Of a stretch of 64,000 nucleotides of DNA, positions 1-64,000 are shown in pieces. The first letter of the stretch is position 1, and every line of letters begins with the position of its first letter. The notes beneath the pieces are model-generated. The model did not search any database and was not told the origin of the DNA. It saw only the letters and a program-made list of their open reading frames with translations. The DNA is from Streptomyces sp. B21-105 (GTDB taxonomy: Bacteria > Actinomycetota > Actinomycetes > Streptomycetales > Streptomycetaceae), in assembly GCF_036898465.1 (NCBI RefSeq), contig NZ_JARUMJ010000001.1, forward strand, positions 7,130,001-7,194,000, read 5' to 3'. Position numbers and translations under genes: made by a program.

Positions 1-103
1 CTTCATGGACGAAGGCATCGCCGTCGAACGCGGCGACGCACGCGAAGTGCTGGCCGACCCACGCGAGAAACGCACCCAGGCATTCCTCGAACGGGTGCTG
101 TAG
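1..103 (+). CDS. Amino-acid ABC transporter ATP-binding protein, C-terminal end (partial)
   Basis: The window opens inside a gene. The frame beginning at base 2 reads 33 residues to a TAG at 101-103. The tail has the pattern FMDEG..VERG..REVLADPRE.RTQAFL.RVL, which matches the extreme C-terminus of GlnQ/HisP-type ATPases of polar amino-acid importers. The Walker and signature motifs lie upstream of the window, so substrate cannot be judged. The neighbouring catabolic genes on the same strand fit import of an amino acid or amine that they then oxidise, but 168 nt separate them and co-transcription is only inferred. Confidence 0.7.
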   Translation, partial: FMDEGIAVERGDAREVLADPREKRTQAFLERVL

Positions 104-271
104 AAGCGGCCCGGACACGCGGCAGCGGACCCGGCGGCAGACCCGGCGGTGAGTCCGGAGAAGACGCTGGTCGACTGCGGCTGACGTGATCCCCGCACCC
201 TGCCCGTCCTGGTCTTCGCTCCTGGTCGCGCCCGACCTCGCCTCCCTCGAACCCCCCGCTAAGGACCCGAC

Positions 272-1552
272 ATGAAGACGATTCCCTACTGGACAGATAC
301 CGCTGGGGCGTTTCCCGACCGGTCCGGCAAGCCGCTGACCGAGGACACCGACCTGGTGGTCGTCGGCGCCGGCCTGACGGGTCTGTCCACCGCCCTGCAC
401 TCCGCCCGCAAGGGCGCCCGCGTCACCCTCGTCGAGAAGGGCCAGATCGGCTCCGGCGCCTCCGCCCGCAACGGCGGCATGGCCAACCTGGGATTCACCA
501 TCGGCGTGGGCCAGGCCGTCCGCCGGTACGGACTCGAACGGGCCCGGGAGATCTACAACTCCTACGGCGAGGCCGTGGACACCGTCGAGCGGCTCGTGAA
601 CGAGGAGTCCATCGACTGCCAGTTCCGCCGTGTCGGACGCCTGGGCGTCGCCTCCCGCCCCGCGCACTTCGAGAGCAAGAAGGCCCAACAGCGCGACCTG
701 GCAAAGTACTTCGGACACGAGACGACTCTGGTCGGCAAGTCCGAGCTGCGTTCGGAGATCGGATCCGACGCCTACCACGGCGGCCTGCTCGACCCGTTCA
801 GCGCCGCCCTGCACGTCGGCCGATTCGTGCGCGGTATGGCCGACGCGTGCGAGCGCACCGGTGTCGAGATCCACGAGCGCAACGCGGCCATCGGCGTGCG
901 GCGCACCGCCGCCGGCCGGTTCGAGGTCAGTACCGAGCGCGGTGTCATCCGCGCCGGGCAGGTCATGATGGCCACCGACGCCTACACCGACCAGAACTTC
1001 CCGTGGCTGCGCCGCCAACAGGTCTGCGTGGGCAGCTTCATCATCGTCACCGAGCCGCTCGGCGAGGAGCTCGCCCGGGACGTCATCCCCAAGGCCCGCC
1101 TCATCGTCGACTCCAACAAGGTCTGCCACTACTTCCGGCTCACCCCGGACAACCGGCTGCTGTTCGGCGGCCGCGCCCGCTTCGCACCGTCGGACCCGAC
1201 CTCGGACAAGAAGAGCGGGGCCGTTCTGTTCCGTGAGATGTGCGGGATCTTCCCCCAGCTCTCCCGCACCAGGATCGAGTACGTGTGGGGCGGCTCCGTC
1301 GGTTTCGCCATGGACCGCATCGTGCACGCCGGGCAGACCGAGGACGGCGTCCACTACTCCATGGGATACGCGGGCCACGGCGTGCAGATGGCCACCCACA
1401 TGGGGCAGGTCATGGCCGAGGTGATGGACGGCCACCCCGAGGTCAGCCCCGTCCGCGACCTCGCCCCGCCCCGCATCCCCCTCTACAACGGCACCGCCTG
1501 GTTCCTGCCCTTCGCGGGCGCCTACTACAAGACGCTGGACCGCATCCGCTGA
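272..1552 (+). CDS. FAD-dependent amine/D-amino-acid oxidase family protein
   Basis: A 426-residue flavoprotein of the DAO fold (DadA/PuuB/OrdL group). A Rossmann GAGLTG motif at residues 32-37 is followed by the ribose-binding Glu at about 55 (LVEK) and a SARNGG stretch near 64-69 typical of this family. The C-terminus has the GYAGHGVQMATHMG pattern that closes the FAD site. Such enzymes oxidise amines or amino acids to aldehydes or keto acids. The aldehyde dehydrogenase 42 nt downstream makes a gamma-glutamylputrescine-oxidase-like role plausible, but the substrate is inference. The ATG at 272 is preceded by an AAGGA-like ribosome site. No signal peptide is seen, so it should be cytoplasmic. 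Confidence 0.8.
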   Translation: MKTIPYWTDTAGAFPDRSGKPLTEDTDLVVVGAGLTGLSTALHSARKGARVTLVEKGQIGSGASARNGGMANLGFTIGVGQAVRRYGLERAREIYNSYGEAVDTVERLVNEESIDCQFRRVGRLGVASRPAHFESKKAQQRDLAKYFGHETTLVGKSELRSEIGSDAYHGGLLDPFSAALHVGRFVRGMADACERTGVEIHERNAAIGVRRTAAGRFEVSTERGVIRAGQVMMATDAYTDQNFPWLRRQQVCVGSFIIVTEPLGEELARDVIPKARLIVDSNKVCHYFRLTPDNRLLFGGRARFAPSDPTSDKKSGAVLFREMCGIFPQLSRTRIEYVWGGSVGFAMDRIVHAGQTEDGVHYSMGYAGHGVQMATHMGQVMAEVMDGHPEVSPVRDLAPPRIPLYNGTAWFLPFAGAYYKTLDRIR

Positions 1553-1594
1553 CCGGTCGGCAGCCCCCTCTGCACACACAAGGAGACACCCACG

Positions 1595-3046
1595 ATGACT
1601 GTCGTCCGTGATGTTCCCAAGCAGCTGTTCATCGGCGGCGATTGGCAGGACGCGGAGTCCGGCCGGACGCTGTCCGTCGACAACCCGGCCACCGGCGAGG
1701 AACTGTGCCAGGTCGCCGACGCCTCACCCGCCGACGGCCGGCGTGCCGTCGAGGCGGCGGTCGCCGCGCAGGCCGCCTGGGCCGCCACCCCGCCGCGCGT
1801 GCGCAGCGAGATCCTGCGCCGCGCCTACGACATCATCGTCGCGCGCACCGAGGACCTCGCACTGCTGATGACCCTGGAGATGGGCAAGCCCCTGGCCGAG
1901 GCGCGTGCCGAGGTCGCCTACGGCGCGGAGTTCTTCCGCTGGTTCTCCGAGGAGGCCGTCCGTGTCGACGGCGGCATGATGACCGCTCCCGACGGCAGGA
2001 ACCGTCTGCTGGTCTCCCGTCAGCCCGTCGGCCCCTGCCTGCTCGTCACCCCCTGGAACTTCCCCCTGGCGATGGGCACCCGCAAGATCGGCCCCGCCAT
2101 CGCCGCAGGCTGCACCATCGTCCTCAAACCCGCGCCCCAGACTCCCCTGGCCAGCCTCGCCCTGGCGGAGATCCTCACCCAAGCGGGCCTGCCGGCCGGT
2201 GTGCTGAACATCGTCACCACCTCCGACGCCGCCGATGTCGTCGAACCCCTGCTGCGCGGCGGGAAGATCCGCAAGCTCTCCTTCACCGGCTCCACCCAGG
2301 TCGGCCGGATCCTGCTGGCCCAGTGCGCCGACACGGTCGTCCGCACCTCCATGGAACTGGGCGGCAACGCCCCCCTCGTCGTCTTCGACGACGCCGACCT
2401 CGACGTGGCCGTCGAGGGCACCATGGTCGCCAAGATGCGCAACATGGGCGAGTCCTGCTGCGCGGCCAACCGCATCTTCGTCCACACCAGTGTCGCCGAG
2501 GAGTTCGCCTCCCGCCTCGCCGCCCGCATGGCCGCCCTCACCGTCGGGCCCGGCACCGAACCCGGCACCGACGTCGGCCCCCTCATCGACCTCGCCGGCC
2601 GCAGCAAGGCCCACGACCTGGTGCGCGACGCCGTCAAGCGCGGCGCCACCGTCCTGACGGGCGGTGAACTCCCCGAAGGGCCGGGCTGCTTCTATCCGCC
2701 CACCGTCCTCACCGGAATCGCCCCCGACTCCGCGATCACCGACACCGAGATCTTCGGCCCCGTCGCCGCGATCCGTTCCTTCGAGACCGAGGACGAGGCC
2801 GTCGCCGCCGCCAACGACACCGAATTCGGGCTGGCCGCTTACCTGTTCACCCAGAACCTCGACCGCGCCCTGCGCGTCGCCGAACGCCTCGAAAGCGGAA
2901 TGATCGGCATCAACACCGGACTGGTCTCCAACCCCGCCGCGCCCTTCGGCGGCGTCAAGCAGTCGGGCCTCGGCCGCGAAGGCGGACGCGTCGGCATCGA
3001 CGAGTTCCTGGAGTACAAGTACCTGGCCGTCCCCGTCGGAGCCTGA
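1595..3046 (+). CDS. NAD(P)-dependent aldehyde dehydrogenase (succinate-semialdehyde dehydrogenase-like)
   Basis: A 483-residue aldehyde dehydrogenase of normal GabD length. Visible catalytic residues are the oxyanion Asn in TPWNFP (about 152-157), the cofactor Lys at about 178 in VLKPA, the general base Glu at about 254 in MELGG and the nucleophile Cys at about 288 in GESCC. The Cys position matches that of E. coli GabD. The doubled Cys and GES in place of GQ(T/V) are mild variants. It probably oxidises the aldehyde released by the upstream oxidase to an acid. An AAGGAGA ribosome site precedes the ATG, and the stop lies one base before the next start, so the two are translationally coupled. 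Confidence 0.9.
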   Translation: MTVVRDVPKQLFIGGDWQDAESGRTLSVDNPATGEELCQVADASPADGRRAVEAAVAAQAAWAATPPRVRSEILRRAYDIIVARTEDLALLMTLEMGKPLAEARAEVAYGAEFFRWFSEEAVRVDGGMMTAPDGRNRLLVSRQPVGPCLLVTPWNFPLAMGTRKIGPAIAAGCTIVLKPAPQTPLASLALAEILTQAGLPAGVLNIVTTSDAADVVEPLLRGGKIRKLSFTGSTQVGRILLAQCADTVVRTSMELGGNAPLVVFDDADLDVAVEGTMVAKMRNMGESCCAANRIFVHTSVAEEFASRLAARMAALTVGPGTEPGTDVGPLIDLAGRSKAHDLVRDAVKRGATVLTGGELPEGPGCFYPPTVLTGIAPDSAITDTEIFGPVAAIRSFETEDEAVAAANDTEFGLAAYLFTQNLDRALRVAERLESGMIGINTGLVSNPAAPFGGVKQSGLGREGGRVGIDEFLEYKYLAVPVGA

Positions 3047-3047
3047 C

Positions 3048-4031
3048 ATGCGCGACCGACTCGTCGTCCTCTACCGCGGCAACCGGCCCCCCGCCACCGC
3101 ACGCATCGAACGCCTCGCGGACACCGTCTACGCCACCGAGGAGGAACTGCCCCACCTCCTCCCCGGCGCCGACGTCCTGCTGGCCTGGGTGACCATCACC
3201 CCGGCCATCCGGGAGGCGTGGCCGGACGATCCGCAGAAGGCGCCCCGCTGGGTCCACGCGTCCTCCGCGGGCGTGGACTCCTTCCTGTTCCCCGCCCTGG
3301 TGGACGAGCCGCGCGTCCTCCTGACCAACGCCCGCGGGGTCTACGAGCAGCCGACCGCCGAGTACGTCCTCGGCCTGATCCTCGCCCTCGCCAAGGACTT
3401 CCCCGGCACCTGGGAGCACCAGCGGCGCCGCGAGTGGCGTCCGCGCCCCAGTGACGGCGTCACCGGACGCACCGTGCTGGTCTGGGGGACGGGGCCGATC
3501 GGCCGGGCCATCGCCCGGCTGCTGCGCGCCGTCGGGATGCGGGTGAGCGGTGCGGGCCGCAGGTCCCGCACGGACGACCCCGACTTCGGCACGGTCCACG
3601 GTGCGACGACCCTGCGCTACGCCCTGACGGAAGCGGACTACGTCGTCCTGGCCGCCCCCCTCACCGAGGACACCCGGGGCATGGTCGACGCTCCCGTGCT
3701 CGCCGCCATGAAGCCGGGGGCGCGGCTGATCAACGTAGGCCGTGGCGGACTCGTCGACGAGGAGGCGCTGGTCGACCACCTCGCCGCCGGACGGCTCGCC
3801 GGCGCGGCCCTGGACGTGTTCGCCCAGGAACCGCTGCCCGCCGAATCACCCCTGTGGAACCTGCCCGGCGTGATGATCTCCCCGCACACGGCGGGCGAGA
3901 CCACCAGCGAGCGGGAGGCGCTGGTCGGGTTGTTCCTCGACAACCTCACCCGGCACATCGAGGGCCGGCCCCTGCGCAACATGGTGGACAAGCGGCGCGG
4001 ATACGTGGTCGAGGACACGCACCCCGCCTGA
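3048..4031 (+). CDS. D-isomer-specific 2-hydroxyacid dehydrogenase
   Basis: A 327-residue NAD-dependent dehydrogenase. The Rossmann motif GTGPIG lies at about 147-152. The catalytic triad reads Arg232 (NVGRGG), Glu261 (AQEPLP) and His280 (SPHTAG), as in D-2-hydroxyacid dehydrogenases, so the enzyme should be active and interconvert a 2-keto and a D-2-hydroxy acid. The start is one base past the stop of the aldehyde dehydrogenase. It ends the operon: the TGA forms the first base of a strong hairpin. Substrate is unknown; a link to the keto acid made by the upstream flavoprotein is inference. Confidence 0.88.
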   Translation: MRDRLVVLYRGNRPPATARIERLADTVYATEEELPHLLPGADVLLAWVTITPAIREAWPDDPQKAPRWVHASSAGVDSFLFPALVDEPRVLLTNARGVYEQPTAEYVLGLILALAKDFPGTWEHQRRREWRPRPSDGVTGRTVLVWGTGPIGRAIARLLRAVGMRVSGAGRRSRTDDPDFGTVHGATTLRYALTEADYVVLAAPLTEDTRGMVDAPVLAAMKPGARLINVGRGGLVDEEALVDHLAAGRLAGAALDVFAQEPLPAESPLWNLPGVMISPHTAGETTSEREALVGLFLDNLTRHIEGRPLRNMVDKRRGYVVEDTHPA

Positions 4032-4032
4032 A

Positions 4033-4091
4033 GGCGAGCAGCACGCGCCCCGGCCGGCGATCCCTACCGGCCGGGGCGCGTGCTGCTCGCC
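4033..4091. terminator. Bidirectional hairpin terminator
   Basis: Bases 4033-4057 and 4067-4091 form a perfect 25-bp stem with a 9-nt loop, starting immediately after the stop of the hydroxyacid dehydrogenase. The next gene (ABC ATPase) ends at 4175 on the opposite strand, so the hairpin sits between convergent genes and can serve both. Confidence 0.85.
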
Positions 4092-4174
4092 CTTCTGCGG
4101 AGACGAACTGGTCCACCGCACCCGGGTGTCGCGGGTGACGCGGTGATGCCGTCAGGCCCGTACGCGAGGGGGCG

Positions 4175-4999
4175 TCACGCCGGCTCGGTGCGGCGGCCGC
4201 CCTCCGGGATGACCAGGGGGGTGCCGGCGACAGGGCAGTCGATGACCGCGGCGCGCAGGCCGAAGACCTCCCGCACCAGGTCCGGAGTGACGATGTCCGA
4301 GGGGGCGCCGGCGGCGACGACCCGGCCGTCGCGCATGGCGATGAGGTGGTCGGCGTAGCGGCAGGCGAGGTTCACCTCGTGCAGGACCATCACCACCGTG
4401 CGCCCCTCGGTGCGGTTGAGTGCGGCGACCAGTTCGAGGACGTCGACCTGGTGGGCCAGGTCCAGGTAGGTCGTCGGCTCGTCGAGCAGCAGGACGGGCG
4501 TGTCCTGGGCGAGGGCCATGGCGATCCAGACGCGCTGGCGCTGGCCGCCGGACAGTTCGTCGATGGACCGGGTCGCGAGGTCCGTGGCTCCGGTGGCCGC
4601 CAGGGCGCCGTCCACGGCGGCCTCGTCGGAGGAGGACCACTGGCGCCACCAGCGCTGGTGGGGGGTGCGGCCGCGGGCCACCAGATCGCGGACGGTGATG
4701 CCGTCGGGTGCGCTGGGGGTCTGCGGGAGCAGGGCGAGGCGCAACGCGAAGTCGCGGGCGGACAGGCCGGCGATGTCCTCGCCGTTCAGGTGGACCGTGC
4801 CGCCAGCCGGCTTCAGGAGCCGGGCGAGGGCGCGCAGCGCGGTGGACTTGCCGCAGGCGTTGGGGCCGACGAGCGCGGTGATCTTCCCCGCCGGGATGGT
4901 CAGGTCGAGGTCGTCGGCGACCACGCGGTCGCCGTATCCGAGGCGCAGACCGGCGCCGGTCAAGGCGGCGGTGACGGCTTCGGTGAGCTGTGCGGTCAT
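4175..4999 (-). CDS. Ferric-siderophore ABC transporter ATP-binding protein (FepC-like)
   Basis: A 274-residue ATPase of the FepC/FecE type. Walker A is GPNACGKST (45-53), the signature is LSGGQRQR (149-156) and Walker B is VLLLDEPTTYLD (169-180). The spacing and the THY-L-D variant after Walker B are usual for siderophore and cobalamin importers. It energises import through the two FecCD permeases encoded directly upstream; the ATG at 4999 lies one base after the stop of the preceding permease. Expression is expected to follow the iron box upstream of the first permease. Confidence 0.92.
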   Translation of the reverse strand: MTAQLTEAVTAALTGAGLRLGYGDRVVADDLDLTIPAGKITALVGPNACGKSTALRALARLLKPAGGTVHLNGEDIAGLSARDFALRLALLPQTPSAPDGITVRDLVARGRTPHQRWWRQWSSSDEAAVDGALAATGATDLATRSIDELSGGQRQRVWIAMALAQDTPVLLLDEPTTYLDLAHQVDVLELVAALNRTEGRTVVMVLHEVNLACRYADHLIAMRDGRVVAAGAPSDIVTPDLVREVFGLRAAVIDCPVAGTPLVIPEGGRRTEPA

Positions 5000-5000
5000 G

Positions 5001-6131
5001 TCAGCCTCCCTTTCCGGCCCGGTTGGTCCGGGCGAGGAGCAGCAGCAGGTAGGGGGCGCCGACGGCGCCCGTGAGCACGCCGACGGGCAGTTCCGTCGGG
5101 GCCAGGACGGTCCGGGCGGCGAGATCGGCGAAGATGACCAGGACGGCGCCGGTGAGCGCGCTGCACACCATCGGGATGCCGGGGGTGCCCGCGAGCCGCC
5201 GGGCGATCTGCGGGGCGCCGAGGGCGACGAAGGCGATCGGGCCCGCCGCCGAGGTGGCCAGGGCGGTCAGGCAGGTGGCGAGGACGAGCAGCGCGATGCG
5301 GGCGTGGCGGAGCGGCACGCCGAGGCTGCGTGCGGTGTCGTCGTCGTACTGGAGCAGTTGGTACGGGCGGGCCAGCGCGACGGTCAGCGGCAGCAGCAGC
5401 GCGAGGGAGAGGCCCGCCCACTGGACGTGCTCGTAGCCGCGTCCGTTGAGGCTGCCGGTGAGCCACACCATCGCCCGGGAGGCCTGGTCGATGTCGGCGC
5501 GGGCGAGCATCCAGCGGGTGAGGGCGACGAGGGCGCCGTTCGCGGCGATGCCGACGAGGACGAAGCGGTAGCCGGTGATCGTGCCGTCCCGGAAGGCCAG
5601 GAGATAGATGACGGCGGAGGTGAGCAGCGCACCGGCCAGGGCCCCGAAGGGCACGGCCCCGAACGTCCCGGCGCCGGCGGACGCGACGCCGCCGATCAGG
5701 ATGGCGCCGACCGCGCCGACGCCGGCGCCCGCCGAGATGCCGATGAGGTCGGGGCTGGCCAGCGGGTTGCGGGTGACGGCCTGGTAGACGGCGCCGGCCA
5801 GCCCGAACGCGGCGCCGACCAGGAGGGCCGTCAGGGCGCGGGGCAACCGGAGTTCATGGATGATCAGGTCGGCGGCGCCGTCGCCGGCGCCGAGGACGGC
5901 ACCCAGGACCTCGCCGACGGGGATGGCGTACGTGCCGAGCGACACCGAGGCGACCAGGCCGGCGAAGCCCAGCAGGATCAGCACGACGAGAGTGAGTGCC
6001 ACCCTCAGGCGCACGGCCGCTCCGAACGGGCCGATCTCCATGCGCAGGGCCGTCGGCCGCGGGGTCGTCGGCCGCGGGGCCGTCGTGCGCGGCGTCTTCG
6101 TGCGCGGGGTCGTCGTGCGCGGGGTGCTCAT
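5001..6131 (-). CDS. Ferric-siderophore ABC transporter permease, FecCD family
   Basis: A 376-residue integral membrane protein with about ten hydrophobic segments. It has the FecCD signature region (GLAGAVYQAVTRNPLASP, then LIGISAGAG) that contacts the ATPase. The ATG at 6131 overlaps the TGA of the upstream permease (ATGA), which fixes the start. The first 30 residues are a hydrophilic Thr/Pro/Arg five-residue repeat encoded by a 15-nt tandem repeat; this is atypical for the family and probably a recent expansion. Second permease half of the heterodimeric channel. Confidence 0.92.
   Translation of the reverse strand: MSTPRTTTPRTKTPRTTAPRPTTPRPTALRMEIGPFGAAVRLRVALTLVVLILLGFAGLVASVSLGTYAIPVGEVLGAVLGAGDGAADLIIHELRLPRALTALLVGAAFGLAGAVYQAVTRNPLASPDLIGISAGAGVGAVGAILIGGVASAGAGTFGAVPFGALAGALLTSAVIYLLAFRDGTITGYRFVLVGIAANGALVALTRWMLARADIDQASRAMVWLTGSLNGRGYEHVQWAGLSLALLLPLTVALARPYQLLQYDDDTARSLGVPLRHARIALLVLATCLTALATSAAGPIAFVALGAPQIARRLAGTPGIPMVCSALTGAVLVIFADLAARTVLAPTELPVGVLTGAVGAPYLLLLLARTNRAGKGG
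6049..6128 (-). repeat. 15-nt tandem repeat coding the N-terminus of a permease
   Basis: About five copies of a 15-nt unit, with variants of GTCGTCGTGCGCGGG on the + strand, encode repeated T-P-R-T-x residues at the start of the permease. The repeat is in frame and stops just before the family's first membrane helix. Confidence 0.75.
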
Positions 6132-7216
6132 CGGGTGTGCTCCTTGAGCTTGCCGCGCTTGACCATCACGGCGAGGAACGGGGCTCCGAGCAGCGCGGTG
6201 ACCACTCCCGCCTCCAGTTCTCCGGGACGGGCGACCATGCGTCCGACGACATCGGCGGTGAGCATCAGCGTGGCGCCGCCGAGCGCCGAACAGGGCACCA
6301 GCCAGCGGGCGTCGGGACCGGTGAACGCCCGCACGACGTGGGGGACGACGAGGCCGACGAAGGTGACGGGCCCGGCCGCGGCGACGGCGGCCCCGGTGAG
6401 CAGGATGACCGCGACGGCGCCGAGGGCCCGGGTGGTCCGCACGCGGGTGCCGAGGGTGGTCGCGAGGTCGTCGCCGAGGGCGAGGGAGTTGAGCCGGCCG
6501 CTGAGTCCGATCGCGAGCAGCAGGCCGACGGCGATGAACGGCAGTAGTTCCAGGCCGAGTTGTGCGTCCCGTCCGGCGAGCGAGCCGACGGCCCAGAAAC
6601 GGAACTGGTCCAGGGTGCGGACGTCGAGCAGGACCAGCGTGTTGGTACCGGCGTCGAGCAGGACGGACACCGCCGCGCCGGCCAGGGCGAGCTTGGCCGG
6701 CGTGGCGCCGCCGTATCCGGTGCCGCCGACGGCGTACGCGATCAGTCCCGCGAGCGCCCCGCCGAGGAAGGCGAACCATATGTATTCGTACGAACTGGTC
6801 AGTCCGAAGGCCCCGATGCCGGCCGCGACGGCGAACGCCCCACCGGCGCTGATGCCGATGAGACCGGGATCACCCAGCGGATTGCGGGTGATGTCCTGGG
6901 CGAGGGCTCCGGCGGCGCCGAGCGCCAGTCCGACGAGGAGGCCCAGGAAGGTACGGGGCATACGCAGTTCGCGGACGACGACGGCGTCGCCGTCCGTTCC
7001 GCCGACGATCGCGTGCAGGACGTCGGAGAGCGGGACGGACTTGGTGCCGATGGCGAGCGAGGCGCAGGACACCGCGACGAGCGCGGCCACGAGAAGGACC
7101 GCGACGACGGCGCGCGGGGCGGCTCGTGGGGCGACTCGTGGGGGTTGGTGAGGTGGTGGGGCGGGCGGGGGCGCGGCGGCGGCCGAGTCGGGGACGGGCT
7201 TCACAGACACCTGCAT
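6128..7216 (-). CDS. Ferric-siderophore ABC transporter permease, FecCD family
   Basis: A 362-residue multi-spanning permease from the ATG at 7216. It has the FecCD motif (RNPLGDPGLIGISAGGAF) and the expected run of about ten hydrophobic helices after a Pro-rich N-terminal tail. It is the first gene of the minus-strand import operon (permease, permease, ATPase). The start is not certain. The ATG at 7216 has no ribosome site, and the iron box covers the bases just upstream and touches the start codon, so either the message is leaderless or translation begins a little downstream, for example at the GTG codons two and four residues later. Confidence 0.88.
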   Translation of the reverse strand: MQVSVKPVPDSAAAAPPPAPPPHQPPRVAPRAAPRAVVAVLLVAALVAVSCASLAIGTKSVPLSDVLHAIVGGTDGDAVVVRELRMPRTFLGLLVGLALGAAGALAQDITRNPLGDPGLIGISAGGAFAVAAGIGAFGLTSSYEYIWFAFLGGALAGLIAYAVGGTGYGGATPAKLALAGAAVSVLLDAGTNTLVLLDVRTLDQFRFWAVGSLAGRDAQLGLELLPFIAVGLLLAIGLSGRLNSLALGDDLATTLGTRVRTTRALGAVAVILLTGAAVAAAGPVTFVGLVVPHVVRAFTGPDARWLVPCSALGGATLMLTADVVGRMVARPGELEAGVVTALLGAPFLAVMVKRGKLKEHTR

Positions 7217-7234
7217 AAGGTAAGGCATGCCTAA
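7216..7234. promoter_or_regulatory. Iron box (DmdR/IdeR-type operator) for the permease operon
   Basis: The 19-bp stretch with the core AAGGCATGCCT agrees at 14 of 19 positions with the actinobacterial iron-box consensus TTAGGTTAGGCTAACCTAA. It overlaps the start codon region of the first permease, so Fe-loaded repressor would block the promoter directly. Confidence 0.7.
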
Positions 7235-7303
7235 CGGTTGTGTGTACGACCGTCCCGCCGTGTGGATCCGGCCGCGCGGAGCCGCTATTCTCACAACTCC
7301 GTC

Positions 7304-7322
7304 ATAGGTAAGCCTTACCTAA
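7304..7322. promoter_or_regulatory. Iron box for the binding-protein gene
   Basis: Fifteen of nineteen positions match the iron-box consensus, with the near-palindrome AGGTAAGCCTTACCT. It lies 26 nt upstream of the ATG of the siderophore-binding lipoprotein. With the box at 7216-7234 it gives each of the two divergent genes its own operator. Confidence 0.75.
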
Positions 7323-7347
7323 GTGTCAGTTTGTGTATCGGAGATCC

Positions 7348-8346
7348 ATGAACACCCTCATCCAGCGCCGCCGACCCGGCCGGTTCGCCGCTGCCCTGCT
7401 CACCGCGGTCGTGGCCTTCTCCGTGGCCGCCTGTGGCGGCGGAAGCGGCGACGACGAGCCCGCCGCGGACAAGGCGGCCGCGGCCTCCGACGCGAGCTTC
7501 CCCCGCACCGTCACCCACGACAAGGGCAAGACCGAGATCAAGGCGAAGCCCAAGCGTGTCGTGGCGCTGGACAACAGCCTGGTCGAGGCCGTCGTCGCAC
7601 TGGACGCCCCGCTCGTGGGCGGCGTCGGCTCGTACCGGGACCAGAAGGGTTTCCCTCCGTACCTCGGTGACGCGGTGAAGGACACCAAGGACGTCGGCCC
7701 GCTCGACAGCCCGAACCTCGAGGCGATCGCCGCCCTGAAGCCGGACCTCATCGTGTCGGCGACGGTGCGTCACGAGGACCTCTACGACCAGCTGAGCAAG
7801 ATCGCGCCGACGGTCTTCGTGAAGACCACCGGCCCGATCTGGAAGGAGAACATCACCTTCCTGGGCACGGTGCTGGGCGAGGAGAAGAAGGCCGCGGACA
7901 AGCTCACGGCGTACCAGACGCGCGCGAAGAAGATCGGTGACGCGATCAACGCGAAGAATCCCAGGCAGACTTACTCGCTGGTCCGCTTCCTCGACGGTCC
8001 GACGCGCATCTACCTGCAGAAGACCTTCAGCGGCATCATCCTGACCGACATGGGACTCTCGCGTCCGGCGAACCAGCAGGACCCGGAGGAGTTCAACATC
8101 GAGATCAGCGAGGAGCAGATCGGCCAGGCCGACGCGGACCACATCTTCGTCACCACCTTCTCGGGCGGTGCGGAGCGCAAGGCGAAGTTCCTCGCCAACC
8201 CGCTGTGGAAGCGCCTGAAGGCGGTGCAGAAGGGCAACGTCCACGAGGTCGAGGACGCCACCTGGATGACCTCCGTCTCGCTCCAGGGCGCCGACCTGGT
8301 GCTCGACGACATGGCGAAGATCTTCAAGGTCGACCCGGCCAAGTAG
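7348..8346 (+). CDS. Iron-siderophore substrate-binding lipoprotein
   Basis: A 332-residue lipoprotein. Two or three Arg, a hydrophobic stretch and a lipobox ending at Cys29 (SVAAC) mark lipid attachment outside the membrane. The mature part has the FepB/FhuD fold pattern: RVVALDNSLVEAVVALDAPLVGG near the start, DLIVSATV in the first lobe, and a C-terminal lobe ending LDDMAKIF. It captures ferric siderophore for the divergently encoded permeases. The ATG at 7348 has a GGAG ribosome site four bases upstream, which favours it over an in-frame start 15 nt earlier. Regulated by the iron box just upstream. Confidence 0.92.
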   Translation: MNTLIQRRRPGRFAAALLTAVVAFSVAACGGGSGDDEPAADKAAAASDASFPRTVTHDKGKTEIKAKPKRVVALDNSLVEAVVALDAPLVGGVGSYRDQKGFPPYLGDAVKDTKDVGPLDSPNLEAIAALKPDLIVSATVRHEDLYDQLSKIAPTVFVKTTGPIWKENITFLGTVLGEEKKAADKLTAYQTRAKKIGDAINAKNPRQTYSLVRFLDGPTRIYLQKTFSGIILTDMGLSRPANQQDPEEFNIEISEEQIGQADADHIFVTTFSGGAERKAKFLANPLWKRLKAVQKGNVHEVEDATWMTSVSLQGADLVLDDMAKIFKVDPAK

Positions 8347-8386
8347 GCACGGCCGAGTTGGGCCAAGCAGGCAGGGCCGTTCCGGG

Positions 8387-8437
8387 CGGGCCGGTGCCGG
8401 CGGCGTACGAGACCGTACGACCGCGGGGACCGGCCCG
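8387..8437. terminator. Hairpin between convergent iron genes
   Basis: Outer arms CGGGCCGGT (8387-8395) and ACCGGCCCG (8429-8437) enclose a second small palindrome with two CGTACG copies. The hairpin lies 40 nt past the lipoprotein stop and 29 nt before the stop of the convergent reductase gene, so it probably terminates both. Confidence 0.6.
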
Positions 8438-8465
8438 TCGTGCTGTGTCCACCCGGTGCCGGTGT

Positions 8466-9350
8466 TCAGTCCGCGTCCTCGAGTCGGCGCAGCCGCTCGG
8501 CGTCGCGGGTCCTCGGGCAGGTCAGGCACGCCTGGTCCGGTTCGATCGCGTAGTACAGGCAGCAGCCGAGGCGAGTGCGGGTCGGGTAGCGGCGGCCGTC
8601 GCGCCCCGAGAGGCGTCGGAAGTCGGCCCCTCCCGGAAAGGGCGCGATCGCCGTCGGAAGCAGCTCGGTCGCCGCCCGCACCGCGTGCTCCTCCTGGTCG
8701 AGCATCCGGCCGAGGTACCAGACACCGGAGAGCAGATCGTCGGCGACCATGCCCCACAGGGCGCGCGGTCCGCGCCGGATCGACGGGCCGATCGCGGCCA
8801 GCAGCGGGCGTACGTGGTCGACGACCGCGGCCCGCAACTCGGCGCGCAACTCCTCCTCGTGGCCGACGGTCCGGGCGCCGGCGGCTCCCGCCGCCGGGTC
8901 GGCCGGCAGGCAGGCGAAGTCCTGCCCGGGGACGAGACCGATCGCGCCCGTCGTCAGGTCCACCCGGATGTCGCGCGGTGAGATGCGCGGCACGCGACGG
9001 TCCAGGTACCAGGCCCCGCTCATCAGCAGACTGACGGACCACAGGTACTCGTGCAGTGCCCGGGAGGCGGCGACGTCCCTGCGCGGGGCGTGGCCCCGGC
9101 ATGCGCGGACACGGGCCGCCGAGGCGTCGAGGAAGGAATCCAGCACGCCGGGGGCGCCGGCCAGTTGCGCTCCGTCGGGCATGGGCGCGGCGGGGTCGTC
9201 CGGCGCCCCCGGGCGGACGATCCGGGCGTCGAGCGCTTCGCAGACGGCGATGACGCGCAGGTAGGTGCCGGTGAGGGCGGACGCTTCGCCGGGGGCATCG
9301 CGCTCGGCCGTGCCCGCCGCGGCGGTCATCGACCCCGGACCCATCCTCAT
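8466..9350 (-). CDS. FhuF-type ferric-siderophore reductase ([2Fe-2S] protein)
   Basis: A 294-residue protein whose C-terminus carries Cys263-Cys264, ten residues, Cys275, two residues, Cys278 (CC..C.TCP). This is the iron-sulfur ligand pattern of FhuF-type ferric reductases, which release iron from imported siderophores in the cytoplasm. The rest is weakly conserved in the family, so the call rests mainly on this motif and the location. The ATG at 9350 has an AAGGAG site five bases upstream. The gene is divergent from the siderophore biosynthetic operon and has its own iron box. Confidence 0.8.
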   Translation of the reverse strand: MRMGPGSMTAAAGTAERDAPGEASALTGTYLRVIAVCEALDARIVRPGAPDDPAAPMPDGAQLAGAPGVLDSFLDASAARVRACRGHAPRRDVAASRALHEYLWSVSLLMSGAWYLDRRVPRISPRDIRVDLTTGAIGLVPGQDFACLPADPAAGAAGARTVGHEEELRAELRAAVVDHVRPLLAAIGPSIRRGPRALWGMVADDLLSGVWYLGRMLDQEEHAVRAATELLPTAIAPFPGGADFRRLSGRDGRRYPTRTRLGCCLYYAIEPDQACLTCPRTRDAERLRRLEDAD

Positions 9351-9373
9351 CGGAACTCCTTCACGACAGTAAG

Positions 9374-9392
9374 TGAGGTCAGGCTTACCTTA
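9374..9392. promoter_or_regulatory. Iron box for the ferric reductase gene
   Basis: TGAGGTCAGGCTTACCTTA matches the iron-box consensus at 15 of 19 positions and lies 24 nt upstream of the reductase start on the minus strand. Confidence 0.65.
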
Positions 9393-9500
9393 GTGGTAAT
9401 CGGGGTGACGGAAGGTCGGCGCGCCCGGTCGGCCTCGAGGGGAACGTCCGGTCGGCCTCGGGGGAAAGGGGAGTCGGGTCGGGTCGATCCGGTTGAAATC

Positions 9501-9519
9501 TTAGGATTGCCTAACCTAA
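9501..9519. promoter_or_regulatory. Iron box for the siderophore biosynthetic operon
   Basis: TTAGGATTGCCTAACCTAA matches the consensus at 16 of 19 positions, the best of the four boxes in this island. It lies about 80 nt upstream of the first biosynthetic gene, so the whole operon should be repressed when iron is sufficient. Confidence 0.78.
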
Positions 9520-9601
9520 GCTCAATGTTGCGGCACCGCGAGCGCGCGCGACTGTGCCCCGCACCACGCGTTCCCCTTCCCGGAAGGCCCCGTCCACTCC
9601 C

Positions 9602-10789
9602 ATGCGGCTGTATCTGCTCGCCCTGAACCCCACCGACTCGGTCACCGAGGGATTCCTCCCCGCAGCAGCCCGACTCGGTCTCGACGTCACCGTCCTGACG
9701 GACCGGCCCGCCGCCCACCGGGACCACCCGGACATCGAGATCCTGGAGTGCGACGTACGCGACTTCCGCGCCGTCATCACCAGGATCGCCACCCACCACC
9801 GGCCCGACGCGGTGTTCACCAACAGCGACCACCTCCAGACACAGGCGGCGCTGGCGGCGGAGTACTTCGGCCTGCCCGCCAAGGACTGGCGGGCCGCGCT
9901 GCGAGCCAAGGACAAGGCGCACCTGCGGCGCCATCTGGCCCTGACCGGAGCCGACACGGTCCGGTCGGCCGAACTCCCCGCCGGAGCGGATCCGTCCGTG
10001 CTCGCCGGACTCGACGTGCCGTTTCCGTGTGTGGTCAAGCCGCGCGAGGGCGTCGCCAGCGAGGACGTGGTCCTGGCCGCCGACAGCGAGGAACTCCTGC
10101 TGCGCTGCAAGGAGATACAGGCCCGGCGGCCCGAAGCGGCGCTGGTCGTCGAGGAGTTCCTGGCCGGCGAGCTGTACACCCTGGAGACGCTGGGCGACGG
10201 ACGCGTCCGGCACGTCCTGGGCGGATTCCACACCGAGCTGTCGCCGCCGCCGTACTTCATCGAGGAGCGGCTGACCTTCGTCCCCGCCCACCCCGAGCCG
10301 GTCGCCGAGCAGATCCTCGCCCAGCTCGACGCCCTCGGAGTCGGCTTCGGCGCCTGTCACACCGAGTTCGTCGTCCACGAGGGCCGGGCCCGCATCATCG
10401 AGGTGAACTACCGGGCCATCGGCGACCAGTGCGACCTGCTGCTCGCCCAGCTCCTCGACATCCCGCTCTTCGAGCACATCCTGCGCACCCACCTCGGGGA
10501 GCCGCTCCCCGCGGACCTCGGCGCCCGCACCGACGGCGCCGCCCGCCTGGAGTACCCCTGCGCCGAAGCCGCCGGCACGCTGGTGTCCGCCCCGGGCCCC
10601 GTCGACCTCGACGTCGACGGCGTGAGGCTGACCTACCGTCCGCTGCGCGAGACCGGCGAGCGCCACGAGCTCCACCACACCAACCGCGACTATCTGGGCG
10701 TCCTGCGCGCCACCGGCACCGACCAGTCGACCGTCGACCGGGTCGCCGCGGACTTCCTGGCCGCGCGGCGCTGGGAGATCGCCCCGTGA
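9602..10789 (+). CDS. ATP-grasp ligase of the siderophore operon
   Basis: A 395-residue ATP-grasp protein. Visible elements are the ATP-binding Lys in VVKPREG (about 145-150), the VVEEFLAGELYTLE segment and the metal-binding strand RIIEVNYRAIGDQ (about 264-276). Such enzymes activate a carboxylate as acyl phosphate and couple it to an amine. It is the first gene of the operon and its TGA overlaps the GTG of the next gene. Its substrate is unknown. Characterised NIS operons such as staphyloferrin, aerobactin and desferrioxamine do not rely on a stand-alone ATP-grasp enzyme as far as I know, so it may add an extra amide bond. An upstream in-frame GTG at 9554 exists, but the family-like sequence starts at 9602. 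Confidence 0.8.
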   Translation: MRLYLLALNPTDSVTEGFLPAAARLGLDVTVLTDRPAAHRDHPDIEILECDVRDFRAVITRIATHHRPDAVFTNSDHLQTQAALAAEYFGLPAKDWRAALRAKDKAHLRRHLALTGADTVRSAELPAGADPSVLAGLDVPFPCVVKPREGVASEDVVLAADSEELLLRCKEIQARRPEAALVVEEFLAGELYTLETLGDGRVRHVLGGFHTELSPPPYFIEERLTFVPAHPEPVAEQILAQLDALGVGFGACHTEFVVHEGRARIIEVNYRAIGDQCDLLLAQLLDIPLFEHILRTHLGEPLPADLGARTDGAARLEYPCAEAAGTLVSAPGPVDLDVDGVRLTYRPLRETGERHELHHTNRDYLGVLRATGTDQSTVDRVAADFLAARRWEIAP

Positions 10790-12567
10790 CGACACTCGCC
10801 GCAACGGCTCCCGGCCAGGCCGGCACGGCGGAGCGGGACCTGCTCCTGCGGGTCCTGTCCGCGCTGCTGCGGGAGGACGTCGTCGGGCTGCGCAGCCGGA
10901 GCACCCTCGTCCAGCGGGCGGACGGCCCGTGGCTGCGCCGCACCTCGCAAGACGGTGACACCCTGCTGATGCCGGTCGCCGAGGACGGCTTCCAGAGCGC
11001 GTACGCGGCCCGGCTGCCGCTGCTCGTCCGGGAGGCGGACGGCAGCCGGCTCACCACGTACGACGAGATCGTCGGCGCCCTCAAGGACCTGGCCGAGCCG
11101 GTCGACCACCCCGGCTTCGACGCGTACACCGAGGAGTGCCGGCAGACCCTCGCCACCATGCGGCTGCACGAGCGGACCCGCGAGGAGACCGCCGCACGGC
11201 TCACCGCCTGCCACGGGGGCGACCCCGCCCGCTGGACGGGTCACGCGGGAGGGCTCGCGCACGACACGCTCGCCGCGCGTCTCGATCATCCCGTGTACCC
11301 GACGGCACGCGGCCGCGCGGGCCTGGACGACGACCAGGTGCGGGCGTACGCACCCGAGTTCCACCCGCGTTTCGCGCTGCACTGGGTCGCCGTGCCGCAC
11401 GAGTCCGTCACCGTGCCCGGCGGCGCCGACCACCGGCCCGCCCGCTGGCCCACGCCGGCCGAACTGGGACTGCCGGAGCTCTCCCGGACCCATCTCGCGC
11501 TGCCCGTCCACCCGCTCACGACGGGCGCGCCACTGGAGGAGGCGCTGCGGGCGACCGGCCTGCACGAGCGCGCGGTGCTCGCCCCGCGCCCGCACCTGGA
11601 CGTCGTACCGACGCTGTCCATGCGGACCGTCGCCCTGGCCGACGAACCGTCCCTGCACCTCAAGCTGCCGCTGGCCACCGCGACCCTGGGCCTGCGCAAC
11701 CGACGCACCATCAAGCCCGGAACCCTCGTGGACGGTGCGGCGGGACAGCGACTCCTCGAGACCGTGATCGCCCGGGAGCCACGCTTCCGGGAAGCGATCC
11801 TGCACGCCGACGAGACGGTGTACGCCCACGCCGGGCACGAGCTCCTCGCCGTCCTGTGCCGCCGCTACCCCGCCGGCCTCGACGACTGCGTCATCGTCCC
11901 CATGGCGGCACTGCTCAGTGAGGCGCCCGGCGGCCGGCTGGTCCTCGACCACCTTGCGGACCGGTTCCACGGCGGGGACCCGGTGGCCCTGCTCGACGCC
12001 GTGCTCACCCTGCTGTTCGACTGGCAGACCACGCTGTTCGGCCATGGCATCGCCCTGGAGTCGCACCAGCAGAACATCTCGCTCGTCTGGGACCGGGGTA
12101 CGAACGGCGGCAACCGGCTCCGGCTGCTGCTGAAGGACAACGACGGCCCGCGCGTCAACCTCCGCCGACTGCGGGACAGCCTGGGCGCCGACGCCCCCGA
12201 CCCGGCCGAGTTCGACGACGCCCGCGTCTTCGGCGACGACGACCGGGCCGTCACCGACCTGTTCACCACCATCACCGTGCACCTGTGCGCGGGCGCCTAC
12301 GCCTTCGGCCTCGCCCGGCACGGCCGCGCCCCGCTCAGGACGCTGCTGGCGCTGGTACGGGACCGGCTCTCCGAGGCCGTCGAACGGCTCGGCACCGCTC
12401 CCGGCGAGCCCGGCGCCGTACTGCGCGCGCACCTCCTGGACGCGCCGGAACTTCCGGTCAAGGCCATGGTCACCGCCGGAACGCTGCTGTCCAAGGAACG
12501 GTCGGGCGCCGCCGACGTCAACAAGCACTACACCACCGGCCCCAACTACCTGAGGACCGAACGTTGA
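10786..12567 (+). CDS. IucA/IucC-family NIS siderophore synthetase (first)
   Basis: A 593-residue NRPS-independent siderophore synthetase. NIS enzymes adenylate a carboxylate (often citrate) and condense it with an amine or alcohol. Motifs include LPVHPLTTG (about 239-247), a LKLPLATATLGLRNRRT block near 290, ESHQQN near 424 and the metal-site KDNDG near 449. The HPLT variant in place of HPWQ suggests a different subtype from the second synthetase in this operon. The GTG start at 10786 overlaps the TGA of the ATP-grasp gene. The start is confirmed by loss of family-like sequence upstream. Confidence 0.9.
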   Translation: MTTLAATAPGQAGTAERDLLLRVLSALLREDVVGLRSRSTLVQRADGPWLRRTSQDGDTLLMPVAEDGFQSAYAARLPLLVREADGSRLTTYDEIVGALKDLAEPVDHPGFDAYTEECRQTLATMRLHERTREETAARLTACHGGDPARWTGHAGGLAHDTLAARLDHPVYPTARGRAGLDDDQVRAYAPEFHPRFALHWVAVPHESVTVPGGADHRPARWPTPAELGLPELSRTHLALPVHPLTTGAPLEEALRATGLHERAVLAPRPHLDVVPTLSMRTVALADEPSLHLKLPLATATLGLRNRRTIKPGTLVDGAAGQRLLETVIAREPRFREAILHADETVYAHAGHELLAVLCRRYPAGLDDCVIVPMAALLSEAPGGRLVLDHLADRFHGGDPVALLDAVLTLLFDWQTTLFGHGIALESHQQNISLVWDRGTNGGNRLRLLLKDNDGPRVNLRRLRDSLGADAPDPAEFDDARVFGDDDRAVTDLFTTITVHLCAGAYAFGLARHGRAPLRTLLALVRDRLSEAVERLGTAPGEPGAVLRAHLLDAPELPVKAMVTAGTLLSKERSGAADVNKHYTTGPNYLRTER

Positions 12568-13913
12568 GTGCCACCGCCGCCCCTCCGAACGGCACCGCCG
12601 CAGCCGCCGCCTCCGCGACGGACCCCGTACTCGCCCGCCGGCAAGTGCACGCCGTGGCCGGATGCTACTTCGTGGCGTCCTTCGCCGCCCTCGGCCTGCC
12701 GCCCTTCCTCACCGAGATCCTGCCGGAGCTCGGTGACCCCACCGCCCGCTGGGCCGGCGTGCTCTACGTCGTCCCGACCGTCTTCGGCGCCGTCGGCGCG
12801 CCCCTGTGGGGCCGTCTCGCGGACCGGTACGGCCGCAGGCGGCTGCTGCTGCGCGCGCAGCTCGGGCTCGCCGTGTCGTTCCTGCTCGCGGGCTGGGCCG
12901 ACTCGATCGCCACCTTCACCGCCGCACTCGTCCTCCAGGGCATCCTCGGCGGCACGTTCGCCGCGTCCAACGGCTACCTGGGGGCGGCACTGGAGGGCCC
13001 GGCCCTGTCGAAGGCGCTCACCCTCATGCAGGGCGCGGCGCGCGCCGCTCTCGTCGTCGCGCCGATCGTCGTCGGCTCCCTCTCGCCCTGGCTCTCCCCG
13101 CACCGCCAGTACGCCCTGCTGGCCGTGCTGCCGCTCACCGCTGCCCTGTTGATCTGCGCGCTGCCGGAGTCCCGGGGCGAGCGCGCCGGGACCCCGAGGG
13201 CGCAGGACGCGCCGGAGGCGGACGCGGAGATGGACGAGGAGGCGGACGACGAGGCGCAACCGTCACCGCGGACGGCACCGGCACCGGCTTCGTCACCGGC
13301 ACCGGCTTCGGCTTCGGCACCGGCACCGGCTTCGTCACCGGCACCGGCGACGTCTCTGCGGGCCCTCTACGCCCTGGAGTTCGTCTTCGTCTTCTCCACC
13401 GTCATCTCCTTCCCGTACCTCGTCGCGCTCATCGAGGAGCGGCTGCCCGGCACCTCCCCGGCCGTCTCAGGTGTCCTGTTCGCCCTGCCGCACCTTTGCT
13501 ATCTGGTCACGGCGATGGCGGTGCACAAAGCGTTCCACCGCCGACCCCGGCTCGGTCTCGCCCTCGGCTTCCTCTGCATCGCGCTCGGTCTCGCCGGACA
13601 CGGCGTCGCCGTCTCGCTGGCCGCCCTCACCGCCGTACGTCTCGTGCTCGGAGCGGGCCTCACCCTCGGGCTCGTGTGTCTGTCCGTGCTGGCCGCCGAC
13701 TGCGCCAAGGGCCGGTCACCCGGCGGCATGTTCGGCTCGCTCGAGTTCTTCTCGAAGGCCGGGGCCGTCGCGGCAGGCGTCGCCGCCGCGGTCGGCAACG
13801 GCTTCTTCGGACCGGCCGCCCCGGTCCTGACGGGCACCGTCGTGGCCATGGCCGTGATCGTTCCCGTCGCTCTGCCCCTTGTGAACCCCCTCCGCACGCG
13901 CTGGAGCCGTTGA
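12564..13913 (+). CDS. MFS transporter, putative siderophore exporter
   Basis: A 449-residue major facilitator with about twelve hydrophobic helices and the loop 2-3 motif GRLADRYGRRRLL. The central cytoplasmic loop is lengthened by an acidic stretch followed by an Ala/Pro/Ser tandem repeat (about residues 210-270). Its position between two NIS synthetases indicates export of the finished siderophore, as for SbnD or SfaA. The TTG start at 12564 overlaps the previous TGA and has GAGG eight bases upstream; no ATG or GTG in this frame fits before the first helix. Confidence 0.85.
   Translation: MSATAAPPNGTAAAAASATDPVLARRQVHAVAGCYFVASFAALGLPPFLTEILPELGDPTARWAGVLYVVPTVFGAVGAPLWGRLADRYGRRRLLLRAQLGLAVSFLLAGWADSIATFTAALVLQGILGGTFAASNGYLGAALEGPALSKALTLMQGAARAALVVAPIVVGSLSPWLSPHRQYALLAVLPLTAALLICALPESRGERAGTPRAQDAPEADAEMDEEADDEAQPSPRTAPAPASSPAPASASAPAPASSPAPATSLRALYALEFVFVFSTVISFPYLVALIEERLPGTSPAVSGVLFALPHLCYLVTAMAVHKAFHRRPRLGLALGFLCIALGLAGHGVAVSLAALTAVRLVLGAGLTLGLVCLSVLAADCAKGRSPGGMFGSLEFFSKAGAVAAGVAAAVGNGFFGPAAPVLTGTVVAMAVIVPVALPLVNPLRTRWSR
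13275..13352 (+). repeat. Ala/Pro/Ser-coding tandem repeat in the MFS central loop
   Basis: Hexamer-based repeats of the type GCACCGGCTTCG and GTCACCG fill the central loop of the transporter without breaking the frame. Copy number probably varies between strains (inference). Confidence 0.6.
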
Positions 13914-15649
13914 TGTCGCAGCCCCGACCCCAGGGCATCGCCACCCGCCCGCCCGCCGAACTGCCCGACGCGGACACGACGGTGGCGCACACCCTCCTCA
14001 ACTGCCTGCTGCGGGAGGTCTCCGGACCGGAGCACCAGACGGCAGCCAGCGACGGCCACCTCCTGTTGCGCCTGCCTCGCGCCGGCGTGCTGCTGCGCGT
14101 GGCGCTGCGCCGTACCTCCCTGCTCGGCGCGCACCGCTTCGCCGGCCCCGTCCACGAGCAGCGGGACGGCGCATGGGAGCGCATCGACTGGCGGCGCCTC
14201 GCCGAACACGTCCAGGACGAGCTGTCGTTGCGCACCGGGGTGCGCAACGACGAGTTCCTCGGCCAGATCGCCTCCAGCCACCAGGCCGTCACGGCGGCGC
14301 TCGCCGCCCGCGCGACCGGCACCGTCCACCAGGACACCTACCTCGCCTCGGAGCAGTCCCTGCTCTTCGGCCACCGGTTCCACCCCACCCCCAAGGCCCG
14401 CACCGGTGACGCCGCCTCCTGGCTCACGTACGCCCCCGAGGTCGGCGCGTCCTTCCGCCTGCGCCACCTCGCCGTCCGCGAGAACCTGATCGTCGAGGAG
14501 AGCGCCGACCCGGCGGCCACAGCGCGCCTCGACCGGCTCGCCGACGGCGTACCGGAGGGCTACCGTCTGCTGCCCGTGCACCCGTGGCAGTACGAATTGC
14601 TCAGCGACCACCCGGCGCTGCGCGCCGCCCTGGACCGCGGCGACATCCTGGACCTCGGGACCGGCGGCGTCCCCTTCGCCGCCACGGCCTCCGTCCGCAC
14701 CCTCTACGACGGTGACGTGTTCCTCAAGTTCAGCCTGAACGTCCGCATCACCAACTGCCTGCGCAAGAACGCGAGTTACGAGCTGGCCGGCGCGGTGGCC
14801 CTGACCCGGCTCGGCGCACCCGTTCTCGACGGGCTGACCGACCGGTTCCCCGGCAGCGCCATGCTCCGCGAGCCCGCCTACCGCAGCCTCGCCCTGCCCG
14901 GCCCCGACGGCACGCCGGACCAGGACCTGCTCGAAGGCTTCGGCGTGATCGTCCGCGAGGGGCTCGCCGCCCGGCTGCTGCCCGGCACCACCCCGCTCCT
15001 CGCCGCCGCCGTCGCCGACGAGTACCCGAGCGGACCCGGCCACATCTCCCGCCTCCTCGACGACGCGAGCCCCGGCATCGCGCTCGACTGGTGGGCCGCG
15101 TACCTGAAACTCCTCGTCCCGCCAGTCCTGGCCGCCTACTTCGATCACGGCCTGGTCCTGGAACCCCATTTGCAGAACGTGGTCGTCTGCGTCGACGACG
15201 ACGGCATGCCCGCCCAGGTGCTCTTCCGCGACCTGGAGGGCACCAAGCTGGTGCCCGAGCACCACGCCGACACCCTCGCCGCGCTGCCCTCCGCGGTGGC
15301 CGGGCCCATGACGTACGACGCCGAGCGCGGCTGGGACCGTGTCGCGTACTGCCTGTTCGTCAACCACATCGCCGAGATGCTGGCCGCCGTCGCCGATCTG
15401 CACCCGCAGACCGAGCCCGCGCTGTGGGCCCAGGTCCGCGCCACCCTCCAGGCGTACGCCGACCGCCACGGCTGCCCGCCCCGGCTCGCCGCGCTCCTCG
15501 CCGGCGTCCCGCTGCCCGCCAAGGCCAACCTGCTCACCCGCTGGGAGCGCAAGGCCGACCGCGAGGCCGGTTACGTCCGCCTGCCCTCCCCCTTCGCCGA
15601 GGACGTGCTGTCCGAGGCCGCCGACCACTCGTGGAGCCACGCCCGATGA
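13913..15649 (+). CDS. IucA/IucC-family NIS siderophore synthetase (second)
   Basis: A 578-residue NIS synthetase of canonical layout: VHPWQYE near 221-227, FLKFSLNVRITNCLRKN near 270-286, LEPHLQN near 414-420 and FRDLEG near 436-441. The KFSL..RITN and EPHLQN motifs build the ATP and carboxylate site. It differs clearly from the first synthetase, so the two likely perform successive condensations on different groups. ATG at 13913 overlaps the TGA of the exporter (TGATG). Confidence 0.93.
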   Translation: MSQPRPQGIATRPPAELPDADTTVAHTLLNCLLREVSGPEHQTAASDGHLLLRLPRAGVLLRVALRRTSLLGAHRFAGPVHEQRDGAWERIDWRRLAEHVQDELSLRTGVRNDEFLGQIASSHQAVTAALAARATGTVHQDTYLASEQSLLFGHRFHPTPKARTGDAASWLTYAPEVGASFRLRHLAVRENLIVEESADPAATARLDRLADGVPEGYRLLPVHPWQYELLSDHPALRAALDRGDILDLGTGGVPFAATASVRTLYDGDVFLKFSLNVRITNCLRKNASYELAGAVALTRLGAPVLDGLTDRFPGSAMLREPAYRSLALPGPDGTPDQDLLEGFGVIVREGLAARLLPGTTPLLAAAVADEYPSGPGHISRLLDDASPGIALDWWAAYLKLLVPPVLAAYFDHGLVLEPHLQNVVVCVDDDGMPAQVLFRDLEGTKLVPEHHADTLAALPSAVAGPMTYDAERGWDRVAYCLFVNHIAEMLAAVADLHPQTEPALWAQVRATLQAYADRHGCPPRLAALLAGVPLPAKANLLTRWERKADREAGYVRLPSPFAEDVLSEAADHSWSHAR

Positions 15650-16851
15650 CCGCCCCCACGCGCGCGGTGCGCGCCCTCGTCCGCGACCTGTCCTGCGACG
15701 GCCTGCCCGCCTACGTCTACGACCTCGCGGCGCTGCGCGAGCACGCCGCCGCCGTGCGGGCCGCGCTGCCCGAGCGCGTCGAGCTCTACTACGCCGCCAA
15801 GGCCAACCCCGAACCGGAGCTGCTGGCCGCGCTCTCGCCGTACGTCGACGGATACGAGGTGTCGTCGGGCGGCGAGCTCGCCCACGTGGGCCGCGCCGTG
15901 CCCGGCCGCCCCCTCGCGTTCGGAGGTCCCGGCAAGACCCCGGCCGAGATCACCGCTGCCCTGGACCTCGGAGTGGAGCGTTTCCACGTCGAGAGCCTCC
16001 ACGAGCTGCGCATGCTCGCCGATCTGGCCGCCCGCAGGGCCCCGGACACCCCCGTCGGCGTCCTCCTGCGGTTCAACCTGCCCCTGTCCGCCGCCTCTCT
16101 GGAGGGCAGCTCCCTCGCCATGGGCGGCCGGCCGGCCCCGTTCGGCCTCGACCCCTTGGACGCCGACACCGCCGTCGCCCTGCTGGCCGACGGCACGTTC
16201 CCGCACCTGCGGCTCCTGGGCGTCCACGCCCACCTGGCCAGCGGCCTGGAGGCGCAGGAGCAGATCGACGTCGCCGAGTCGGTCGTCGACTGGGCCACCG
16301 CCCTCGCCGCCCGGCACCGCGTCCGCCTCGCCGAGGTCAACGTCGGCGGCGGTATGCACGTCGACTACACGACCCCCGACCGCCGCTACGACTGGGACAC
16401 CTACGGCAAGGGGCTCGCCCGGCTCGTGGAGCACCACCCGGACCTGACCCTGCGCATCGAACCGGGCCGAGCGCTCACCGCCTACTGCGGCTGGTACGCC
16501 ACCGAGGTCCTGGACGTGAAGCGCAGCCACGGCGAGGACTTCGCCGTCGTGCGCGGCGGCACGCACCACCTGCGCACCCCGGCGACCAAGGGCCACGACC
16601 AGCCCTGCTCGGCGCTGCCCGTGGAGGCCTGGCCCCACCCGTGGCCCCGGCCCGCCGCCGGATCCGGCACGGTCACCCTGACCGGCCAGCTGTGCACCCC
16701 CAAGGACCTCCTCGCCCGGCGGGTTCCGCTGCCGGGCCTGCGGGCGGGCGACAGGGTGGCTTTCAGCGTCGTCGGCGCGTACGCGTGGAACATCTCGCAC
16801 CACGACTTCCTCATGCACCCCCCGCCGGGGTTCCACTTCGTCGGCTGGTAG
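15646..16851 (+). CDS. Fold-type III PLP-dependent decarboxylase
   Basis: A 401-residue alanine-racemase-like barrel decarboxylase (ornithine/DAP/arginine class 2 group). Lys52 in YYAAKANPE binds PLP, EPGR near 275 binds the phosphate region, and CTPKD with Cys350 and Asp354 supplies the second-site catalytic residues. GAYAWNISHHDF lies near the C-terminus. In staphyloferrin B synthesis SbnH of this family decarboxylates a citryl-diaminopropionate intermediate; in other pathways free amino acids or carrier-bound substrates are used. Here it probably supplies or trims the diamine part. Last gene of the operon, overlapping its predecessor by 4 nt. Confidence 0.88.
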   Translation: MTAPTRAVRALVRDLSCDGLPAYVYDLAALREHAAAVRAALPERVELYYAAKANPEPELLAALSPYVDGYEVSSGGELAHVGRAVPGRPLAFGGPGKTPAEITAALDLGVERFHVESLHELRMLADLAARRAPDTPVGVLLRFNLPLSAASLEGSSLAMGGRPAPFGLDPLDADTAVALLADGTFPHLRLLGVHAHLASGLEAQEQIDVAESVVDWATALAARHRVRLAEVNVGGGMHVDYTTPDRRYDWDTYGKGLARLVEHHPDLTLRIEPGRALTAYCGWYATEVLDVKRSHGEDFAVVRGGTHHLRTPATKGHDQPCSALPVEAWPHPWPRPAAGSGTVTLTGQLCTPKDLLARRVPLPGLRAGDRVAFSVVGAYAWNISHHDFLMHPPPGFHFVGW

Positions 16852-17247
16852 GTCTCCGTCAGGTCGTCCTGGCGACTCGCGGCGAAGGCGTGTCCTTCGT
16901 CGAGCCACTGGCCGAGGACGGTGTCGGGCGGCCGGTCATGTCGAAGACGCGCGTGCCGGGGCCGCGTCGGTGTTGTCCGGACCGGCCCGCACCATGGCAG
17001 CCGGCGCTCGGAGTGGGACGCCGGCTGCCGGCCGGGGACGGACAATCCCGAGCACCGCTGAGCCGAGCCTGCGCTGCGGATCTCATGGCGGACGGCTCCA
17101 GCCCGTGCACGGCACCGGGCTCCCACCCGCGCCCGAGAGGCCGCCGTAAGCATTCCGTCATCACCTCCGGGACACGGAACGGCCGCCCGCTTCTGTTGGA
17201 TGGGGAGGGACAGGCCACTTCCAGGAAGAGAGGCGGGGGATGGGCGC
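16852..17247. other. Intergenic region after the siderophore operon
   Basis: No gene can be supported here. It holds the hairpin at 16996-17029. A short GC3-rich stretch on the minus strand around 16860-16940 could be the tail of a lost gene, but I recognise no family. Confidence 0.5.
16996..17029. terminator. Hairpin, probable terminator of the siderophore operon
   Basis: An 11-bp perfect stem (16996-17006 with 17019-17029) and a 12-nt loop, 145 nt past the decarboxylase stop. There is no T-run, as is usual in Streptomyces. Confidence 0.55.
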
Positions 17248-17817
17248 GTGCGAAAACTACTGAGCAGGCCGTTGGTCATCGTGGTGCTGATGGTGGCGGT
17301 TGCCGGAGCCGGCTTCGGGGCGTACTGGTTCCAGCCGTGGAAGCTGTGGCAGGACGAGACCGTCGAGGAGGCCCTGCCTGACACCGTCGAGACCTCCCCA
17401 CCTCCTGCCGGGGTGCCGTCGAAGGAAGAGCCCTCCGAGCAGCCCTCGCCGACCACCAGTGGTCCGCAGACGCTGGCGAGTGGTGACCTGATCAGCCACG
17501 AGCACGCGACATCGGGCACAGTGAAGCTCGTAAGGCTGGCCGACGGCTCCCACGTCGTCCGGCTGGAGAACCTCGACACCAGCAACGGACCGGACCTGCG
17601 TGTCTGGCTGACCGACGCGCCGGTGAAACAAGGGAGGGCAGGGTGGCACGTCTTCGACGACGGAAAGCACGTCAGCCTCGGCAAGCTCAAAGGCAACAAG
17701 GGAAGCCAGAACTACGCGCTGCCCAGTGACGTGAACTGGTCGAGCTACAACAGCGTGAGTATCTGGTGCGACCGTTTCGACGTCTCATTCGGCGCCGCCG
17801 AGCTCGCCCGTCTCTGA
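17248..17817 (+). CDS. Membrane-anchored DM13-domain protein
   Basis: A 189-residue protein with one N-terminal membrane helix (residues 8-25), a Pro/Ser/Glu-rich spacer and a DM13 domain (about 80-189): HATSGTVKL, VVRLENLDTSNGPDLRVWL and a single Cys in SIWCDRF near the C-terminus. DM13 domains are proposed redox modules outside the membrane; their function in bacteria is unproven. The GTG at 17248 has a GGGGG ribosome site; an upstream ATG at 17200 would add a hydrophilic tail before the helix and is less likely. Confidence 0.8.
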   Translation: MRKLLSRPLVIVVLMVAVAGAGFGAYWFQPWKLWQDETVEEALPDTVETSPPPAGVPSKEEPSEQPSPTTSGPQTLASGDLISHEHATSGTVKLVRLADGSHVVRLENLDTSNGPDLRVWLTDAPVKQGRAGWHVFDDGKHVSLGKLKGNKGSQNYALPSDVNWSSYNSVSIWCDRFDVSFGAAELARL

Positions 17818-17906
17818 CAGCGGTGCGACCGCAGCTCGACCGGGTCGGGCAGCGGCAGAGCTGTGGGGACCGGCCGTCGTACGACTCGAGGAGTCATCGC
17901 TGAGGG

Positions 17907-18126
17907 TCACGGAAGCAGGATCATCTTGCGTAAAACCGAATCCGGCTCGCCCGTAGAGCTGCCTCTTGATTCTCTTGATGCGGTTCACGGCGCCTTCGGT
18001 GCTGCCGGAGCTCCGGTCCAGGGTGCGTGCGGCTGTCACTGCGTCGAGGTCTCGGAGAAGGCGGAGTGCGAAGCCGGTGAGACCGGATAGCCGGCCGGCA
18101 GGGTCGAACGTGAAAGGTGTGGGCAC
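17907..18126 (-). pseudogene. ISL3-family transposase remnant (C-terminal end, frameshifted)
   Basis: The minus strand encodes a segment with RRDLDAV..ARTL..SSG.TEGAVNRIKRIKRQLYGRAGF, which matches the C-terminal catalytic region of ISL3 (IS204/IS1001/IS1096/IS1165) transposases, including the EG.VNRIK motif. After GRAGF the frame is lost. A one-base shift restores VLRKMILLP followed by a stop at 17907-17909, the usual end of these transposases. The first two thirds of the gene and both inverted repeats are missing, so this is a decayed fragment. Confidence 0.75.
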
Positions 18127-18201
18127 CGATGGATGGACAGCACACGTGACGCCGGGCGCACGGGCCCCACAGCGACACGCTCACGACGAGAGAGGAAGAC
18201 C

Positions 18202-19779
18202 ATGGCCGCACCGGAAGCGGAAACGGAAGCGCAGCGGATAGGCATACCCGCCGAGTCCACCGCGGGCGAGACGAGAGTTGCGGCGACACCCGCCACCGCG
18301 GCCCGACTTGTCGCCCTCGGATACCACGTGGTCGTCGAGGCGGGAGCGGGAGAGTCGTCCCGCTTCCCGGACGCGGCCTACGTACACGCGGGCGCCCGAC
18401 TCGGCGACCCCTGGGCGGCGGACATCGTCCTGAAGGTCAACGGCCCCTCGAACGAGGAGATCGGCCGACTGCGCGACGGAGCGACGCTGATCGCGCTGAT
18501 CGGCCCCGCACTGCACCCGGAACGGGTCGAGGAACTGGCGCGGCGCCCGATCACCGTGCTCGCCATGGACGCCGTCCCACGCATCTCACGCGCCCAGTCC
18601 CTCGACGTCCTCAGCTCGATGGCGAACATCGCCGGATACCGGGCCGTGGTCGAGGCCGCGCACGCCTTCGGCCGCTTCTTCACGGGCCAGGTCACCGCCG
18701 CCGGCAAGGTGCCGCCGGCCAAGGTCCTGGTGGCCGGCGCGGGTGTGGCCGGACTCGCCGCGATCGCCGCGGCCCGCAGCCTCGGCGCCGTCGTCCGCGC
18801 CACCGACCCCCGGCCGGAGGTCGCCGAACAAGTCCGCTCGCTGGGCGGCGAGTTCCTGGCCGTGCAGTCCAGGCAGGAGACCGGCGCCGACGGGTACGCC
18901 AAGGCCACCTCCCACGACTACGACCGGCTCGCCGCGCAGCTCTACGCCGAGCAGGCGGCCGAGGTCGACATCATCGTCACCACCGCGCTCGTCCCGGGCC
19001 GGCCCGCGCCGAAGCTGATCACCGCCGAGGACGTCGCGCGCATGAAGTCCGGCAGCGTGATCGTCGACATGGCCGCGGCCCAGGGCGGCAACGTCGAGGG
19101 CACGGTCGCCGGTACGGCGGTCGTCACCGACAACGACGTGACGATCATCGGCTACACCGACCTGCCCGGCCGGCTCCCCGCCCAGTCGTCCCAGCTGTAC
19201 GGCACCAACCTCGTCAACCTGATGAAACTCCTCACCCCCGGCAAGGACGGCCGGCTCGTCCTCGACTTCGACGACGTCGTACAGCGGTCGATGACGGTGG
19301 TCCGCGACGGCGAGAAGACCTGGCCGCCGCCTCCGGTGCAGGTGTCCGCCGCGCCCGCCCCCGCCGCGGCCCCGGAACCCGCCACGCCCCCCGACCTGCA
19401 GGCGAAGCCCGCACGGTCCGCCCCGTCCGTACGGTCCGCGCGGTCCGGGTACGCGCTCGTCGGCGCCGGAGCCCTCGCGCTCTTCCTGGTGACCGCCTTC
19501 TCGCCGCCCCCACTCGTCGCCCACTTCACGGTCTTCGTCCTGGCGATCGTCATCGGCTTCTACGTCATCGGCCAGGTGCACCCCGCGCTGCACACCCCGC
19601 TGATGTCGGTCACCAACGCGATCTCCGGGATCGTCGTGGTCGGCGCGCTGCTGCAGATCGGGCAGGGGGACACCGCCGTCACCGTGCTGTCGTTCGCCGC
19701 GATCCTGCTGGCGAGCATCAACATCTTCGGCGGGTTCGCCGTCACCCGCCGCATGCTCGGCATGTTCTCGAAAGGCTGA
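18202..19779 (+). CDS. pntA: NAD(P) transhydrogenase subunit alpha
   Basis: A 525-residue PntA with both parts fused as in E. coli. An NAD-binding domain with [18 protein letters not shown] (about 175-192) is followed by a Pro/Ala linker near 380-410 and four membrane helices in about 414-525. With PntB it forms the proton-driven enzyme that reduces NADP+ with NADH, supplying NADPH. The ATG at 18202 has GAGAGG upstream and begins just before the first conserved strand ([15 protein letters not shown]). pntB follows after 6 nt, so the two are co-transcribed. Confidence 0.95.
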
Positions 19780-19785
19780 TCACGG

Positions 19786-21240
19786 ATGACCACCACCACG
19801 GCCGCACACGCCGCCTACGTCGTCGCCGCGCTGCTGTTCGTCCTCAGCCTCGCCGGACTCTCGCAGCACCGGACCTCCCGCTCGGGCATCGTCTGGGGGA
19901 TCACGGGCATGGTCATCGCGCTGACCGCCACCGTCGGCCTCGCCTCGCGCACCGTCACCGGCACCGGCCTCGTGCTGACCGCCGTCGCCATGGCTCTCGG
20001 CGCGGGCATCGGACTGTGGCGCGCCCGGGTCGTCGAGATGACCGGCATGCCGGAGCTGATCGCCGTCATGCACAGTCTCGTCGGCCTCGCCGCGGCGCTC
20101 GTCGGCTGGAACGGCTACCTCGACGTCGAAGGCGCGGGCGGCCACGCCGGGCAGCAGCTCACCGGCTCGCTGCTGCGCATCCATCACGCCGAGGTCTTCA
20201 TCGGCGTGTTCATCGGCGGCGTCACCTTCACCGGTTCGGTCGTCGCCTACCTGAAGCTGTCGGCGCGCATCAGGTCCAGCCCGCTCATGCTCCCCGGCAG
20301 ACACGCCCTCAACCTCGGCGCCCTCGCCGCGTCCGCAGTGCTCACGATCGCGTTCGTCACGCGCCCCCACCCGGCACTGCTGGTCGCGGTCGCCGCGGTG
20401 GCCCTGGCCCTCGGCGCGCATCTGGTCGCCTCCATCGGCGGCGGCGACATGCCGGTGGTCGTCTCGATGCTGAACAGCTACTCCGGCTGGGCCGCCGCGG
20501 CCTCCGGCTTCCTGCTCGACAACGACCTGCTGATCGTCACCGGCGCGCTGGTCGGCTCCTCCGGCGCCTACCTGTCGTACATCATGTGCAAGGCGATGAA
20601 CCGCTCCTTCCTCTCGGTGATCGCGGGCGGCTTCGGTGTCCAGGCGGTGGCGGGCGAGGACGGCGACCACGGGGAGCACCGGGAGATCAGCGCGCTGGGC
20701 ACCGCGGAACTCCTGCGCGACGCGTCCTCGGTGATCATCACGCCGGGCTACGGCATGGCGGTCGCCCAAGCCCAGTACCCCGTCGCGGAGCTGGCCCGCA
20801 AGCTGCGCGAGCGCGGCGTCGAGGTGCGGTTCGGCATCCACCCGGTCGCCGGCCGGCTGCCCGGGCACATGAACGTGCTGCTCGCCGAGGCGAACGTGCC
20901 CTACGACATCGTCCTGGAGATGGACGAGATCAACGACGACTTCGCCGCCTCCTCGGTCGTCCTGGTCATCGGCGCCAACGACACCGTCAACCCGGCCGCC
21001 GCCGAGGATCCGGCCAGCCCCATCGCCGGGATGCCGGTACTGCACGTGTGGGAGGCGGTCGACGTGATCGTCTTCAAGCGCTCCATGGCCACCGGATACG
21101 CCGGGGTGCAGAACCCGCTGTTCTTCCGGGAGAACACCCAGATGCTGTTCGGCGACGCCAAGCAACGGGTGGAGGACATCCTGCGCAGCCTCGACGCCAC
21201 GGACGCCCCGGCCCCGGTCATGGCCGGCGCGAACGGCTGA
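19786..21240 (+). CDS. pntB: NAD(P) transhydrogenase subunit beta
   Basis: A 484-residue PntB. About nine membrane helices fill the first 290 residues, followed by the soluble NADP-binding domain. Typical elements are [13 protein letters not shown] in the membrane part, [10 protein letters not shown] in the NADP site, [10 protein letters not shown] and a final GYAGV.NPLFF. Length is close to E. coli PntB (462). The start is six bases past the pntA stop. No further gene belongs to the unit. Confidence 0.96.
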
Positions 21241-21280
21241 GGGCCCTCGTCCGGGGCTCCGGTGTGTCGGCAGCGCGCCT

Positions 21281-21315
21281 CGCCGTGCAGATACCGGTCA
21301 GGTATCTGCACGGCG
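21281..21315. terminator. Hairpin terminator between convergent genes
   Basis: Perfect 15-bp stem (21281-21295 with 21301-21315) and a 5-nt loop, 40 nt past the pntB stop and between convergent genes. Confidence 0.6.
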
Positions 21316-21532
21316 TGTGGCGATGACACTCCGGCTCCCGGACGACCTGCCGGTCATCGCCGAGCGCCTGGCGGTGTGGTTTCCCGTTTCCTGACGCCTG
21401 CGCCGTCGGCCGTCCCCGTTGCGGTGAGCGGTGAGCGGCGGGCGTGGGCCGTGCGCCGAGTCGGTCACCGCCCCTTCCACGAGCTGGGTTCCTGCTCGCG
21501 GAAGGGGCGTGGCGTCCTCGGCGCACGGCTCG

Positions 21533-21583
21533 GGCCGGTCCGGCGGCGAGGCCGGTCCGGCGGCGAGGCCGGTCAGGCGGCGA
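21533..21583. repeat. 17-nt tandem repeat
   Basis: About three copies of CCGGTCCGGCGGCGAGG, directly downstream of the GH43 stop codon. Confidence 0.65.
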
Positions 21584-21589
21584 AGCGGA

Positions 21590-23116
21590 TCACGCGGTGG
21601 TGGGGACGAGCTTCCACTGCTGGCAGTTGTTGTTCAGCCAGGACCACTGGCGTACGTCGACGCCGTTGCCGGTACCGCAGTTGGCGACGTCGGCGACCTT
21701 GCCGGTGGCGGCGTTGGTGATGCGGACGTAGTCGCCGCCGGTGTAGATCAGGCGGAACTTCTGGCAGTTGTTGTTCAGCCAGGACCACTGCCGGATGTCG
21801 GTGCCGTCGGCGGAGGCGCAGCCGGCGACGTCGGCGACCTTGCCGGTGGCCACGTTGACCAGGCGGCTGGTGTCGTCGGCCATGTCCTCGATGCGCCACT
21901 TCTGGTTGGCGCCGCCGGTGCAGCTCCACTGGAAGATGTTGGTGCCGTCGGCGGTGTTGCCGCCCTCGACGTCGAGGCACTTGCCGCTGTTGCGGTTGAC
22001 GATGTTGTAGGCGGTCGGGGTGGTCGCGGTCTCACCGGAGGGGCCGGGCAGCGAGGTGCCGAGGGCGACCGGGGCGCCGAAGTTCGGGGTGCCGTCGGCG
22101 TTCCACGTGAACTTCTGCGCGCGGGTGGTACGGCCGTTGCCGCAGCCGCCGTTGGCCGCGCTGTTGGCGTGGTAGACGATCCAGTTCTCGGTGCCGTCGG
22201 GCGAGCTGAAGAAGCCGTTGTGACCGGGACCGTAGACGCTTGCCGCGTCATTGCGCTGGAAGACCGGCGTCTGCTTCTTCGTCCAGGAGGCGGGGTTCAG
22301 CGGGTCGCTGCCGGTCAGCTCCAGCTGGCCCAGCTTGTAGTCGGCGGTGCCGCAGAAGCTCGCGGAGTAGGACAGGAAGGTGCGGCCGTCGTGGTAGAGC
22401 GGCTCGGGGCCCTCGTTGACCGGACCGCCCTGGGTCTCCCAGCTCAGCGTGGGGCTGGAGATGATCTTGAAGGGGCCGCTGAGCGTGTACGGGTTGCTCA
22501 TCGGGGCGATGACGAGGCTCTGCGTACTGCCGTTGATCTTGCCGCTGCCCACCAGGTAGAGGTCGTCGTCGTGCTTGAGGACGGTGGCGTCGATCAGCCA
22601 GCCCTGCGCGGCGGCCGGCCCGGGGGTGAGGCTGGCGTCGGTGAGGATGTTCTTGTACGTGTACGGGCCCAGCGGGTCGGTGCCGGAGCTCTCCAGCACG
22701 TGCGTGCGCTGGGTGTCGCAGCAGGAGGCGCCGGCCTGGGCGGCGGAGTAGTACAGGTACCACTTGCCGTCGAGGAAGTGGATCTCCGGAGCCCAGATGT
22801 TGTCGTTGCGGCCCGCGGTGGTGTCCGACCAGACCTCCACGCTCGGGGCGGTGCTCAGCCCGGCGAGGGTCGGGGACTTCCGTATGAGCAGTTTGTTGGT
22901 GAACGTGGTCGTCACCAGGTAGTAGTTGCCGCTGTAGTACTCCAGCCAGGGGTCCGCGCCCTTCTGCGACTTGAGCGGGTTGGTGTAGGGCTGGCCGGCG
23001 GCCGCGGCGGTGGGCTGCGTGGCGACGACCAGCAGGGTGGCGATCAGGGACAGCAGGGCTGTCCCGAGCATCGCCCAGCGACGGCTCGATCCTTGACGGT
23101 ACATGGTGCGGAACAC
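21590..23116 (-). CDS. Secreted GH43 arabinosidase with ricin-type lectin domain
   Basis: A 508-residue secreted enzyme. A Sec signal (about 1-40, ending TAAAA) precedes a five-bladed GH43 domain with the three acidic residues in place: Asp55 (KGADPW), Asp176 (LIDATV) and Glu235 (VNEGPE). From about 372 a beta-trefoil domain with QxW-type repeats (NQKW, NNCQKF, NNCQQW) should bind polysaccharide. The family pattern fits an alpha-L-arabinofuranosidase or arabinan-degrading enzyme; exact linkage cannot be read. GTG at 23116 has GGAAGGA five bases upstream; an ATG four codons later lacks a good site. It is monocistronic. Confidence 0.88.
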   Translation of the reverse strand: MFRTMYRQGSSRRWAMLGTALLSLIATLLVVATQPTAAAAGQPYTNPLKSQKGADPWLEYYSGNYYLVTTTFTNKLLIRKSPTLAGLSTAPSVEVWSDTTAGRNDNIWAPEIHFLDGKWYLYYSAAQAGASCCDTQRTHVLESSGTDPLGPYTYKNILTDASLTPGPAAAQGWLIDATVLKHDDDLYLVGSGKINGSTQSLVIAPMSNPYTLSGPFKIISSPTLSWETQGGPVNEGPEPLYHDGRTFLSYSASFCGTADYKLGQLELTGSDPLNPASWTKKQTPVFQRNDAASVYGPGHNGFFSSPDGTENWIVYHANSAANGGCGNGRTTRAQKFTWNADGTPNFGAPVALGTSLPGPSGETATTPTAYNIVNRNSGKCLDVEGGNTADGTNIFQWSCTGGANQKWRIEDMADDTSRLVNVATGKVADVAGCASADGTDIRQWSWLNNNCQKFRLIYTGGDYVRITNAATGKVADVANCGTGNGVDVRQWSWLNNNCQQWKLVPTTA

Positions 23117-23623
23117 GGGGGTCCTTCCGGCAGCGGCTCGTCCAGGCCTCTCGTTCTAGCGGCTTCCCCTCCGCTTGTTCGAGATGGCGAACGGTGTGCG
23201 TAGTGTCGGCCGAAAGGTAAAGGTGTGCCGGGAGTGACGTCAATGGTTCGGACATGGTCGGATGACTCGGACACGGCCGACTGCCCGAACGACCCCGAAG
23301 TCGACCCCGACGCCTGACCGCCCGCTGGTTCGGCCGCCGTGCCCACCCCCCCCACACACACACCCTGCAGGCGTCCCTTGCAATTGATCATCTAGTGGCC
23401 GCGGTTCAGCAGGAGGTGGGATGCGGGGCGGCATGGTCTGCCGATATCGGTGCATCGCCTCTCGAAGTCTGGTGGGAGCCAGGAGATCGTCCCCCCGTCA
23501 GGAATCCCGAAGTCGCGCACGACCGCACGACCGCACGCAGGCGGTGTCCCCGGCCCGAGGGCTGTTCGAGGGGGCGCCGCCTCGTCGCGTGCCGGGTCAG
23601 GCGCGAGGCGGGTCCTCGGGTCC
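23117..23623. other. Intergenic region upstream of the GH43 gene
   Basis: A 507-nt region that must hold the GH43 promoter. It contains a C-run followed by CA repeats (about 23346-23363), an AT-rich 13-mer GCAATTGATCATC (23380-23392) that recurs upstream of the polysaccharide locus, and short direct repeats ACGACCGC near 23518-23537. No gene is supported. Confidence 0.5.
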
Positions 23624-24748
23624 TCAGGCGGGGTAGGCGTGGGTCTGGGTGGCCTTGACCGTTGCCCATACCGCGGTGCCCGGGTGCAGGCCGAGTTCCG
23701 CCGCCGCCACCGTCGTGAGGTCGGCGGCGAGGGGGAGTTCGCCGGTGAGGTCGGCGCGGATCAGGTCGCCGCGGGTGTCCAGGCCGGCGACCTCGCACCG
23801 CCAGAGGTTGCGTGCGCTGGAGCCGGTGGGGCGGTCCCGGTGCAGGGTGACCGCGCTGGGCCGGAAGGCGACGAAGACCGGGCCGGTGAGGTCCTCGGTG
23901 GTCGTGATCCGGGTCGTGACACCGGGGCCGCCGTCGACGTGGACCGTGTGGCCTTGCGCCTCGCCCTGGTAGAGGTTGAGGCCGACGAGGTGGGCGATGT
24001 AGTCGGTGCGCGGGTGGCGGGCGATGTCGGCGGGGCTGCCCTGCTGGACGATGTGGCCGTCCTCGATGACGACGAGGTGGTCGGCCAGGACCATCGCGTC
24101 CAGCGGGTCGTGCGTGACGAGGACGGCTACCGCTTCGAACTCGGCCAGGTGGTGCCCGAGTTGAGCGCGGACGTCGAGGCGGGTGCGGGCGTCGAGGGCG
24201 GCGAGCGGCTCGTCGAGGAGCAGCAGACGCGGGTGGGTGGCCAGGGCCCGGGCGAGCGCGACGCGTTGCGCCTGGCCGCCGGAGAGCTTGCGGGGCTTGC
24301 TCCCGGCGTGGTCGGCGAGGCCCATGCGGTCCAGCCACCGCGCGGCCTGGGCACGTGCCTGCGCCTTGGTCGCGCCGTGGCAGCGCGGCCCGAAGGCCAC
24401 GTTGTCCAGCGCGCTCAGGTGAGGGAAGAGCAGGTAGTCCTGGAAGACGACTCCGACCGGGCGGGACTCCGGCGTGGTGCGGTGCAACTCGACGCCGTCC
24501 AGGCGGAGGTGGCCGTCGGTGAGCGGGACGAGGCCGGCGAGGGCGCGCAGCGCGGTCGTCTTGCCGGCGCCGTTGGGACCGAGGAGCGCGACGACGTCAC
24601 CGGGCGCCGCGGTCAGTGCCACGTCGAGGCGGAAGGAACCGCGGTCGAGCAGCAGCCGGGCGTCGAGCCCTGCTCCGTCCGGGGCGGACGCGCCGACCGG
24701 GTCCTGCGCGTGGTGCGCGTCGCGTGCGGTCTTCTCGGTGTCGCTCAT
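23624..24748 (-). CDS. modC: Molybdate ABC transporter ATP-binding protein
   Basis: A 374-residue ATPase: Walker A GPNGAGKTT (57-65), Q-loop VFQDYLLFPHL (101-111), signature LSGGQAQR (155-162), Walker B LLLLDEPLAALD. A C-terminal region from about 290 has the TOBE/MOP-like pattern expected of ModC (LPLAADLTTVAAAELGLHPGTAVWATVKATQTH). It powers molybdate uptake with ModB. The start ATG at 24748 overlaps the modB stop (ATGA). An unusual 30-residue hydrophilic extension precedes the first strand. Confidence 0.88.
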   Translation of the reverse strand: MSDTEKTARDAHHAQDPVGASAPDGAGLDARLLLDRGSFRLDVALTAAPGDVVALLGPNGAGKTTALRALAGLVPLTDGHLRLDGVELHRTTPESRPVGVVFQDYLLFPHLSALDNVAFGPRCHGATKAQARAQAARWLDRMGLADHAGSKPRKLSGGQAQRVALARALATHPRLLLLDEPLAALDARTRLDVRAQLGHHLAEFEAVAVLVTHDPLDAMVLADHLVVIEDGHIVQQGSPADIARHPRTDYIAHLVGLNLYQGEAQGHTVHVDGGPGVTTRITTTEDLTGPVFVAFRPSAVTLHRDRPTGSSARNLWRCEVAGLDTRGDLIRADLTGELPLAADLTTVAAAELGLHPGTAVWATVKATQTHAYPA

Positions 24749-25635
24749 GAGGCCGTCATCCAGCGGTCACGCAGTCCGGCCAGCACCGCGATCGACACGG
24801 CCAGCAGGACGAGGCTCAGGGCGATCGCGGCCTCCGGGTCGCTCTGCAACGCCAGGTACACGACGAGCGGCATGGTCTGCGTACGGCCGGGGAAGTTGCC
24901 GGCGAAGGTGATCGTCGCGCCGAACTCACCGAGCGCCCGGGCCCACGCCAGCACGGCGCCGGCCGCGATGCCGGGGGCGATGAGCGGCAGTGTGACCCGG
25001 CGGAACGCGGTGAAGCGCGACGCGCCGAGCGTCGTGGCCGCCTCCTCGTAGCGCGGGTCGGCGGCGCGCAGGGTGCCCTCGACGCTGATGACGAGGAACG
25101 GCATCGCCACGAAGGCTTCCGCGACGACGACCCCGGCGGTGGTGAACGGCAGGGTGATCCCGAACCAGGAGTCCAGCCACCGGCCCATGACGCCGTTGCG
25201 GCCGAGCGCCATCAGCAGGGCCACGCCGCCCACCACCGGCGGCAGCACCAGCGGAAGGGTGACCAGCGCCCGCAGAAGCCCGCGTCCCGGGAACTCGACC
25301 CGGGCCAGCAGCCAGGCCAGCGGCACCCCCAGGACCAGGCTCACCGCGGTCGCCGCCGTCGCGCAGACCAGGGACAGCTGGAGCGCCTGCCACACCTCGG
25401 TGCTGGTCAGCAGCTCGGGCATGCTGCGCCAGGGGGCCCGGATCAGCAGGGCGACGAGGGGGAGGACCAGGAACGCCAGCCCGAGCAGCGCGGGCAGGAG
25501 AAGGGGAAGCGGGGCGCCCCTGCCGACCCCGCGGGCCCCCGGGGTCCTGTGGGCGTGGGGGCGGCGTGGGCCGCCGGTCAGGGTGTCCGCGGCGTCGGCG
25601 GCGCCGGCCTTGTCCGGGCGCGGGGAGGTCGTCAC
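24745..25635 (-). CDS. modB: Molybdate ABC transporter permease
   Basis: A 296-residue permease with about six membrane helices and the EAA-type loop (EEAATTLGASRFTAFRRVTLPLIAPG) that docks to ModC. PPVVGG and the ALGEFGATI signature are typical of ModB. GTG at 25635 overlaps the modA stop (GTGA), fixing the start; a 40-residue hydrophilic N-terminal tail precedes helix 1. Confidence 0.92.
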   Translation of the reverse strand: MTTSPRPDKAGAADAADTLTGGPRRPHAHRTPGARGVGRGAPLPLLLPALLGLAFLVLPLVALLIRAPWRSMPELLTSTEVWQALQLSLVCATAATAVSLVLGVPLAWLLARVEFPGRGLLRALVTLPLVLPPVVGGVALLMALGRNGVMGRWLDSWFGITLPFTTAGVVVAEAFVAMPFLVISVEGTLRAADPRYEEAATTLGASRFTAFRRVTLPLIAPGIAAGAVLAWARALGEFGATITFAGNFPGRTQTMPLVVYLALQSDPEAAIALSLVLLAVSIAVLAGLRDRWMTAS

Positions 25636-26477
25636 GGCTGGAGGAACCCGGCCTCGGTGAGGACCTTCTGACCTTCGGCCGACTGCACCAGCGCGATGAA
25701 CGCCTTGGCGGTCTCGACGTTCTTCGAGTCCTTGAGCAGGGCGATCGGGTACGCGTTGACGGCCTGCGCCGACTCGGGGAAGTCCACGCCCTCCACCTTG
25801 CCGCCGGCGGCCTTCACATCGGTCTTGTAGACCACGGCGGCGTCGGCCTCCTTCAGGACCACCTTGGTCAGGGCCGACTTGACGTCCTCCTCGTAGGAGA
25901 CCGGGGTGAGCTTCAGCTTGCCGGCGTCCAGGGCTTTCTGGGCGGCGGCGCCGCACGGGACGGTCTTGTCGCACAGGACGACCTTCAGCGAGGACTTCGT
26001 GAGGTCCTTCAGGGAGGCGATCTTGTCCGGGTTGCCGGGAAGGGTGGCGATCTCCAGCTGGTTGCGGACGAAGGCGGTGGGCGTCCCCGAGGCGTTCCCC
26101 GCGTCCGTCACGATCTTCATCGTCTTGGGGCTGGCGGAGGCGAACACGTCGGCGGGGGCGCCACCGGTGATGCTCGCGGCGAGGGAGTCGCTGCCGCCGA
26201 AGCTGAAGGTGACCTCCGTGTCCGGGTGGGCCTTCTCGAAGGCCTTGCCGAGCGTGGTGAAGCTCTCCTTGAGCGAGGCCGCGGCGAAGACCGTGACCGT
26301 GCCGGACGGCTTGCCCGAGGTGGAGGAGCCTGACGTCGCGGACGAGTCGGAGTCGGACGACGAGCAGGCGCTCAGGGCCAGCAGGGCGGCGGCCCCCGCT
26401 CCGGTCACCTGCAGCATCCGGCGAGTCAGGGTCAGGGTCGGGGTCCGGCGGGTCGGGCGCACGGAACGGGTCATCAC
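25632..26477 (-). CDS. modA: Molybdate-binding lipoprotein
   Basis: A 281-residue extracytoplasmic binding protein. The leader ends in a lipobox at about Cys38 (ALSAC), followed by a Ser-rich linker. The mature domain has VFAAASLKESF near its start, FGGSDSLAASITGGAPADVFASAS, and YKTDVKAA near the end, all typical of ModA. It binds molybdate (or tungstate) for ModB/ModC. The start could be GTG 26477 (GGAG seven bases upstream) or ATG 26474. First gene of the modABC operon. Confidence 0.93.
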   Translation of the reverse strand: MMTRSVRPTRRTPTLTLTRRMLQVTGAGAAALLALSACSSSDSDSSATSGSSTSGKPSGTVTVFAAASLKESFTTLGKAFEKAHPDTEVTFSFGGSDSLAASITGGAPADVFASASPKTMKIVTDAGNASGTPTAFVRNQLEIATLPGNPDKIASLKDLTKSSLKVVLCDKTVPCGAAAQKALDAGKLKLTPVSYEEDVKSALTKVVLKEADAAVVYKTDVKAAGGKVEGVDFPESAQAVNAYPIALLKDSKNVETAKAFIALVQSAEGQKVLTEAGFLQP

Positions 26478-26796
26478 GGGTGAACTCCCTCTGGTCCTGA
26501 CGGACGCCTCTACGCTCTCGTTCGATCATTCTGCCGCAGATGCGAGGCATATATCTCCTGTCGCATCGCATGAGCCGGAGCACGGATCTTCATTGCATGG
26601 CATGTGCGTTCGTGCGACGAAGCGGTGGCCGGCGGGCCGGGACCGGACGGACGGTGTGCGGGCGGTGACGATATGCTCATGTGCGGTCCGGAATCCTCGT
26701 CGTGCCGTCGTCGAGGGGCCCCGGAGGCCGGTGGGACGAGGAGCCGTTCAGGTCGGGCGCGGGGGCGCCGGGGCGGGCGGCGGGGGAGGCGATGGG
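26478..26796. other. Divergent promoter region modA / Ppx-like gene
   Basis: The 319-nt gap between divergent genes contains a relatively AT-rich core around 26519-26600 with an inverted repeat (26539-26567). A 33-codon open frame at 26571 was seen but has no support. Confidence 0.5.
26539..26567. promoter_or_regulatory. Inverted repeat upstream of modA
   Basis: GATGCGA (26539-26545) and TCGCATC (26561-26567) are separated by 15 nt including CATATATCT. The spacing and location 62-90 nt upstream of modA suit an operator. It is not a clear match to the E. coli ModE site, so the regulator is unknown. Confidence 0.3.
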
Positions 26797-27741
26797 ATGC
26801 GGCAGGCGGGTGTGCTCGACGTCGGGTGTCACAGTGCGCTGCTGACGGTGGTGCGGCGGCGTCCGGGTACGGTGCTGGAGCCCGTGTTCTCCCGCAAGGT
26901 CCGGCTGCGACTGCACGAGACCCTCGACCGCACGGGGCGTCTCGACAAGGCCGGCGTGCGCAGTGTCGAGCGGGCCGTCGCCGAGGCGGTCGCCGCAGAT
27001 CCGCGGCCGCGCGGACCGGAGGTGTTCGCGTTCGCGACCTCCGTCATCAGGGACGCGCCCAACCGGGACGAGGTCATCGCCCGAGTGGCCCGCACCACCG
27101 GCACCCGTCTGCGCGTGCTGACCGGCGAGGAGGAGGCGCGGCTGGCCTATGTGGCCGCCCGCCAGTGGGCCGGCCCGGCGGCCCGGCAGTTGCTGGTCCT
27201 GGACATCGGCGGCGGCACCGTGGAGATCGCCTCCGGCACCGGCGACCGGCCCCGCGTCGTCCACTCGCTGCCGCTGGGCGCCCGCAGGATCACCCGGGAC
27301 CGGCTTCCCGGCGGCACAGTGCCCTCCCCGCGTCGCCTGGCGGAGATCCTTCAGCACCTCCGCCGGTCCCTGGCAGCCGTCCCCGACCTGCCGCGGGCCG
27401 AGCCGGGAGGGCGGGTGCTGGCCTGCTCCAAGACCTTCGAACAGCTCGCCCGGCTCGCCGCCGCCCAGAGCGGGAAACCGCGCACAGGACGGCGGCTGAC
27501 GCTGCCCCGACTGCACGTGGCCGCGCGCCTGCTGGCGGACGCGGCGCCGTCCCGCCGTGCCGAACTCCCGGGCATCTCCCGGCACCGTGCCGGGCAGTCA
27601 CTGGCCGGAGCCCTGATCGCGCAGGCGCTCATGGAGGCCTGCGGGGCCGAGAGCGTCGAGATCTGCCCCTGGTCCACCCGGGAAGGGCTCCTGCTCGAAC
27701 ACCTCGGCGTGACTCCGGCCGTCGCGGGCGTTGACGGCTGA
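26797..27741 (+). CDS. Ppx/GppA-family phosphatase (actin/hexokinase fold)
   Basis: A 314-residue protein with the two-lobed Ppx/GppA pattern: N-terminal VLDVGCHSALL, AFATSVIRDAPNRDE, LTGEEEARLAY and the phosphate loop LDIGGGTVEI (about 136-145). Family members hydrolyse polyphosphate or pppGpp. The N-terminal strand has Gly-Cys-His in place of the usual Gly-Ser-Asn/Thr, so activity is not certain. ATG 26797 has GGGAGG eight bases upstream. The length equals the short actinobacterial form lacking the C-terminal helical domain. Confidence 0.85.
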   Translation: MRQAGVLDVGCHSALLTVVRRRPGTVLEPVFSRKVRLRLHETLDRTGRLDKAGVRSVERAVAEAVAADPRPRGPEVFAFATSVIRDAPNRDEVIARVARTTGTRLRVLTGEEEARLAYVAARQWAGPAARQLLVLDIGGGTVEIASGTGDRPRVVHSLPLGARRITRDRLPGGTVPSPRRLAEILQHLRRSLAAVPDLPRAEPGGRVLACSKTFEQLARLAAAQSGKPRTGRRLTLPRLHVAARLLADAAPSRRAELPGISRHRAGQSLAGALIAQALMEACGAESVEICPWSTREGLLLEHLGVTPAVAGVDG

Positions 27742-27761
27742 CCGCACATCGACGGTCAGCC
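27736..27761. terminator. Hairpin between convergent Ppx-like and VOC genes
   Basis: GGCTGACCG (27736-27744) pairs with CGGTCAGCC (27753-27761), loop 8 nt, overlapping the stop codon of the Ppx-like gene and 13 nt from the convergent stop. CCGCACATCGACG is repeated directly here. Confidence 0.55.
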
Positions 27762-27773
27762 GCACATCGACGA

Positions 27774-28214
27774 CTAGCCGATCCGTTCGGCCAGGGCGAC
27801 GATGATTCCCGACGGGCCGCGGAGGTCGCAGAGGCGGTAGACGTTCTCGTACTCGGCCACCTCGCCGAGGAGTTCGGCGCCATGGCGGCGCAGGCGGGTG
27901 ATCGTGTCGTCGATGTCGTCGACGGCGAACATGACACGGTGCAGGCCCAGCGTGTGGGGCGGCGGGTTCGGCGGTCCGGCGGTGACCGCCGCGGGGGCGT
28001 GGAACTTCGTCAGCTCCAGCTTGCCGTGGCCGTCCGGGGTGCGCATCATCGCGATGGCGCTGCGGACCCCGTCGAGGCCGAGCATCCGGTCCGGGCAGAC
28101 GCCCTCGAGCTCCGCTTCGCCCTCCAGCTCCATGCCGAGCTCGGTGAAGAAGGCGACGGCGGCCTCCAGGTCGTCGACGACGATGCCTACGTTGTCCATC
28201 CGCTGAATCGTCAC
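27774..28214 (-). CDS. VOC (glyoxalase/bleomycin-resistance fold) protein
   Basis: A 146-residue vicinal-oxygen-chelate protein with two beta-alpha-beta-beta-beta halves: RMDNVGIVVDDLEAAVAFF opens the first and LHRVMFAVDDIDDTITRL opens the second. Metal-ligand candidates (the Glu in KLELTKF, the His in LHRVMF and the Glu in AEYENV) are present, so it could be a metal enzyme, but the substrate cannot be inferred. GTG 28214 has AAGGAG six bases upstream; longer in-frame extensions have no family similarity. Confidence 0.85.
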   Translation of the reverse strand: MTIQRMDNVGIVVDDLEAAVAFFTELGMELEGEAELEGVCPDRMLGLDGVRSAIAMMRTPDGHGKLELTKFHAPAAVTAGPPNPPPHTLGLHRVMFAVDDIDDTITRLRRHGAELLGEVAEYENVYRLCDLRGPSGIIVALAERIG

Positions 28215-28370
28215 GGGGTGCTCCTTCTTCGTCGCGCAGTACGTTCTGACTACTGATACCGCCACGACGGAGCCGGTGCGGCGTTCTTTGCACCTCGGCG
28301 TGACCGCGTCGTTGGTTAGGGTGGTGACAGCTTGCGCGCGGGCCAAGTCCTACACATCGGGGGGTCGTTG

Positions 28371-29177
28371 GTGGGGAGTCGGCAGGGGGGACCCGCGGGA
28401 CGCGAGGGGCGCGGGGGACGCGAGGGGCGGGTGAACGGGCGGTCGGCGGGCTCGGCGCTGCCTTTGTCGCTGCGCGCGTCGCTCGGGCCGGTCGGGGGAC
28501 TCGCCGCGCTGGTGGTCGTCGTGCTCGGGGTGCTGTACGCGGGCGACGGCGAGCCCGGCAGGGTGGACCGGTGGGTCGTCCGGCCGACGGAGGACAGTGT
28601 GCGGTCGCCGTGGCGGAACGCCGCCCTGGCCGTGGACTTCCTGGGGGAGCCCGTGGGGGCGGCGCTGCTGCTGGTGGCCTTCGTGACGGGCTGCCTGCTG
28701 CTTCGGCGTCCTCGCTCGGCGGTGCTCGTCGTCCTCGGCGCCGGCCTCGCCGTGGGGACGGCGACGCTGCTCAAATCCCTGGTGGGACGCACCATCCACG
28801 GTGACGACAACCTGTCCTACCCGAGCGGGCACACCGCGTTCGCCACCGCGCTCGCCCTTATGGCGGCGCTGCTCGTGACCGGCCGGCTCGGCCTCCGCGG
28901 GACCGCCGGCACGTCACTGATGCTCATCGCGGCGACGGCCGCCGGCGCGGCCATGGGCTGGGCGCAGGTCGCCCTGGGCGCGCACTATCCGACCGACGTC
29001 CTCGGCGGCTGCTGCACCGCGCTGGCGGTGGTGCCGGCGACCGCGTGGCTGATCGACCGGACGGCCGACCGGCTGGCCGACCGGTCGGCGGACAGGTCGG
29101 CAGGTCCGGTCGCCGACTCGTCGGCCGATCCGGTCGCCGGTCCGCCGGCCGACGTCGGCCGGCACGAGCGCCGCTGA
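28371..29177 (+). CDS. PAP2-family membrane phosphatase
   Basis: A 268-residue membrane protein with about five or six helices and the three PAP2 motifs: KSLVGR (about 135-140), PSGH (about 150-153) and GAHYPTDVLGG (about 203-213). These enzymes dephosphorylate lipid phosphates or pyrophosphates at the outer face, for example undecaprenyl pyrophosphate. The neighbouring polysaccharide locus uses undecaprenyl carriers, so lipid recycling is a reasonable guess. The C-terminal 40 residues are a degenerate A-D-R-S-type repeat. GTG 28371 has a GGGGGG site six bases upstream; TTG 28332 or GTG 28431 are alternatives. Confidence 0.8.
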   Translation: MGSRQGGPAGREGRGGREGRVNGRSAGSALPLSLRASLGPVGGLAALVVVVLGVLYAGDGEPGRVDRWVVRPTEDSVRSPWRNAALAVDFLGEPVGAALLLVAFVTGCLLLRRPRSAVLVVLGAGLAVGTATLLKSLVGRTIHGDDNLSYPSGHTAFATALALMAALLVTGRLGLRGTAGTSLMLIAATAAGAAMGWAQVALGAHYPTDVLGGCCTALAVVPATAWLIDRTADRLADRSADRSAGPVADSSADPVAGPPADVGRHERR

Positions 29178-29220
29178 CGTGACGTGAGGGGACGTCAGCG
29201 CCGCGCCGCGCCACGTCACG
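29174..29220. terminator. Possible hairpin at the end of the polysaccharide locus
   Basis: CGTGACGTG (29178-29186) can pair with CACGTCACG (29212-29220), and CTGACGT with ACGTCAG inside it. It lies at the junction of convergent genes and overlaps both stop codons. Confidence 0.4.
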
Positions 29221-30550
29221 CCAGGCGGCGGAAGACGGGCTTCACGGGTCGTCCGCCGAGCCAGGGGGTGGGGTCGCCGGCGTCCAGGGCCTTGCGGTAC
29301 ACGGCGCACGCCTGGGCCACCACGTCGACGGTGTGAGCGATGTCGGAGTCGTCGAGCGCGCTGCTCACCACGAACGACGGGGCGAGCACCCCGCCCGCGA
29401 GGAGTCGGCGCAGGAACAGGGTGCGGTACTCCTGCGACGGCCGCCCGTGTTCGTCGAGGGTGGCGAAGACCAGGTTGCTGGCCCGGCCCCGCACGACGAG
29501 GTGGTCGCCGACGCCCATGCCGGCCGCGGCGTCGCGGACCCCGGCGGCCAGCCGTTCGCCGAGGGCGTGCAGCCGCGCGGTGACGCCCTCCTCGACGTAG
29601 GTGGTGAGCACGGCCGTAGCGGCGGCCAGCGAGTGCGTCTCCGCGCCGTGCGTGGTGGACAGCAGGAACACCCGGTCGCCGGGGTGGCGCAGCCCGCCCC
29701 GCTCCATCAGCTCGCGGCGCCCGGCCAGCGCGGAGACGGCGAACCCGTTGCCCAGCGCCTTGCCGAACGTGGAGAGGTCGGGGACGACGCCGTACAGGCC
29801 CTGGGCGCCCGCCTCGGACCAGCGCAGGCCGGTGATCATCTCGTCGAAGACCAGGACACAGCCGTGCCGGTCGGCCAGTTCGCGCAGACCCTCGAGGTAG
29901 CCGGGCGGCGGCTCGGTGTGCGTGGCGGGTTCCAGGATCAGGCAGGCGACCTCGTCCTGGTACCGGGTGAGCAGCTCCTCCGTGGCGGCCAGGTCGCCGT
30001 AGGGGAACGCCACGGTGAGTTCGGCGGTGGCGTCCGGGATGCCGGCGGACATCGGCGTGGTGCCGATGAACCAGTCGTCGGTGGAGAAGAACGGGTGGTC
30101 GGCGCAGAGGGCCACACGTGGGCGGCCGGTGACGGCGCGGGCGAGGCGCACCGCGGCGGTGGTGGCGTCGGAGCCGTTCTTCGTGAACTTCACCATCTCG
30201 GCGGTCGGCACCGTCGCCAGGAAGCGTTCCGCGGCCTCGGCCTCCACGATGGACGGCCGGACGAAGTTGCTGCCGCGGTCGAGTTGCCGTCGCACCGCCT
30301 CGACCACCCGGGGGTGGGCGTGGCCGAGGCTGACCGAGCGCAGGCCGGAACCGTACTCGATGTACCGGTTGCCGTCGACGTCCCACACGTGGGCGCCGTG
30401 GCCGTGGCTGATGACCGGGGCCAGGTTCTCGGGGTACTGGTCGTCGCCCTTGGCGTAGGTGTGCGCGCCCCCGGGGATCAGGGCGTGCAGCCGCTCGTTC
30501 GCCGCCCGCGACCGGGGCAGCACAAGCTCTCCGGTGTCTTCGGTGTCCAC
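29216..30550 (-). CDS. Class III PLP aminotransferase (glutamate-1-semialdehyde-aminomutase-like)
   Basis: A 444-residue fold-type I, class III enzyme. PLP contacts are visible: VFDEMITG with Asp236, and Lys264 in STFGKALGNG. The N-terminus (IPGGAHTYAKGDDQYP) resembles the sugar-locus branch of GSA aminomutase-like proteins rather than HemL. It probably aminates a keto-sugar or a keto side group in the polysaccharide; substrate unknown. GTG 30550 has GAGG five bases upstream. It is the last gene of the long minus-strand locus. Confidence 0.83.
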   Translation of the reverse strand: MDTEDTGELVLPRSRAANERLHALIPGGAHTYAKGDDQYPENLAPVISHGHGAHVWDVDGNRYIEYGSGLRSVSLGHAHPRVVEAVRRQLDRGSNFVRPSIVEAEAAERFLATVPTAEMVKFTKNGSDATTAAVRLARAVTGRPRVALCADHPFFSTDDWFIGTTPMSAGIPDATAELTVAFPYGDLAATEELLTRYQDEVACLILEPATHTEPPPGYLEGLRELADRHGCVLVFDEMITGLRWSEAGAQGLYGVVPDLSTFGKALGNGFAVSALAGRRELMERGGLRHPGDRVFLLSTTHGAETHSLAAATAVLTTYVEEGVTARLHALGERLAAGVRDAAAGMGVGDHLVVRGRASNLVFATLDEHGRPSQEYRTLFLRRLLAGGVLAPSFVVSSALDDSDIAHTVDVVAQACAVYRKALDAGDPTPWLGGRPVKPVFRRLA

Positions 30551-30557
30551 GCCGACC

Positions 30558-31109
30558 TCAACTCTCGATTTGCTGGAGGACCTTGGCGAGGCTCGGCGCC
30601 TCCCGGTCCCGCTGGGACATCGACGTGACCGGCAGCGGCCAGGGAACGGCCAGCTCGGGGTCGTCGAAGGCGATGGTCACGTCCTCGGCCGGATCGTGCG
30701 GGCGGTCGATCCGGTACGAGGTGTCGGCGGTCTCCGTCAGCGCCTGGAAACCGTGCGCGCATCCCGCCGGAATGTACAGGGTCGTCTGCGTCTCGCCGGA
30801 CAGCTCGAAGGTGGCCACGTTGCGGTAGGTCGCCGAGCCCGGGCGCAGGTCCACGACGACGTCGAAGATCCTCCCGTACGAGCACCGCACCAGCTTCGCC
30901 TCGCCGGCGCCGGAGCGCAGGTGCAGGCCGCGCAGCACACCGCCGGCCGAGCGGGACAGGCTGTCCTGCACGAAGGCGTCCGGGTCGAGGCCCACCGAGC
31001 GGAGCACGTCGGCCTCGAAGGTGCGGCAGAAGAAGCCGCGCTCGTCGGCGTACGGCGTCGGCTCGAACAGGTATGCGCCGGAGATCTCCGGGACTTCGGT
31101 CGCTTTCAC
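30558..31109 (-). CDS. dTDP-4-dehydrorhamnose 3,5-epimerase family protein
   Basis: A 183-residue cupin of the RmlC family. The catalytic His63 lies in LRGLHLRSG, and FDVVVDLRPGSATYRNV and IPAGCAHGFQAL are the usual conserved strands. RmlC epimerises C3 and/or C5 of 4-keto-6-deoxy sugars. No RmlA or RmlB is seen in the window, so the sugar nucleotide is not defined. GTG 31109 overlaps the preceding TGA and has AGGAG upstream. Confidence 0.87.
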   Translation of the reverse strand: MKATEVPEISGAYLFEPTPYADERGFFCRTFEADVLRSVGLDPDAFVQDSLSRSAGGVLRGLHLRSGAGEAKLVRCSYGRIFDVVVDLRPGSATYRNVATFELSGETQTTLYIPAGCAHGFQALTETADTSYRIDRPHDPAEDVTIAFDDPELAVPWPLPVTSMSQRDREAPSLAKVLQQIES

Positions 31110-32383
31110 GGGGTCTCCTGCCGGGCTTGGGCTTGGGCCTGTGCGTGGGCTTGCGGTTGGGTGCGGGGGTGACCGGGCGTCGGGAACAGGGCCGCGGTCA
31201 GGGCGGCGAACTGGCGCTCGACACGCCGCGAGGCGGCCAGATTGCCCGCGGCGAGGGTCCGCCGCAGCTCCGCCGATCGCTGTTCCAGCGTCCGGAACTG
31301 TTCCAGCAGCCGATCGGCGTCGACCTCGCGGGCCGGGTGGCAGTACGCGCCCAGTCCCATCCGTTCCATGAGCGCGTCGCTCTTCGCCGAGTAGCTGATG
31401 GCCAGGGTCGGCACGCCGACCTTCAGCGAGCAGACCAGGTTGTGGTAGCGGGTCGCCACCACGGCGCCGGCTGCCGCGATCTCCTTCATCAGCTCGGCCA
31501 GCGAGGTCGTCTCGGCGGCGGTGACCAGCGGCGAGTCCACCGCGTCGACGATCGCGGCGGCCACCGGCCCGTCGAGATCGTCGCCGGTGATCAGCCGGAC
31601 CGGCCTGCCTTCCTCGACCAGCGCGCGGACGAAACGGGTCGTCCCGTCGAGGTAGCGCCGGTGGATCTCCTCGGCCCGGGCGCGGTCGTCGTCGCTGCCG
31701 TGGAAGTCCATCACGCCGACGCAGACCGGTCCCGGCGGCTGCGGCGGTCCCGCGGGCACGCTCGCCGACGGCGCCGGCAGGGCGAACGCGAGGTCCTCGT
31801 AGATCTCGTCGCGCGAGGTGTCCGCGCCCATCGCCCGCATCGCCTCGCGGGACATCGCGTCCCGGAACGACCGGTAGCCGGCCAGCCGCGCCGACCAGCG
31901 CGTCAGGGTCCGGGTCGACCGCCGGCCGATCACCGCGGCTCCCACACTCACCAGCGCGACCCGGGTGCGCAGCAGCCGGCCGGACGCGCAGAGCAGGAAC
32001 AGCGAGTACGGGAAGCCCCACGGCCGCAGCGGCAGCGTGGCCTCCAGGACGCCCGTGCCCGGCACGATCACCACGTCGTGCCGGCGCACCCAGGCGCTGA
32101 TGCGGACGACGTCGACGAGCTTGCCCAGACCCTTGCCCGCGATCGCGCCCGCGCGTGACGCGGTCCGGTACTCCCCGCGGTACCAGTTCATCCGCGTCGC
32201 GGGGATCCGGTACCTGGCCGTGACGTCCTCGGGCCCGCCGCACAGCGCGTCCACGACCGCGTCCGGGTGCTCGGCGCGGAGGTAGCCGAGCACCGCCTCG
32301 AGCGACCCGTTGTTGCCGACGTTGCCGGCGCCGAGCAGGCCGAACACCCCGACACGCACCGGAGTCCTCTGCGTGGACGTCAT
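31106..32383 (-). CDS. Polysaccharide pyruvyl transferase family protein
   Basis: A 425-residue protein of the CsaB/WcaK type. FGLLGAGNVGNNGSLEAVLGYL at the start, VIVPGTGVLE in the first lobe, RYHNLVCSLKVGVPTLAISYSAKSDALM in the second and a Glu-rich end give a GT-B-like two-lobe layout. Such enzymes add a pyruvyl ketal from phosphoenolpyruvate to a sugar, giving the polymer negative charge. The C-terminus ends in a Gln/Ala repeat. The start overlaps the upstream stop by 4 nt. Confidence 0.85.
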   Translation of the reverse strand: MTSTQRTPVRVGVFGLLGAGNVGNNGSLEAVLGYLRAEHPDAVVDALCGGPEDVTARYRIPATRMNWYRGEYRTASRAGAIAGKGLGKLVDVVRISAWVRRHDVVIVPGTGVLEATLPLRPWGFPYSLFLLCASGRLLRTRVALVSVGAAVIGRRSTRTLTRWSARLAGYRSFRDAMSREAMRAMGADTSRDEIYEDLAFALPAPSASVPAGPPQPPGPVCVGVMDFHGSDDDRARAEEIHRRYLDGTTRFVRALVEEGRPVRLITGDDLDGPVAAAIVDAVDSPLVTAAETTSLAELMKEIAAAGAVVATRYHNLVCSLKVGVPTLAISYSAKSDALMERMGLGAYCHPAREVDADRLLEQFRTLEQRSAELRRTLAAGNLAASRRVERQFAALTAALFPTPGHPRTQPQAHAQAQAQARQETP

Positions 32384-33327
32384 CCCTGCCTCCCCTCACG
32401 GCCGGCGACGAGGGCGTCGACGGAGACGGTGAGCCCGGCCGGGTCCACCGGGGCGCGGTCCTCGACCCGCTCGCCGGCGCCCGGCCGGACGCGGCTGGTC
32501 ATCCAGGCGGCGAGGTGGCCGTAACACGCGCGCCGGTCCGCCGTGGACAGCGGGGCCCGCCGGATCGCCGAGACGAAACCCCAGACGTACTCGGCGAGCA
32601 GTCGGGGCGTCGGGTGCAGCGGGCCCGCCCGGCGCGGGTCCAGGTTGACGCACCGGGACCGCTTGGACGGGTTCGCCCGCTCGGCGCGGGTGGGATGGTC
32701 GCGGCGGAAGTACAGCAGCTCGGGCACCTGGTGGAAGGGCCCGTGCAGGGTGATCTCGGCGACGAACGCGCGGTCCGCGTGGTGGTAGCTGTCGTGCGGT
32801 TTCACCCGGCGCAGCACGTCGGCCCGCATCACCCCGTAGAAGTCGTCGCCGCCGGGCTCGAACAGCAGGCTGCGGAAGCGCTCCGGCGCGTGCGGCGAGT
32901 CGGTGGCGAGCCCGTACGCGTAGGGGACCTTCACCCGGCCGTCGCCGTCGATGACCGCCTGCCCGCTGTGCGCGAGGACGACGCCCGGCCGTTCGTCCAG
33001 CGCCTCCACACAGCGCCGCAGCAGGTCCCGGGCGTACAGGTCGTCGTGCGAGGCCCACTTGAACAGTTCGCCGCGGCACTCGGTGAACACGTGGTTGTGG
33101 TTCGGCGCGGCGCCGATGTTCCGGGCCAGCCGGATGTACCGGATCCGCGAGTCCTTCGCCGCGTACGCGCGGCAGATGTCCTCGGTCCCGTCGGTCGAGG
33201 CGTTGTCGGAGACGACCAGCTCGAAGTCCTCGTAGGTCTGGCCGAGGAGGGCGTCGAACGACTCGGCGAGGTACTCCTCGCCGTTGTACACGGGCAGGCC
33301 GATGCTCAGCCGGGGTCGGGCGGTCAT
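32380..33327 (-). CDS. Glycosyltransferase family 2
   Basis: A 315-residue GT-A enzyme: SIGLPVYNGEEYL at 8-20, the nucleotide-binding VVSDNASTDGT at 38-48 and the metal-binding acidic pair in SHDDLYA (Asp95, Asp96). It has no membrane helix and should add one sugar to the lipid-linked repeat at the cytoplasmic face. Donor and acceptor cannot be read. ATG 33327 overlaps the flippase stop (ATGA). Confidence 0.92.
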   Translation of the reverse strand: MTARPRLSIGLPVYNGEEYLAESFDALLGQTYEDFELVVSDNASTDGTEDICRAYAAKDSRIRYIRLARNIGAAPNHNHVFTECRGELFKWASHDDLYARDLLRRCVEALDERPGVVLAHSGQAVIDGDGRVKVPYAYGLATDSPHAPERFRSLLFEPGGDDFYGVMRADVLRRVKPHDSYHHADRAFVAEITLHGPFHQVPELLYFRRDHPTRAERANPSKRSRCVNLDPRRAGPLHPTPRLLAEYVWGFVSAIRRAPLSTADRRACYGHLAAWMTSRVRPGAGERVEDRAPVDPAGLTVSVDALVAGREGRQG

Positions 33328-34622
33328 GACGTCCTCACTTCGCGGATGGGTTCGTGGTGGCGCTCGCGCAGGGCGGACCGCAACTGCAGCCACCACACGG
33401 CAGAGCTGCAGACGGACGCGCAGGCGACGCCCCAGGCCGAGCCGGCCGTGCCGGCCGCGACCGCGCCGCCGAGCCCGCCGCCGACGTAGCAGACGGACGC
33501 GAACAGCTGGCAGCGCAGGCTGCGCCGGGCGGCGGCGAGCGCGCGCAGCCCGGCCGCCGCGCCGGTGCCGAGGCCCGCGCCGGCGACGCTGAGGGTGACC
33601 GGCGCGATGAGCTCCGCGGCCGACTGCCAGACGTCGCCGAGCGCCAGCTCGCCGAGCCGGTCCGGCATCAGCTGCAGCGCCGCGCCCCAGAGCAGCGCGG
33701 CGGCGGCCTGCCCGCCGCCGAGCAGGAGGCAGAACTTCCCGAGCCGGTGCGGGGCCTGCCGGAGCACCCGTGCCGCCTCCGGGACGGTCACCAGCGACAG
33801 GCCCATGAGCACGGCGAGGAACGGGCCGAGCAGCAGCTCCGCGCCCCGGACCGCACCGACCGCGCCGACTCCGACGATCGCGCCGAGTCCGTACGCCCGC
33901 AGCTGGCTCGCGCCGCTGAGGCTGACGTTCTCGACCAGGTACCGGTAGCCGAGATCGCGCTGCTCGCGAAGCCAGCCGCGGGCCTGGGCCGGCCGCGGCC
34001 GGATGCCGGACTGGAGGCAGCCGTACGCGGCTGCCACCGCGGCGGACGCGCCCCAGGCGAGCAGGAACGCGGCCACGCTGCCCCAGCGGGCCGCCACGAC
34101 CATCGCGGGGACGAGCGCGACGCACCACACGAGGTCGTTGACGAACGCCTTCCGGCCGGCGCCGGCGGCGAAGAACGAGAACCGCCAGGCGTCCTGCAGC
34201 ACCAGCCCCGGCAGCACCACGCCGAGACACGCGAACGCCGGCCCCAGGCGGCCGCCGAGAGCGAGGCCGATCGCCGCACACGCCGCGCCGATGGCCACGC
34301 CGACACCGAGCGCGGTTCCCGACGACCGGGCCACCGCACCGCGCCAGGACGCCTCGGAGACGCCGCTGAAGCGCACCACGAGCGGGTCGGTGGTCAGCCC
34401 GCGGGAGACGTTGAGCACCACGCCGTACGTCACCCAGGCCAGGCTGAACACGCCGAACGCGGTCAGTCCCAGCGAGCGGGCGACGTAGACGCCCACCGCG
34501 AAGTTGGACACGCTGGAGGCCGCCTGGTCGGCCAGCCCCCAGGACAGCCGGCCGAGGAGGGCCCGCTTGGCGGATCCGGCCGGCGCCGTCGTCTTCTCCC
34601 CCTCGGTGGTCATCGGCGTCAT
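33324..34622 (-). CDS. Flippase of the Wzx/polysaccharide transporter family
   Basis: A 432-residue membrane protein with about twelve hydrophobic segments and no other domain. The opening WGLADQAASSVSNFAVGVYVARSLG is a typical first helix of oligosaccharide flippases. It should move the undecaprenyl-linked repeat unit outward for polymerisation. ATG 34622 overlaps the DUF4910 gene's TGA; an ATG three codons later is an alternative. Confidence 0.87.
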   Translation of the reverse strand: MTPMTTEGEKTTAPAGSAKRALLGRLSWGLADQAASSVSNFAVGVYVARSLGLTAFGVFSLAWVTYGVVLNVSRGLTTDPLVVRFSGVSEASWRGAVARSSGTALGVGVAIGAACAAIGLALGGRLGPAFACLGVVLPGLVLQDAWRFSFFAAGAGRKAFVNDLVWCVALVPAMVVAARWGSVAAFLLAWGASAAVAAAYGCLQSGIRPRPAQARGWLREQRDLGYRYLVENVSLSGASQLRAYGLGAIVGVGAVGAVRGAELLLGPFLAVLMGLSLVTVPEAARVLRQAPHRLGKFCLLLGGGQAAAALLWGAALQLMPDRLGELALGDVWQSAAELIAPVTLSVAGAGLGTGAAAGLRALAAARRSLRCQLFASVCYVGGGLGGAVAAGTAGSAWGVACASVCSSAVWWLQLRSALRERHHEPIREVRTS

Positions 34623-35893
34623 GCCTTGATCAGTTCGGCGTCGCGCAGGGCGTCCGCCGCCGCGGCGACCGTGTCGAACGGCAGCCCGGACCGCTCGGCG
34701 ACGTCCAGCAGACTGTGCTCGCCGTCGGAGAGGCTGAGCACCCACAACATGGCCAGCTGCGCCTCCTTCGCGTCGCTGCGGCCGCCGAGCGAGTCGTACA
34801 GCCCGCGCCGGCCCAGCTGCGGCTCGCCGTAGGGGCTGAGGTTGACGTACCGCCGGTTGCGGTCGAGGACGGCGAACGCCTCACGGCAGACGGCGAGGGT
34901 GTCCGCCATCGCCTCCGGGGTGACGAAGCCGGGGTCGTCCGCCGAGGTGTGGTACTCGGGATACCCGGCGTACGGGGTCCGGCTGAGCGAGCCCACGGCG
35001 AGGTCGAACCCCGGCGAGCAGTACTGCCGCTCGTCGTAGCCGTAGGGAGTGAACTCCTTGATGTCGTGCGGGCGTTCGGAGGCCGTCAGGACATGGCGCA
35101 GCACCCGGTCGATCTCCGCGTCGCCGCGCCTGCTCTGCTTGTACGTCAGCCGGCCCCGGTCGCCGGCGCAGGCCAGCACCAGCCCGTGCTTGACCCGCTC
35201 GACCCGTTCCGCGTTGCGGGCCAGCCAGGTGATCGCCCCGATCGTGCCGGGCGCGTAGATGAACCGGTAGGTGTAGTGCGGCGTTTGCTCCGCGAGCGAC
35301 CGGGCCAGGAACGTCGCCACCGCGATGCCGGCCAGGTTGTCGTTGGCCAGCGACGGGTGGCAGACATGGCAGGAGACGATCACCTCGTCGGCGACCTGCC
35401 CGGGGACCACGTGCTCGGCGTAGGTGAGATGGCCGTCGGCGAGCGTCGCGTCGACGCACACCTCGTACTCGCCGTCCGGCATCGCGTCCAGGGTCTCCTG
35501 GGCCAGGCAGAACCCCCACTGCGGCTGGTAGTAGCTGGTGCGGTACGGCACCCAGGACGGGTGGTCCGGCAGGGTGTGCAGATGTCCGCGCAGCTCGGCG
35601 AGCGGCATCCGCGCCGACACCGGCACGCTGTAGCCGAGCACGTGCAGGCTGGACGCGGCGAAGTCGACGACGCGTTTCCCGGCGGCGTCGGCGATGTACG
35701 CGTCCTTGATGTTCCACTCCTGCGGCACCGTCCAGTCGAGCACCCGGGTCCCCGTCGGCACCTCGTGCACCTGGAGCGGGACGTACTCGCCGACGATGTC
35801 CAGGGTGGCGCGCACCCCGTCGCCGGTGATGCTCCGGCACAGCGGGTACAGCCGCTCCACCAGGGCGTGCATCTCCTGGCCGGTCACGGTCAC
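34619..35893 (-). CDS. DUF4910/DUF2172 protein (M28-peptidase-like) with C-terminal winged helix
   Basis: A 424-residue protein with the pattern of the DUF2172/DUF4910 family: LYPLCRSITGDGVRATLDIV near the start, TGTRVLDWTVPQEWNI, HTLPDHPSW, SCHVCHPSLANDNLAGI (metal-site-like His and Asp), and EYHTSADDPGF. The last 60 residues fit a winged-helix module. The fold is that of zinc aminopeptidases, but these proteins occur in sugar loci and no reaction is established. GTG 35893 overlaps the epimerase stop; a second GTG two codons later is possible. Confidence 0.85.
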   Translation of the reverse strand: MTVTGQEMHALVERLYPLCRSITGDGVRATLDIVGEYVPLQVHEVPTGTRVLDWTVPQEWNIKDAYIADAAGKRVVDFAASSLHVLGYSVPVSARMPLAELRGHLHTLPDHPSWVPYRTSYYQPQWGFCLAQETLDAMPDGEYEVCVDATLADGHLTYAEHVVPGQVADEVIVSCHVCHPSLANDNLAGIAVATFLARSLAEQTPHYTYRFIYAPGTIGAITWLARNAERVERVKHGLVLACAGDRGRLTYKQSRRGDAEIDRVLRHVLTASERPHDIKEFTPYGYDERQYCSPGFDLAVGSLSRTPYAGYPEYHTSADDPGFVTPEAMADTLAVCREAFAVLDRNRRYVNLSPYGEPQLGRRGLYDSLGGRSDAKEAQLAMLWVLSLSDGEHSLLDVAERSGLPFDTVAAAADALRDAELIKA

Positions 35894-36924
35894 CGGCGCC
35901 ACCGCAGGGTGTCGTCGACGGCGCCGGCGTCGGACGCGGCGCGCAGCACGGCGAGCCGGGTGAAGCGCTGCTCGAATGCCTCCCGGGTCAGCGCGTGCTC
36001 GCGGTAGGCGTCGGCGAGTTCGAGCGCGCCCCGTTTCACCGTCCACTCGCAGTCGAAGCCGGGGATCGCGGCGCGGAACCGGGAGAAGTCCACCCGGTAG
36101 GACCGCGGGTCGGCGCCGTTCTCCCCGGTGATCACCACTTCGGAGCCGGCCACCGCCTCGGCGACCTGGCCGGCGATCTCGGCGACCGTGACGTTGTTGG
36201 TCTCGCTGCCGATGTTGAACGCCCGGTCGTGCACCGCCTCGCGCGGCGCGACCAGCGCGGCCGAGAAGGCGCGGGCGATGTCGGCGGCGTGCACCAGCGG
36301 GCGCCACGGCGTGCCGTCGGACAGCACCCGCACCTCGCCGGACAGCAGGGCGTGCCCCACCAGGTTGTTCAGCACGATGTCGGCGCGCAGCCGGGGCGAG
36401 TACCCGAAGGCGGTGGCGTTGCGCATGTACACCGGGGTGAAGTCGCCGTCGGCGAGCGCGTGCAGGTCGTCCTCGACCCGCACCTTGGACTCCGCGTACG
36501 GCGTGACCGGGCGCAGCGGGGCGTCCTCGCCGACCAAGTTCGACAAGTCGGGGTCGCCGGCGGCGCCGTACACCGAGCAGGTCGACGCGTACAGGAAGCG
36601 CCGCACCCCGGCCTCCCGGGCGAGCCGGGCCAGCCGCACGGACGCGTGGTGGTTGATGTCGTAGGTGAGCTCCGGCGCCAGCGATCCCAGCGGGTCGTTG
36701 GACAGGGCGGCCAGGTGGATCACGGCGTCCACCCCGGCCACGTGCTCGGCGGTGACGTCGCGCAGGTCCACCCGGTGCCCCGGCGGGTCCGCGGGCGCCG
36801 GGCCGAGGACGCAGTCGGCGAACAGGCCGGCGTCCAGGCCGACGACCTCGTGCCCGGCGGCCGCGAGGACCGGGGCCATGACGGTCCCCAGGTAGCCCTG
36901 GTGTCCGGTCAGCAGTACGCGCAT
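35890..36924 (-). CDS. NAD-dependent sugar epimerase/dehydratase (extended SDR)
   Basis: A 344-residue extended short-chain dehydrogenase: GHQGYLG at 7-13 binds NAD, STCSVYG near 117-123 supplies the catalytic Ser/Thr, and YAESK near 144-148 supplies Tyr and Lys. It acts on a nucleotide sugar as epimerase, dehydratase or reductase. Its place between the deacetylase and DUF4910 genes puts it in an unusual sugar pathway. ATG 36924 lies three bases beyond the stop of the preceding gene. Confidence 0.88.
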   Translation of the reverse strand: MRVLLTGHQGYLGTVMAPVLAAAGHEVVGLDAGLFADCVLGPAPADPPGHRVDLRDVTAEHVAGVDAVIHLAALSNDPLGSLAPELTYDINHHASVRLARLAREAGVRRFLYASTCSVYGAAGDPDLSNLVGEDAPLRPVTPYAESKVRVEDDLHALADGDFTPVYMRNATAFGYSPRLRADIVLNNLVGHALLSGEVRVLSDGTPWRPLVHAADIARAFSAALVAPREAVHDRAFNIGSETNNVTVAEIAGQVAEAVAGSEVVITGENGADPRSYRVDFSRFRAAIPGFDCEWTVKRGALELADAYREHALTREAFEQRFTRLAVLRAASDAGAVDDTLRWRR

Positions 36925-36927
36925 GGT

Positions 36928-37575
36928 TCAACCCCCCAGGTTGAGCGTGAGTTTGGTGACGGCGAACGCCTCGGCGTATCGCTCGTGGCATTCGATGCCG
37001 CGGATCCGGGCGAGGCCGAGGAAGGCCTCCCGGTCGTACCAGGGCCGGTGCCGCTGCGAGGGGTAGTGCTCCTGCAGCAGCCGCACCTTCTCCTCGGCGA
37101 TCTGCGGCGACAGCGGCTGGTACCCGGACGGCCGGCCGAGGTCGCCGTCCCACTTGACGATCTCGTAGCCGAGCACGAGGTGGTCGCGGAACGCGGTGCG
37201 CATCAGCTTCGCCAGACCGCGGTGGTCCTGGTGCGCGTCGTCGGTGCGCGGGGCGAGGACGAGATCCGGTTCGGTCTGCCCGCGCAGCTCCTCGACGGCG
37301 TCCTTCGCCTCGCCCCAGTGCGACGGCAGCCGGCCGTCCGGCAGCTTGAGCACGGTCAGCCGCAGATCGGCGCCCGGGCAGAAGGCGGCGAGCGCGGCCC
37401 GCTCCTCCTGCTCGCGCTCACCGCCGCCACCGGACAGCACCAGCGCGTCGACACGGAGGCCCGGCCGCGCGAGGCACAGCGTCAGCAGGGTGCCGCCCGC
37501 GCCGATGGCGATGTCGTCGCAGTGCGCGCCCACCGCGACGACCCGGTCCAGGCGCCCCGCCCCGAGCCGGATCAC
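36928..37575 (-). CDS. PIG-L/LmbE-family deacetylase
   Basis: A 215-residue zinc hydrolase. AHCDD (His18, Asp20, Asp21) and DDAHQDH (His115, Asp117, His118) are the metal and catalytic motifs of PIG-L N-acetylglucosaminyl deacetylases, so activity is likely. It should remove an N-acetyl or similar acyl group from a sugar precursor. GTG 37575 overlaps the nucleotidyltransferase stop. No signal peptide, so cytoplasmic. Confidence 0.88.
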   Translation of the reverse strand: MIRLGAGRLDRVVAVGAHCDDIAIGAGGTLLTLCLARPGLRVDALVLSGGGGEREQEERAALAAFCPGADLRLTVLKLPDGRLPSHWGEAKDAVEELRGQTEPDLVLAPRTDDAHQDHRGLAKLMRTAFRDHLVLGYEIVKWDGDLGRPSGYQPLSPQIAEEKVRLLQEHYPSQRHRPWYDREAFLGLARIRGIECHERYAEAFAVTKLTLNLGG

Positions 37576-38366
37576 GCGCTCACCCCCGCGCCGTCCCGTT
37601 CCCACACGGCCCACGGACGCTCACCCCGGGCGTACGCCTCGTCGAGCGCGGCCCGCTCCTTCACCGTGTCGGTCGGCTTCCAGAAACCGCGGTGCTGGTG
37701 CGCCACCAGCCGCCCCTGCTTGGCCAGTCGGGCACAGCCGTCGGCCACCAGGTCGCCGCCCTCCGGGATGTGGTCGAAGACCTCCTGACGGAGCACGAAG
37801 TACCCGCCGTTCTCCCACAGCGGCATGTCGCTCACCGCGGTGATGCCCCCGACCAGGCCGTCCTCGCCCAGGTCCACGCAGTGGAACGAGGACTGCGGCG
37901 GCACCACCATCATCGACGCGCCGGCGTCACGCCGGGCGAAGTTGTCGATCATCTCCGGCAGCGGGGCGTCGGTCAGCACGTCCGCGTAGTTGGCGAGGAA
38001 CATCTCGTCGCCGTCCAGGTGGTGCCGCACCCGGCGCAGCCGCTCCCCGATCGGCGACTCGATGCCGGTCTGCGCGAACGTGATCGTCCAGTCCGAGATG
38101 TCGGTGGACAACAGCTCCGTCCGCCCGCCCCTCAGCACGAAGTCGTTGGACGTCGTCTCCTCGTAGTTGAGGAAGAAGTCCTTGATGTGGTGCGCCCCGT
38201 AGCCGAGACACAGGACGAACTCCGTGTGCCCGAAGTGCGCGTAGTAGCGCATGACGTGCCAGATCAGCGGCCGCGGTCCGACCATCGCCATCGGCTTGGG
38301 CACGTCGTCCGCGGCGCCGCTGCGCATCCGCATCCCGTAACCGCCGCAGAACAGAACGACCTTCAT
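37572..38366 (-). CDS. Sugar-1-phosphate nucleotidyltransferase (RfbF-like)
   Basis: A 264-residue nucleotidyltransferase. GGYGMRM at 8-14 and PKPMAMVG form the nucleotide site; PLIWHVMRYYAHFGHTEF and CLGYGAHHIKDFF resemble glucose-1-phosphate cytidylyltransferases more than RmlA. It probably makes a CDP- or related sugar. No CDP-glucose 4,6-dehydratase is recognised nearby. ATG 38366 overlaps the methyltransferase stop. Confidence 0.85.
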   Translation of the reverse strand: MKVVLFCGGYGMRMRSGAADDVPKPMAMVGPRPLIWHVMRYYAHFGHTEFVLCLGYGAHHIKDFFLNYEETTSNDFVLRGGRTELLSTDISDWTITFAQTGIESPIGERLRRVRHHLDGDEMFLANYADVLTDAPLPEMIDNFARRDAGASMMVVPPQSSFHCVDLGEDGLVGGITAVSDMPLWENGGYFVLRQEVFDHIPEGGDLVADGCARLAKQGRLVAHQHRGFWKPTDTVKERAALDEAYARGERPWAVWERDGAGVSA

Positions 38367-39607
38367 CGCTTGACCTCGACAATGCTCAGTTCCGGTATGG
38401 GAAAGACCAGCCGCCCGCCCCACTCGTGCACGAACGACAGCTGCTCGACGAGTTCGGCGCGCAGGTTCCACGGGAGGACGAGGACGTAGTCCGGCCTGTC
38501 GGCGGCGATCTGCTCGGGCGCCAGGACCGGAATACGCGTGCCCGGGGTGAACCTGCCGTGCTTGTAGGGGTTGCGGTCCACCGTGTAGGGCAGCAGGTCG
38601 GGCCGGATGCCGCAGTGGTTGAGCAGGGTGTTGCCCTTGCCCGGGGCGCCGTAGCCGACGACCGTCTCACCGCGCTCGGCCGCCTCGATGAGGAACCGCA
38701 GCAGGTCCCGGCGCACCTTGGCCACCCGGGCGGAGAACTCGGTGTACCCGGACAGCTCCTGCAGCCCGGCCGCCTTCTCCCGGTCCAGCACCTCGGCCAC
38801 CCGCCGGCTCGGCTCGCCGGCCACCTCGGACGGCCGGGCCCACAGCCGGATCGAGCCGCCGTGCGTCGGCAGCAACTCGACGTCCACCAGCGCGAGTCCG
38901 CCGCTCGCCAGCGCCCGGATCGCGGACGCCACCGTGTAGTACTGGAAATGCTCGTGGTAGATCGTGTCGTACTGGTTCTCCTCGATCAGCGTCAGCAGGT
39001 GCTGCACCTCGATCGAGACCCAGCCGTCGTCGGCGACCAGCGAACGCAGCCCCCGGGTGAACCCGACCACGTCCGGGATGTGCGCGTACACGTTGTTCGC
39101 CACCACCAGATCCGCCGGGCCGTGCTCGGCACGCACCGCCGCACCGGTCTGCGGGCTCAGGAACTCCGTGAGCGTGGGAACCCCCGCGTCCCGCGCGGCG
39201 GCGCCGACGTTCACCGACGGCTCGATGCCGAGGCAGCGGATCCCCCGCTCCACCACATGCCTCAGCAGATACCCGTCGTTGCTCGCGACCTCGACCACGA
39301 AGGCGTCGGAGCCTTCGGCGGCGATCCCCACCCGCTCCACGGCGTCCGCGACGAACGTGCGCGCGTGCTCCACCCAGGACGTCGAGAACGAGGAGAAGTA
39401 CGCGTACTCCTTGAACGTCTCCTCCGGCGTGATCAGCGGCGGGATCTGCGCGAGCCAGCAGTCGGTGCACACCCGCAGATGCAGCGGGTACGCCGGCTCC
39501 GGATCGTCCAGCCGGTCCGCGGCGAGAAAACTCTCGCACGGCGGGGTCGCCCCCAGATCGACGACGCTCGCCAGCGCCGCCGAGCCGCAGAGTCGGCATC
39601 GTGTCAT
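38363..39607 (-). CDS. NDP-hexose C-methyltransferase
   Basis: A 414-residue three-part methyltransferase. An N-terminal zinc site (Cys4, Cys7, Cys47, Cys50), a SAM domain with VEVASNDGYLL near 106-116, and a C-terminal Rossmann-like domain (GYGAPGKGNTLLN) match TylC3/TcaB9-type sugar C-methyltransferases, which methylate C3 of 4-keto sugars to give branched sugars. DTIYHEHFQYYT carries the catalytic Tyr/His region. ATG 39607 overlaps the stop of the frameshifted glycosyltransferase. Confidence 0.9.
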   Translation of the reverse strand: MTRCRLCGSAALASVVDLGATPPCESFLAADRLDDPEPAYPLHLRVCTDCWLAQIPPLITPEETFKEYAYFSSFSTSWVEHARTFVADAVERVGIAAEGSDAFVVEVASNDGYLLRHVVERGIRCLGIEPSVNVGAAARDAGVPTLTEFLSPQTGAAVRAEHGPADLVVANNVYAHIPDVVGFTRGLRSLVADDGWVSIEVQHLLTLIEENQYDTIYHEHFQYYTVASAIRALASGGLALVDVELLPTHGGSIRLWARPSEVAGEPSRRVAEVLDREKAAGLQELSGYTEFSARVAKVRRDLLRFLIEAAERGETVVGYGAPGKGNTLLNHCGIRPDLLPYTVDRNPYKHGRFTPGTRIPVLAPEQIAADRPDYVLVLPWNLRAELVEQLSFVHEWGGRLVFPIPELSIVEVKR

Positions 39608-40811
39608 TTACTGCCCCCCATTGATTCGGTCCGACCCGCGATCGCGGTGCGGTACCCCTCCACCAGGCGCTCCAGGCCGACGGCCGGACTGAAGCCCTGC
39701 TCGTAACGGAGCCGGGCCGCCCGGCCCATCTCCCGGTTGAGCGCCGGATCGGCCGTGATCCGGCGCAGCGCGGACGCGAGCGAGGCCGCCTCGCCCGGCC
39801 GGTGCAGCAGCCCGGTCACCTGCTCCTCGACGAGTTCGACGAACGCTCCGTGCCCGGCGGCGACGACCGGCACCCCGGCCGCCATCGCCTCCACCGCCAC
39901 CAGGCCGAACGCCTCCAGCCACGTGGACGGAACCACCACGGCCACCGACCGGGCGATGGCCTTCCGGCACTCCGCCGAGTCGTACAGGCCGACATAGCGC
40001 ACGTCGTCGCGGCCCGCCGCCCAGGCGGCCACCTCCCGCTCCAGCGGCCCCGTGCCCGCGATCACCAGCGGCACGCCCACACCGCCGCCCGCGGCGATCT
40101 CGTCCCAGGCGGCCATGAGCAGCCGCACGCCCTTGGCCTCCGCGAGCCGGCCGAGGTAGAGCAGCTGCTCGCCGTCGCCCACCGGCGATCGTCCGGATCG
40201 GGCACGAAGTTGTGCTTCACCGCCAGCCGTTCGGCCGGCATGCCGGCACGCGCCAGGACGTCGCGCTGCGCCGCGGAGATGCAGAAGAACCGCTCCACAC
40301 CGGACCACCACCGCCGCCGGTTCACGGACAGACTGACCGCGAGCGGCACCGTCGCCAGCCGGGAGTTCCGGTAGCAGCCGTGCCGGACGGCGGGCAGCGG
40401 CGTCGACCCGACGCACTCGGTGCACGGCCCGCCGTCCCGCTGCAGCGTGCCGGGCGGACAGACCTGGGTGTAGTTGTGCAGCGTGGCGACGGCCGGCACA
40501 CCGGCGTCCGCGCAGGCCGCCAGCACCGCGGGCGACAGCAGCGGGAAGACGTTGTGGACGTGGACCACGTCCGGCCGTCCGGCGCGCAGCCTCGCGGCGA
40601 GTTCCCTGCGCACCCCCGGGTTCCACGGCACCAGCAGCGGTATCGCCGCCTTGCCGGGCAACGACCGGGCGGCGATGTCGTCGCTGCGCCGCTCGAACAC
40701 CTCCACCCGGTGCCCGGCCCCGCGCAGCAACGCCACCTCCTGGTCGACGACCTTGTTCTCCCCGCTCGGCTGCGCCGAGGCGTAGCGGTTGTGCACCACG
40801 ACGACGTGCAT
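39604..40811 (-). pseudogene. GT4 glycosyltransferase interrupted by a one-base frameshift
   Basis: From ATG 40811 the first frame gives a good GT4 N-terminal lobe (GENKVVDQEVALLRGAGHRV, VVHVHNVFPLLSP, ending FVPDPDDR). Near 40182-40186 the frame fails. The C-terminal lobe continues in another frame from VGDGEQLLYLGRLAEAKG through PSTWLEAFGLVAVEAMAAG to the TGA at 39604. The total length is 1208 nt, one base short of 403 codons. Adding one C in the minus-strand run at GATCGCCGG would give an uninterrupted D-R-P-V-G-D-G join. It is either a sequencing or assembly error, or a real inactivating deletion. If intact it would be a normal 402-residue transferase. Confidence 0.85.
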
Positions 40812-40813
40812 GC

Positions 40814-42148
40814 TCAGGTCACCTCCGAGGTACGGGCCCAGCGCGGGACGGGACGTCGAGGAACTCCGGGCCGAGAGTCTTCGGGCCGAGAGTCTTCGGG
40901 CGGAGAGTCTTCGGGCCGGGAGACGTCGGGCCTCGACGGGGGAGCGGGTTCGGCGGGCGCCGCCAGCAGCGAGGCGGCCAGGGCCAGATGCAGCAGATAC
41001 GGCGAGGCGTCGCCGAGACCGGCCTCGGTGTACGAGGCGATCGCGCAGTAGCTGATCAGGAAGATCGCGCAGGCTCTCGACAGCGACGGCGGCCGCAGCA
41101 ACGCGACGCCGCCCAGCACGACGATGATCGTCGCCACCAGCACGATGCCGGTCACACCCTGCTCGTTGTAGACGGCCAGCCAGCTGTTGTCGATCGGCAG
41201 CCCGCCGAACGACTTGTCGCCCAGACCCGTGCCGAACACGTGCTCCGTGGCCGTCCGGGGCGCCGCCAGCAGCGCGTGCCACACCTTCGCCCGGCCGGTG
41301 AGACTGGCGAAGTTCTGCTGGCTCTGCCCGCGCAGGAACCACGCCTGGAGCGCCGAGCTGAACCCCACCGCGGCCACCGCGGCGCACAGCACCGCCCACG
41401 AGAAGAGCCGGCGCGCGGCGGCGCTGGTCAGCACGAGGGAGGCGATCGCCAGCACCAGAGCGACGATCAGGCCGAGCGTCGCCGTGCGGGTGTGGGTCAG
41501 CGCGAGCAGGGCGAGGGAGGGCACGATGATCAGCGCCGCGCTGGTCCGGTCGGTGCGGCGGCCCAGCAGAAGCAGCGCGGTGAGCCCGGTGATCACCGCG
41601 GCGTACTGTCCGATCTGCGGCGGGGTGAGCGGCCACAACGCTCCCACCAGCCGCCCGCCGTAGAGGTCGGGCAGGGCGGCGCCCGGCGAGACGACCAGGC
41701 CGGCGGCCACCGTCCCGAGCACCGCGAAGTACATCCGGATGTGATGCCGGACGAACGTCGGGCCGCCGTCCCACCAGCGGCTGAGCAGCCACAACGTGCC
41801 GACGAAGAGAGCCAGCCGGGCGCACCGGAACAGCGCGCCGAACCCGGCCCCCTGGTTCACGCTGGCGATCAGGCTCGGCACCAGCAGCAGGGTGAGCAGG
41901 AACACGTAGGCGCTGGCCCGGATCCGCACCCGGGGGTTGACCAGGAGCGCCAGCGCGAACGCGGCGACCAGCGCGCCCATGGTGACCATCTGGATGAGGG
42001 AGCGGGGCAGCGGGACGATGGTCCTCGCCCCGGCGGAGCCGAGGGTGTTGAGGACGAGCAGCCCCCAGACCGCCCCGACGATCTTCGACGTGCGGTCGGT
42101 GGTGCCGGTGTGGTCGGTGCGGTCGGTGCGGGTGTCCGCGGGTCTCAT
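40814..42148 (-). CDS. O-antigen ligase/Wzy-like polymerase
   Basis: A 444-residue membrane protein with about ten to twelve helices and a large outer loop (about residues 265-320: SLTGRAKVWHALLAAP, GTGLGDKSFGG). This matches the Wzy_C/WaaL pattern of polymerases and ligases. In a Wzx-type locus it is the best candidate for the repeat-unit polymerase. The C-terminal tail is a 15-nt repeat-coded R-P-E-D-S array. ATG 42148 follows the upstream stop by one base; GTG 42157 is an alternative. Confidence 0.85.
   Translation of the reverse strand: MRPADTRTDRTDHTGTTDRTSKIVGAVWGLLVLNTLGSAGARTIVPLPRSLIQMVTMGALVAAFALALLVNPRVRIRASAYVFLLTLLLVPSLIASVNQGAGFGALFRCARLALFVGTLWLLSRWWDGGPTFVRHHIRMYFAVLGTVAAGLVVSPGAALPDLYGGRLVGALWPLTPPQIGQYAAVITGLTALLLLGRRTDRTSAALIIVPSLALLALTHTRTATLGLIVALVLAIASLVLTSAAARRLFSWAVLCAAVAAVGFSSALQAWFLRGQSQQNFASLTGRAKVWHALLAAPRTATEHVFGTGLGDKSFGGLPIDNSWLAVYNEQGVTGIVLVATIIVVLGGVALLRPPSLSRACAIFLISYCAIASYTEAGLGDASPYLLHLALAASLLAAPAEPAPPSRPDVSRPEDSPPEDSRPEDSRPGVPRRPVPRWARTSEVT
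40873..40932 (-). repeat. 15-nt tandem repeat coding the polymerase C-terminus
   Basis: Four copies of GAGAGTCTTCGGGCC (with variants) encode a five-residue R-P-E-D-S repeat at the end of the polymerase. Confidence 0.75.
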
Positions 42149-42149
42149 C

Positions 42150-43679
42150 TCAATCACCGTCCCCGGCGCGGAAGGCGCTGCCCGCGTCCTGCCGGTACGG
42201 CGTGCCCCGCCACTGCTTGACGCCGACCGTCCGGCTCGCGTCGTGCACGACGAAGGTCCACGGTCCGACGTAGACGTTGTCGTGCCAGCGGTTGTGCTGC
42301 CCGCCGGTGATCGCCTCGGCCACCCGCTCGCCCTGGTACGGCGACCAGTCCGGGTACGTGCCGTAGTTGGACAGCACCGCCATATGGCCGCACCTCGCCG
42401 TGCAGCCCACGACGGACTTGTCCAGCACGAAGCGGTTTTCGTGGATGTCCACCCGCTGTGTCTTCCACCGGCAGTCGGAGTACAGCGGCGCCTCGGCGAT
42501 CGCCGGCCGCACGCAGCGGCCGGTGTCCTTCACCAGCAACGTGCAGTCACCGGACGACGTGTTGGCCGGGCTGTTGCAGAACCGGTCGGCGTTCTCCCAC
42601 AGGGTGATCCCGGACCAGTTGTTCTCCAGCACGTTGCGGTAGACCTCGATCTTGTCCGTGCGGGCCCGGATCCGCGGTTCGCCCCCCGACTCGGAGAGGT
42701 AGACCGTCGCGAACGGGAACGTGTCGCCGCCGGCCGCGGAGGCCCGGCCGTCGACCCAGTCGTTGCGCCGGATCGTGTTGTTCCGTACGACCGCGTTGTA
42801 ACTGATCTCGTAGATCAGCGCGGCGCCGGCGTTGTCCTCGATCAGGTTGCCCTCGATGAGGAAGTCGTTGTTGTTGGTGTCCGCCCACAGCCCGGTCCCG
42901 TGGTTGCCGTGCACCCAGTTGCCGCGTACGTCCGCGCCGTTCACGGCCCAGAACTTGACGCCCCCGCTGCAGCCGCACTGCGGCCGTTGCCGCTCCCAGT
43001 CGTCCGTGTTGTTGCCCGTGATCTCGTTGCCCTCGACCACCAGGCCGCTGAGGTCGCCGTCCTTGTACGCGTTCATCCCGTACTGGCCGTTGTCGCGCAG
43101 ACAGCTCGCGCGGACCTGCTGGCGGGCCCCGGCCATCAGCCCGGCCCCGGAGTTGTCCCGGATCATGGCGTGCTCGATCACCCATCCGTCGGCCGAGTCG
43201 TGGTTGACCACGCCCTCGTCACGGGGCGCGACGAAGCCCCGCACGGTCAGGTGCCGGATGGTGACGTCGGGGGCGGCGCCGCCGAACGCGTAGTGGTTGC
43301 TCTCGCGGCCGTCGAGCACCGCGCCCGGCGCGCCGACGTAGACGTTCCCCTCCTTGGGGATCACCTGGTCGTAGCGGTCCGTCAGGAGCGTGTGCCTGCC
43401 CGGCCGCAGCCAGAACGTGGTGTGCGGGGGACTGCTCCCGGTCTTCGCGGCCAGGTCGCCGGGGACCGCCGGGTCGACCGTCACCGCGCCCGCCGGCGCC
43501 TTCGCCGGCCCGGCGGCCGGCTTGGCGCACACGCGGGCGACGGACGTCGGGGGCTTGGAGGGCGCGGTCGTCGGTCTCGGCGTCGCGTCCGTCGTGCCGC
43601 CGTCACAGCCGGTCGCCGCCAGCAGAGCCACCGCCAGCGCTGCCGCAGGCAGCGCCCGGCGCCGCCACATGATCCCCAC
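42150..43679 (-). CDS. Right-handed beta-helix lipoprotein
   Basis: A 509-residue lipoprotein. The signal ends in a lipobox at Cys25 (LAATGC), then a Thr/Pro-rich spacer. From about residue 95 to 470 regular repeats of the type VRNNTIRR, IEGNLIEDN and VDIHENRFV form a parallel beta-helix (NosD/pectate-lyase-like). It is exported and anchored on the outer face. Such folds lyse, epimerise or bind polysaccharide; no catalytic residue can be assigned. GTG 43679 has GGAGG four bases upstream, better than ATG 43670. Confidence 0.82.
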   Translation of the reverse strand: MGIMWRRRALPAAALAVALLAATGCDGGTTDATPRPTTAPSKPPTSVARVCAKPAAGPAKAPAGAVTVDPAVPGDLAAKTGSSPPHTTFWLRPGRHTLLTDRYDQVIPKEGNVYVGAPGAVLDGRESNHYAFGGAAPDVTIRHLTVRGFVAPRDEGVVNHDSADGWVIEHAMIRDNSGAGLMAGARQQVRASCLRDNGQYGMNAYKDGDLSGLVVEGNEITGNNTDDWERQRPQCGCSGGVKFWAVNGADVRGNWVHGNHGTGLWADTNNNDFLIEGNLIEDNAGAALIYEISYNAVVRNNTIRRNDWVDGRASAAGGDTFPFATVYLSESGGEPRIRARTDKIEVYRNVLENNWSGITLWENADRFCNSPANTSSGDCTLLVKDTGRCVRPAIAEAPLYSDCRWKTQRVDIHENRFVLDKSVVGCTARCGHMAVLSNYGTYPDWSPYQGERVAEAITGGQHNRWHDNVYVGPWTFVVHDASRTVGVKQWRGTPYRQDAGSAFRAGDGD

Positions 43680-43695
43680 GCGCCCTCCCCCTTCC

Positions 43696-45795
43696 CTAAT
43701 CCTGGAACCCGAGCACGGTGGTGAAGCCCTCCGTGCCGTCCGTGAAGCCCGCCGTGCCGTCGGTGAAGCTCTCCGTGCCGTCGGTGAAGCCGGAGCCGAC
43801 CAGGGTGGTGGCGGGTTCCTTGCGCCCGAACCCGGCGGAGTACCAGCCGAGCGGCGGGTCGCTCTCCCCGCGGTGCGCCGCCCAGGACAGCTGCCCGGGC
43901 AGGTCGAGCACCGCGGAGCGGTCCTCGCCGTCCCGGGTCCAGGTGAGCAGCGCCCGGTTCCCCGCCAGTTCGGCGGTGACCGCCGGACCGAGGTGGAACG
44001 CCAGCCGCACGGCCCGCCGCGGGCCGCGCACCTCGTCGACCATCCGCAGCTCCCCGCGTGCGGGCGTCAGCTCCACCCGGCGGCGGTGCACGGAGGGCAG
44101 ATACCCGTCGTGCTCGGCGCACCAGCGGACCGTCCCCCCGTCACCGGCGCCGGCCGTGTCCGCGACCAGGATCCGGCTGCGGGCGTGCCGGGTCCACAGG
44201 AACGGGCCGCCGGAGACCGACTGGTCCTCGCCGTCCAGCTCCAGCGTGTTGTGGCCGAGGGTCGAGCGGAAGTACCGCCGCCACTCGGGCTGGCCGTGAT
44301 AGCAGAACGTCCCCGGGTCGGCGAGCACGTCGACGCCGTCGTGCCGGACCTCCACGGACAGCGCGTCCGCGTGGGCGTGCGCGGCGATGGACAGGAACCC
44401 GTGCGGGCCGCCGTCGCAACGGCACCAGATCTCCCCCGTCTTTCCCGCCCCCCGCAGGACGGTCAGGCCGGCGTCGGCGAAGTGCCCCGGCCGTTCCGCC
44501 GGGCGTCCCACCGGTCGCCCTGCCGCCCGTCCCGCCGGTTGTGCCGCCGGCCGTTCAGCCGGCCGTCCCGCCGGGCGGGACACGGCCGGCGCGGTCGTCT
44601 CTTTCGCGTACGGCCTAAGGAGCGCCGCCAGCAGCCCGGTGCGCACATCGGCGCCGGTCACCGGCGGCCACCAGTCGAGCCGGCCGAACACGGCGTCCCC
44701 GGTGGCCAGCAGCGAGCCCCACCGGTCGGTGCCCGCGCCGTCCACCACCAGACCGTGCCCGTCGTCCGCGTCCCCCTGGCGCGGCGGCCGCAGCCGGTCG
44801 TCCACGACGGCCGCGAGGGCGTCGGTCATCCGCAGCAGCACCAGCCGCACCGTCGCGGGCGCCGGCACGCCCGCGGCGTCCGCCTCGGCCAGCGCGGCCA
44901 GACCGAGCTCCAGCACCAGCCCGTGGTACTCGCTCGCCAGCTCGCGGTTGAGGCCGGACGGGAAGGTGTTGGCGCGCAACTGCCGCTCCAGCGACCGCAG
45001 CGCGTCGGTCCGCCAGCGCGCCGAGGCCGGGAACCAGTCGAACGCGCAGGCCGCGGCGAACTGCCCGGCCGTCTCGGCGATGACGTGGTTGTTCGCCGAC
45101 GACGCCCGGCTGGGGAACGCCGCCAGCCAGCGCTGGTGGTGCCAGATCTGCCGGTGCGCCACCGGGTTGCCCTCGAACAGCTCCGCCGCGCCCGGCCAGC
45201 CGTCGAGCAGCCGGCGGACCCACACCCACGACAGCAGCCGGATCCCCAGCTCGATGCCGCTGGTCCAGTGCACCCCGCGCAGCGGCGCGTTGACCGCCCA
45301 CCACGACCGCAGGTGCGCGGCCACCCGCTCGGCGTACCGCTCGTTCCCGGTGACCGCGTAGGCCGCGGCGAGCACGGTGAGGTGGTGATGCCGGGACAGC
45401 TCCCAGATCTGCTTGACGTCCCCGGCCGCGTCCTCGTCGCGGTACGGCACGTCGAACGCGTAGCCCCCCGGAGCCCGGCGCCCGGTCTTCGGGTCGAAGA
45501 ACCAGTCCGGGTCGGCCAGGTCGTCGCGGGGCACCCCGAAGTACTCGGCGTGCCCGGCCATCAGCCGGTCCGCCTCGGCGACGAGACGTTTCGCGGCGTC
45601 CGGCGGCACCGCGTCGAGCGTCCCCGCGGGCAGGACCGCGGTGAACCGGGCGCCGGTCACCGTCGGGCCGTCGGGCAGCCCCGACCGCCACCGCCGCCTG
45701 CGCACCGCGTCGCCCACCCGGCCGCCGACCTCCCGCGGCCCCATCCGGGACAGCCGCCGCAGGTACCAGACCGGACTTCCCGCGCTCACCGTCAT
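43696..45795 (-). CDS. Heparinase II/III family (alginate-lyase-like) protein
   Basis: A 699-residue protein with an alpha-helical toroid in the N-terminal half (WELSRHHHLTVLAAAYAVTG, NNHVIAETAGQFAAA, SEYHGLVLELGLAAL) and a beta-sandwich in the C-terminal half (HAHADALSVEVRHDGVDVLADPGTFCY, HNTLELDGEDQS). These are the hallmarks of the heparinase II/III superfamily of uronate lyases. No signal peptide is visible, so it probably acts in the cytoplasm or leaves by another route. A Pro/Arg/Ala repeat linker splits the two halves, and a seven-residue F-T-D-G-T repeat ends it. ATG 45795 overlaps the preceding stop. Confidence 0.85.
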   Translation of the reverse strand: MTVSAGSPVWYLRRLSRMGPREVGGRVGDAVRRRRWRSGLPDGPTVTGARFTAVLPAGTLDAVPPDAAKRLVAEADRLMAGHAEYFGVPRDDLADPDWFFDPKTGRRAPGGYAFDVPYRDEDAAGDVKQIWELSRHHHLTVLAAAYAVTGNERYAERVAAHLRSWWAVNAPLRGVHWTSGIELGIRLLSWVWVRRLLDGWPGAAELFEGNPVAHRQIWHHQRWLAAFPSRASSANNHVIAETAGQFAAACAFDWFPASARWRTDALRSLERQLRANTFPSGLNRELASEYHGLVLELGLAALAEADAAGVPAPATVRLVLLRMTDALAAVVDDRLRPPRQGDADDGHGLVVDGAGTDRWGSLLATGDAVFGRLDWWPPVTGADVRTGLLAALLRPYAKETTAPAVSRPAGRPAERPAAQPAGRAAGRPVGRPAERPGHFADAGLTVLRGAGKTGEIWCRCDGGPHGFLSIAAHAHADALSVEVRHDGVDVLADPGTFCYHGQPEWRRYFRSTLGHNTLELDGEDQSVSGGPFLWTRHARSRILVADTAGAGDGGTVRWCAEHDGYLPSVHRRRVELTPARGELRMVDEVRGPRRAVRLAFHLGPAVTAELAGNRALLTWTRDGEDRSAVLDLPGQLSWAAHRGESDPPLGWYSAGFGRKEPATTLVGSGFTDGTESFTDGTAGFTDGTEGFTTVLGFQD
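43721..43792 (-). repeat. 21-nt tandem repeat coding the C-terminus of the heparinase-family protein
   Basis: Three full copies and one partial copy of a 21-nt unit (GTGAAGCCC.CCGTGCCGTC) encode F-T-D-G-T-x-x units. Confidence 0.8.
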
Positions 45796-47981
45796 CGGGC
45801 CTCCGCGAGCGTCACCGGCGCACCGCAGGCGAGGCCGGCCGGCACGGCGAGGGTGGCCGCCGTGGTGGCGACCAGCGACTCCAGCGGCACCGGCATCGGC
45901 CCGCCGGTCCGCACGGCCCGCACGAACGCGGCCAGTTCGGCCGACTGGCCCTTGTCCCGGGCCTTCGGCAGCCGCGAACTGACCCACCGCTCGGGCCCGT
46001 GGACCGAGGCGCGGACGAAGTCGTCGAGCCGCAGCACCTTGCCGTCGGCGACCAGGTCCAGCGTCTCCTTGGGGAAGCCGGGCGCGCCGGTGGTGACGTA
46101 ACTGACGGTGGCGGTGGACCCGTCCGGGTAGCGCAGCACGACCTGGAGGTCCTCGTTGCCGGGTGTGGCCGTCGCGTACACCGACACCGGATCGGCGTCC
46201 AGCAGCCAGCTCGCCGTGTCGATGAAATGGCCGCCCTCGCCGGCGAAGCGCGAGCCCTCGCTGCCCTGCCGGAGGTACCAGCTGCCGTGATCGAGACGGC
46301 CGGCGTTGACCAGATAGCGCAGGCTCGCCGGTCCGGTCCGGACGCCGAACCGCTTCCTTGCCTCGTTGAGCAGCGGCGCGAAGCGGCGGTTGAAGCCCAC
46401 CTGCAGCCGGTCGTTGCCGGACTCCTCCACCGCGGCGAGCACATCCGCCAGTTCGTCCTCGGACAGCGCCAGCGGCTTCTCCACGAACACCGTCTTGCCG
46501 GCCAGCAGCGCCTTGCGGGTCAGTTCGGCGTGCGAGCTGTGGCGGGTGACCACGAACACCGCGTCGACCGACGGGTCGCCGAGCACGGCGTCGAGATCGG
46601 TGGTGGCCGCGGCGAAGCCGAACTTGCGCTGCGCGTTGGCCGCCGACAGCGCCGTCGTGGTGACGACCGTGGACAACTCGACGCCGTCGCGCTGCGACAG
46701 GTGCGGCAGCAGCATCGACGTCGCGTAGTTGCCGGCGCCGACGAAGGCGAGGCGCACCGGCGCCTTGGCGGCCCGGGCCGGGGAGGGCGCCGCCGTGCCG
46801 CGACGCACCGCGGGCACGGTCACCGCGAGGGCCTGCGCCTCCGCCGCGTCCTCCTTCTGCCCGGGGTACCGGAACAGCACGGCCACGGCCTTCAACTCGC
46901 CGTCCTTCAGCCGCTGATACGTCTCGACGGCCTCGTCGAAGGCGGCGATGTGGGAGATCAGGGGCTCCACGTCGACCCGGCCGCGGGCGGCGAGGTCGAG
47001 GAAGCACGCCAGGTTGCGCCGCTCGGTCCAGCGCACATAGCCGATCGGGTAGTCCCGCCCCTCCAGCTCGTACGCCGGGTCGTAGCGCCCGGGGCCGTAA
47101 CTGCGGGAGAACCGGACGTCGAGCTCCTTCTCGTAGTACGCGTTCCACGGCAGGTCCAGCCGGCACTTGCCGATGTCGACGACCCGGCCGCGGTCCCGGC
47201 ACAGCCGGGCGGCCAGCTCGACGGGCTGATTGCTGCCGCCGCCGGCGGCCAGGTACACCTGGTCCACGCCGTGGCCGTCGGTGAGTTCGGCGACGGCGTT
47301 CTCCACGGCCGCGGAGCCGGGATCGCCGCAGGCCGCCGCGCCCAGCCGCTCGGCGAGCTCGCAGCGCGCCGGGTCGGGGTCGGCCCCGACGACACGGACC
47401 CCCGACGCGGCGAGCAGTTGCACCACCAGTTGCCCGATCAGCCCGAGGCCGATGACCAGGGCCACCTCGCCGAGCCGCGACTCGCCCTGACGGACGCCCT
47501 GCATCGCGATCGACCCGACGGTGCCGAAGGCCGCGTGCCGCGGCGCGAGACCGTCCGGCACCGGCGCGTACAGGTTCTTCGGCACCCAGTTCAACTCGGC
47601 GTGCAACGCGTGCTCGTTGCCCGCGCAGGCCACGAGGTCGCCCACCTTCACGTCGTCGACGCCGGCGCCGACCTGCTCGACCACCCCGCACAGCGAGTAA
47701 CCCAGCGGCGTGTACGAGTCCAGCTTGCCCATCACCTTGCGGTACGTGGCGGGCACCCCGTTGGCGGCCACGCTCTGCACGACCTTGGCCACCTGGTCCG
47801 GCCGCGAACGGGCCTTGCCCAGCATCGACATGCCGGCCTCGGACACCTTCATCAGCTCGGTCCCGGTGGAGATCAGCGAGTAGGCGCTGCGGACCAGCAC
47901 ACCGCCCGCCTTGCACCCCGGCACCGGCACGTCGATCAGCGCCAGCTCACCGCTCTTGTAGTTCTGCACGACCTGTTTCAC
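45792..47981 (-). CDS. Bi-domain oxidoreductase (zinc-type alcohol dehydrogenase fused to Gfo/Idh/MocA)
   Basis: A 729-residue fusion. Residues 1-380 form a medium-chain dehydrogenase/reductase with GLGLIG at 178-183. Residues 408-729 form a Gfo/Idh/MocA dehydrogenase with FVGAGNYA near 413-420 and the EKPLAL motif with Lys502. Both halves keep their nucleotide motifs; the zinc ligands of the first half are not obvious. The fusion occurs in exopolysaccharide loci next to heparinase-family genes, but its reaction is not established. GTG 47981 has AGAGGA six bases upstream and family-like sequence starts there. Confidence 0.87.
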   Translation of the reverse strand: MKQVVQNYKSGELALIDVPVPGCKAGGVLVRSAYSLISTGTELMKVSEAGMSMLGKARSRPDQVAKVVQSVAANGVPATYRKVMGKLDSYTPLGYSLCGVVEQVGAGVDDVKVGDLVACAGNEHALHAELNWVPKNLYAPVPDGLAPRHAAFGTVGSIAMQGVRQGESRLGEVALVIGLGLIGQLVVQLLAASGVRVVGADPDPARCELAERLGAAACGDPGSAAVENAVAELTDGHGVDQVYLAAGGGSNQPVELAARLCRDRGRVVDIGKCRLDLPWNAYYEKELDVRFSRSYGPGRYDPAYELEGRDYPIGYVRWTERRNLACFLDLAARGRVDVEPLISHIAAFDEAVETYQRLKDGELKAVAVLFRYPGQKEDAAEAQALAVTVPAVRRGTAAPSPARAAKAPVRLAFVGAGNYATSMLLPHLSQRDGVELSTVVTTTALSAANAQRKFGFAAATTDLDAVLGDPSVDAVFVVTRHSSHAELTRKALLAGKTVFVEKPLALSEDELADVLAAVEESGNDRLQVGFNRRFAPLLNEARKRFGVRTGPASLRYLVNAGRLDHGSWYLRQGSEGSRFAGEGGHFIDTASWLLDADPVSVYATATPGNEDLQVVLRYPDGSTATVSYVTTGAPGFPKETLDLVADGKVLRLDDFVRASVHGPERWVSSRLPKARDKGQSAELAAFVRAVRTGGPMPVPLESLVATTAATLAVPAGLACGAPVTLAEAR

Positions 47982-47984
47982 CCG

Positions 47985-48147
47985 AAGTCCTCTTGTCTCT
48001 ACGCCGTCGTCAGTGGTCAAGTCGCCGGTTGTTCGGTCGAGTCGATGGGCATCTCGGTCGAGTCCTCGGTTGTCGGTTCAGCTGGCCGTGGTCAAGTGGT
48101 TCGAGCGGTCGAGTGGTCGAAGTCGCCGGTGGTCAAGTCACCTATGG
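47985..48147. repeat. Degenerate GGTCAAGT/GGTCGAGT repeats between asnB and the bi-domain gene
   Basis: The 163-nt gap is filled with short degenerate repeats (GGTCAAGTCGCCGG, GGTCGAGTCG and variants). No gene or clear hairpin is seen. It is one of only two sizeable gaps inside the locus. Confidence 0.5.
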
Positions 48148-50073
48148 TCAAAGGGGGTTCGGGCCGGAACCGGAGGTCGCGCCGCGATACCAGTGCTCGA
48201 GGGTCAGCACGTGCCACAGATGCTTGGAGAAGTCCCGCCGCCCGGCGGCGTCCTCGGCGACCATGCGCGCCAGCGCGTCACGGCGCAGGATCCCGGAACG
48301 CACCAGCTCGCCGTCGTTCACCACCTCGCGCACAAGCGGCGCCAGATCCCGGCTCATCCAGGCCCGCAGCGGGGCGCTGAACAGGCCCTTGGGCCGGTAC
48401 ACGATCTCCCGGGGCAGCACCGAGACGGCCGCCTCCTTGAGGACGGCCTTGCCCTGCCGCCCGACGATCTTGCGGGCGCCGGGCACGGCGAACGCAGCCC
48501 GGACCACCTCGACGTCCACGTACGGCACCCGCACCTCCATCGACGCGGCCATGCTCGACCGGTCGGTGTAGGCGAGGTTCAGACCCGGCAGGAACATGCG
48601 GGCGTCGCCCAGGCACATACGGTTGACGAAGTCGTCGAGGTCGTTGTCCCGGTAGACGTCCGCGTGTTCGGTCAGCACGTCGTCGACCGTCCCGGCCAGG
48701 TCCGGATCGATCAGGTCCAGCAGCTCGCCCCGGTCGTACATGGTGTAACTGCGCCGGAACGCGGTCTCCTCCGGCAGATCGGCGAAGGACAGGAACCGCT
48801 TCGCGAAGCGCACCGACCGGTACCCGCGGCGCGCCGACGCGACCGGCAGCCGGTCCACCGCCGCCGACAGTCCGCGCCGCAGCGGCCGCGGGACGCGCTG
48901 GTAACGCAGTGCCAGCACGTTCGCCAGATGCTTGCGGTACCCGGCGAACAGCTCGTCGGCGCCCATCCCGGACAGCATCACCTTGACCCCGGCCTCCCGG
49001 GCGGCCGAGCAGATCAGGAACGTGTTGATCGCGGCGGGGTCGCCGATCGGCTCGTCCAGGTGGTACGTCATCCGCGGCAGCAGGTCGAGCACGTTCGGGG
49101 CGATCTCGATCTCGTGCAGGTCGACGCCGTACCGCCCGGCCACCTGCCGGGCGTAACGCAGGTCGTCCGGCATCGCCTCGAACCGGGCGTCCTCGGCGCG
49201 GAACCCGATCGTGTAGGCGGAGATCCCGGGCCGGTCGCGGGCCGCCAACGCGGTCAGATAGCTGGAGTCGAGGCCCCCGGAGAGGAACGTCGCCACCGGC
49301 ACGTCGGAGATCAGGTGGCGCCGGGTCGACTCCTCGACGACGGCCGCGAGGTCCGGCAGCTCACCGGCCAGGGCCCGCTCCCGGCCCTCGGCGGCGACGT
49401 CCCGCAGGTTCCAGAACCGGCCGCGCTCCACCCGGCCGTCGGGCCGGCACCTCAGCCAGCTGCCCGGCGGCAGCTTCTCCGCCTCACGGAACGCGCACCG
49501 CGAGTCGGGCACCCAGTAGTACAGCAGCGACGCCACCAGCGCCGCGTGGTCCACCTCCAGCGACCCGCCCGTCACGGCGGCGAGCGCCTTCAGCTCGGAG
49601 GCGAACACCAGGCCCTCGCCGCGCCGCAGCAGGAACAGCGGCTTGATGCCGAGCTGGTCGCGGACCAGCACCAGGTCACCCGTCCGCTCGTCGAAGATCC
49701 CGAACGCGAACATGCCGCGCAGCCGGGGCAGGCAGTCCGTGCCCCACCGTCGCCAGGCCTCCAGCAGCACCTCGGTGTCGGAGCTGCCGCGAAAGCGCAC
49801 CCCGGCGGCCGCCAGCTCGGCACGCAGCTCCGGCGCGTTGTACAGCTCGCCGTTGTACGTCAGCACGAGGCCGTCCGAGACCATCGGCTGGGCGCCGGTC
49901 CCGGTCAGGTCGATGATGGCGAGCCGGCGGTGCCCGAGGTGCACCTCGCTGTCACCGACGGCGTGGCTGTAGCGGCCCGACCCGTCCGGTCCGCGGTGGG
50001 CGAGGGTGTCGGTGAGCCGGTCGGTCACGGCCTTCCCGTCCGGCCAGCGGTACGTTCCTGCGATGCCACACAT
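48148..50073 (-). CDS. asnB: Asparagine synthase (glutamine-hydrolysing) family protein
   Basis: A 641-residue class II glutamine amidotransferase. Cys2 is the glutaminase nucleophile, with RRLAIIDL (49-56) and NGELYN (74-79) in that site. SGGLDSS (265-271) is the PP-loop of the synthetase half. All motifs are intact. Inside polysaccharide loci AsnB-like proteins often amidate a uronic acid or other carboxylate rather than aspartate, which would suit the AlgD-like dehydrogenase here; this is inference. An AGGAGG site precedes the ATG. Confidence 0.92.
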   Translation of the reverse strand: MCGIAGTYRWPDGKAVTDRLTDTLAHRGPDGSGRYSHAVGDSEVHLGHRRLAIIDLTGTGAQPMVSDGLVLTYNGELYNAPELRAELAAAGVRFRGSSDTEVLLEAWRRWGTDCLPRLRGMFAFGIFDERTGDLVLVRDQLGIKPLFLLRRGEGLVFASELKALAAVTGGSLEVDHAALVASLLYYWVPDSRCAFREAEKLPPGSWLRCRPDGRVERGRFWNLRDVAAEGRERALAGELPDLAAVVEESTRRHLISDVPVATFLSGGLDSSYLTALAARDRPGISAYTIGFRAEDARFEAMPDDLRYARQVAGRYGVDLHEIEIAPNVLDLLPRMTYHLDEPIGDPAAINTFLICSAAREAGVKVMLSGMGADELFAGYRKHLANVLALRYQRVPRPLRRGLSAAVDRLPVASARRGYRSVRFAKRFLSFADLPEETAFRRSYTMYDRGELLDLIDPDLAGTVDDVLTEHADVYRDNDLDDFVNRMCLGDARMFLPGLNLAYTDRSSMAASMEVRVPYVDVEVVRAAFAVPGARKIVGRQGKAVLKEAAVSVLPREIVYRPKGLFSAPLRAWMSRDLAPLVREVVNDGELVRSGILRRDALARMVAEDAAGRRDFSKHLWHVLTLEHWYRGATSGSGPNPL

Positions 50074-50076
50074 GTG

Positions 50077-51630
50077 CTACTGAGCCTCCTGGTCGCTGTC
50101 CGGGACCCGCGCCGCCCACATCGGCTGCCGCTCGGCCCGCCGCGGGGCCTCCCCCACTGCCTGAACGGCGTGGGAGGTACCCCCACCCTTCGGCCGGGCC
50201 GGCCGCTCGCCGCGGCCGCGCGGCGCGGTGTGCGGCCCGTCCCACAGCGTGCCGTCGGTCCGGTCACGCGGGTCGGGGTCGATCAGCACCACACCGATCA
50301 CGAAAATGTGCTGGTCCGCGAGCTGCCGTGCCACGGTGTGCAGCCATGCGGCGCTGCCGTGCCCGGCCCGCACGACGAGCACCGTACGAGTGCCGAGGTA
50401 CTGCAGGTCGGTCCACGCCGTGCCCGGCGCCACCGAGCCGACGCCGATCCGGCGCTCCTGCGGCGAGCCGTCCGCGGCCCGCTCGCCGGTGACGACGACC
50501 GGGTCCCCCGGCTTCGTCCGGCGATCGGCGAGGTGCCGGCCCGGCAGACCGTCGACGACGACCACCGGCCCGTCGGCCGCCAGTGCCCCGGCGAGGTCCA
50601 GGGCGATCACGCCCGTGTTGCGCGCGCAGCCCAGCTCCAGCAGCGACACGGGCTCCGCGGAGCCGCGCACGGAACGGGCCAGGGACGTGGTGAGCCGGGT
50701 CCGTGCCGCCCGGACCCGGCGGCGCTGCCACCGCCCGCCCGTCCGGTGGGGCAGCTCCGCGACGACCGAGGCGCCGAGGTTCTGGGCGATCTCCCGGCGC
50801 AGCACGGGACGGTCCGCCACCACCGCGCCGACCGCCGCCGCCGCGAGGCCGAGGAAGAGCCCGAGGAAGAGCCCGATCGCGGCGTCGGTGCCGACCGTCC
50901 TGGGCAGGGAGTGCCGCACCACGTACGGGGCGTCCACGATCTGCGTGCCGGCCACGAGCCGCGGCGCACCGATGCTCGCCTCCCCGGCGCGCTGGCTGAA
51001 ATCGGTGATCTGCGAGGTGAGTTCGGCCCGGCGGGCGTAGAGCGACTCCAGGTCCGCCGACGACCCCGGCCCGCTCGCCTCGGTGCCGTCCCCGATCGTC
51101 TTGTTGACCTGCGCGAGTTGTCTCTTCAGCTCGTCGCGCTGGTCGAGCAGGGCCTTGGCCTCGGCTTTCGCGGTGCCCTGTATCCGCCGCACATGGTCCG
51201 CGACGAACGCTTCGGCCAACGCCTCGGCGCGGGCCACCGCTTCCGCGTCGGTGTCACCGGTCACGGTGATCTGCAGCAGGTTGTTGGTCACCCCGGTACC
51301 GCTGTAGTCCCGCATGAAGTCCTCGGCCTTCTCCGGGGACCTGAGGGACTTCAGGGCCTGCTCGGCGATCCGGGTGGTCTGCAGCAGCGCGACGTCGGTG
51401 CGGATCAGCGTTCCGGGGTCGCTCGGCTGGTCGTCCTCGTGCGCGACCAGCACCTTGGTCACGGCGGTCGGCGGCTGCGGCAGCAGGAACGCCACCGCCG
51501 CGCCGGCGAGCAGCCCCACCAGCGCCAGCGAGAGCCACAGGCGGCGCCGCCTGCGCACCGCCGCCACCAGGACCTGCAGATCCAGCAGCGGAGCGGCGGC
51601 CGACGACTGGGCGGTCGTACTCGTCGTCAC
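50077..51630 (-). CDS. Wzz-type polysaccharide co-polymerase with degenerate kinase-like domain
   Basis: A 517-residue inner-membrane protein. One helix near 30-50 and a second near 245-270 flank an extracytoplasmic coiled-coil region (Wzz/GNVR type). The cytoplasmic part from about 300 aligns with bacterial tyrosine kinases: SLLELG...GVIALDLAGALAADGPVVVVDG near 325-357 and a later TVLVVRAGHGS..GVVLID. The P-loop position reads GCARNTG rather than GEGKS/T, so ATP binding is doubtful, and no Tyr cluster ends the protein. GTG 51630 overlaps the upstream stop. Confidence 0.82.
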   Translation of the reverse strand: MTTSTTAQSSAAAPLLDLQVLVAAVRRRRRLWLSLALVGLLAGAAVAFLLPQPPTAVTKVLVAHEDDQPSDPGTLIRTDVALLQTTRIAEQALKSLRSPEKAEDFMRDYSGTGVTNNLLQITVTGDTDAEAVARAEALAEAFVADHVRRIQGTAKAEAKALLDQRDELKRQLAQVNKTIGDGTEASGPGSSADLESLYARRAELTSQITDFSQRAGEASIGAPRLVAGTQIVDAPYVVRHSLPRTVGTDAAIGLFLGLFLGLAAAAVGAVVADRPVLRREIAQNLGASVVAELPHRTGGRWQRRRVRAARTRLTTSLARSVRGSAEPVSLLELGCARNTGVIALDLAGALAADGPVVVVDGLPGRHLADRRTKPGDPVVVTGERAADGSPQERRIGVGSVAPGTAWTDLQYLGTRTVLVVRAGHGSAAWLHTVARQLADQHIFVIGVVLIDPDPRDRTDGTLWDGPHTAPRGRGERPARPKGGGTSHAVQAVGEAPRRAERQPMWAARVPDSDQEAQ

Positions 51631-53078
51631 CCGGTGACTCCTGTCGCGTCGTCCCGTTCGCCGTCGAATCGCGCGGCCGTCCGGACGGCGCTGCCCGGAC
51701 CGGCGGAGTCCGGACCGGCGCGGTCCGGTACGGCGGTGTCCGCCACCTTGGTGTCCCGTACGGCGGTGCGCCGAGGACGGTCGGCCGACCGCGTCGCACG
51801 GACCGGACCGGCGAGGACGACGCCGACGACCGCGTGCCGCGCGTCCGCGCACGCCTCGGAGACACCGGCGAGCTCCGCCGCCGTCCAGCTGCCGGCGCTG
51901 AGCACGACCAGCGCCCCCGACTCGCGGCCGCGGTCCGGCACCATCGGCCGGGACACCGGGACCGCCACCGCGCGCAGCAGCGGATCGCTCCCGGCCTCCA
52001 CGACGAGCTGCTCCGCGGCCCGGCGGGCGATCTCGTCCCCCTCGGGGAAGACGACCAGCAGCCGCTGCGGGGCCGGCAGCCGGTCCCGGAGGCGGGAGCA
52101 GACCCGCCGGTAGCGGGTCTGCCTGCTGGCCTCGTCGCCCGACAGCTGCGGCGCCGGGATGTCCCACCGGACGTCCAGGCCCAGCAGCCGACGGACCCAC
52201 GACCGCGGGCCCCGGCCTTCCGGCCGGTGCGTGGGCCGCTTCACGGGCACGTCGACGGTACCCAGCAGCGTCGAGCCCAGCGCCGCGGTGATCTCGGACT
52301 CGCCGCGGAGCCGGCGGCTCATCCGCGCGGCGGTGAGATGGCCGATGACCGCGCACAGGAAGAACAGCAGCGCTCCGCCGGAGACGAGCTGAGTCCTCGT
52401 CGGCGGCGCCTCACCGGTCGGCCGGGCCGCCGACCCCATGACGACCAGTCTCTTCGCCTCGTCGTCGGACGGGTCGGCCTGCTTGATGGTGCTGATGGCC
52501 TCCCGCAGCGCGGTGCGCAGCTTCTCCAGCTCGGTGCGGGTCTGCACGCTCTCGACGGTCTCCCCCCGATCGGTCGCGTCGGCGAGCTTGCTGATGCGGC
52601 GGCTGGTGTCCTCCACCGACTGCCGGAGCGCGGCGAGTTCCTCCGCCGCTCCCGGGTCGGCCGTCTCGCTCGCGATCCGGGTGGCGTAGGAGACGAACTC
52701 CTTGGCCACCTGGTCGGCGAGCCGCTGCGCACGCTCCGGGGACTCGGCCGTGCCGGAGATCTTGATGATGTTCCCGTCGGTGGGCTTGGCGCCGACCCGC
52801 TCCCGCAGGTCGCTGCCGCTGACCCCGGCCCAGCCGAGCGTGGCGGCCGCGCGGTCGACCACCACCGAACTGGTCGCCACCTCCGTCTGCGTCAGCAGCT
52901 CACGTTCCTCCCACGTCCCCGGCAGCAGCACCGACGCCGAGGTCGTGTACCGCGGCGGGAACAGCACGGAGGCGCCGTAGCCGACGAGCGCGCCCAGCAG
53001 GGCGAACAGGGTGAGCAGCCGCCAGCGCCGGCGGACAATCCGCCCGATGGTGACCAGGCGTATCGTGTCATCGCTCAA
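51627..53078 (-). CDS. Wzz-type polysaccharide co-polymerase (first of the pair)
   Basis: A 483-residue protein with helices at about 20-40 and 230-250 and a predicted coiled coil in between (about 140-205), as in Wzz/CpsC chain-length proteins. The cytoplasmic tail from about 335 (RLLVVFPEGDEIARRAAEQL, then ALVVLSAGS and GVVLAG) again resembles a tyrosine-kinase domain lacking a P-loop. TTG 53078 has GGAAGG eight bases upstream and overlaps the glycosyltransferase gene by 11 nt; no ATG or GTG start in this frame fits. Confidence 0.8.
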   Translation of the reverse strand: MSDDTIRLVTIGRIVRRRWRLLTLFALLGALVGYGASVLFPPRYTTSASVLLPGTWEERELLTQTEVATSSVVVDRAAATLGWAGVSGSDLRERVGAKPTDGNIIKISGTAESPERAQRLADQVAKEFVSYATRIASETADPGAAEELAALRQSVEDTSRRISKLADATDRGETVESVQTRTELEKLRTALREAISTIKQADPSDDEAKRLVVMGSAARPTGEAPPTRTQLVSGGALLFFLCAVIGHLTAARMSRRLRGESEITAALGSTLLGTVDVPVKRPTHRPEGRGPRSWVRRLLGLDVRWDIPAPQLSGDEASRQTRYRRVCSRLRDRLPAPQRLLVVFPEGDEIARRAAEQLVVEAGSDPLLRAVAVPVSRPMVPDRGRESGALVVLSAGSWTAAELAGVSEACADARHAVVGVVLAGPVRATRSADRPRRTAVRDTKVADTAVPDRAGPDSAGPGSAVRTAARFDGERDDATGVTG

Positions 53079-54330
53079 TGGTGCGACCTTCCCCTGCCGG
53101 GTCCGGGTCGCGCGCGGTCACCGGGGCCGCCCGGTCACCGCAGGCGGCGTCGTAGGCGGCGAGCAGCGATCGCTGGGAGTTCCGCCACGACAGCGGCCCG
53201 CCGATCCGTTCCTGGCCGATCTTGCCCATCAGGGCCCGCTTCTCCGGGTCGTCCAGCAGCAGGGCGATGAGCCGGGCGAACTCGGCCTCGTCGTCGGCGG
53301 GCGCGTACACGGCGGCGTCACCGGCGGAGACCCGCGCCTCCCTGAGGTCGAACGAGACGACCGGCCGCCCCATCACCATGTACTCGAGGACCTTGTTCAT
53401 GGTCGACACGTCGTTGAGCGGATTGTTCGGGTCGGGGGAGAGGCAGACGTCCGCGGTGGACAGGTAGCGCACCAGGTCGGCGTCCGGGATGCGCCCGGTG
53501 AACTCCACCTGCTCCGAGAGCCCGAGCCGCCGCGACAACTCCACCATCGCGTCGAAGGTGTCGCCGCCGCCGACGAACACCGCGTGCCAGTCGCTCCGCC
53601 CGACCTCGTCGCGCAGTTTCGCCAGGGCCCGCAACGCGTAGTCGACGCCGTCCTGCGGGCCCATCACGCCGAGGTAGCACAGCAGATGAGGCTTGCCGCG
53701 CTTCAGCTCCGGCTCGGGCGGCACGGGATGGAACCGCTCGACGTCGGGCGCGCTGCGCACCACGAACACGTCCCCCGGCCGCTTGCCGCCGCGGCGCACC
53801 GCGACGTCCCGGTAGGTCTCGTTCGTGGCGAGCACGACGTCGGCGGCCCGGTAGGTCCGCCGTTCCAGCGCGCACACGGCACGGTAGAGCAGGTCCTTGC
53901 CGCGGCCGAACCGGGACAGGTACAGCTCGGGCACCAGGTCGTGCTGGTCGAAGACGAACCGCGCGCCGCGCCGCTTCAGCCACAGCGCGGGCAGGAACAG
54001 CAGGTCGGGCGGGTTGCAGGCGTGGACCACGTGGACCGGGCCGACCCTGCGGGCCAGCCGGACCGTGTGCCACAGCGCCGATCCGTACTCCCGCAGATAG
54101 CCGGCCGGCCCCCCGGTGGCCGCACGCAACGGGTAGCGGTGGATCCGCACCCCGTCGATCACGGCCTCCGGCTCCGTGTCCCGTTTGGTCCCCTGCGGGC
54201 AGATGACGTGCACCGTCCAGCCCGCGTCGCGCAGCGTCGTGCACTCCTGCCACACCCGCCGGTCGAACGGCACCGACAGGTTCTCCACCAGGATCAGCGC
54301 ACGCCGCTTCGACCGCTCGCCGCTTCTCAC
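53068..54330 (-). CDS. Glycosyltransferase family 4
   Basis: A 420-residue GT-B enzyme. The N-lobe has LVENLSVPFDRRVWQECTTL and VVHACNPPDLL; the C-lobe has LCYLGVMGPQDGVDYALRAL and CLSPDPNNPLNDVSTMNKVLEYMVMGRPVV, the nucleotide-sugar site of GT4. It probably adds the second or a later sugar to the lipid-linked unit. GTG 54330 follows the dehydrogenase stop by one base; a TTG at 54342 is an alternative. Confidence 0.9.
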   Translation of the reverse strand: MRSGERSKRRALILVENLSVPFDRRVWQECTTLRDAGWTVHVICPQGTKRDTEPEAVIDGVRIHRYPLRAATGGPAGYLREYGSALWHTVRLARRVGPVHVVHACNPPDLLFLPALWLKRRGARFVFDQHDLVPELYLSRFGRGKDLLYRAVCALERRTYRAADVVLATNETYRDVAVRRGGKRPGDVFVVRSAPDVERFHPVPPEPELKRGKPHLLCYLGVMGPQDGVDYALRALAKLRDEVGRSDWHAVFVGGGDTFDAMVELSRRLGLSEQVEFTGRIPDADLVRYLSTADVCLSPDPNNPLNDVSTMNKVLEYMVMGRPVVSFDLREARVSAGDAAVYAPADDEAEFARLIALLLDDPEKRALMGKIGQERIGGPLSWRNSQRSLLAAYDAACGDRAAPVTARDPDPAGEGRTIER

Positions 54331-54331
54331 G

Positions 54332-55651
54332 TCACCAGGCAAGGCCCACGTACCCCCGGTCGGCCCGCCGCGCGTCGGCGTCGGGGAGATGGACGAGGTC
54401 GACGATCACCGGACCGTCGTCGCCACGGGGCAGCGCCGACAGCACGGCCGGGTCCCTCGTCCCGACCAGGCACACCTCGGCGTGGTCCAGCACCTCCTCG
54501 ACGGAGTCCGCGAGCAGTTGCGCGAGATGCGGCAGCCGGGTCTCGATGTACTCCCGGTTCGCGCCGAGCAGCCGGGACATGCTCACGTTCGCGTCGTAGA
54601 TCTTCAGGTCGTACCCCTTGCCGAAGAGCCGCTCCGCCAGCTCGACGAGCGGGCTCTCGCGAAGGTCGTCGGTGCCGGGCTTGAAGGACAGCCCGAACAG
54701 GCCCGCCCGGCGTTTCCCGGTGCGCTCCACCAGCTCCACCGCACGCTGCAGATGGTCGGAGTTGGAGGGCAGCACATGGGACAGGATGGGCACCGAGACG
54801 TCGGCCCGCTGCGCCGCGTGGACCAGGCTGCGCAGGTCCTTGGGCAGGCACGAGCCGCCGAAGGCGAAGCCGGGCCGCAGATAGGCGGGGCTGATGTTCA
54901 GTTTGCGGTCGGCCAGGAACACGTCCATCACCTGGTGCGAGTCCACGCCGAGCGCCTGGCACACCGCGCCCAGCTCGTTCGCGAAACCGATCTTGAGGCC
55001 GTGGAACGCGTTGTCCGCGTACTTGATCGCCTCGGCGGTCGGGACCGGCACCCGGAACACCTCGCCGGGCAGGTCCCCGTACAGCGCCGCCACCGCGTCG
55101 CCGCTCGCCGGGTCGAGTTCGCCGATGACGGTCTTGGGCGGGTCGAAGAAGTCCCGCACGCTGGTGCCCTCGCGCAGGAACTCAGGGTTGACCGCGACCC
55201 CGACGTCCACCCCGGCCGTGCCCCCGACGTACTTCTCCAGGATCGGCACCAGCAGGTTCAGGCAGGTGCCCGGCAGCATGGTGCTGCGGAACACCACGGT
55301 GTGCCGCCCGCCCCGCTCGGCCAGCGCCGCGCCGATCTCCTCGGTGACCCGCTCCAAGTACGTCGTGCACAGGCTGCCGTTGGGCTCCGACGGCGTGCCC
55401 ACGCAGACCAGCGAGATCTCACTGTCCATGATCGCCTCGCGGACGTCGCCGGTGGCGCGCAGCGCCCCGGTCCGCACGACGCCGGCGATGAGCTCGCCGA
55501 TGCGCTCCTCCACCACCGGTGCCTTGCCGTCGTTGACCAGGTCGACCTTCACCTGGTTGACGTCCACCCCGACGACCTCGTGACCCATGCTCGCCAGGCA
55601 CGCGGCCGACACACAGCCCACGTAGCCGAGCCCGAAAACGCTGACCTTCAT
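54332..55651 (-). CDS. Nucleotide-sugar 6-dehydrogenase, GDP-mannose 6-dehydrogenase (AlgD)-like
   Basis: A 439-residue UDP-Glc/GDP-Man dehydrogenase. FGLGYVG at 6-12 binds NAD, Lys210 (AIKYADN) and Cys268 (FGGSCLPKD) are the catalytic residues. The numbering of both and the sequences HKLNIS-like RKLNISPAYLRPGFAFGG, LSFKPGTDDLRESPLVELAE and the ending near GLAW follow P. aeruginosa AlgD (436 residues) more closely than UDP-glucose dehydrogenases. It should form GDP-mannuronate (or UDP-glucuronate if the call is wrong), giving an acidic polymer. ATG 55651 has an AGGAA site six bases upstream. Confidence 0.88.
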   Translation of the reverse strand: MKVSVFGLGYVGCVSAACLASMGHEVVGVDVNQVKVDLVNDGKAPVVEERIGELIAGVVRTGALRATGDVREAIMDSEISLVCVGTPSEPNGSLCTTYLERVTEEIGAALAERGGRHTVVFRSTMLPGTCLNLLVPILEKYVGGTAGVDVGVAVNPEFLREGTSVRDFFDPPKTVIGELDPASGDAVAALYGDLPGEVFRVPVPTAEAIKYADNAFHGLKIGFANELGAVCQALGVDSHQVMDVFLADRKLNISPAYLRPGFAFGGSCLPKDLRSLVHAAQRADVSVPILSHVLPSNSDHLQRAVELVERTGKRRAGLFGLSFKPGTDDLRESPLVELAERLFGKGYDLKIYDANVSMSRLLGANREYIETRLPHLAQLLADSVEEVLDHAEVCLVGTRDPAVLSALPRGDDGPVIVDLVHLPDADARRADRGYVGLAW

Positions 55652-55723
55652 GACCCGTTCCTCCCCCCGGGCAGGCCCTCACGGCCTGCGGTCCGCACAC
55701 CGACGGGGCCGTCGGATCGCAGC

Positions 55724-55885
55724 CCCCCGCGCATCCGTTGACCCGCGCGTATCCGTTGGCCTCCGCGTATCCGTAGGCCCTCGCGCATCAGTCGCCCCCC
55801 GTGCATCAGTTCCCCTCGGCGCATCTGTCGCCCCCGGCACGTCAGTCGCCCCCGGCGCCTCAGCGGGCCCCGGCGCATCAGTAGG
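55724..55885. repeat. Nine-copy 18-nt tandem repeat
   Basis: Nine consecutive 18-nt units of the type CCCCGGCGCATCAGTCGC, with substitutions but no change in length, fill the gap between the AlgD-like gene and the sugar transferase and run over the latter's stop codon. One minus-strand frame reads a hexapeptide repeat A-T-D-A-P-G. Confidence 0.85.
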
Positions 55886-57401
55886 CCCCCTGGCCGTAGA
55901 GCACCGCACGCAGCGTCTTCCACAAGATCACCGTGTCCAGGGCGAGCGACCAGTCCTCCACGTACCGCAGGTCCAGCCGTACCGCCTCCTCCCACGACAG
56001 GTCACTGCGTCCGCTGATCTGCCACAGACCGGTGAGCCCGGGTTTGACCAGCAGCCGCCGCCGGATGTCCGGGCCGTACGCGGCGGACTCCTCCGGCAGC
56101 GGGGGCCGCGGGCCGACGAGCGACATCGATCCGGTGAGCACGTTGAACAACTGCGGGAGTTCGTCGATCGAGTACCGGCGCAGCACCGCTCCCACCCGGG
56201 TCACCCGCGGATCCCGGCGGAGCTTGAACAGCGGACCGGCGCCCTCGTTGAGGGCGGACAGCTGGGCCCGCGCCCGGTCGGCGTCGGCGACCATGGTGCG
56301 GAACTTGAGAATGGTGAACTCGCCGCCGTCCTTGCCGACTCTGCGCTGTCGGTAGAACACCCCGCCCCGGCTGTCCACCAGCACGAGCAGCCCGACGCAC
56401 ACCATCAGCGGCGCGAACACGACGAGCAGGACCGCCGCGCCCATCCGGTCGACGACGCCCTTGACCGCCCGGCGGCCCCCGGTGAAGGTCGGCATGCTGA
56501 CCCGCAGCAGCGGGATGCCGAGCACCGCGTCGATGTGCAGCCGCGGGCCGGCCACCTCCATCAGCACGGGGGCCACGACCATCTCGGCGTCGCTGCCCTC
56601 GAGGTTCCAGGCCAGCCGCTGCAGCCGGTCCGGTGACCAGTACGGGTCCGGGGTGACCGCGACGACCCGGTAGCCGTCGCGGCGCACATGGCCCGCGACG
56701 TCCGCCAGCCGGCCGACGACCGGCACTCCCTCCACCAGGTCGCCGTCGAGCGCGAGACCGTCCGTCGTGCACACCGCGTCCACCCGCCAGCCGAGGTGCG
56801 GGAACTTGCGGGTCCGGGCGATCAGGTCGCGCACGGTGGCCGGGCTGCCGGCGGCGAGCACCGGTCGCAGACACCGTCCTTCCTTCCGCTGTTTGTGCAG
56901 CCAAAGCCGCAGCACATACCGCGCCGTCATGGTGACGATCGCGATCGCGGGGACCGCGACGAAGATCCAGAGCTTGATGTTGCGCGAGGTGAGGGCGATC
57001 CCGCCGAGCGCCAGGACGACGGTCGCCGCGAACAGCGAACGTCCGAGCCGGCGGAACTCCTCGGCGCCCTGGCCGAGCACGGCCGGAGCCCACGACCGGC
57101 TCACCGCGAGCGCCCCCAGCACCAGCAACTCGGTGCCGAACGCGAGAATGCCCCACTTCTCATGCCAGTTGGCCGCGTCCCGGGCCCCGAAGAAGTTGCC
57201 GATGCCCGCCACCACGAACGCGGTGGCCGCGGTATCGCTGATGATCACGGTACGGCGGTACCGCTGCTCCCAGTCGATGGCGGGCCGGCTGATCGTGTCG
57301 TTCTCCAGACGCCCGCGCGCCGACGGAAACGGGCTGACTAGCTCCCCTTGCCGCACAGAACCCCCCAGGTTCCCCAGTGGTTCGACGTGTTCGCCTAACA
57401 C
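55878..57401 (-). CDS. Polyprenyl-phosphate sugar-1-phosphate transferase (initiating enzyme)
   Basis: A 507-residue protein with four N-terminal membrane helices (about 50-175), a soluble Rossmann-like middle part and a C-terminal Bac_transf domain: a membrane-entry helix near 320-345, FYRQRRVGKDGGEFTILKFRTM, LRRYSIDELPQLFNVLTGSMSLVGPRPPLPEE and KPGLTGLWQISGR. This is the WcaJ/CpsE layout that loads the first sugar phosphate on undecaprenyl phosphate. The chosen GTG 57401 has GGAGG five bases upstream, and its second codon is TTA. A GTG 15 codons further in (GGGGGG four bases upstream) is the alternative start and would exclude the TTA. Confidence 0.9.
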   Translation of the reverse strand: MLGEHVEPLGNLGGSVRQGELVSPFPSARGRLENDTISRPAIDWEQRYRRTVIISDTAATAFVVAGIGNFFGARDAANWHEKWGILAFGTELLVLGALAVSRSWAPAVLGQGAEEFRRLGRSLFAATVVLALGGIALTSRNIKLWIFVAVPAIAIVTMTARYVLRLWLHKQRKEGRCLRPVLAAGSPATVRDLIARTRKFPHLGWRVDAVCTTDGLALDGDLVEGVPVVGRLADVAGHVRRDGYRVVAVTPDPYWSPDRLQRLAWNLEGSDAEMVVAPVLMEVAGPRLHIDAVLGIPLLRVSMPTFTGGRRAVKGVVDRMGAAVLLVVFAPLMVCVGLLVLVDSRGGVFYRQRRVGKDGGEFTILKFRTMVADADRARAQLSALNEGAGPLFKLRRDPRVTRVGAVLRRYSIDELPQLFNVLTGSMSLVGPRPPLPEESAAYGPDIRRRLLVKPGLTGLWQISGRSDLSWEEAVRLDLRYVEDWSLALDTVILWKTLRAVLYGQGAY

Positions 57402-57412
57402 TGATTCCTCCC
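57390..57412 (-). promoter_or_regulatory. Start site with TTA second codon (possible bldA control)
   Basis: On the minus strand GGAGGAATCA is followed by GTG TTA GGC. The ribosome site is strong, and TTA is the codon read only by the bldA tRNA in Streptomyces. I saw no other in-frame TTA in the genes of this window. Confidence 0.5.
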
Positions 57413-58310
57413 CCCGGGAGGCCCCCGCCCCCCGTACCGTCCCTCCCCTCGGGAGGCCCCCGCCCCCCTTGTCGCGCTGTTCCTCCCGCGGCAGGCCCCC
57501 GCCCCCCGCGCACGACATCCCGGTATTCCAGCGCTATGTGAACACCCACCCCGGCGGCAGCGGACGCACAGGTCCTGCCCGACTCTCGAGGTGTGCGGCG
57601 ACCCGTCGAAGATCTCGGATGCTCCCCGCACCCGAGCCCCTCCAGGGCCCCATGAATCGATCACCCCCACGTCCGGCGCCGGGGACGCGACTACCGCCCT
57701 TTCGTAACGCCAGACCTATAGATCATTACGGGTCGCCTCGTGTTCGAACGGCCGAAGCAAGGTCAATCTAGACCATCGGGGGCCGGTATGAAGAGAGTAT
57801 GTGTGTAATTTGTGCTCGAGCTTTGCGGCTGATCCGTCGATCGACGACCGCCTACAGGTCCGTTGACGCCGACACGCGTCGCGGCAGCTCGCCCGGCCCC
57901 GGCCGTGGCTGCCGCGCGGCGGAGGCTCGCGCTCCACAACAGGCTTCCCCCACGCCCACGTTGGGCGGCGACCGCCCGGTGCTCGCGCACGGCGGCGTGT
58001 CGCCGCGAGTCCCCGAGGTGGCGGGGCGACCGCCCGGCCGTCGTGCCGCAGGAATTGATCACGAATGGCGCGGGGCGACATCTCCGAGGACGGCCGAACC
58101 CGCCCCGACCCTCCCCGTTCCGGGCCGCCGGCCGATGAATGACGAATCCCCTTGAATCCGCGTTGACATATGCCGAAGGCAATTCACCACATGGTCGTGC
58201 CGTCTCGGTACGGCGAAAACACCAAGAGGGGCAACCGGCTTGCTTTATCGGGTGCGAACTCGATGATCAATTGCGTCACCCGACAAGGGGGAAGCCGCAG
58301 CCGCGTCGGC
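57402..58310. other. Long leader/promoter region upstream of the polysaccharide locus
   Basis: About 900 nt with no convincing gene. GC content drops locally around 57690-57810 and 58140-58280, which is unusual here. The promoter of the minus-strand locus must lie in it. AATTGATCA occurs at 58053-58061 and again within 58262-58274. No rRNA, tRNA or clear riboswitch structure was recognised. Confidence 0.5.
57408..57520. repeat. Direct repeats around the locus leader
   Basis: Three degenerate copies of a 35-45 nt unit containing GGGAGGCCCCCGCCCCCC lie immediately upstream of the initiating transferase. Each copy carries a purine-rich ribosome-site-like stretch on the minus strand. Confidence 0.65.
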
Positions 58311-58508
58311 TCAAGCGTCGGCCGGCCCGGTGCTCGCCCCGGGGTGGGCGTCGGCGTCGGCTTCGGCGTCGGCTGCGGTCCTGGCAGCGTTGTCGGGCAG
58401 CGGGCCGCTCAGGGCGGCGCATTGTTCAGGGCCCATCACGTGGTCCAGCGCCGCGGTGACCGTCTCGGCGAGCGACGCCGTCACCGCCACCCTCCGCTTC
58501 ACGCGCAA
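58311..58508 (-). CDS. Small hypothetical protein (uncertain)
   Basis: A 65-residue open frame with consistent GC-rich third positions on the minus strand: an N-terminal part with VTASLAETVTAALDHVMGPEQCAAL, then an Ala/Asp-rich tail. Start would be TTG 58508 or GTG 58502. It has no recognisable family and only a weak ribosome site. It lies upstream of the polysaccharide locus on the same strand, divergent from the SepF-like gene. Confidence 0.3.
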   Translation of the reverse strand: MRVKRRVAVTASLAETVTAALDHVMGPEQCAALSGPLPDNAARTAADAEADADAHPGASTGPADA

Positions 58509-58717
58509 GCCCGCCTGACGAGGGCCGCTCTCCGGCGAGGGCCGGGGGCCGCTCTCCGGCGAGGGCCGGGGGCCGCTCTCCGGCGGCGGCGCGACGAACG
58601 GGCGTCTCGGGGGAGGCGGTGCGGTGGCGGCCCGTGTCGCTGTTGGGCCGAACGGGTGACTTGGCGTAAGAATTGACTGGTGGACGCATTGAAGGCGAGT
58701 CAGTTCGGGGGGTGCCG

Positions 58718-59107
58718 GTGAACCGTTACGACGTCACCGATGAGCAGTGGGAAGGGCTCGCACAGGTCGTTCCGTTGCGCGGCCGGGACGCGTGGCCCTC
58801 GGCGGTGGACCACCGCTCGCTCCCGGACTCCGAGACGGAGACCCGGCGCCGTTTCGTCGTCCTGCGGGTCAACGTCTTCGCGGACGCCCGTGAGGTCGCC
58901 GAGACGCTGATGGCGGGCATCCCGGTGCTGCTCGACCTGACCGGGGCGGAGACCGACACCGCCAAACGGGTGCTGGACTTCTCCACCGGGGTCGTCTTCG
59001 GCCTCGCCAGCGGTATGCACCGGGTCGACCGCAACGTCTTCCTGCTCACCCCGCCGGGCACCGAGGTCGGCGGGATCATGGAGGGAGCCGGCGTACCGGA
59101 GGTCTGA
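58718..59107 (+). CDS. SepF-like cell-division protein
   Basis: A 129-residue protein with a SepF domain: RRFVVLRVNVFADAREVAETLMAGIPVLLDLTG (beta-alpha-beta), AKRVLDFSTGVVFGLASGMHRVDRNVFLLTP. SepF polymerises and tethers FtsZ at the membrane. The N-terminal amphipathic membrane helix of true SepF is not obvious, and ylmG or ftsZ are not nearby, so it is probably one of the SepF-like paralogues known in Streptomyces. GTG 58718 has GGGGG six bases upstream; GTG 58712 is also in frame. Confidence 0.8.
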   Translation: MNRYDVTDEQWEGLAQVVPLRGRDAWPSAVDHRSLPDSETETRRRFVVLRVNVFADAREVAETLMAGIPVLLDLTGAETDTAKRVLDFSTGVVFGLASGMHRVDRNVFLLTPPGTEVGGIMEGAGVPEV

Positions 59108-59188
59108 GGTGCGGGGCACGTCGCTCGATGGTGGGAAGCTCGTCGGGGCGTAACGGTTCGGCTGACGGTGGAGTCCTACCGTCCGGAC

Positions 59189-60613
59189 ATGCCCTCGTCG
59201 TTCTCCTCTTCCGCCCCCCTGCCGCACGCCGCTCCTGTGCCGCGCGCCGCCCACGTGCCGCACGCCGCGCCCGACGGGGCGGCGACCGGGGACGCGCCCC
59301 CCATCGTGCCCGCACAGGCGAAGCCACAGCCGCAGCCGCAGCCGCAGACGTATCGCCACGGGGAGCAGCAGACCGCGCCCCGTGGCGGCGGCGTGCGGAC
59401 GGCAGCCGCCGGCGGGCTCACGCCACCGCCACCGCCATCGCGCGCCCGTCCGGCGTCCGAGCCCGCCGCAACGGCGTCCACATCCCTGCGGCAACCGCGA
59501 GCTTGCGTCACCGAGTTGCGGCTCTCCGCTTTCGCGGGACATCGGGGCGCGCGGTTCCCGCTGGGGGCCGTCACCTTGTTCACCGGGGCCAGCGGCACCG
59601 GAAAGAGCACGGCGCTGCGGGCGTACGAGGCGCTGGCGCGGCTCGGGGGAGGAGCACGGCTGGCCGAGGTGTTCGCCGATCCGGTCGCGTGCGTGCCGCA
59701 GGGCGCACGCCCCGACGCGCAGCGACGCCGCGGATTCCGTATCGGCTGCACGGCCGACGGCCCCGCCGGGCCGGTCCGGCTCGACGTCGCCGTGCAGGCC
59801 GAGCCGGAACTGCGCATCGTCGGCGAGCGGCTGAGCGCGGGCGGCGTCGTCCTGCTGGAGACCGCGCTGCGCGATCCCGGACGGCGCACGGTGCAGGCCG
59901 CCTGGCACACCGGTGGCTCCGCGCCGGTGACCCGCGCCCCGCTGCCCGACGACCGCCTCGGCACCGCGCTGCTGCCGCTGCGCGTCGCGGGCAAGACCGA
60001 CGGCCAGCGACAGGTGCTGGCCGCCGCCGAACAGATGGTGGTCGCCCTGCGGTCCGTCTTCGCCTGCGATCCGCAGCCCGACTGGATGGGCGTCCCCGTC
60101 CCCACCGGCTCCGGCCGCCTGCTGACCGGCTGCGACAACCTCGCCGCCGTCCTCTGGCGCATCCGCGAGGAATGCGGACGGCGGCACGCGGCCCTGGTGG
60201 CCGCGCTGTCCGCCGGATCCGCGGGACGCGCCGGGCCGGTGGTGGACCTTCGCGCCGAACCACTGCCCGACGGCACGGTCCGCGCGGTGCTCGACCGCGC
60301 AGGCGGCGGGTGTACGGAACTCGCCCGGCTGGGATACGGCGAACTGCGCTACCTCGCCCTCGCCCTGGTGCTGCTCACCGGGCCGGGCGTCCTCGACGTC
60401 GACCCGGCCGGCGAGGTTCCCGCCGCGACGCAGACCCTCACTCTGCTCGCCGACGGCCTGGACCGCGGCCTCGACGTCCGACAGCGCGCCGAACTGCTGC
60501 GCCTGGCGGTGCGGATGGCCGAACGCGGGCACATCCGCTGCGTCGGCGCGGTCAGCGACGGCTCCTGGGCCGCCCGTACCGACGGCGTGACGGTGGTAGA
60601 CCTGGGTCCGTGA
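59189..60613 (+). CDS. P-loop ATPase with Pro/Gln-rich N-terminus
   Basis: A 474-residue protein. The first 100 residues are low complexity (H-A-A-P-V-P and P-Q-P-Q repeats). VTELRLSAFAGHRGARFPLGAVTLFTGASGTGKSTALRAYEAL (from about 106) is an SMC/RecF-like ATPase opening with Walker A GASGTGKST near 135-143. The C-terminal half has LGYGELRYLALALVLLTGPGVLDVD, a degenerate ABC signature and Walker B. Function unknown; DNA-linked or stress-linked ATPases have this layout. The start could also be GTG 59168. The MazG-type gene overlaps its stop. Confidence 0.72.
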   Translation: MPSSFSSSAPLPHAAPVPRAAHVPHAAPDGAATGDAPPIVPAQAKPQPQPQPQTYRHGEQQTAPRGGGVRTAAAGGLTPPPPPSRARPASEPAATASTSLRQPRACVTELRLSAFAGHRGARFPLGAVTLFTGASGTGKSTALRAYEALARLGGGARLAEVFADPVACVPQGARPDAQRRRGFRIGCTADGPAGPVRLDVAVQAEPELRIVGERLSAGGVVLLETALRDPGRRTVQAAWHTGGSAPVTRAPLPDDRLGTALLPLRVAGKTDGQRQVLAAAEQMVVALRSVFACDPQPDWMGVPVPTGSGRLLTGCDNLAAVLWRIREECGRRHAALVAALSAGSAGRAGPVVDLRAEPLPDGTVRAVLDRAGGGCTELARLGYGELRYLALALVLLTGPGVLDVDPAGEVPAATQTLTLLADGLDRGLDVRQRAELLRLAVRMAERGHIRCVGAVSDGSWAARTDGVTVVDLGP

Positions 60614-60939
60614 CGAAACGACACCTGGATGTGGCGAAACTGCAGCGCAGACTGGCCGAGTTCGCGGCCGTGCGGAACTGGCAGCCCTTCCACACGCCCA
60701 AGAACCTCGTCGCCGCGCTCAGCGTGGAGGCGTCCGAACTCGTCGAGATCTTCCAGTGGCTGACGCCGGAGGAGTCGGCCCGCGTGATGGACGATCCCGA
60801 CACCGCCCACCGCGTGACGGACGAGGTCGCCGACGTGCTCGCCTATCTGCTGCAACTGTGCGAGGTGCTCGGGATCGACCCCCTGACGGCGCTGGACGCG
60901 AAGATCGACCGCAACGAGCGCAGATTCCCCGCCCCTTAG
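60610..60939 (+). CDS. MazG-type nucleotide pyrophosphohydrolase
   Basis: A 109-residue all-alpha NTP-PPase of the MazG/RS21-C6 kind. WQPFHTPKNLVAALSVEASELVEIFQW contains the ExxE metal motif (Glu40, Glu43), and DEVADVLAYLLQL contains the second one (Glu72, Asp75). These enzymes hydrolyse dCTP or other non-canonical nucleotides. GTG 60610 overlaps the TGA of the ATPase gene, so the pair is co-translated. Confidence 0.88.
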   Translation: MTKRHLDVAKLQRRLAEFAAVRNWQPFHTPKNLVAALSVEASELVEIFQWLTPEESARVMDDPDTAHRVTDEVADVLAYLLQLCEVLGIDPLTALDAKIDRNERRFPAP

Positions 60940-61142
60940 TGGCACCCCGCAGCGGCCACTTCGGCGGAGCGGGACAATCCGATTTCACTCTCCGCAGTCA
61001 ACCGGCGGACCGAAACCGATTTGTTGTCCACAGATTTCCGTCATCCTCTGGCTTTTCGCCCCTCACGCCCTCACTCTGGGTAGTGAACAAGGGTGTTCGG
61101 GTGGGCGTGCGAACCAGCACGTCCGGACAGACGGGGCGGCGT

Positions 61143-61622
61143 ATGGACGCGGTGCGGCTCATCCTGACGAGCAGACGCGAGCTGGCGGACAGCGGCGAAG
61201 GAGCGGAGATCCTCACGCAGGTGTGGCAGGCGCAGGCCCTGGCGCAGGCGATCGGCAGCCGCCTCGCCGTCTCGGGCCCGCCCGAACTGCGCGGCGAGGC
61301 GCTGGGCCTGACGGAACTGGCGGGCCGGGGCTGCGGCGTGCTGGGCGCTCCGGACCTCGATCCGGGGGAGTTGCTCGCCGCCCGGCTGACCGAACTGGAG
61401 GACGCCCGCCAGGCGCTGCTCGATCTGGCCGGCCTGCTCGGCGAGGTCGGCATCGCCCTGGTCGGCCTGGCCAGCTCGGCGGACGACCAGGGCACGTACT
61501 GGAAGTGCATGGAGGCCATCGACGCGGCGGACGAGTCCCGGGACCGGGTCCTGGAGATGCTGCGCAAACTGACGGCACGCGAGGAACGGGAGGAACGGGA
61601 GGCCGCGGTACCGGAGCGTTGA
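61143..61622 (+). CDS. Hypothetical helical protein (DUF6099-like)
   Basis: A 159-residue, mostly helical protein. DAVRLILTSRRELADS opens it, followed by TQVWQAQALAQAIGSRLA and a long charged C-terminal helix rich in Glu/Arg. It resembles, from memory, a Streptomyces-specific family (DUF6099) without known function. No signal or membrane segment. ATG 61143 is preceded by GGGGCGG. The upstream 200 nt are locally AT-richer and probably hold its promoter. Confidence 0.65.
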   Translation: MDAVRLILTSRRELADSGEGAEILTQVWQAQALAQAIGSRLAVSGPPELRGEALGLTELAGRGCGVLGAPDLDPGELLAARLTELEDARQALLDLAGLLGEVGIALVGLASSADDQGTYWKCMEAIDAADESRDRVLEMLRKLTAREEREEREAAVPER

Positions 61623-61766
61623 GCACCTGTGCGGAGCCCTGAGCACCTGGCCGGACGTTGAGAGCCTGGTCGGAACGGTGAGAACCCGGGTCCGGCGGCG
61701 GCCGGGGCTCGGTGGCGTCCGGGGTCCGGTGGGGTCGCCGGGACGGACGGAGTGCAGGATGGAGGC

Positions 61767-62690
61767 ATGGATCTTCGCATCTTCACCGAGCCCCAGCAGG
61801 GGGCGACCTACGACACCCTCCTCACCGTGGCGAAAGCCACCGAGGACCTCGGGTTCGACGCCTTCTTCCGGTCCGATCATTATCTGAAGATGGGCGACGT
61901 GAGCGGTCTTCCGGGCCCCACGGACGCCTGGATCACCCTGGCCGGTCTCGCCCGCGAAACGAAGCGCATCCGCCTCGGCACCCTGATGACCGCCGGCACC
62001 TTCCGGCTGCCCGGCGTGCTCGCCATCCAGGTCGCGCAGGTGGACCAGATGTCCGGCGGGCGCATCGAACTGGGCCTCGGCACAGGCTGGTTCGAGGAGG
62101 AGCACAGGGCGTACGGCATCCCCTTCCCGAAGGAGAAGTTCGGCCGGCTGGAGGAGCAGCTGGAGATCGTCACGGGCCTGTGGGCAACCGAGCCCGGCAA
62201 GACCTACGACTTCCACGGCACGTACTACGAGCTCACCGGCTCGCCCGCGCTGCCCAAGCCCGCACAGGCGAAGATCCCCGTGCTGATCGGCGGGAACGGC
62301 GCGACCCGCACCCCGCGGCTCGCCGCCCGGTTCGCCGACGAGTTCAACATGCCGTTCGGCACGGTCGAGGACAGCGAGCGGCAGTTCGGCCGGGTGCGGG
62401 CGGCCGCCGAGGAGATCGGGCGCGACGCGGACGCGATCACTCTGTCCAACGCCCTCGTCGTCTGCGTCGGCAAGGACGACCAGGAGCTCGCCCGGCGGGC
62501 CGCCGCGATCGGCCGCGAGGTCGACGAGCTTCGCACCAACGGGCTGGCCGGTTCCCCGGCCGAGGTCGTCGACAGGATCGGCCGCTTCGCCGAGATCGGC
62601 TCCCGGCGGATGTACCTCCAGGTCCTGGACCTGCACGACCTGGACCACCTGGAACTGATCTCCGCGCAGGTGCAGGCGCAGCTGCCGTAG
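61767..62690 (+). CDS. LLM-class F420-dependent oxidoreductase
   Basis: A 307-residue luciferase-like TIM barrel: DLRIFTEPQQGATYDTLL, FDAFFRSDHYLKMG, RLGTLMTAGTFRLPGVLA, GRIELGLGTGWFEEEHRAYGIPFP and IPVLIGGNGATRTPRLAARFADEFN are the family's conserved strands. In actinobacteria such proteins usually use F420H2 or FMN; the substrate is unknown. ATG 61767 has AGGA seven bases upstream. It appears monocistronic. Confidence 0.9.
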   Translation: MDLRIFTEPQQGATYDTLLTVAKATEDLGFDAFFRSDHYLKMGDVSGLPGPTDAWITLAGLARETKRIRLGTLMTAGTFRLPGVLAIQVAQVDQMSGGRIELGLGTGWFEEEHRAYGIPFPKEKFGRLEEQLEIVTGLWATEPGKTYDFHGTYYELTGSPALPKPAQAKIPVLIGGNGATRTPRLAARFADEFNMPFGTVEDSERQFGRVRAAAEEIGRDADAITLSNALVVCVGKDDQELARRAAAIGREVDELRTNGLAGSPAEVVDRIGRFAEIGSRRMYLQVLDLHDLDHLELISAQVQAQLP

Positions 62691-62787
62691 GTCACAGGGC
62701 GCGAGAGGCCGGGAACGCGAGAGGCCGGGGCGGGCTCGGTTGCGCGGGCTCGGTGGCGCGTCCGAACACCGGGAGGGCGCCTGGCCG

Positions 62788-62801
62788 GTGATCTGTGACA
62801 C
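62788..62801. promoter_or_regulatory. Possible CRP-type site
   Basis: GTGATCTGTGACAC fits the Streptomyces Crp pattern GTG-N6-GNCAC, 65-78 nt upstream of the lipoprotein gene. Confidence 0.35.
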
Positions 62802-62865
62802 GGCTGTGACCGGAGGAGTGGCCTCCGTCACGGCCGGTCCGGCGGGGCCCTGATGGGGTTGCCGG

Positions 62866-63774
62866 ATGCGCAGACCCGCCCTCCTCCTCACCGCCGTCGC
62901 CGCCGCGCTGCTGCTCACAGCGTGCGGATCGGAACACGCCGGCACGCAGAACGGGGGTGCCCGCGCAGGCGGTTCGACGTCGCCCTCCCCGGTCGACCGG
63001 CCCGCGGTCGACGGCGTGCGGATCACCTCGGTGACCATCCCCTCCGCGTCCCCCTCCGCTTCTGTGGCGGCTCCCGTTTCCGCCGCCTACGAGGTGGTCA
63101 ACTCGACCCCCGGCGCTCTGACGTACACCGTCCTCTTCGGCTTCACGACGAGCACGGGCGGGGCCATGGGCAACCAGAAGGTGACCGTCCGCTCGGTCGG
63201 AGCGGGCCGTACGGTCACCGGGACCGTACGGATGGCGACGCTCCCACCGGGAGCGCCTCCGGTGACGACGGTGAAGGTCGCCCAGGTCACCAAGGTGCCC
63301 GCGGACGAGGCGCCGACCGAACCGGGAGTCTGCCCGCCCTCCGGCGTCCGGGTCACCGCCGACGACGGCGACGCCGCCATGGGCCTGCGTGTCGTGGGAC
63401 TGTTCCTGGAGAACTGCGGGACCAAGAACCGCACCCTCGAGGGCTACCCGCGACTGAGCCTGCTCGACGACGATCTCCAGCCGGTCCGGGGCGTCAAGGT
63501 GATGAAGGGCAGCGGCGGAATCGCCACCGTCACCGGATTCGACGACCAGCCCCGGGCCGTGACCCTGAAGCCCGGGGAGCGGGCGCGCGCCGGGATGATG
63601 TGGCGCAACACCACCGGCTTCGGCGAGGCCGTCGACGTCCCCTACGTCAGGGTGCGCGCCACGGCCGGCGCCGCGCCGGTGACGGTGACCCCCCACCTGG
63701 ACCTCGGCACCACGGGGAAACTGGGAGTCAGCCCGTGGCGCAGGGCGGAGGAGCCGGCCGGTATCGGCTCCTAG
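62866..63774 (+). CDS. Secreted lipoprotein, DUF4232-like
   Basis: A 302-residue lipoprotein: Arg2-3, a hydrophobic stretch and lipobox Cys20 (LLTAC), then a Ser/Pro spacer. The C-terminal half (about 160-290) has GLRVVGLFLENCGTKNRTLEGYPRLSLLDDD and MMWRNTT..., the immunoglobulin-like pattern of DUF4232 proteins common in Streptomyces. The two Cys (CPPSG and ENCG) could form a disulfide. Function unknown. ATG 62866 is close to a Crp-like site. Confidence 0.8.
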   Translation: MRRPALLLTAVAAALLLTACGSEHAGTQNGGARAGGSTSPSPVDRPAVDGVRITSVTIPSASPSASVAAPVSAAYEVVNSTPGALTYTVLFGFTTSTGGAMGNQKVTVRSVGAGRTVTGTVRMATLPPGAPPVTTVKVAQVTKVPADEAPTEPGVCPPSGVRVTADDGDAAMGLRVVGLFLENCGTKNRTLEGYPRLSLLDDDLQPVRGVKVMKGSGGIATVTGFDDQPRAVTLKPGERARAGMMWRNTTGFGEAVDVPYVRVRATAGAAPVTVTPHLDLGTTGKLGVSPWRRAEEPAGIGS

Positions 63775-63809
63775 CCCGGCCGTCCGTCCCAGCCCCGGCC
63801 GTCCAGGAC

Positions 63810-63913
63810 GTTCCCCGCGGCCGTTCCCCGCGGCCGTTCCCCGCGGCCGTTCCCCGCGGCCGTTCCCCATGGCCGACGCCCATGGCCGTCCCCCGTGGCC
63901 GACCCCCGCGGCT
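63810..63913. repeat. 13-bp minisatellite
   Basis: Four perfect copies of GTTCCCCGCGGCC (63810-63861) are followed by four degenerate copies with unchanged 13-bp period. Each unit contains the palindrome CCGCGG or CC(A/G)TGG. It lies between the lipoprotein stop and the next gene. Confidence 0.9.
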
Positions 63914-63989
63914 GACCAGGGACGACGGTGCCGGGCGGCACCGAAATTCCCGCGTGCCGACGAAGGTACGTCGATAGGTTGGAGTGCGC

Positions 63990-64000
63990 GTGAGCACGTG
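63990..64000 (+). CDS. Probable gene start cut by the window end
   Basis: GTG AGC ACG begins at 63990 with GGAG five bases upstream. Only three codons are visible, so nothing can be said about the product. Confidence 0.4.

Follow-up and report, generated by a model that had tools for sequence, protein, structure and literature searches.

The siderophore vibrioferrin is made by pvsABCDE, and PvsA to PvsE are listed for Vibrio parahaemolyticus (PMC5812596). Evidence for the role of this operon, as reviewed, comes from gene disruption and heterologous expression, and a passage of the same review describes the functions of the Pvs enzymes as untested (PMC5577590). Work on vibrioferrin is cited in a paper on ATP-grasp enzymes as a case of siderophore bond formation by this enzyme family (PMC4431377). 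In two Vibrio plasmid loci, the genes lie on one strand in the order ATP-grasp enzyme (in the place of pvsA), IucA/IucC synthetase, MFS transporter, a further IucA/IucC synthetase, and type III PLP enzyme. Staphyloferrin B and achromobactin clusters encode three NIS synthetases and are not known to encode an ATP-grasp ligase. Hydroxamate NIS systems such as those for aerobactin and desferrioxamine are marked by genes for an N-hydroxylase and an acyltransferase.

We compared these systems with a locus in Streptomyces sp. B21-105 (genome, 9.2 Mb), located in a window of 64,000 nucleotides (contig positions 7,130,001 to 7,194,000), by which we mean the whole stretch of DNA analyzed (Table 1). An earlier note on this DNA had described five genes at this location, and its coordinates and gene content were borne out by the open reading frames and by Pfam. 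All five genes (positions 9602 to 16851, plus strand) are intact, successive genes overlap by 4, 4, 1, and 4 bases, and the start codons given are the most likely choices. The Pfam families of all five proteins score above cut-off: ATP-grasp_4 in the ATP-grasp enzyme (34.2 bits; cut-off, 27), IucA_IucC in the two NIS synthetases (110.9 and 165.3 bits, with FhuF also in both), MFS_1 in the transporter (93.3 bits), and Orn_Arg_deC_N and Orn_DAP_Arg_deC in the decarboxylase (94.8 and 60.2 bits). The two synthetases are dissimilar, as had been noted (26% identity over 357 aligned positions; 33.5 bits), and the other NIS matches in the genome lie hundreds of kilobases from the operon. The note had also claimed that a hydroxylase, an acyltransferase, and a citrate synthase were absent. 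This holds for the larger frames inspected between about 1.6 and 22 kb, a search short of exhaustive annotation in which no such gene was recognized (translations by eye, main genes by Pfam).

Table 1. Features of the operon and its surroundings (positions within the window)
Feature	Position	Strand	Details
ABC ATPase	4175..4999	-	ABC_tran, 110.4 bits
FecCD permease 2	5001..6128	-	287.1 bits
FecCD permease 1	6128..7216	-	287.7 bits for 6131-7243; start uncertain, ATG at 7216
Iron box at start of permease genes	7216..7234		14/19 on + strand; exact pattern match on - strand
Iron box before substrate-binding protein gene	7304..7322		15/19
Iron-siderophore substrate-binding protein	7348..8346	+	Peripla_BP_2, 109.9 bits; frame open from 7333
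FhuF 2Fe-2S C-terminal motif protein, proposed ferric-siderophore reductase	8466..9350	-	PF11575, 23.5 bits (cut-off, 20.5); divergent from operon
Iron box before divergent FhuF-type gene	9374..9392		15/19
Iron box before operon	9501..9519	+	16/19 consensus positions
ATP-grasp ligase, PvsA-type	9602..10789	+	ATG start, 395 aa
NIS synthetase 1 (NIS-1), PvsB-type	10786..12567	+	GTG start, 593 aa
MFS transporter, PvsC-type, proposed exporter	12564..13913	+	TTG start, 449 aa
NIS synthetase 2 (NIS-2), PvsD-type	13913..15649	+	ATG start, 578 aa
Fold-type III PLP decarboxylase, PvsE-type	15646..16851	+	ATG start, 401 aa

The pvsABCDE loci of Vibrio species other than V. parahaemolyticus resemble the window operon in gene set, order, strand, and enzyme families. 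Across 14 Vibrio loci (13 or 14 of them per gene, V. parahaemolyticus not among them), identities over at least 75% of the protein were 37 to 41% for PvsA, 31 to 34% for PvsB, 33 to 37% for PvsC, 32 to 36% for PvsD, and 41 to 44% for PvsE, so that window and Vibrio proteins differ in sequence at an overall identity of 31 to 44%. To survey this arrangement more widely, we used the best 80 of 556 confirmed loci in a genome collection, which were retrieved using a PvsA alignment whose first sequence is from Vibrio, a choice that leans toward Vibrio-like loci. Homologues of all five genes were collinear on one strand in 76 of these named loci, from genera including Vibrio, Marinomonas, Pseudomonas, Azotobacter, Dyella, Xanthomonas, and Kosakonia; three of the remaining four are cut by contig ends (L070, L112, and L122), and one has D-E before A-B-C (L110; letters denote the respective pvs homologues). 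The ATP-grasp enzyme itself was 36 to 44% identical over at least 75% of its length to its counterpart in 79 of the same best 80. Eight plasmid records added five loci of the order A-B-C-D-E (two from Vibrio and one each from Pantoea soli, Cupriavidus necator H16, and Rhodococcus) and three of the order A-B-D-E (Nonomuraea, Embleya, and Streptomyces chartreusis). Altogether, the five homologues were collinear on one strand in 81 of the 88 named comparison loci, all of which had been found via the ATP-grasp gene. We therefore rejected chance adjacency of the five genes.

Based on this correspondence, we consider it highly probable that the operon is an actinobacterial version of the vibrioferrin operon pvsABCDE, with the pathway, regulation, and uptake proposed below. 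Gene content, gene order, homology, and operator-like sites are the directly observed part of this explanation. The locus most likely specifies an NIS siderophore of the carboxylate class, and from sequence its product is predicted to be vibrioferrin or a close analogue. The guess in the earlier note at the class of product, a carboxylate NIS siderophore with an extra amide bond contributed by the ATP-grasp ligase, was a good one and is the best reading given the homology to vibrioferrin loci.

The best solved relative of NIS-2 is AcsD (247 bits, against 111 bits for IucA, the next different protein), with the TAS-RT, LNVRITNC-RKN, and EPHLQN regions among the stretches conserved in the alignment. 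AcsD joins citrate to L-serine. For the decarboxylase, the best solved relatives are 6knh and 6knk (282 and 279 bits; next different protein, BtrK, 136 bits). We take 6knh to be SbnH, an enzyme that acts on a citrylated amino acid. These two matches fit a route through citryl-serine. The best solved chain for NIS-1 is 7cbb (37.9 bits), presumably SbnC, which uses 2-oxoglutarate, and that for the ATP-grasp enzyme is a weak match to the L-amino acid ligase 3vot (38.2 bits). The MFS gene occupies the position of the MFS gene in the Vibrio loci. In NCBIfam, the best match of each of the five proteins falls under the curated cut-off: an argininosuccinate-lyase subfamily for the ATP-grasp enzyme (150 bits, far under 625), staphyloferrin B SbnC for NIS-1 (66.5 bits, far under 700), the rhizoferrin exporter FslB for the MFS protein (56.9 bits, under 600), SbnF rather than an achromobactin model for NIS-2 (53.8 bits, far under 900), and the exosortase-associated decarboxylase TIGR03099 for the decarboxylase (210 bits, under 478). 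The best models for the ATP-grasp enzyme and the decarboxylase are thus non-siderophore families, which counts against the vibrioferrin reading.

The operon lies among putative operators and predicted uptake genes. Four candidate iron boxes, which we take to be DmdR/IdeR-type operators and scored against a 19-position consensus, begin at 7216, 7304, 9374, and 9501 and are the only plus-strand sites in the 64 kb with at least 14 of 19 matching positions. A related pattern, searched on both strands, gave five matches (four sites, one of them on both strands) compared with none in 100 shuffles. Boxes of this type may set the operon apart from Vibrio pvs, a comparison drawn from the window side alone. 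The substrate-binding protein, two FecCD permeases, and ABC ATPase are predicted from their families to form a complete ferric-siderophore importer beside the operon; the substrate-binding protein also matches an Fe(III)-dicitrate model (142.7 bits, under the cut-off of 320). Iron importer genes are likewise found near the two Vibrio plasmid operons, which, like the window operon, have no citrate-synthase-like gene annotated alongside. Each of these Vibrio loci carries two TonB receptors, whereas none was recognized near the operon in the window. In 26 of 40 loci from the same genus, pvsA is preceded by a divergent FhuF-type homologue. Farther neighbors encode an aldehyde dehydrogenase, a 2-hydroxyacid dehydrogenase, a transhydrogenase pair, a glycosyl hydrolase, and a DM13 protein; by Pfam, none of these suggests a further siderophore gene.

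For repression, substrates, step order, and uptake by the neighboring importer, we infer the following scheme. Iron starvation would cause the iron-box repressor to let go of its operators. NIS-2 (PvsD) would then join citrate and L-serine in an ester, O-citryl-L-serine, and the decarboxylase (PvsE) would convert citryl-serine to citryl-ethanolamine. The ATP-grasp enzyme (PvsA) would place L-alanine on the amine as an L-alanyl amide, NIS-1 (PvsB) would add 2-oxoglutarate, and the MFS protein (PvsC) would export the product. Finally, the ferric complex would be taken up by the importer, after which iron would be released with the aid of the FhuF-type protein. Two reviews assign a different order, in which serine is decarboxylated first and PvsA forms the ester (PMC5577590, PMC6836290). 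The enzyme matches described above favor one of these two competing assignments of the vibrioferrin pathway steps, and on those matches the ester-first order seems preferable to us.

To determine how broadly the locus is distributed, we searched for relatives of PvsA (E ≤ 1e-60); of 392 genomes sampled within the genus of the window, 99 had one. A sample of 396 genomes from across the phylum yielded 3, all belonging to that genus and including the genome of the window itself. Every organism name given among the 120 listed relatives of the ATP-grasp enzyme was Streptomyces. From the 101 matches of the genus survey we chose 40 loci; 17 of these are ordered A-B-C-D-E, 22 lack an MFS gene between the two NIS genes (A-B-D-E), and one (L143) has A-B alone. 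An export role for this MFS protein is therefore not universal. When the window, Rhodococcus, and three other records were added, the 45 actinobacterial loci comprised 19 A-B-C-D-E, 25 A-B-D-E, and 1 A-B. Of the 25 A-B-D-E loci, 24 have an iron-box site (at least 13 of 19 positions) in the roughly 400 bases preceding A, compared with only 3 of the 19 A-B-C-D-E loci (the window, L145, and L010), both counts being without a shuffled control. Homologues of the permease and binding protein lie upstream on the same strand in 15 of the 19 A-B-C-D-E loci; the window and L145 instead have divergently oriented permeases, and the importer proteins of the window are only 36 to 52% identical to those of the 15 loci with a same-strand importer.

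We also built a FastTree phylogeny from four concatenated proteins of 120 of 129 loci, for which the named loci were selected by similarity to a Vibrio protein. In this tree, rooted on Vibrio by choice without an outgroup, 43 actinobacterial loci form one clade (support, 1.0) beside Cupriavidus (support, 1.0), on a long branch of 0.61. By eye, MFS-containing and MFS-less loci are intermixed in this clade. In this selected sample, a single entry into the Actinomycetota would fit the topology, with the exporter perhaps lost or gained repeatedly afterward. The pvs-like clusters of Cupriavidus necator pHG1, Rhodococcus pRWAY01, and Pantoea soli share the A-B-C-D-E collinearity of the window; an aldolase/citrate-lyase-family gene adjoins the operon in all three, whereas none was recognized in the window.

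The length of the actinobacterial branch leaves room for an altered building block, whether amino acid or acid. An analogue of vibrioferrin in which another residue replaces L-alanine or serine, or another acid replaces 2-oxoglutarate, would account for this fully supported long branch and for the modest identity of the ATP-grasp enzyme (36 to 44%) to the 80 named loci (best 80 of 556). All five enzymes nevertheless keep their order and family, and NIS-2 and the decarboxylase retain AcsD and 6knh as their best solved matches, and we regard such a substitution as unlikely. We are similarly doubtful of a broader version of this idea, in which the whole clade has evolved toward a new analogue whose amino acid or acid unit is altered and its exporter is exchangeable, the MFS gene between the NIS genes having been lost or never acquired in 22 of the 40 loci. 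A product like staphyloferrin B or achromobactin, with the ATP-grasp gene as an accessory, is very improbable. The similarities of NIS-1 to SbnC, NIS-2 to AcsD, and the decarboxylase to 6knh speak for it, and these systems do supply the nearest named relatives of single window enzymes. Their gene sets differ, however: the operon has two NIS genes and an ATP-grasp ligase rather than three NIS genes, genes forming diaminopropionate were not recognized in the inspected flanks, and the collinear loci retain the ATP-grasp gene beside the other four.

A truly new NIS pathway had been the proposal of the earlier note, which described known NIS systems as having no ATP-grasp partner. That premise was mistaken, since Vibrio pvs loci carry an ATP-grasp gene in the place of pvsA, and the claim of novelty fails with it: comparison of the five-gene order with vibrioferrin loci reveals, at the level of the gene set, an identical set with a published product. 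Divergence in sequence from Vibrio is all that favors a new pathway, against the same gene set, order, and families, and we give it almost no credence. Collinearity with vibrioferrin loci likewise ruled out a new NIS logic built on a unique ATP-grasp partner. A hydroxamate product was set aside as well, with neither an N-hydroxylase nor an acyltransferase recognized in the inspected flanks (Pfam, partly by eye). The vibrioferrin-type operon therefore remains our preferred reading; it appears to be an established pathway found in a different host, not a novel type of system, and it leaves our understanding of NIS siderophore biosynthesis as it was.

Related clusters have been mentioned in other streptomycetes. 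The avs cluster of Streptomyces avermitilis (SAVERM7320-7323), named "vibrioferrin-like," is tabulated as three "siderophore synthetase components" and a diaminopimelate-decarboxylase-like gene (PMC9394381). We considered whether avs is the same five-gene operon and dropped the idea, as the published table has four genes, none of them an MFS gene and none named as ATP-grasp; it was compared with the A-B-D-E form alone for this reason, and, judged from that gene table, it fits this MFS-less form. A vibrioferrin-like region (18%) has also been listed, apparently for Streptomyces tunisialbus (PMC7385001). A literature search on vibrioferrin and Streptomyces, incomplete and so insufficient to establish absence, found no report of vibrioferrin isolated from this genus. 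Two further papers have vibrioferrin in the reference list alone (PMC9022529) or as a bare mention (PMC11219617). With this predicted product, about one-quarter of the Streptomyces genomes sampled, as counted by PvsA relatives, would join the marine and soil Proteobacteria from which the siderophore is known. Vibrioferrin has been tentatively detected in one soil, with Azotobacter as the earlier producers in culture (PMC7527475), and Streptomyces would thus be a further candidate source.

Six matches to the IucA/IucC family of NIS synthetases were detected across the whole genome of Streptomyces sp. B21-105, all on contig 1. Given this number and their positions (see the table), the strain probably has several NIS siderophore pathways. 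At another NIS locus of this genome (L165), a PvsD-like synthetase shares 40% identity with the second NIS synthetase of the window; next to it, and oppositely oriented, is a further NIS match.

A second pair of PvsA/PvsB-like genes was found in another genome of the same genus (locus L143), with 62% (PvsA-like) and 54% (PvsB-like) identity to the window proteins. The D and E partners are absent from this pair. Nearby ORFs matched the TauD dioxygenase, FAD-binding oxygenase, and MFS families. The arginine deiminase match of one nearby ORF was weak and under the cut-off. L143 may represent a distinct pathway that re-uses the PvsA/PvsB-type ligase pair. At another locus from the genus (L144), the PvsA match is split into two pieces in different open frames; therefore, the pvsA-type gene there is interrupted, or the assembly is in error at that place.

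Accessory genes were also observed beside related clusters. On a plasmid of S. chartreusis (L013), an ABC exporter-type gene lies close to an A-B-D-E cluster lacking the MFS gene and could stand in for the exporter. An aldolase/citrate-lyase-family gene adjoins the operon in Pantoea (L008), Cupriavidus (L009), and Rhodococcus (L010), perhaps as a dedicated citrate supply.

In the window, the DM13-domain protein encoded after the operon may be unrelated to it. The layout of the glycosyl hydrolase family 43 protein is ordinary for a secreted polysaccharidase.

Locations of the additional genes and matches
Feature	Location	Strand	Remark
DM13-domain protein	window 17200-17817	+	113 bits
NAD(P) transhydrogenase genes (alpha-like and beta subunits)	window 18133-21240	+	AlaDh_PNT and PNTB domains
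Glycosyl hydrolase family 43 protein	window 21590-23116	-	ricin-type lectin domain
IucA/IucC matches	G000 contig 1, 3.58 Mb; 6.85 Mb; 7.14 Mb (two); 7.56 Mb (two)		7.14 Mb pair is the window's
Further NIS locus	G000:C1:7554500-7557750 (L165:8500-11750)
PvsA/PvsB-like pair	L143:6318-17081		G060 contig 10
Split PvsA match	G348:C1:1024986-1026172		L144
ABC exporter-type gene	L013:6051-7805		ABC_membrane and ABC_tran domains
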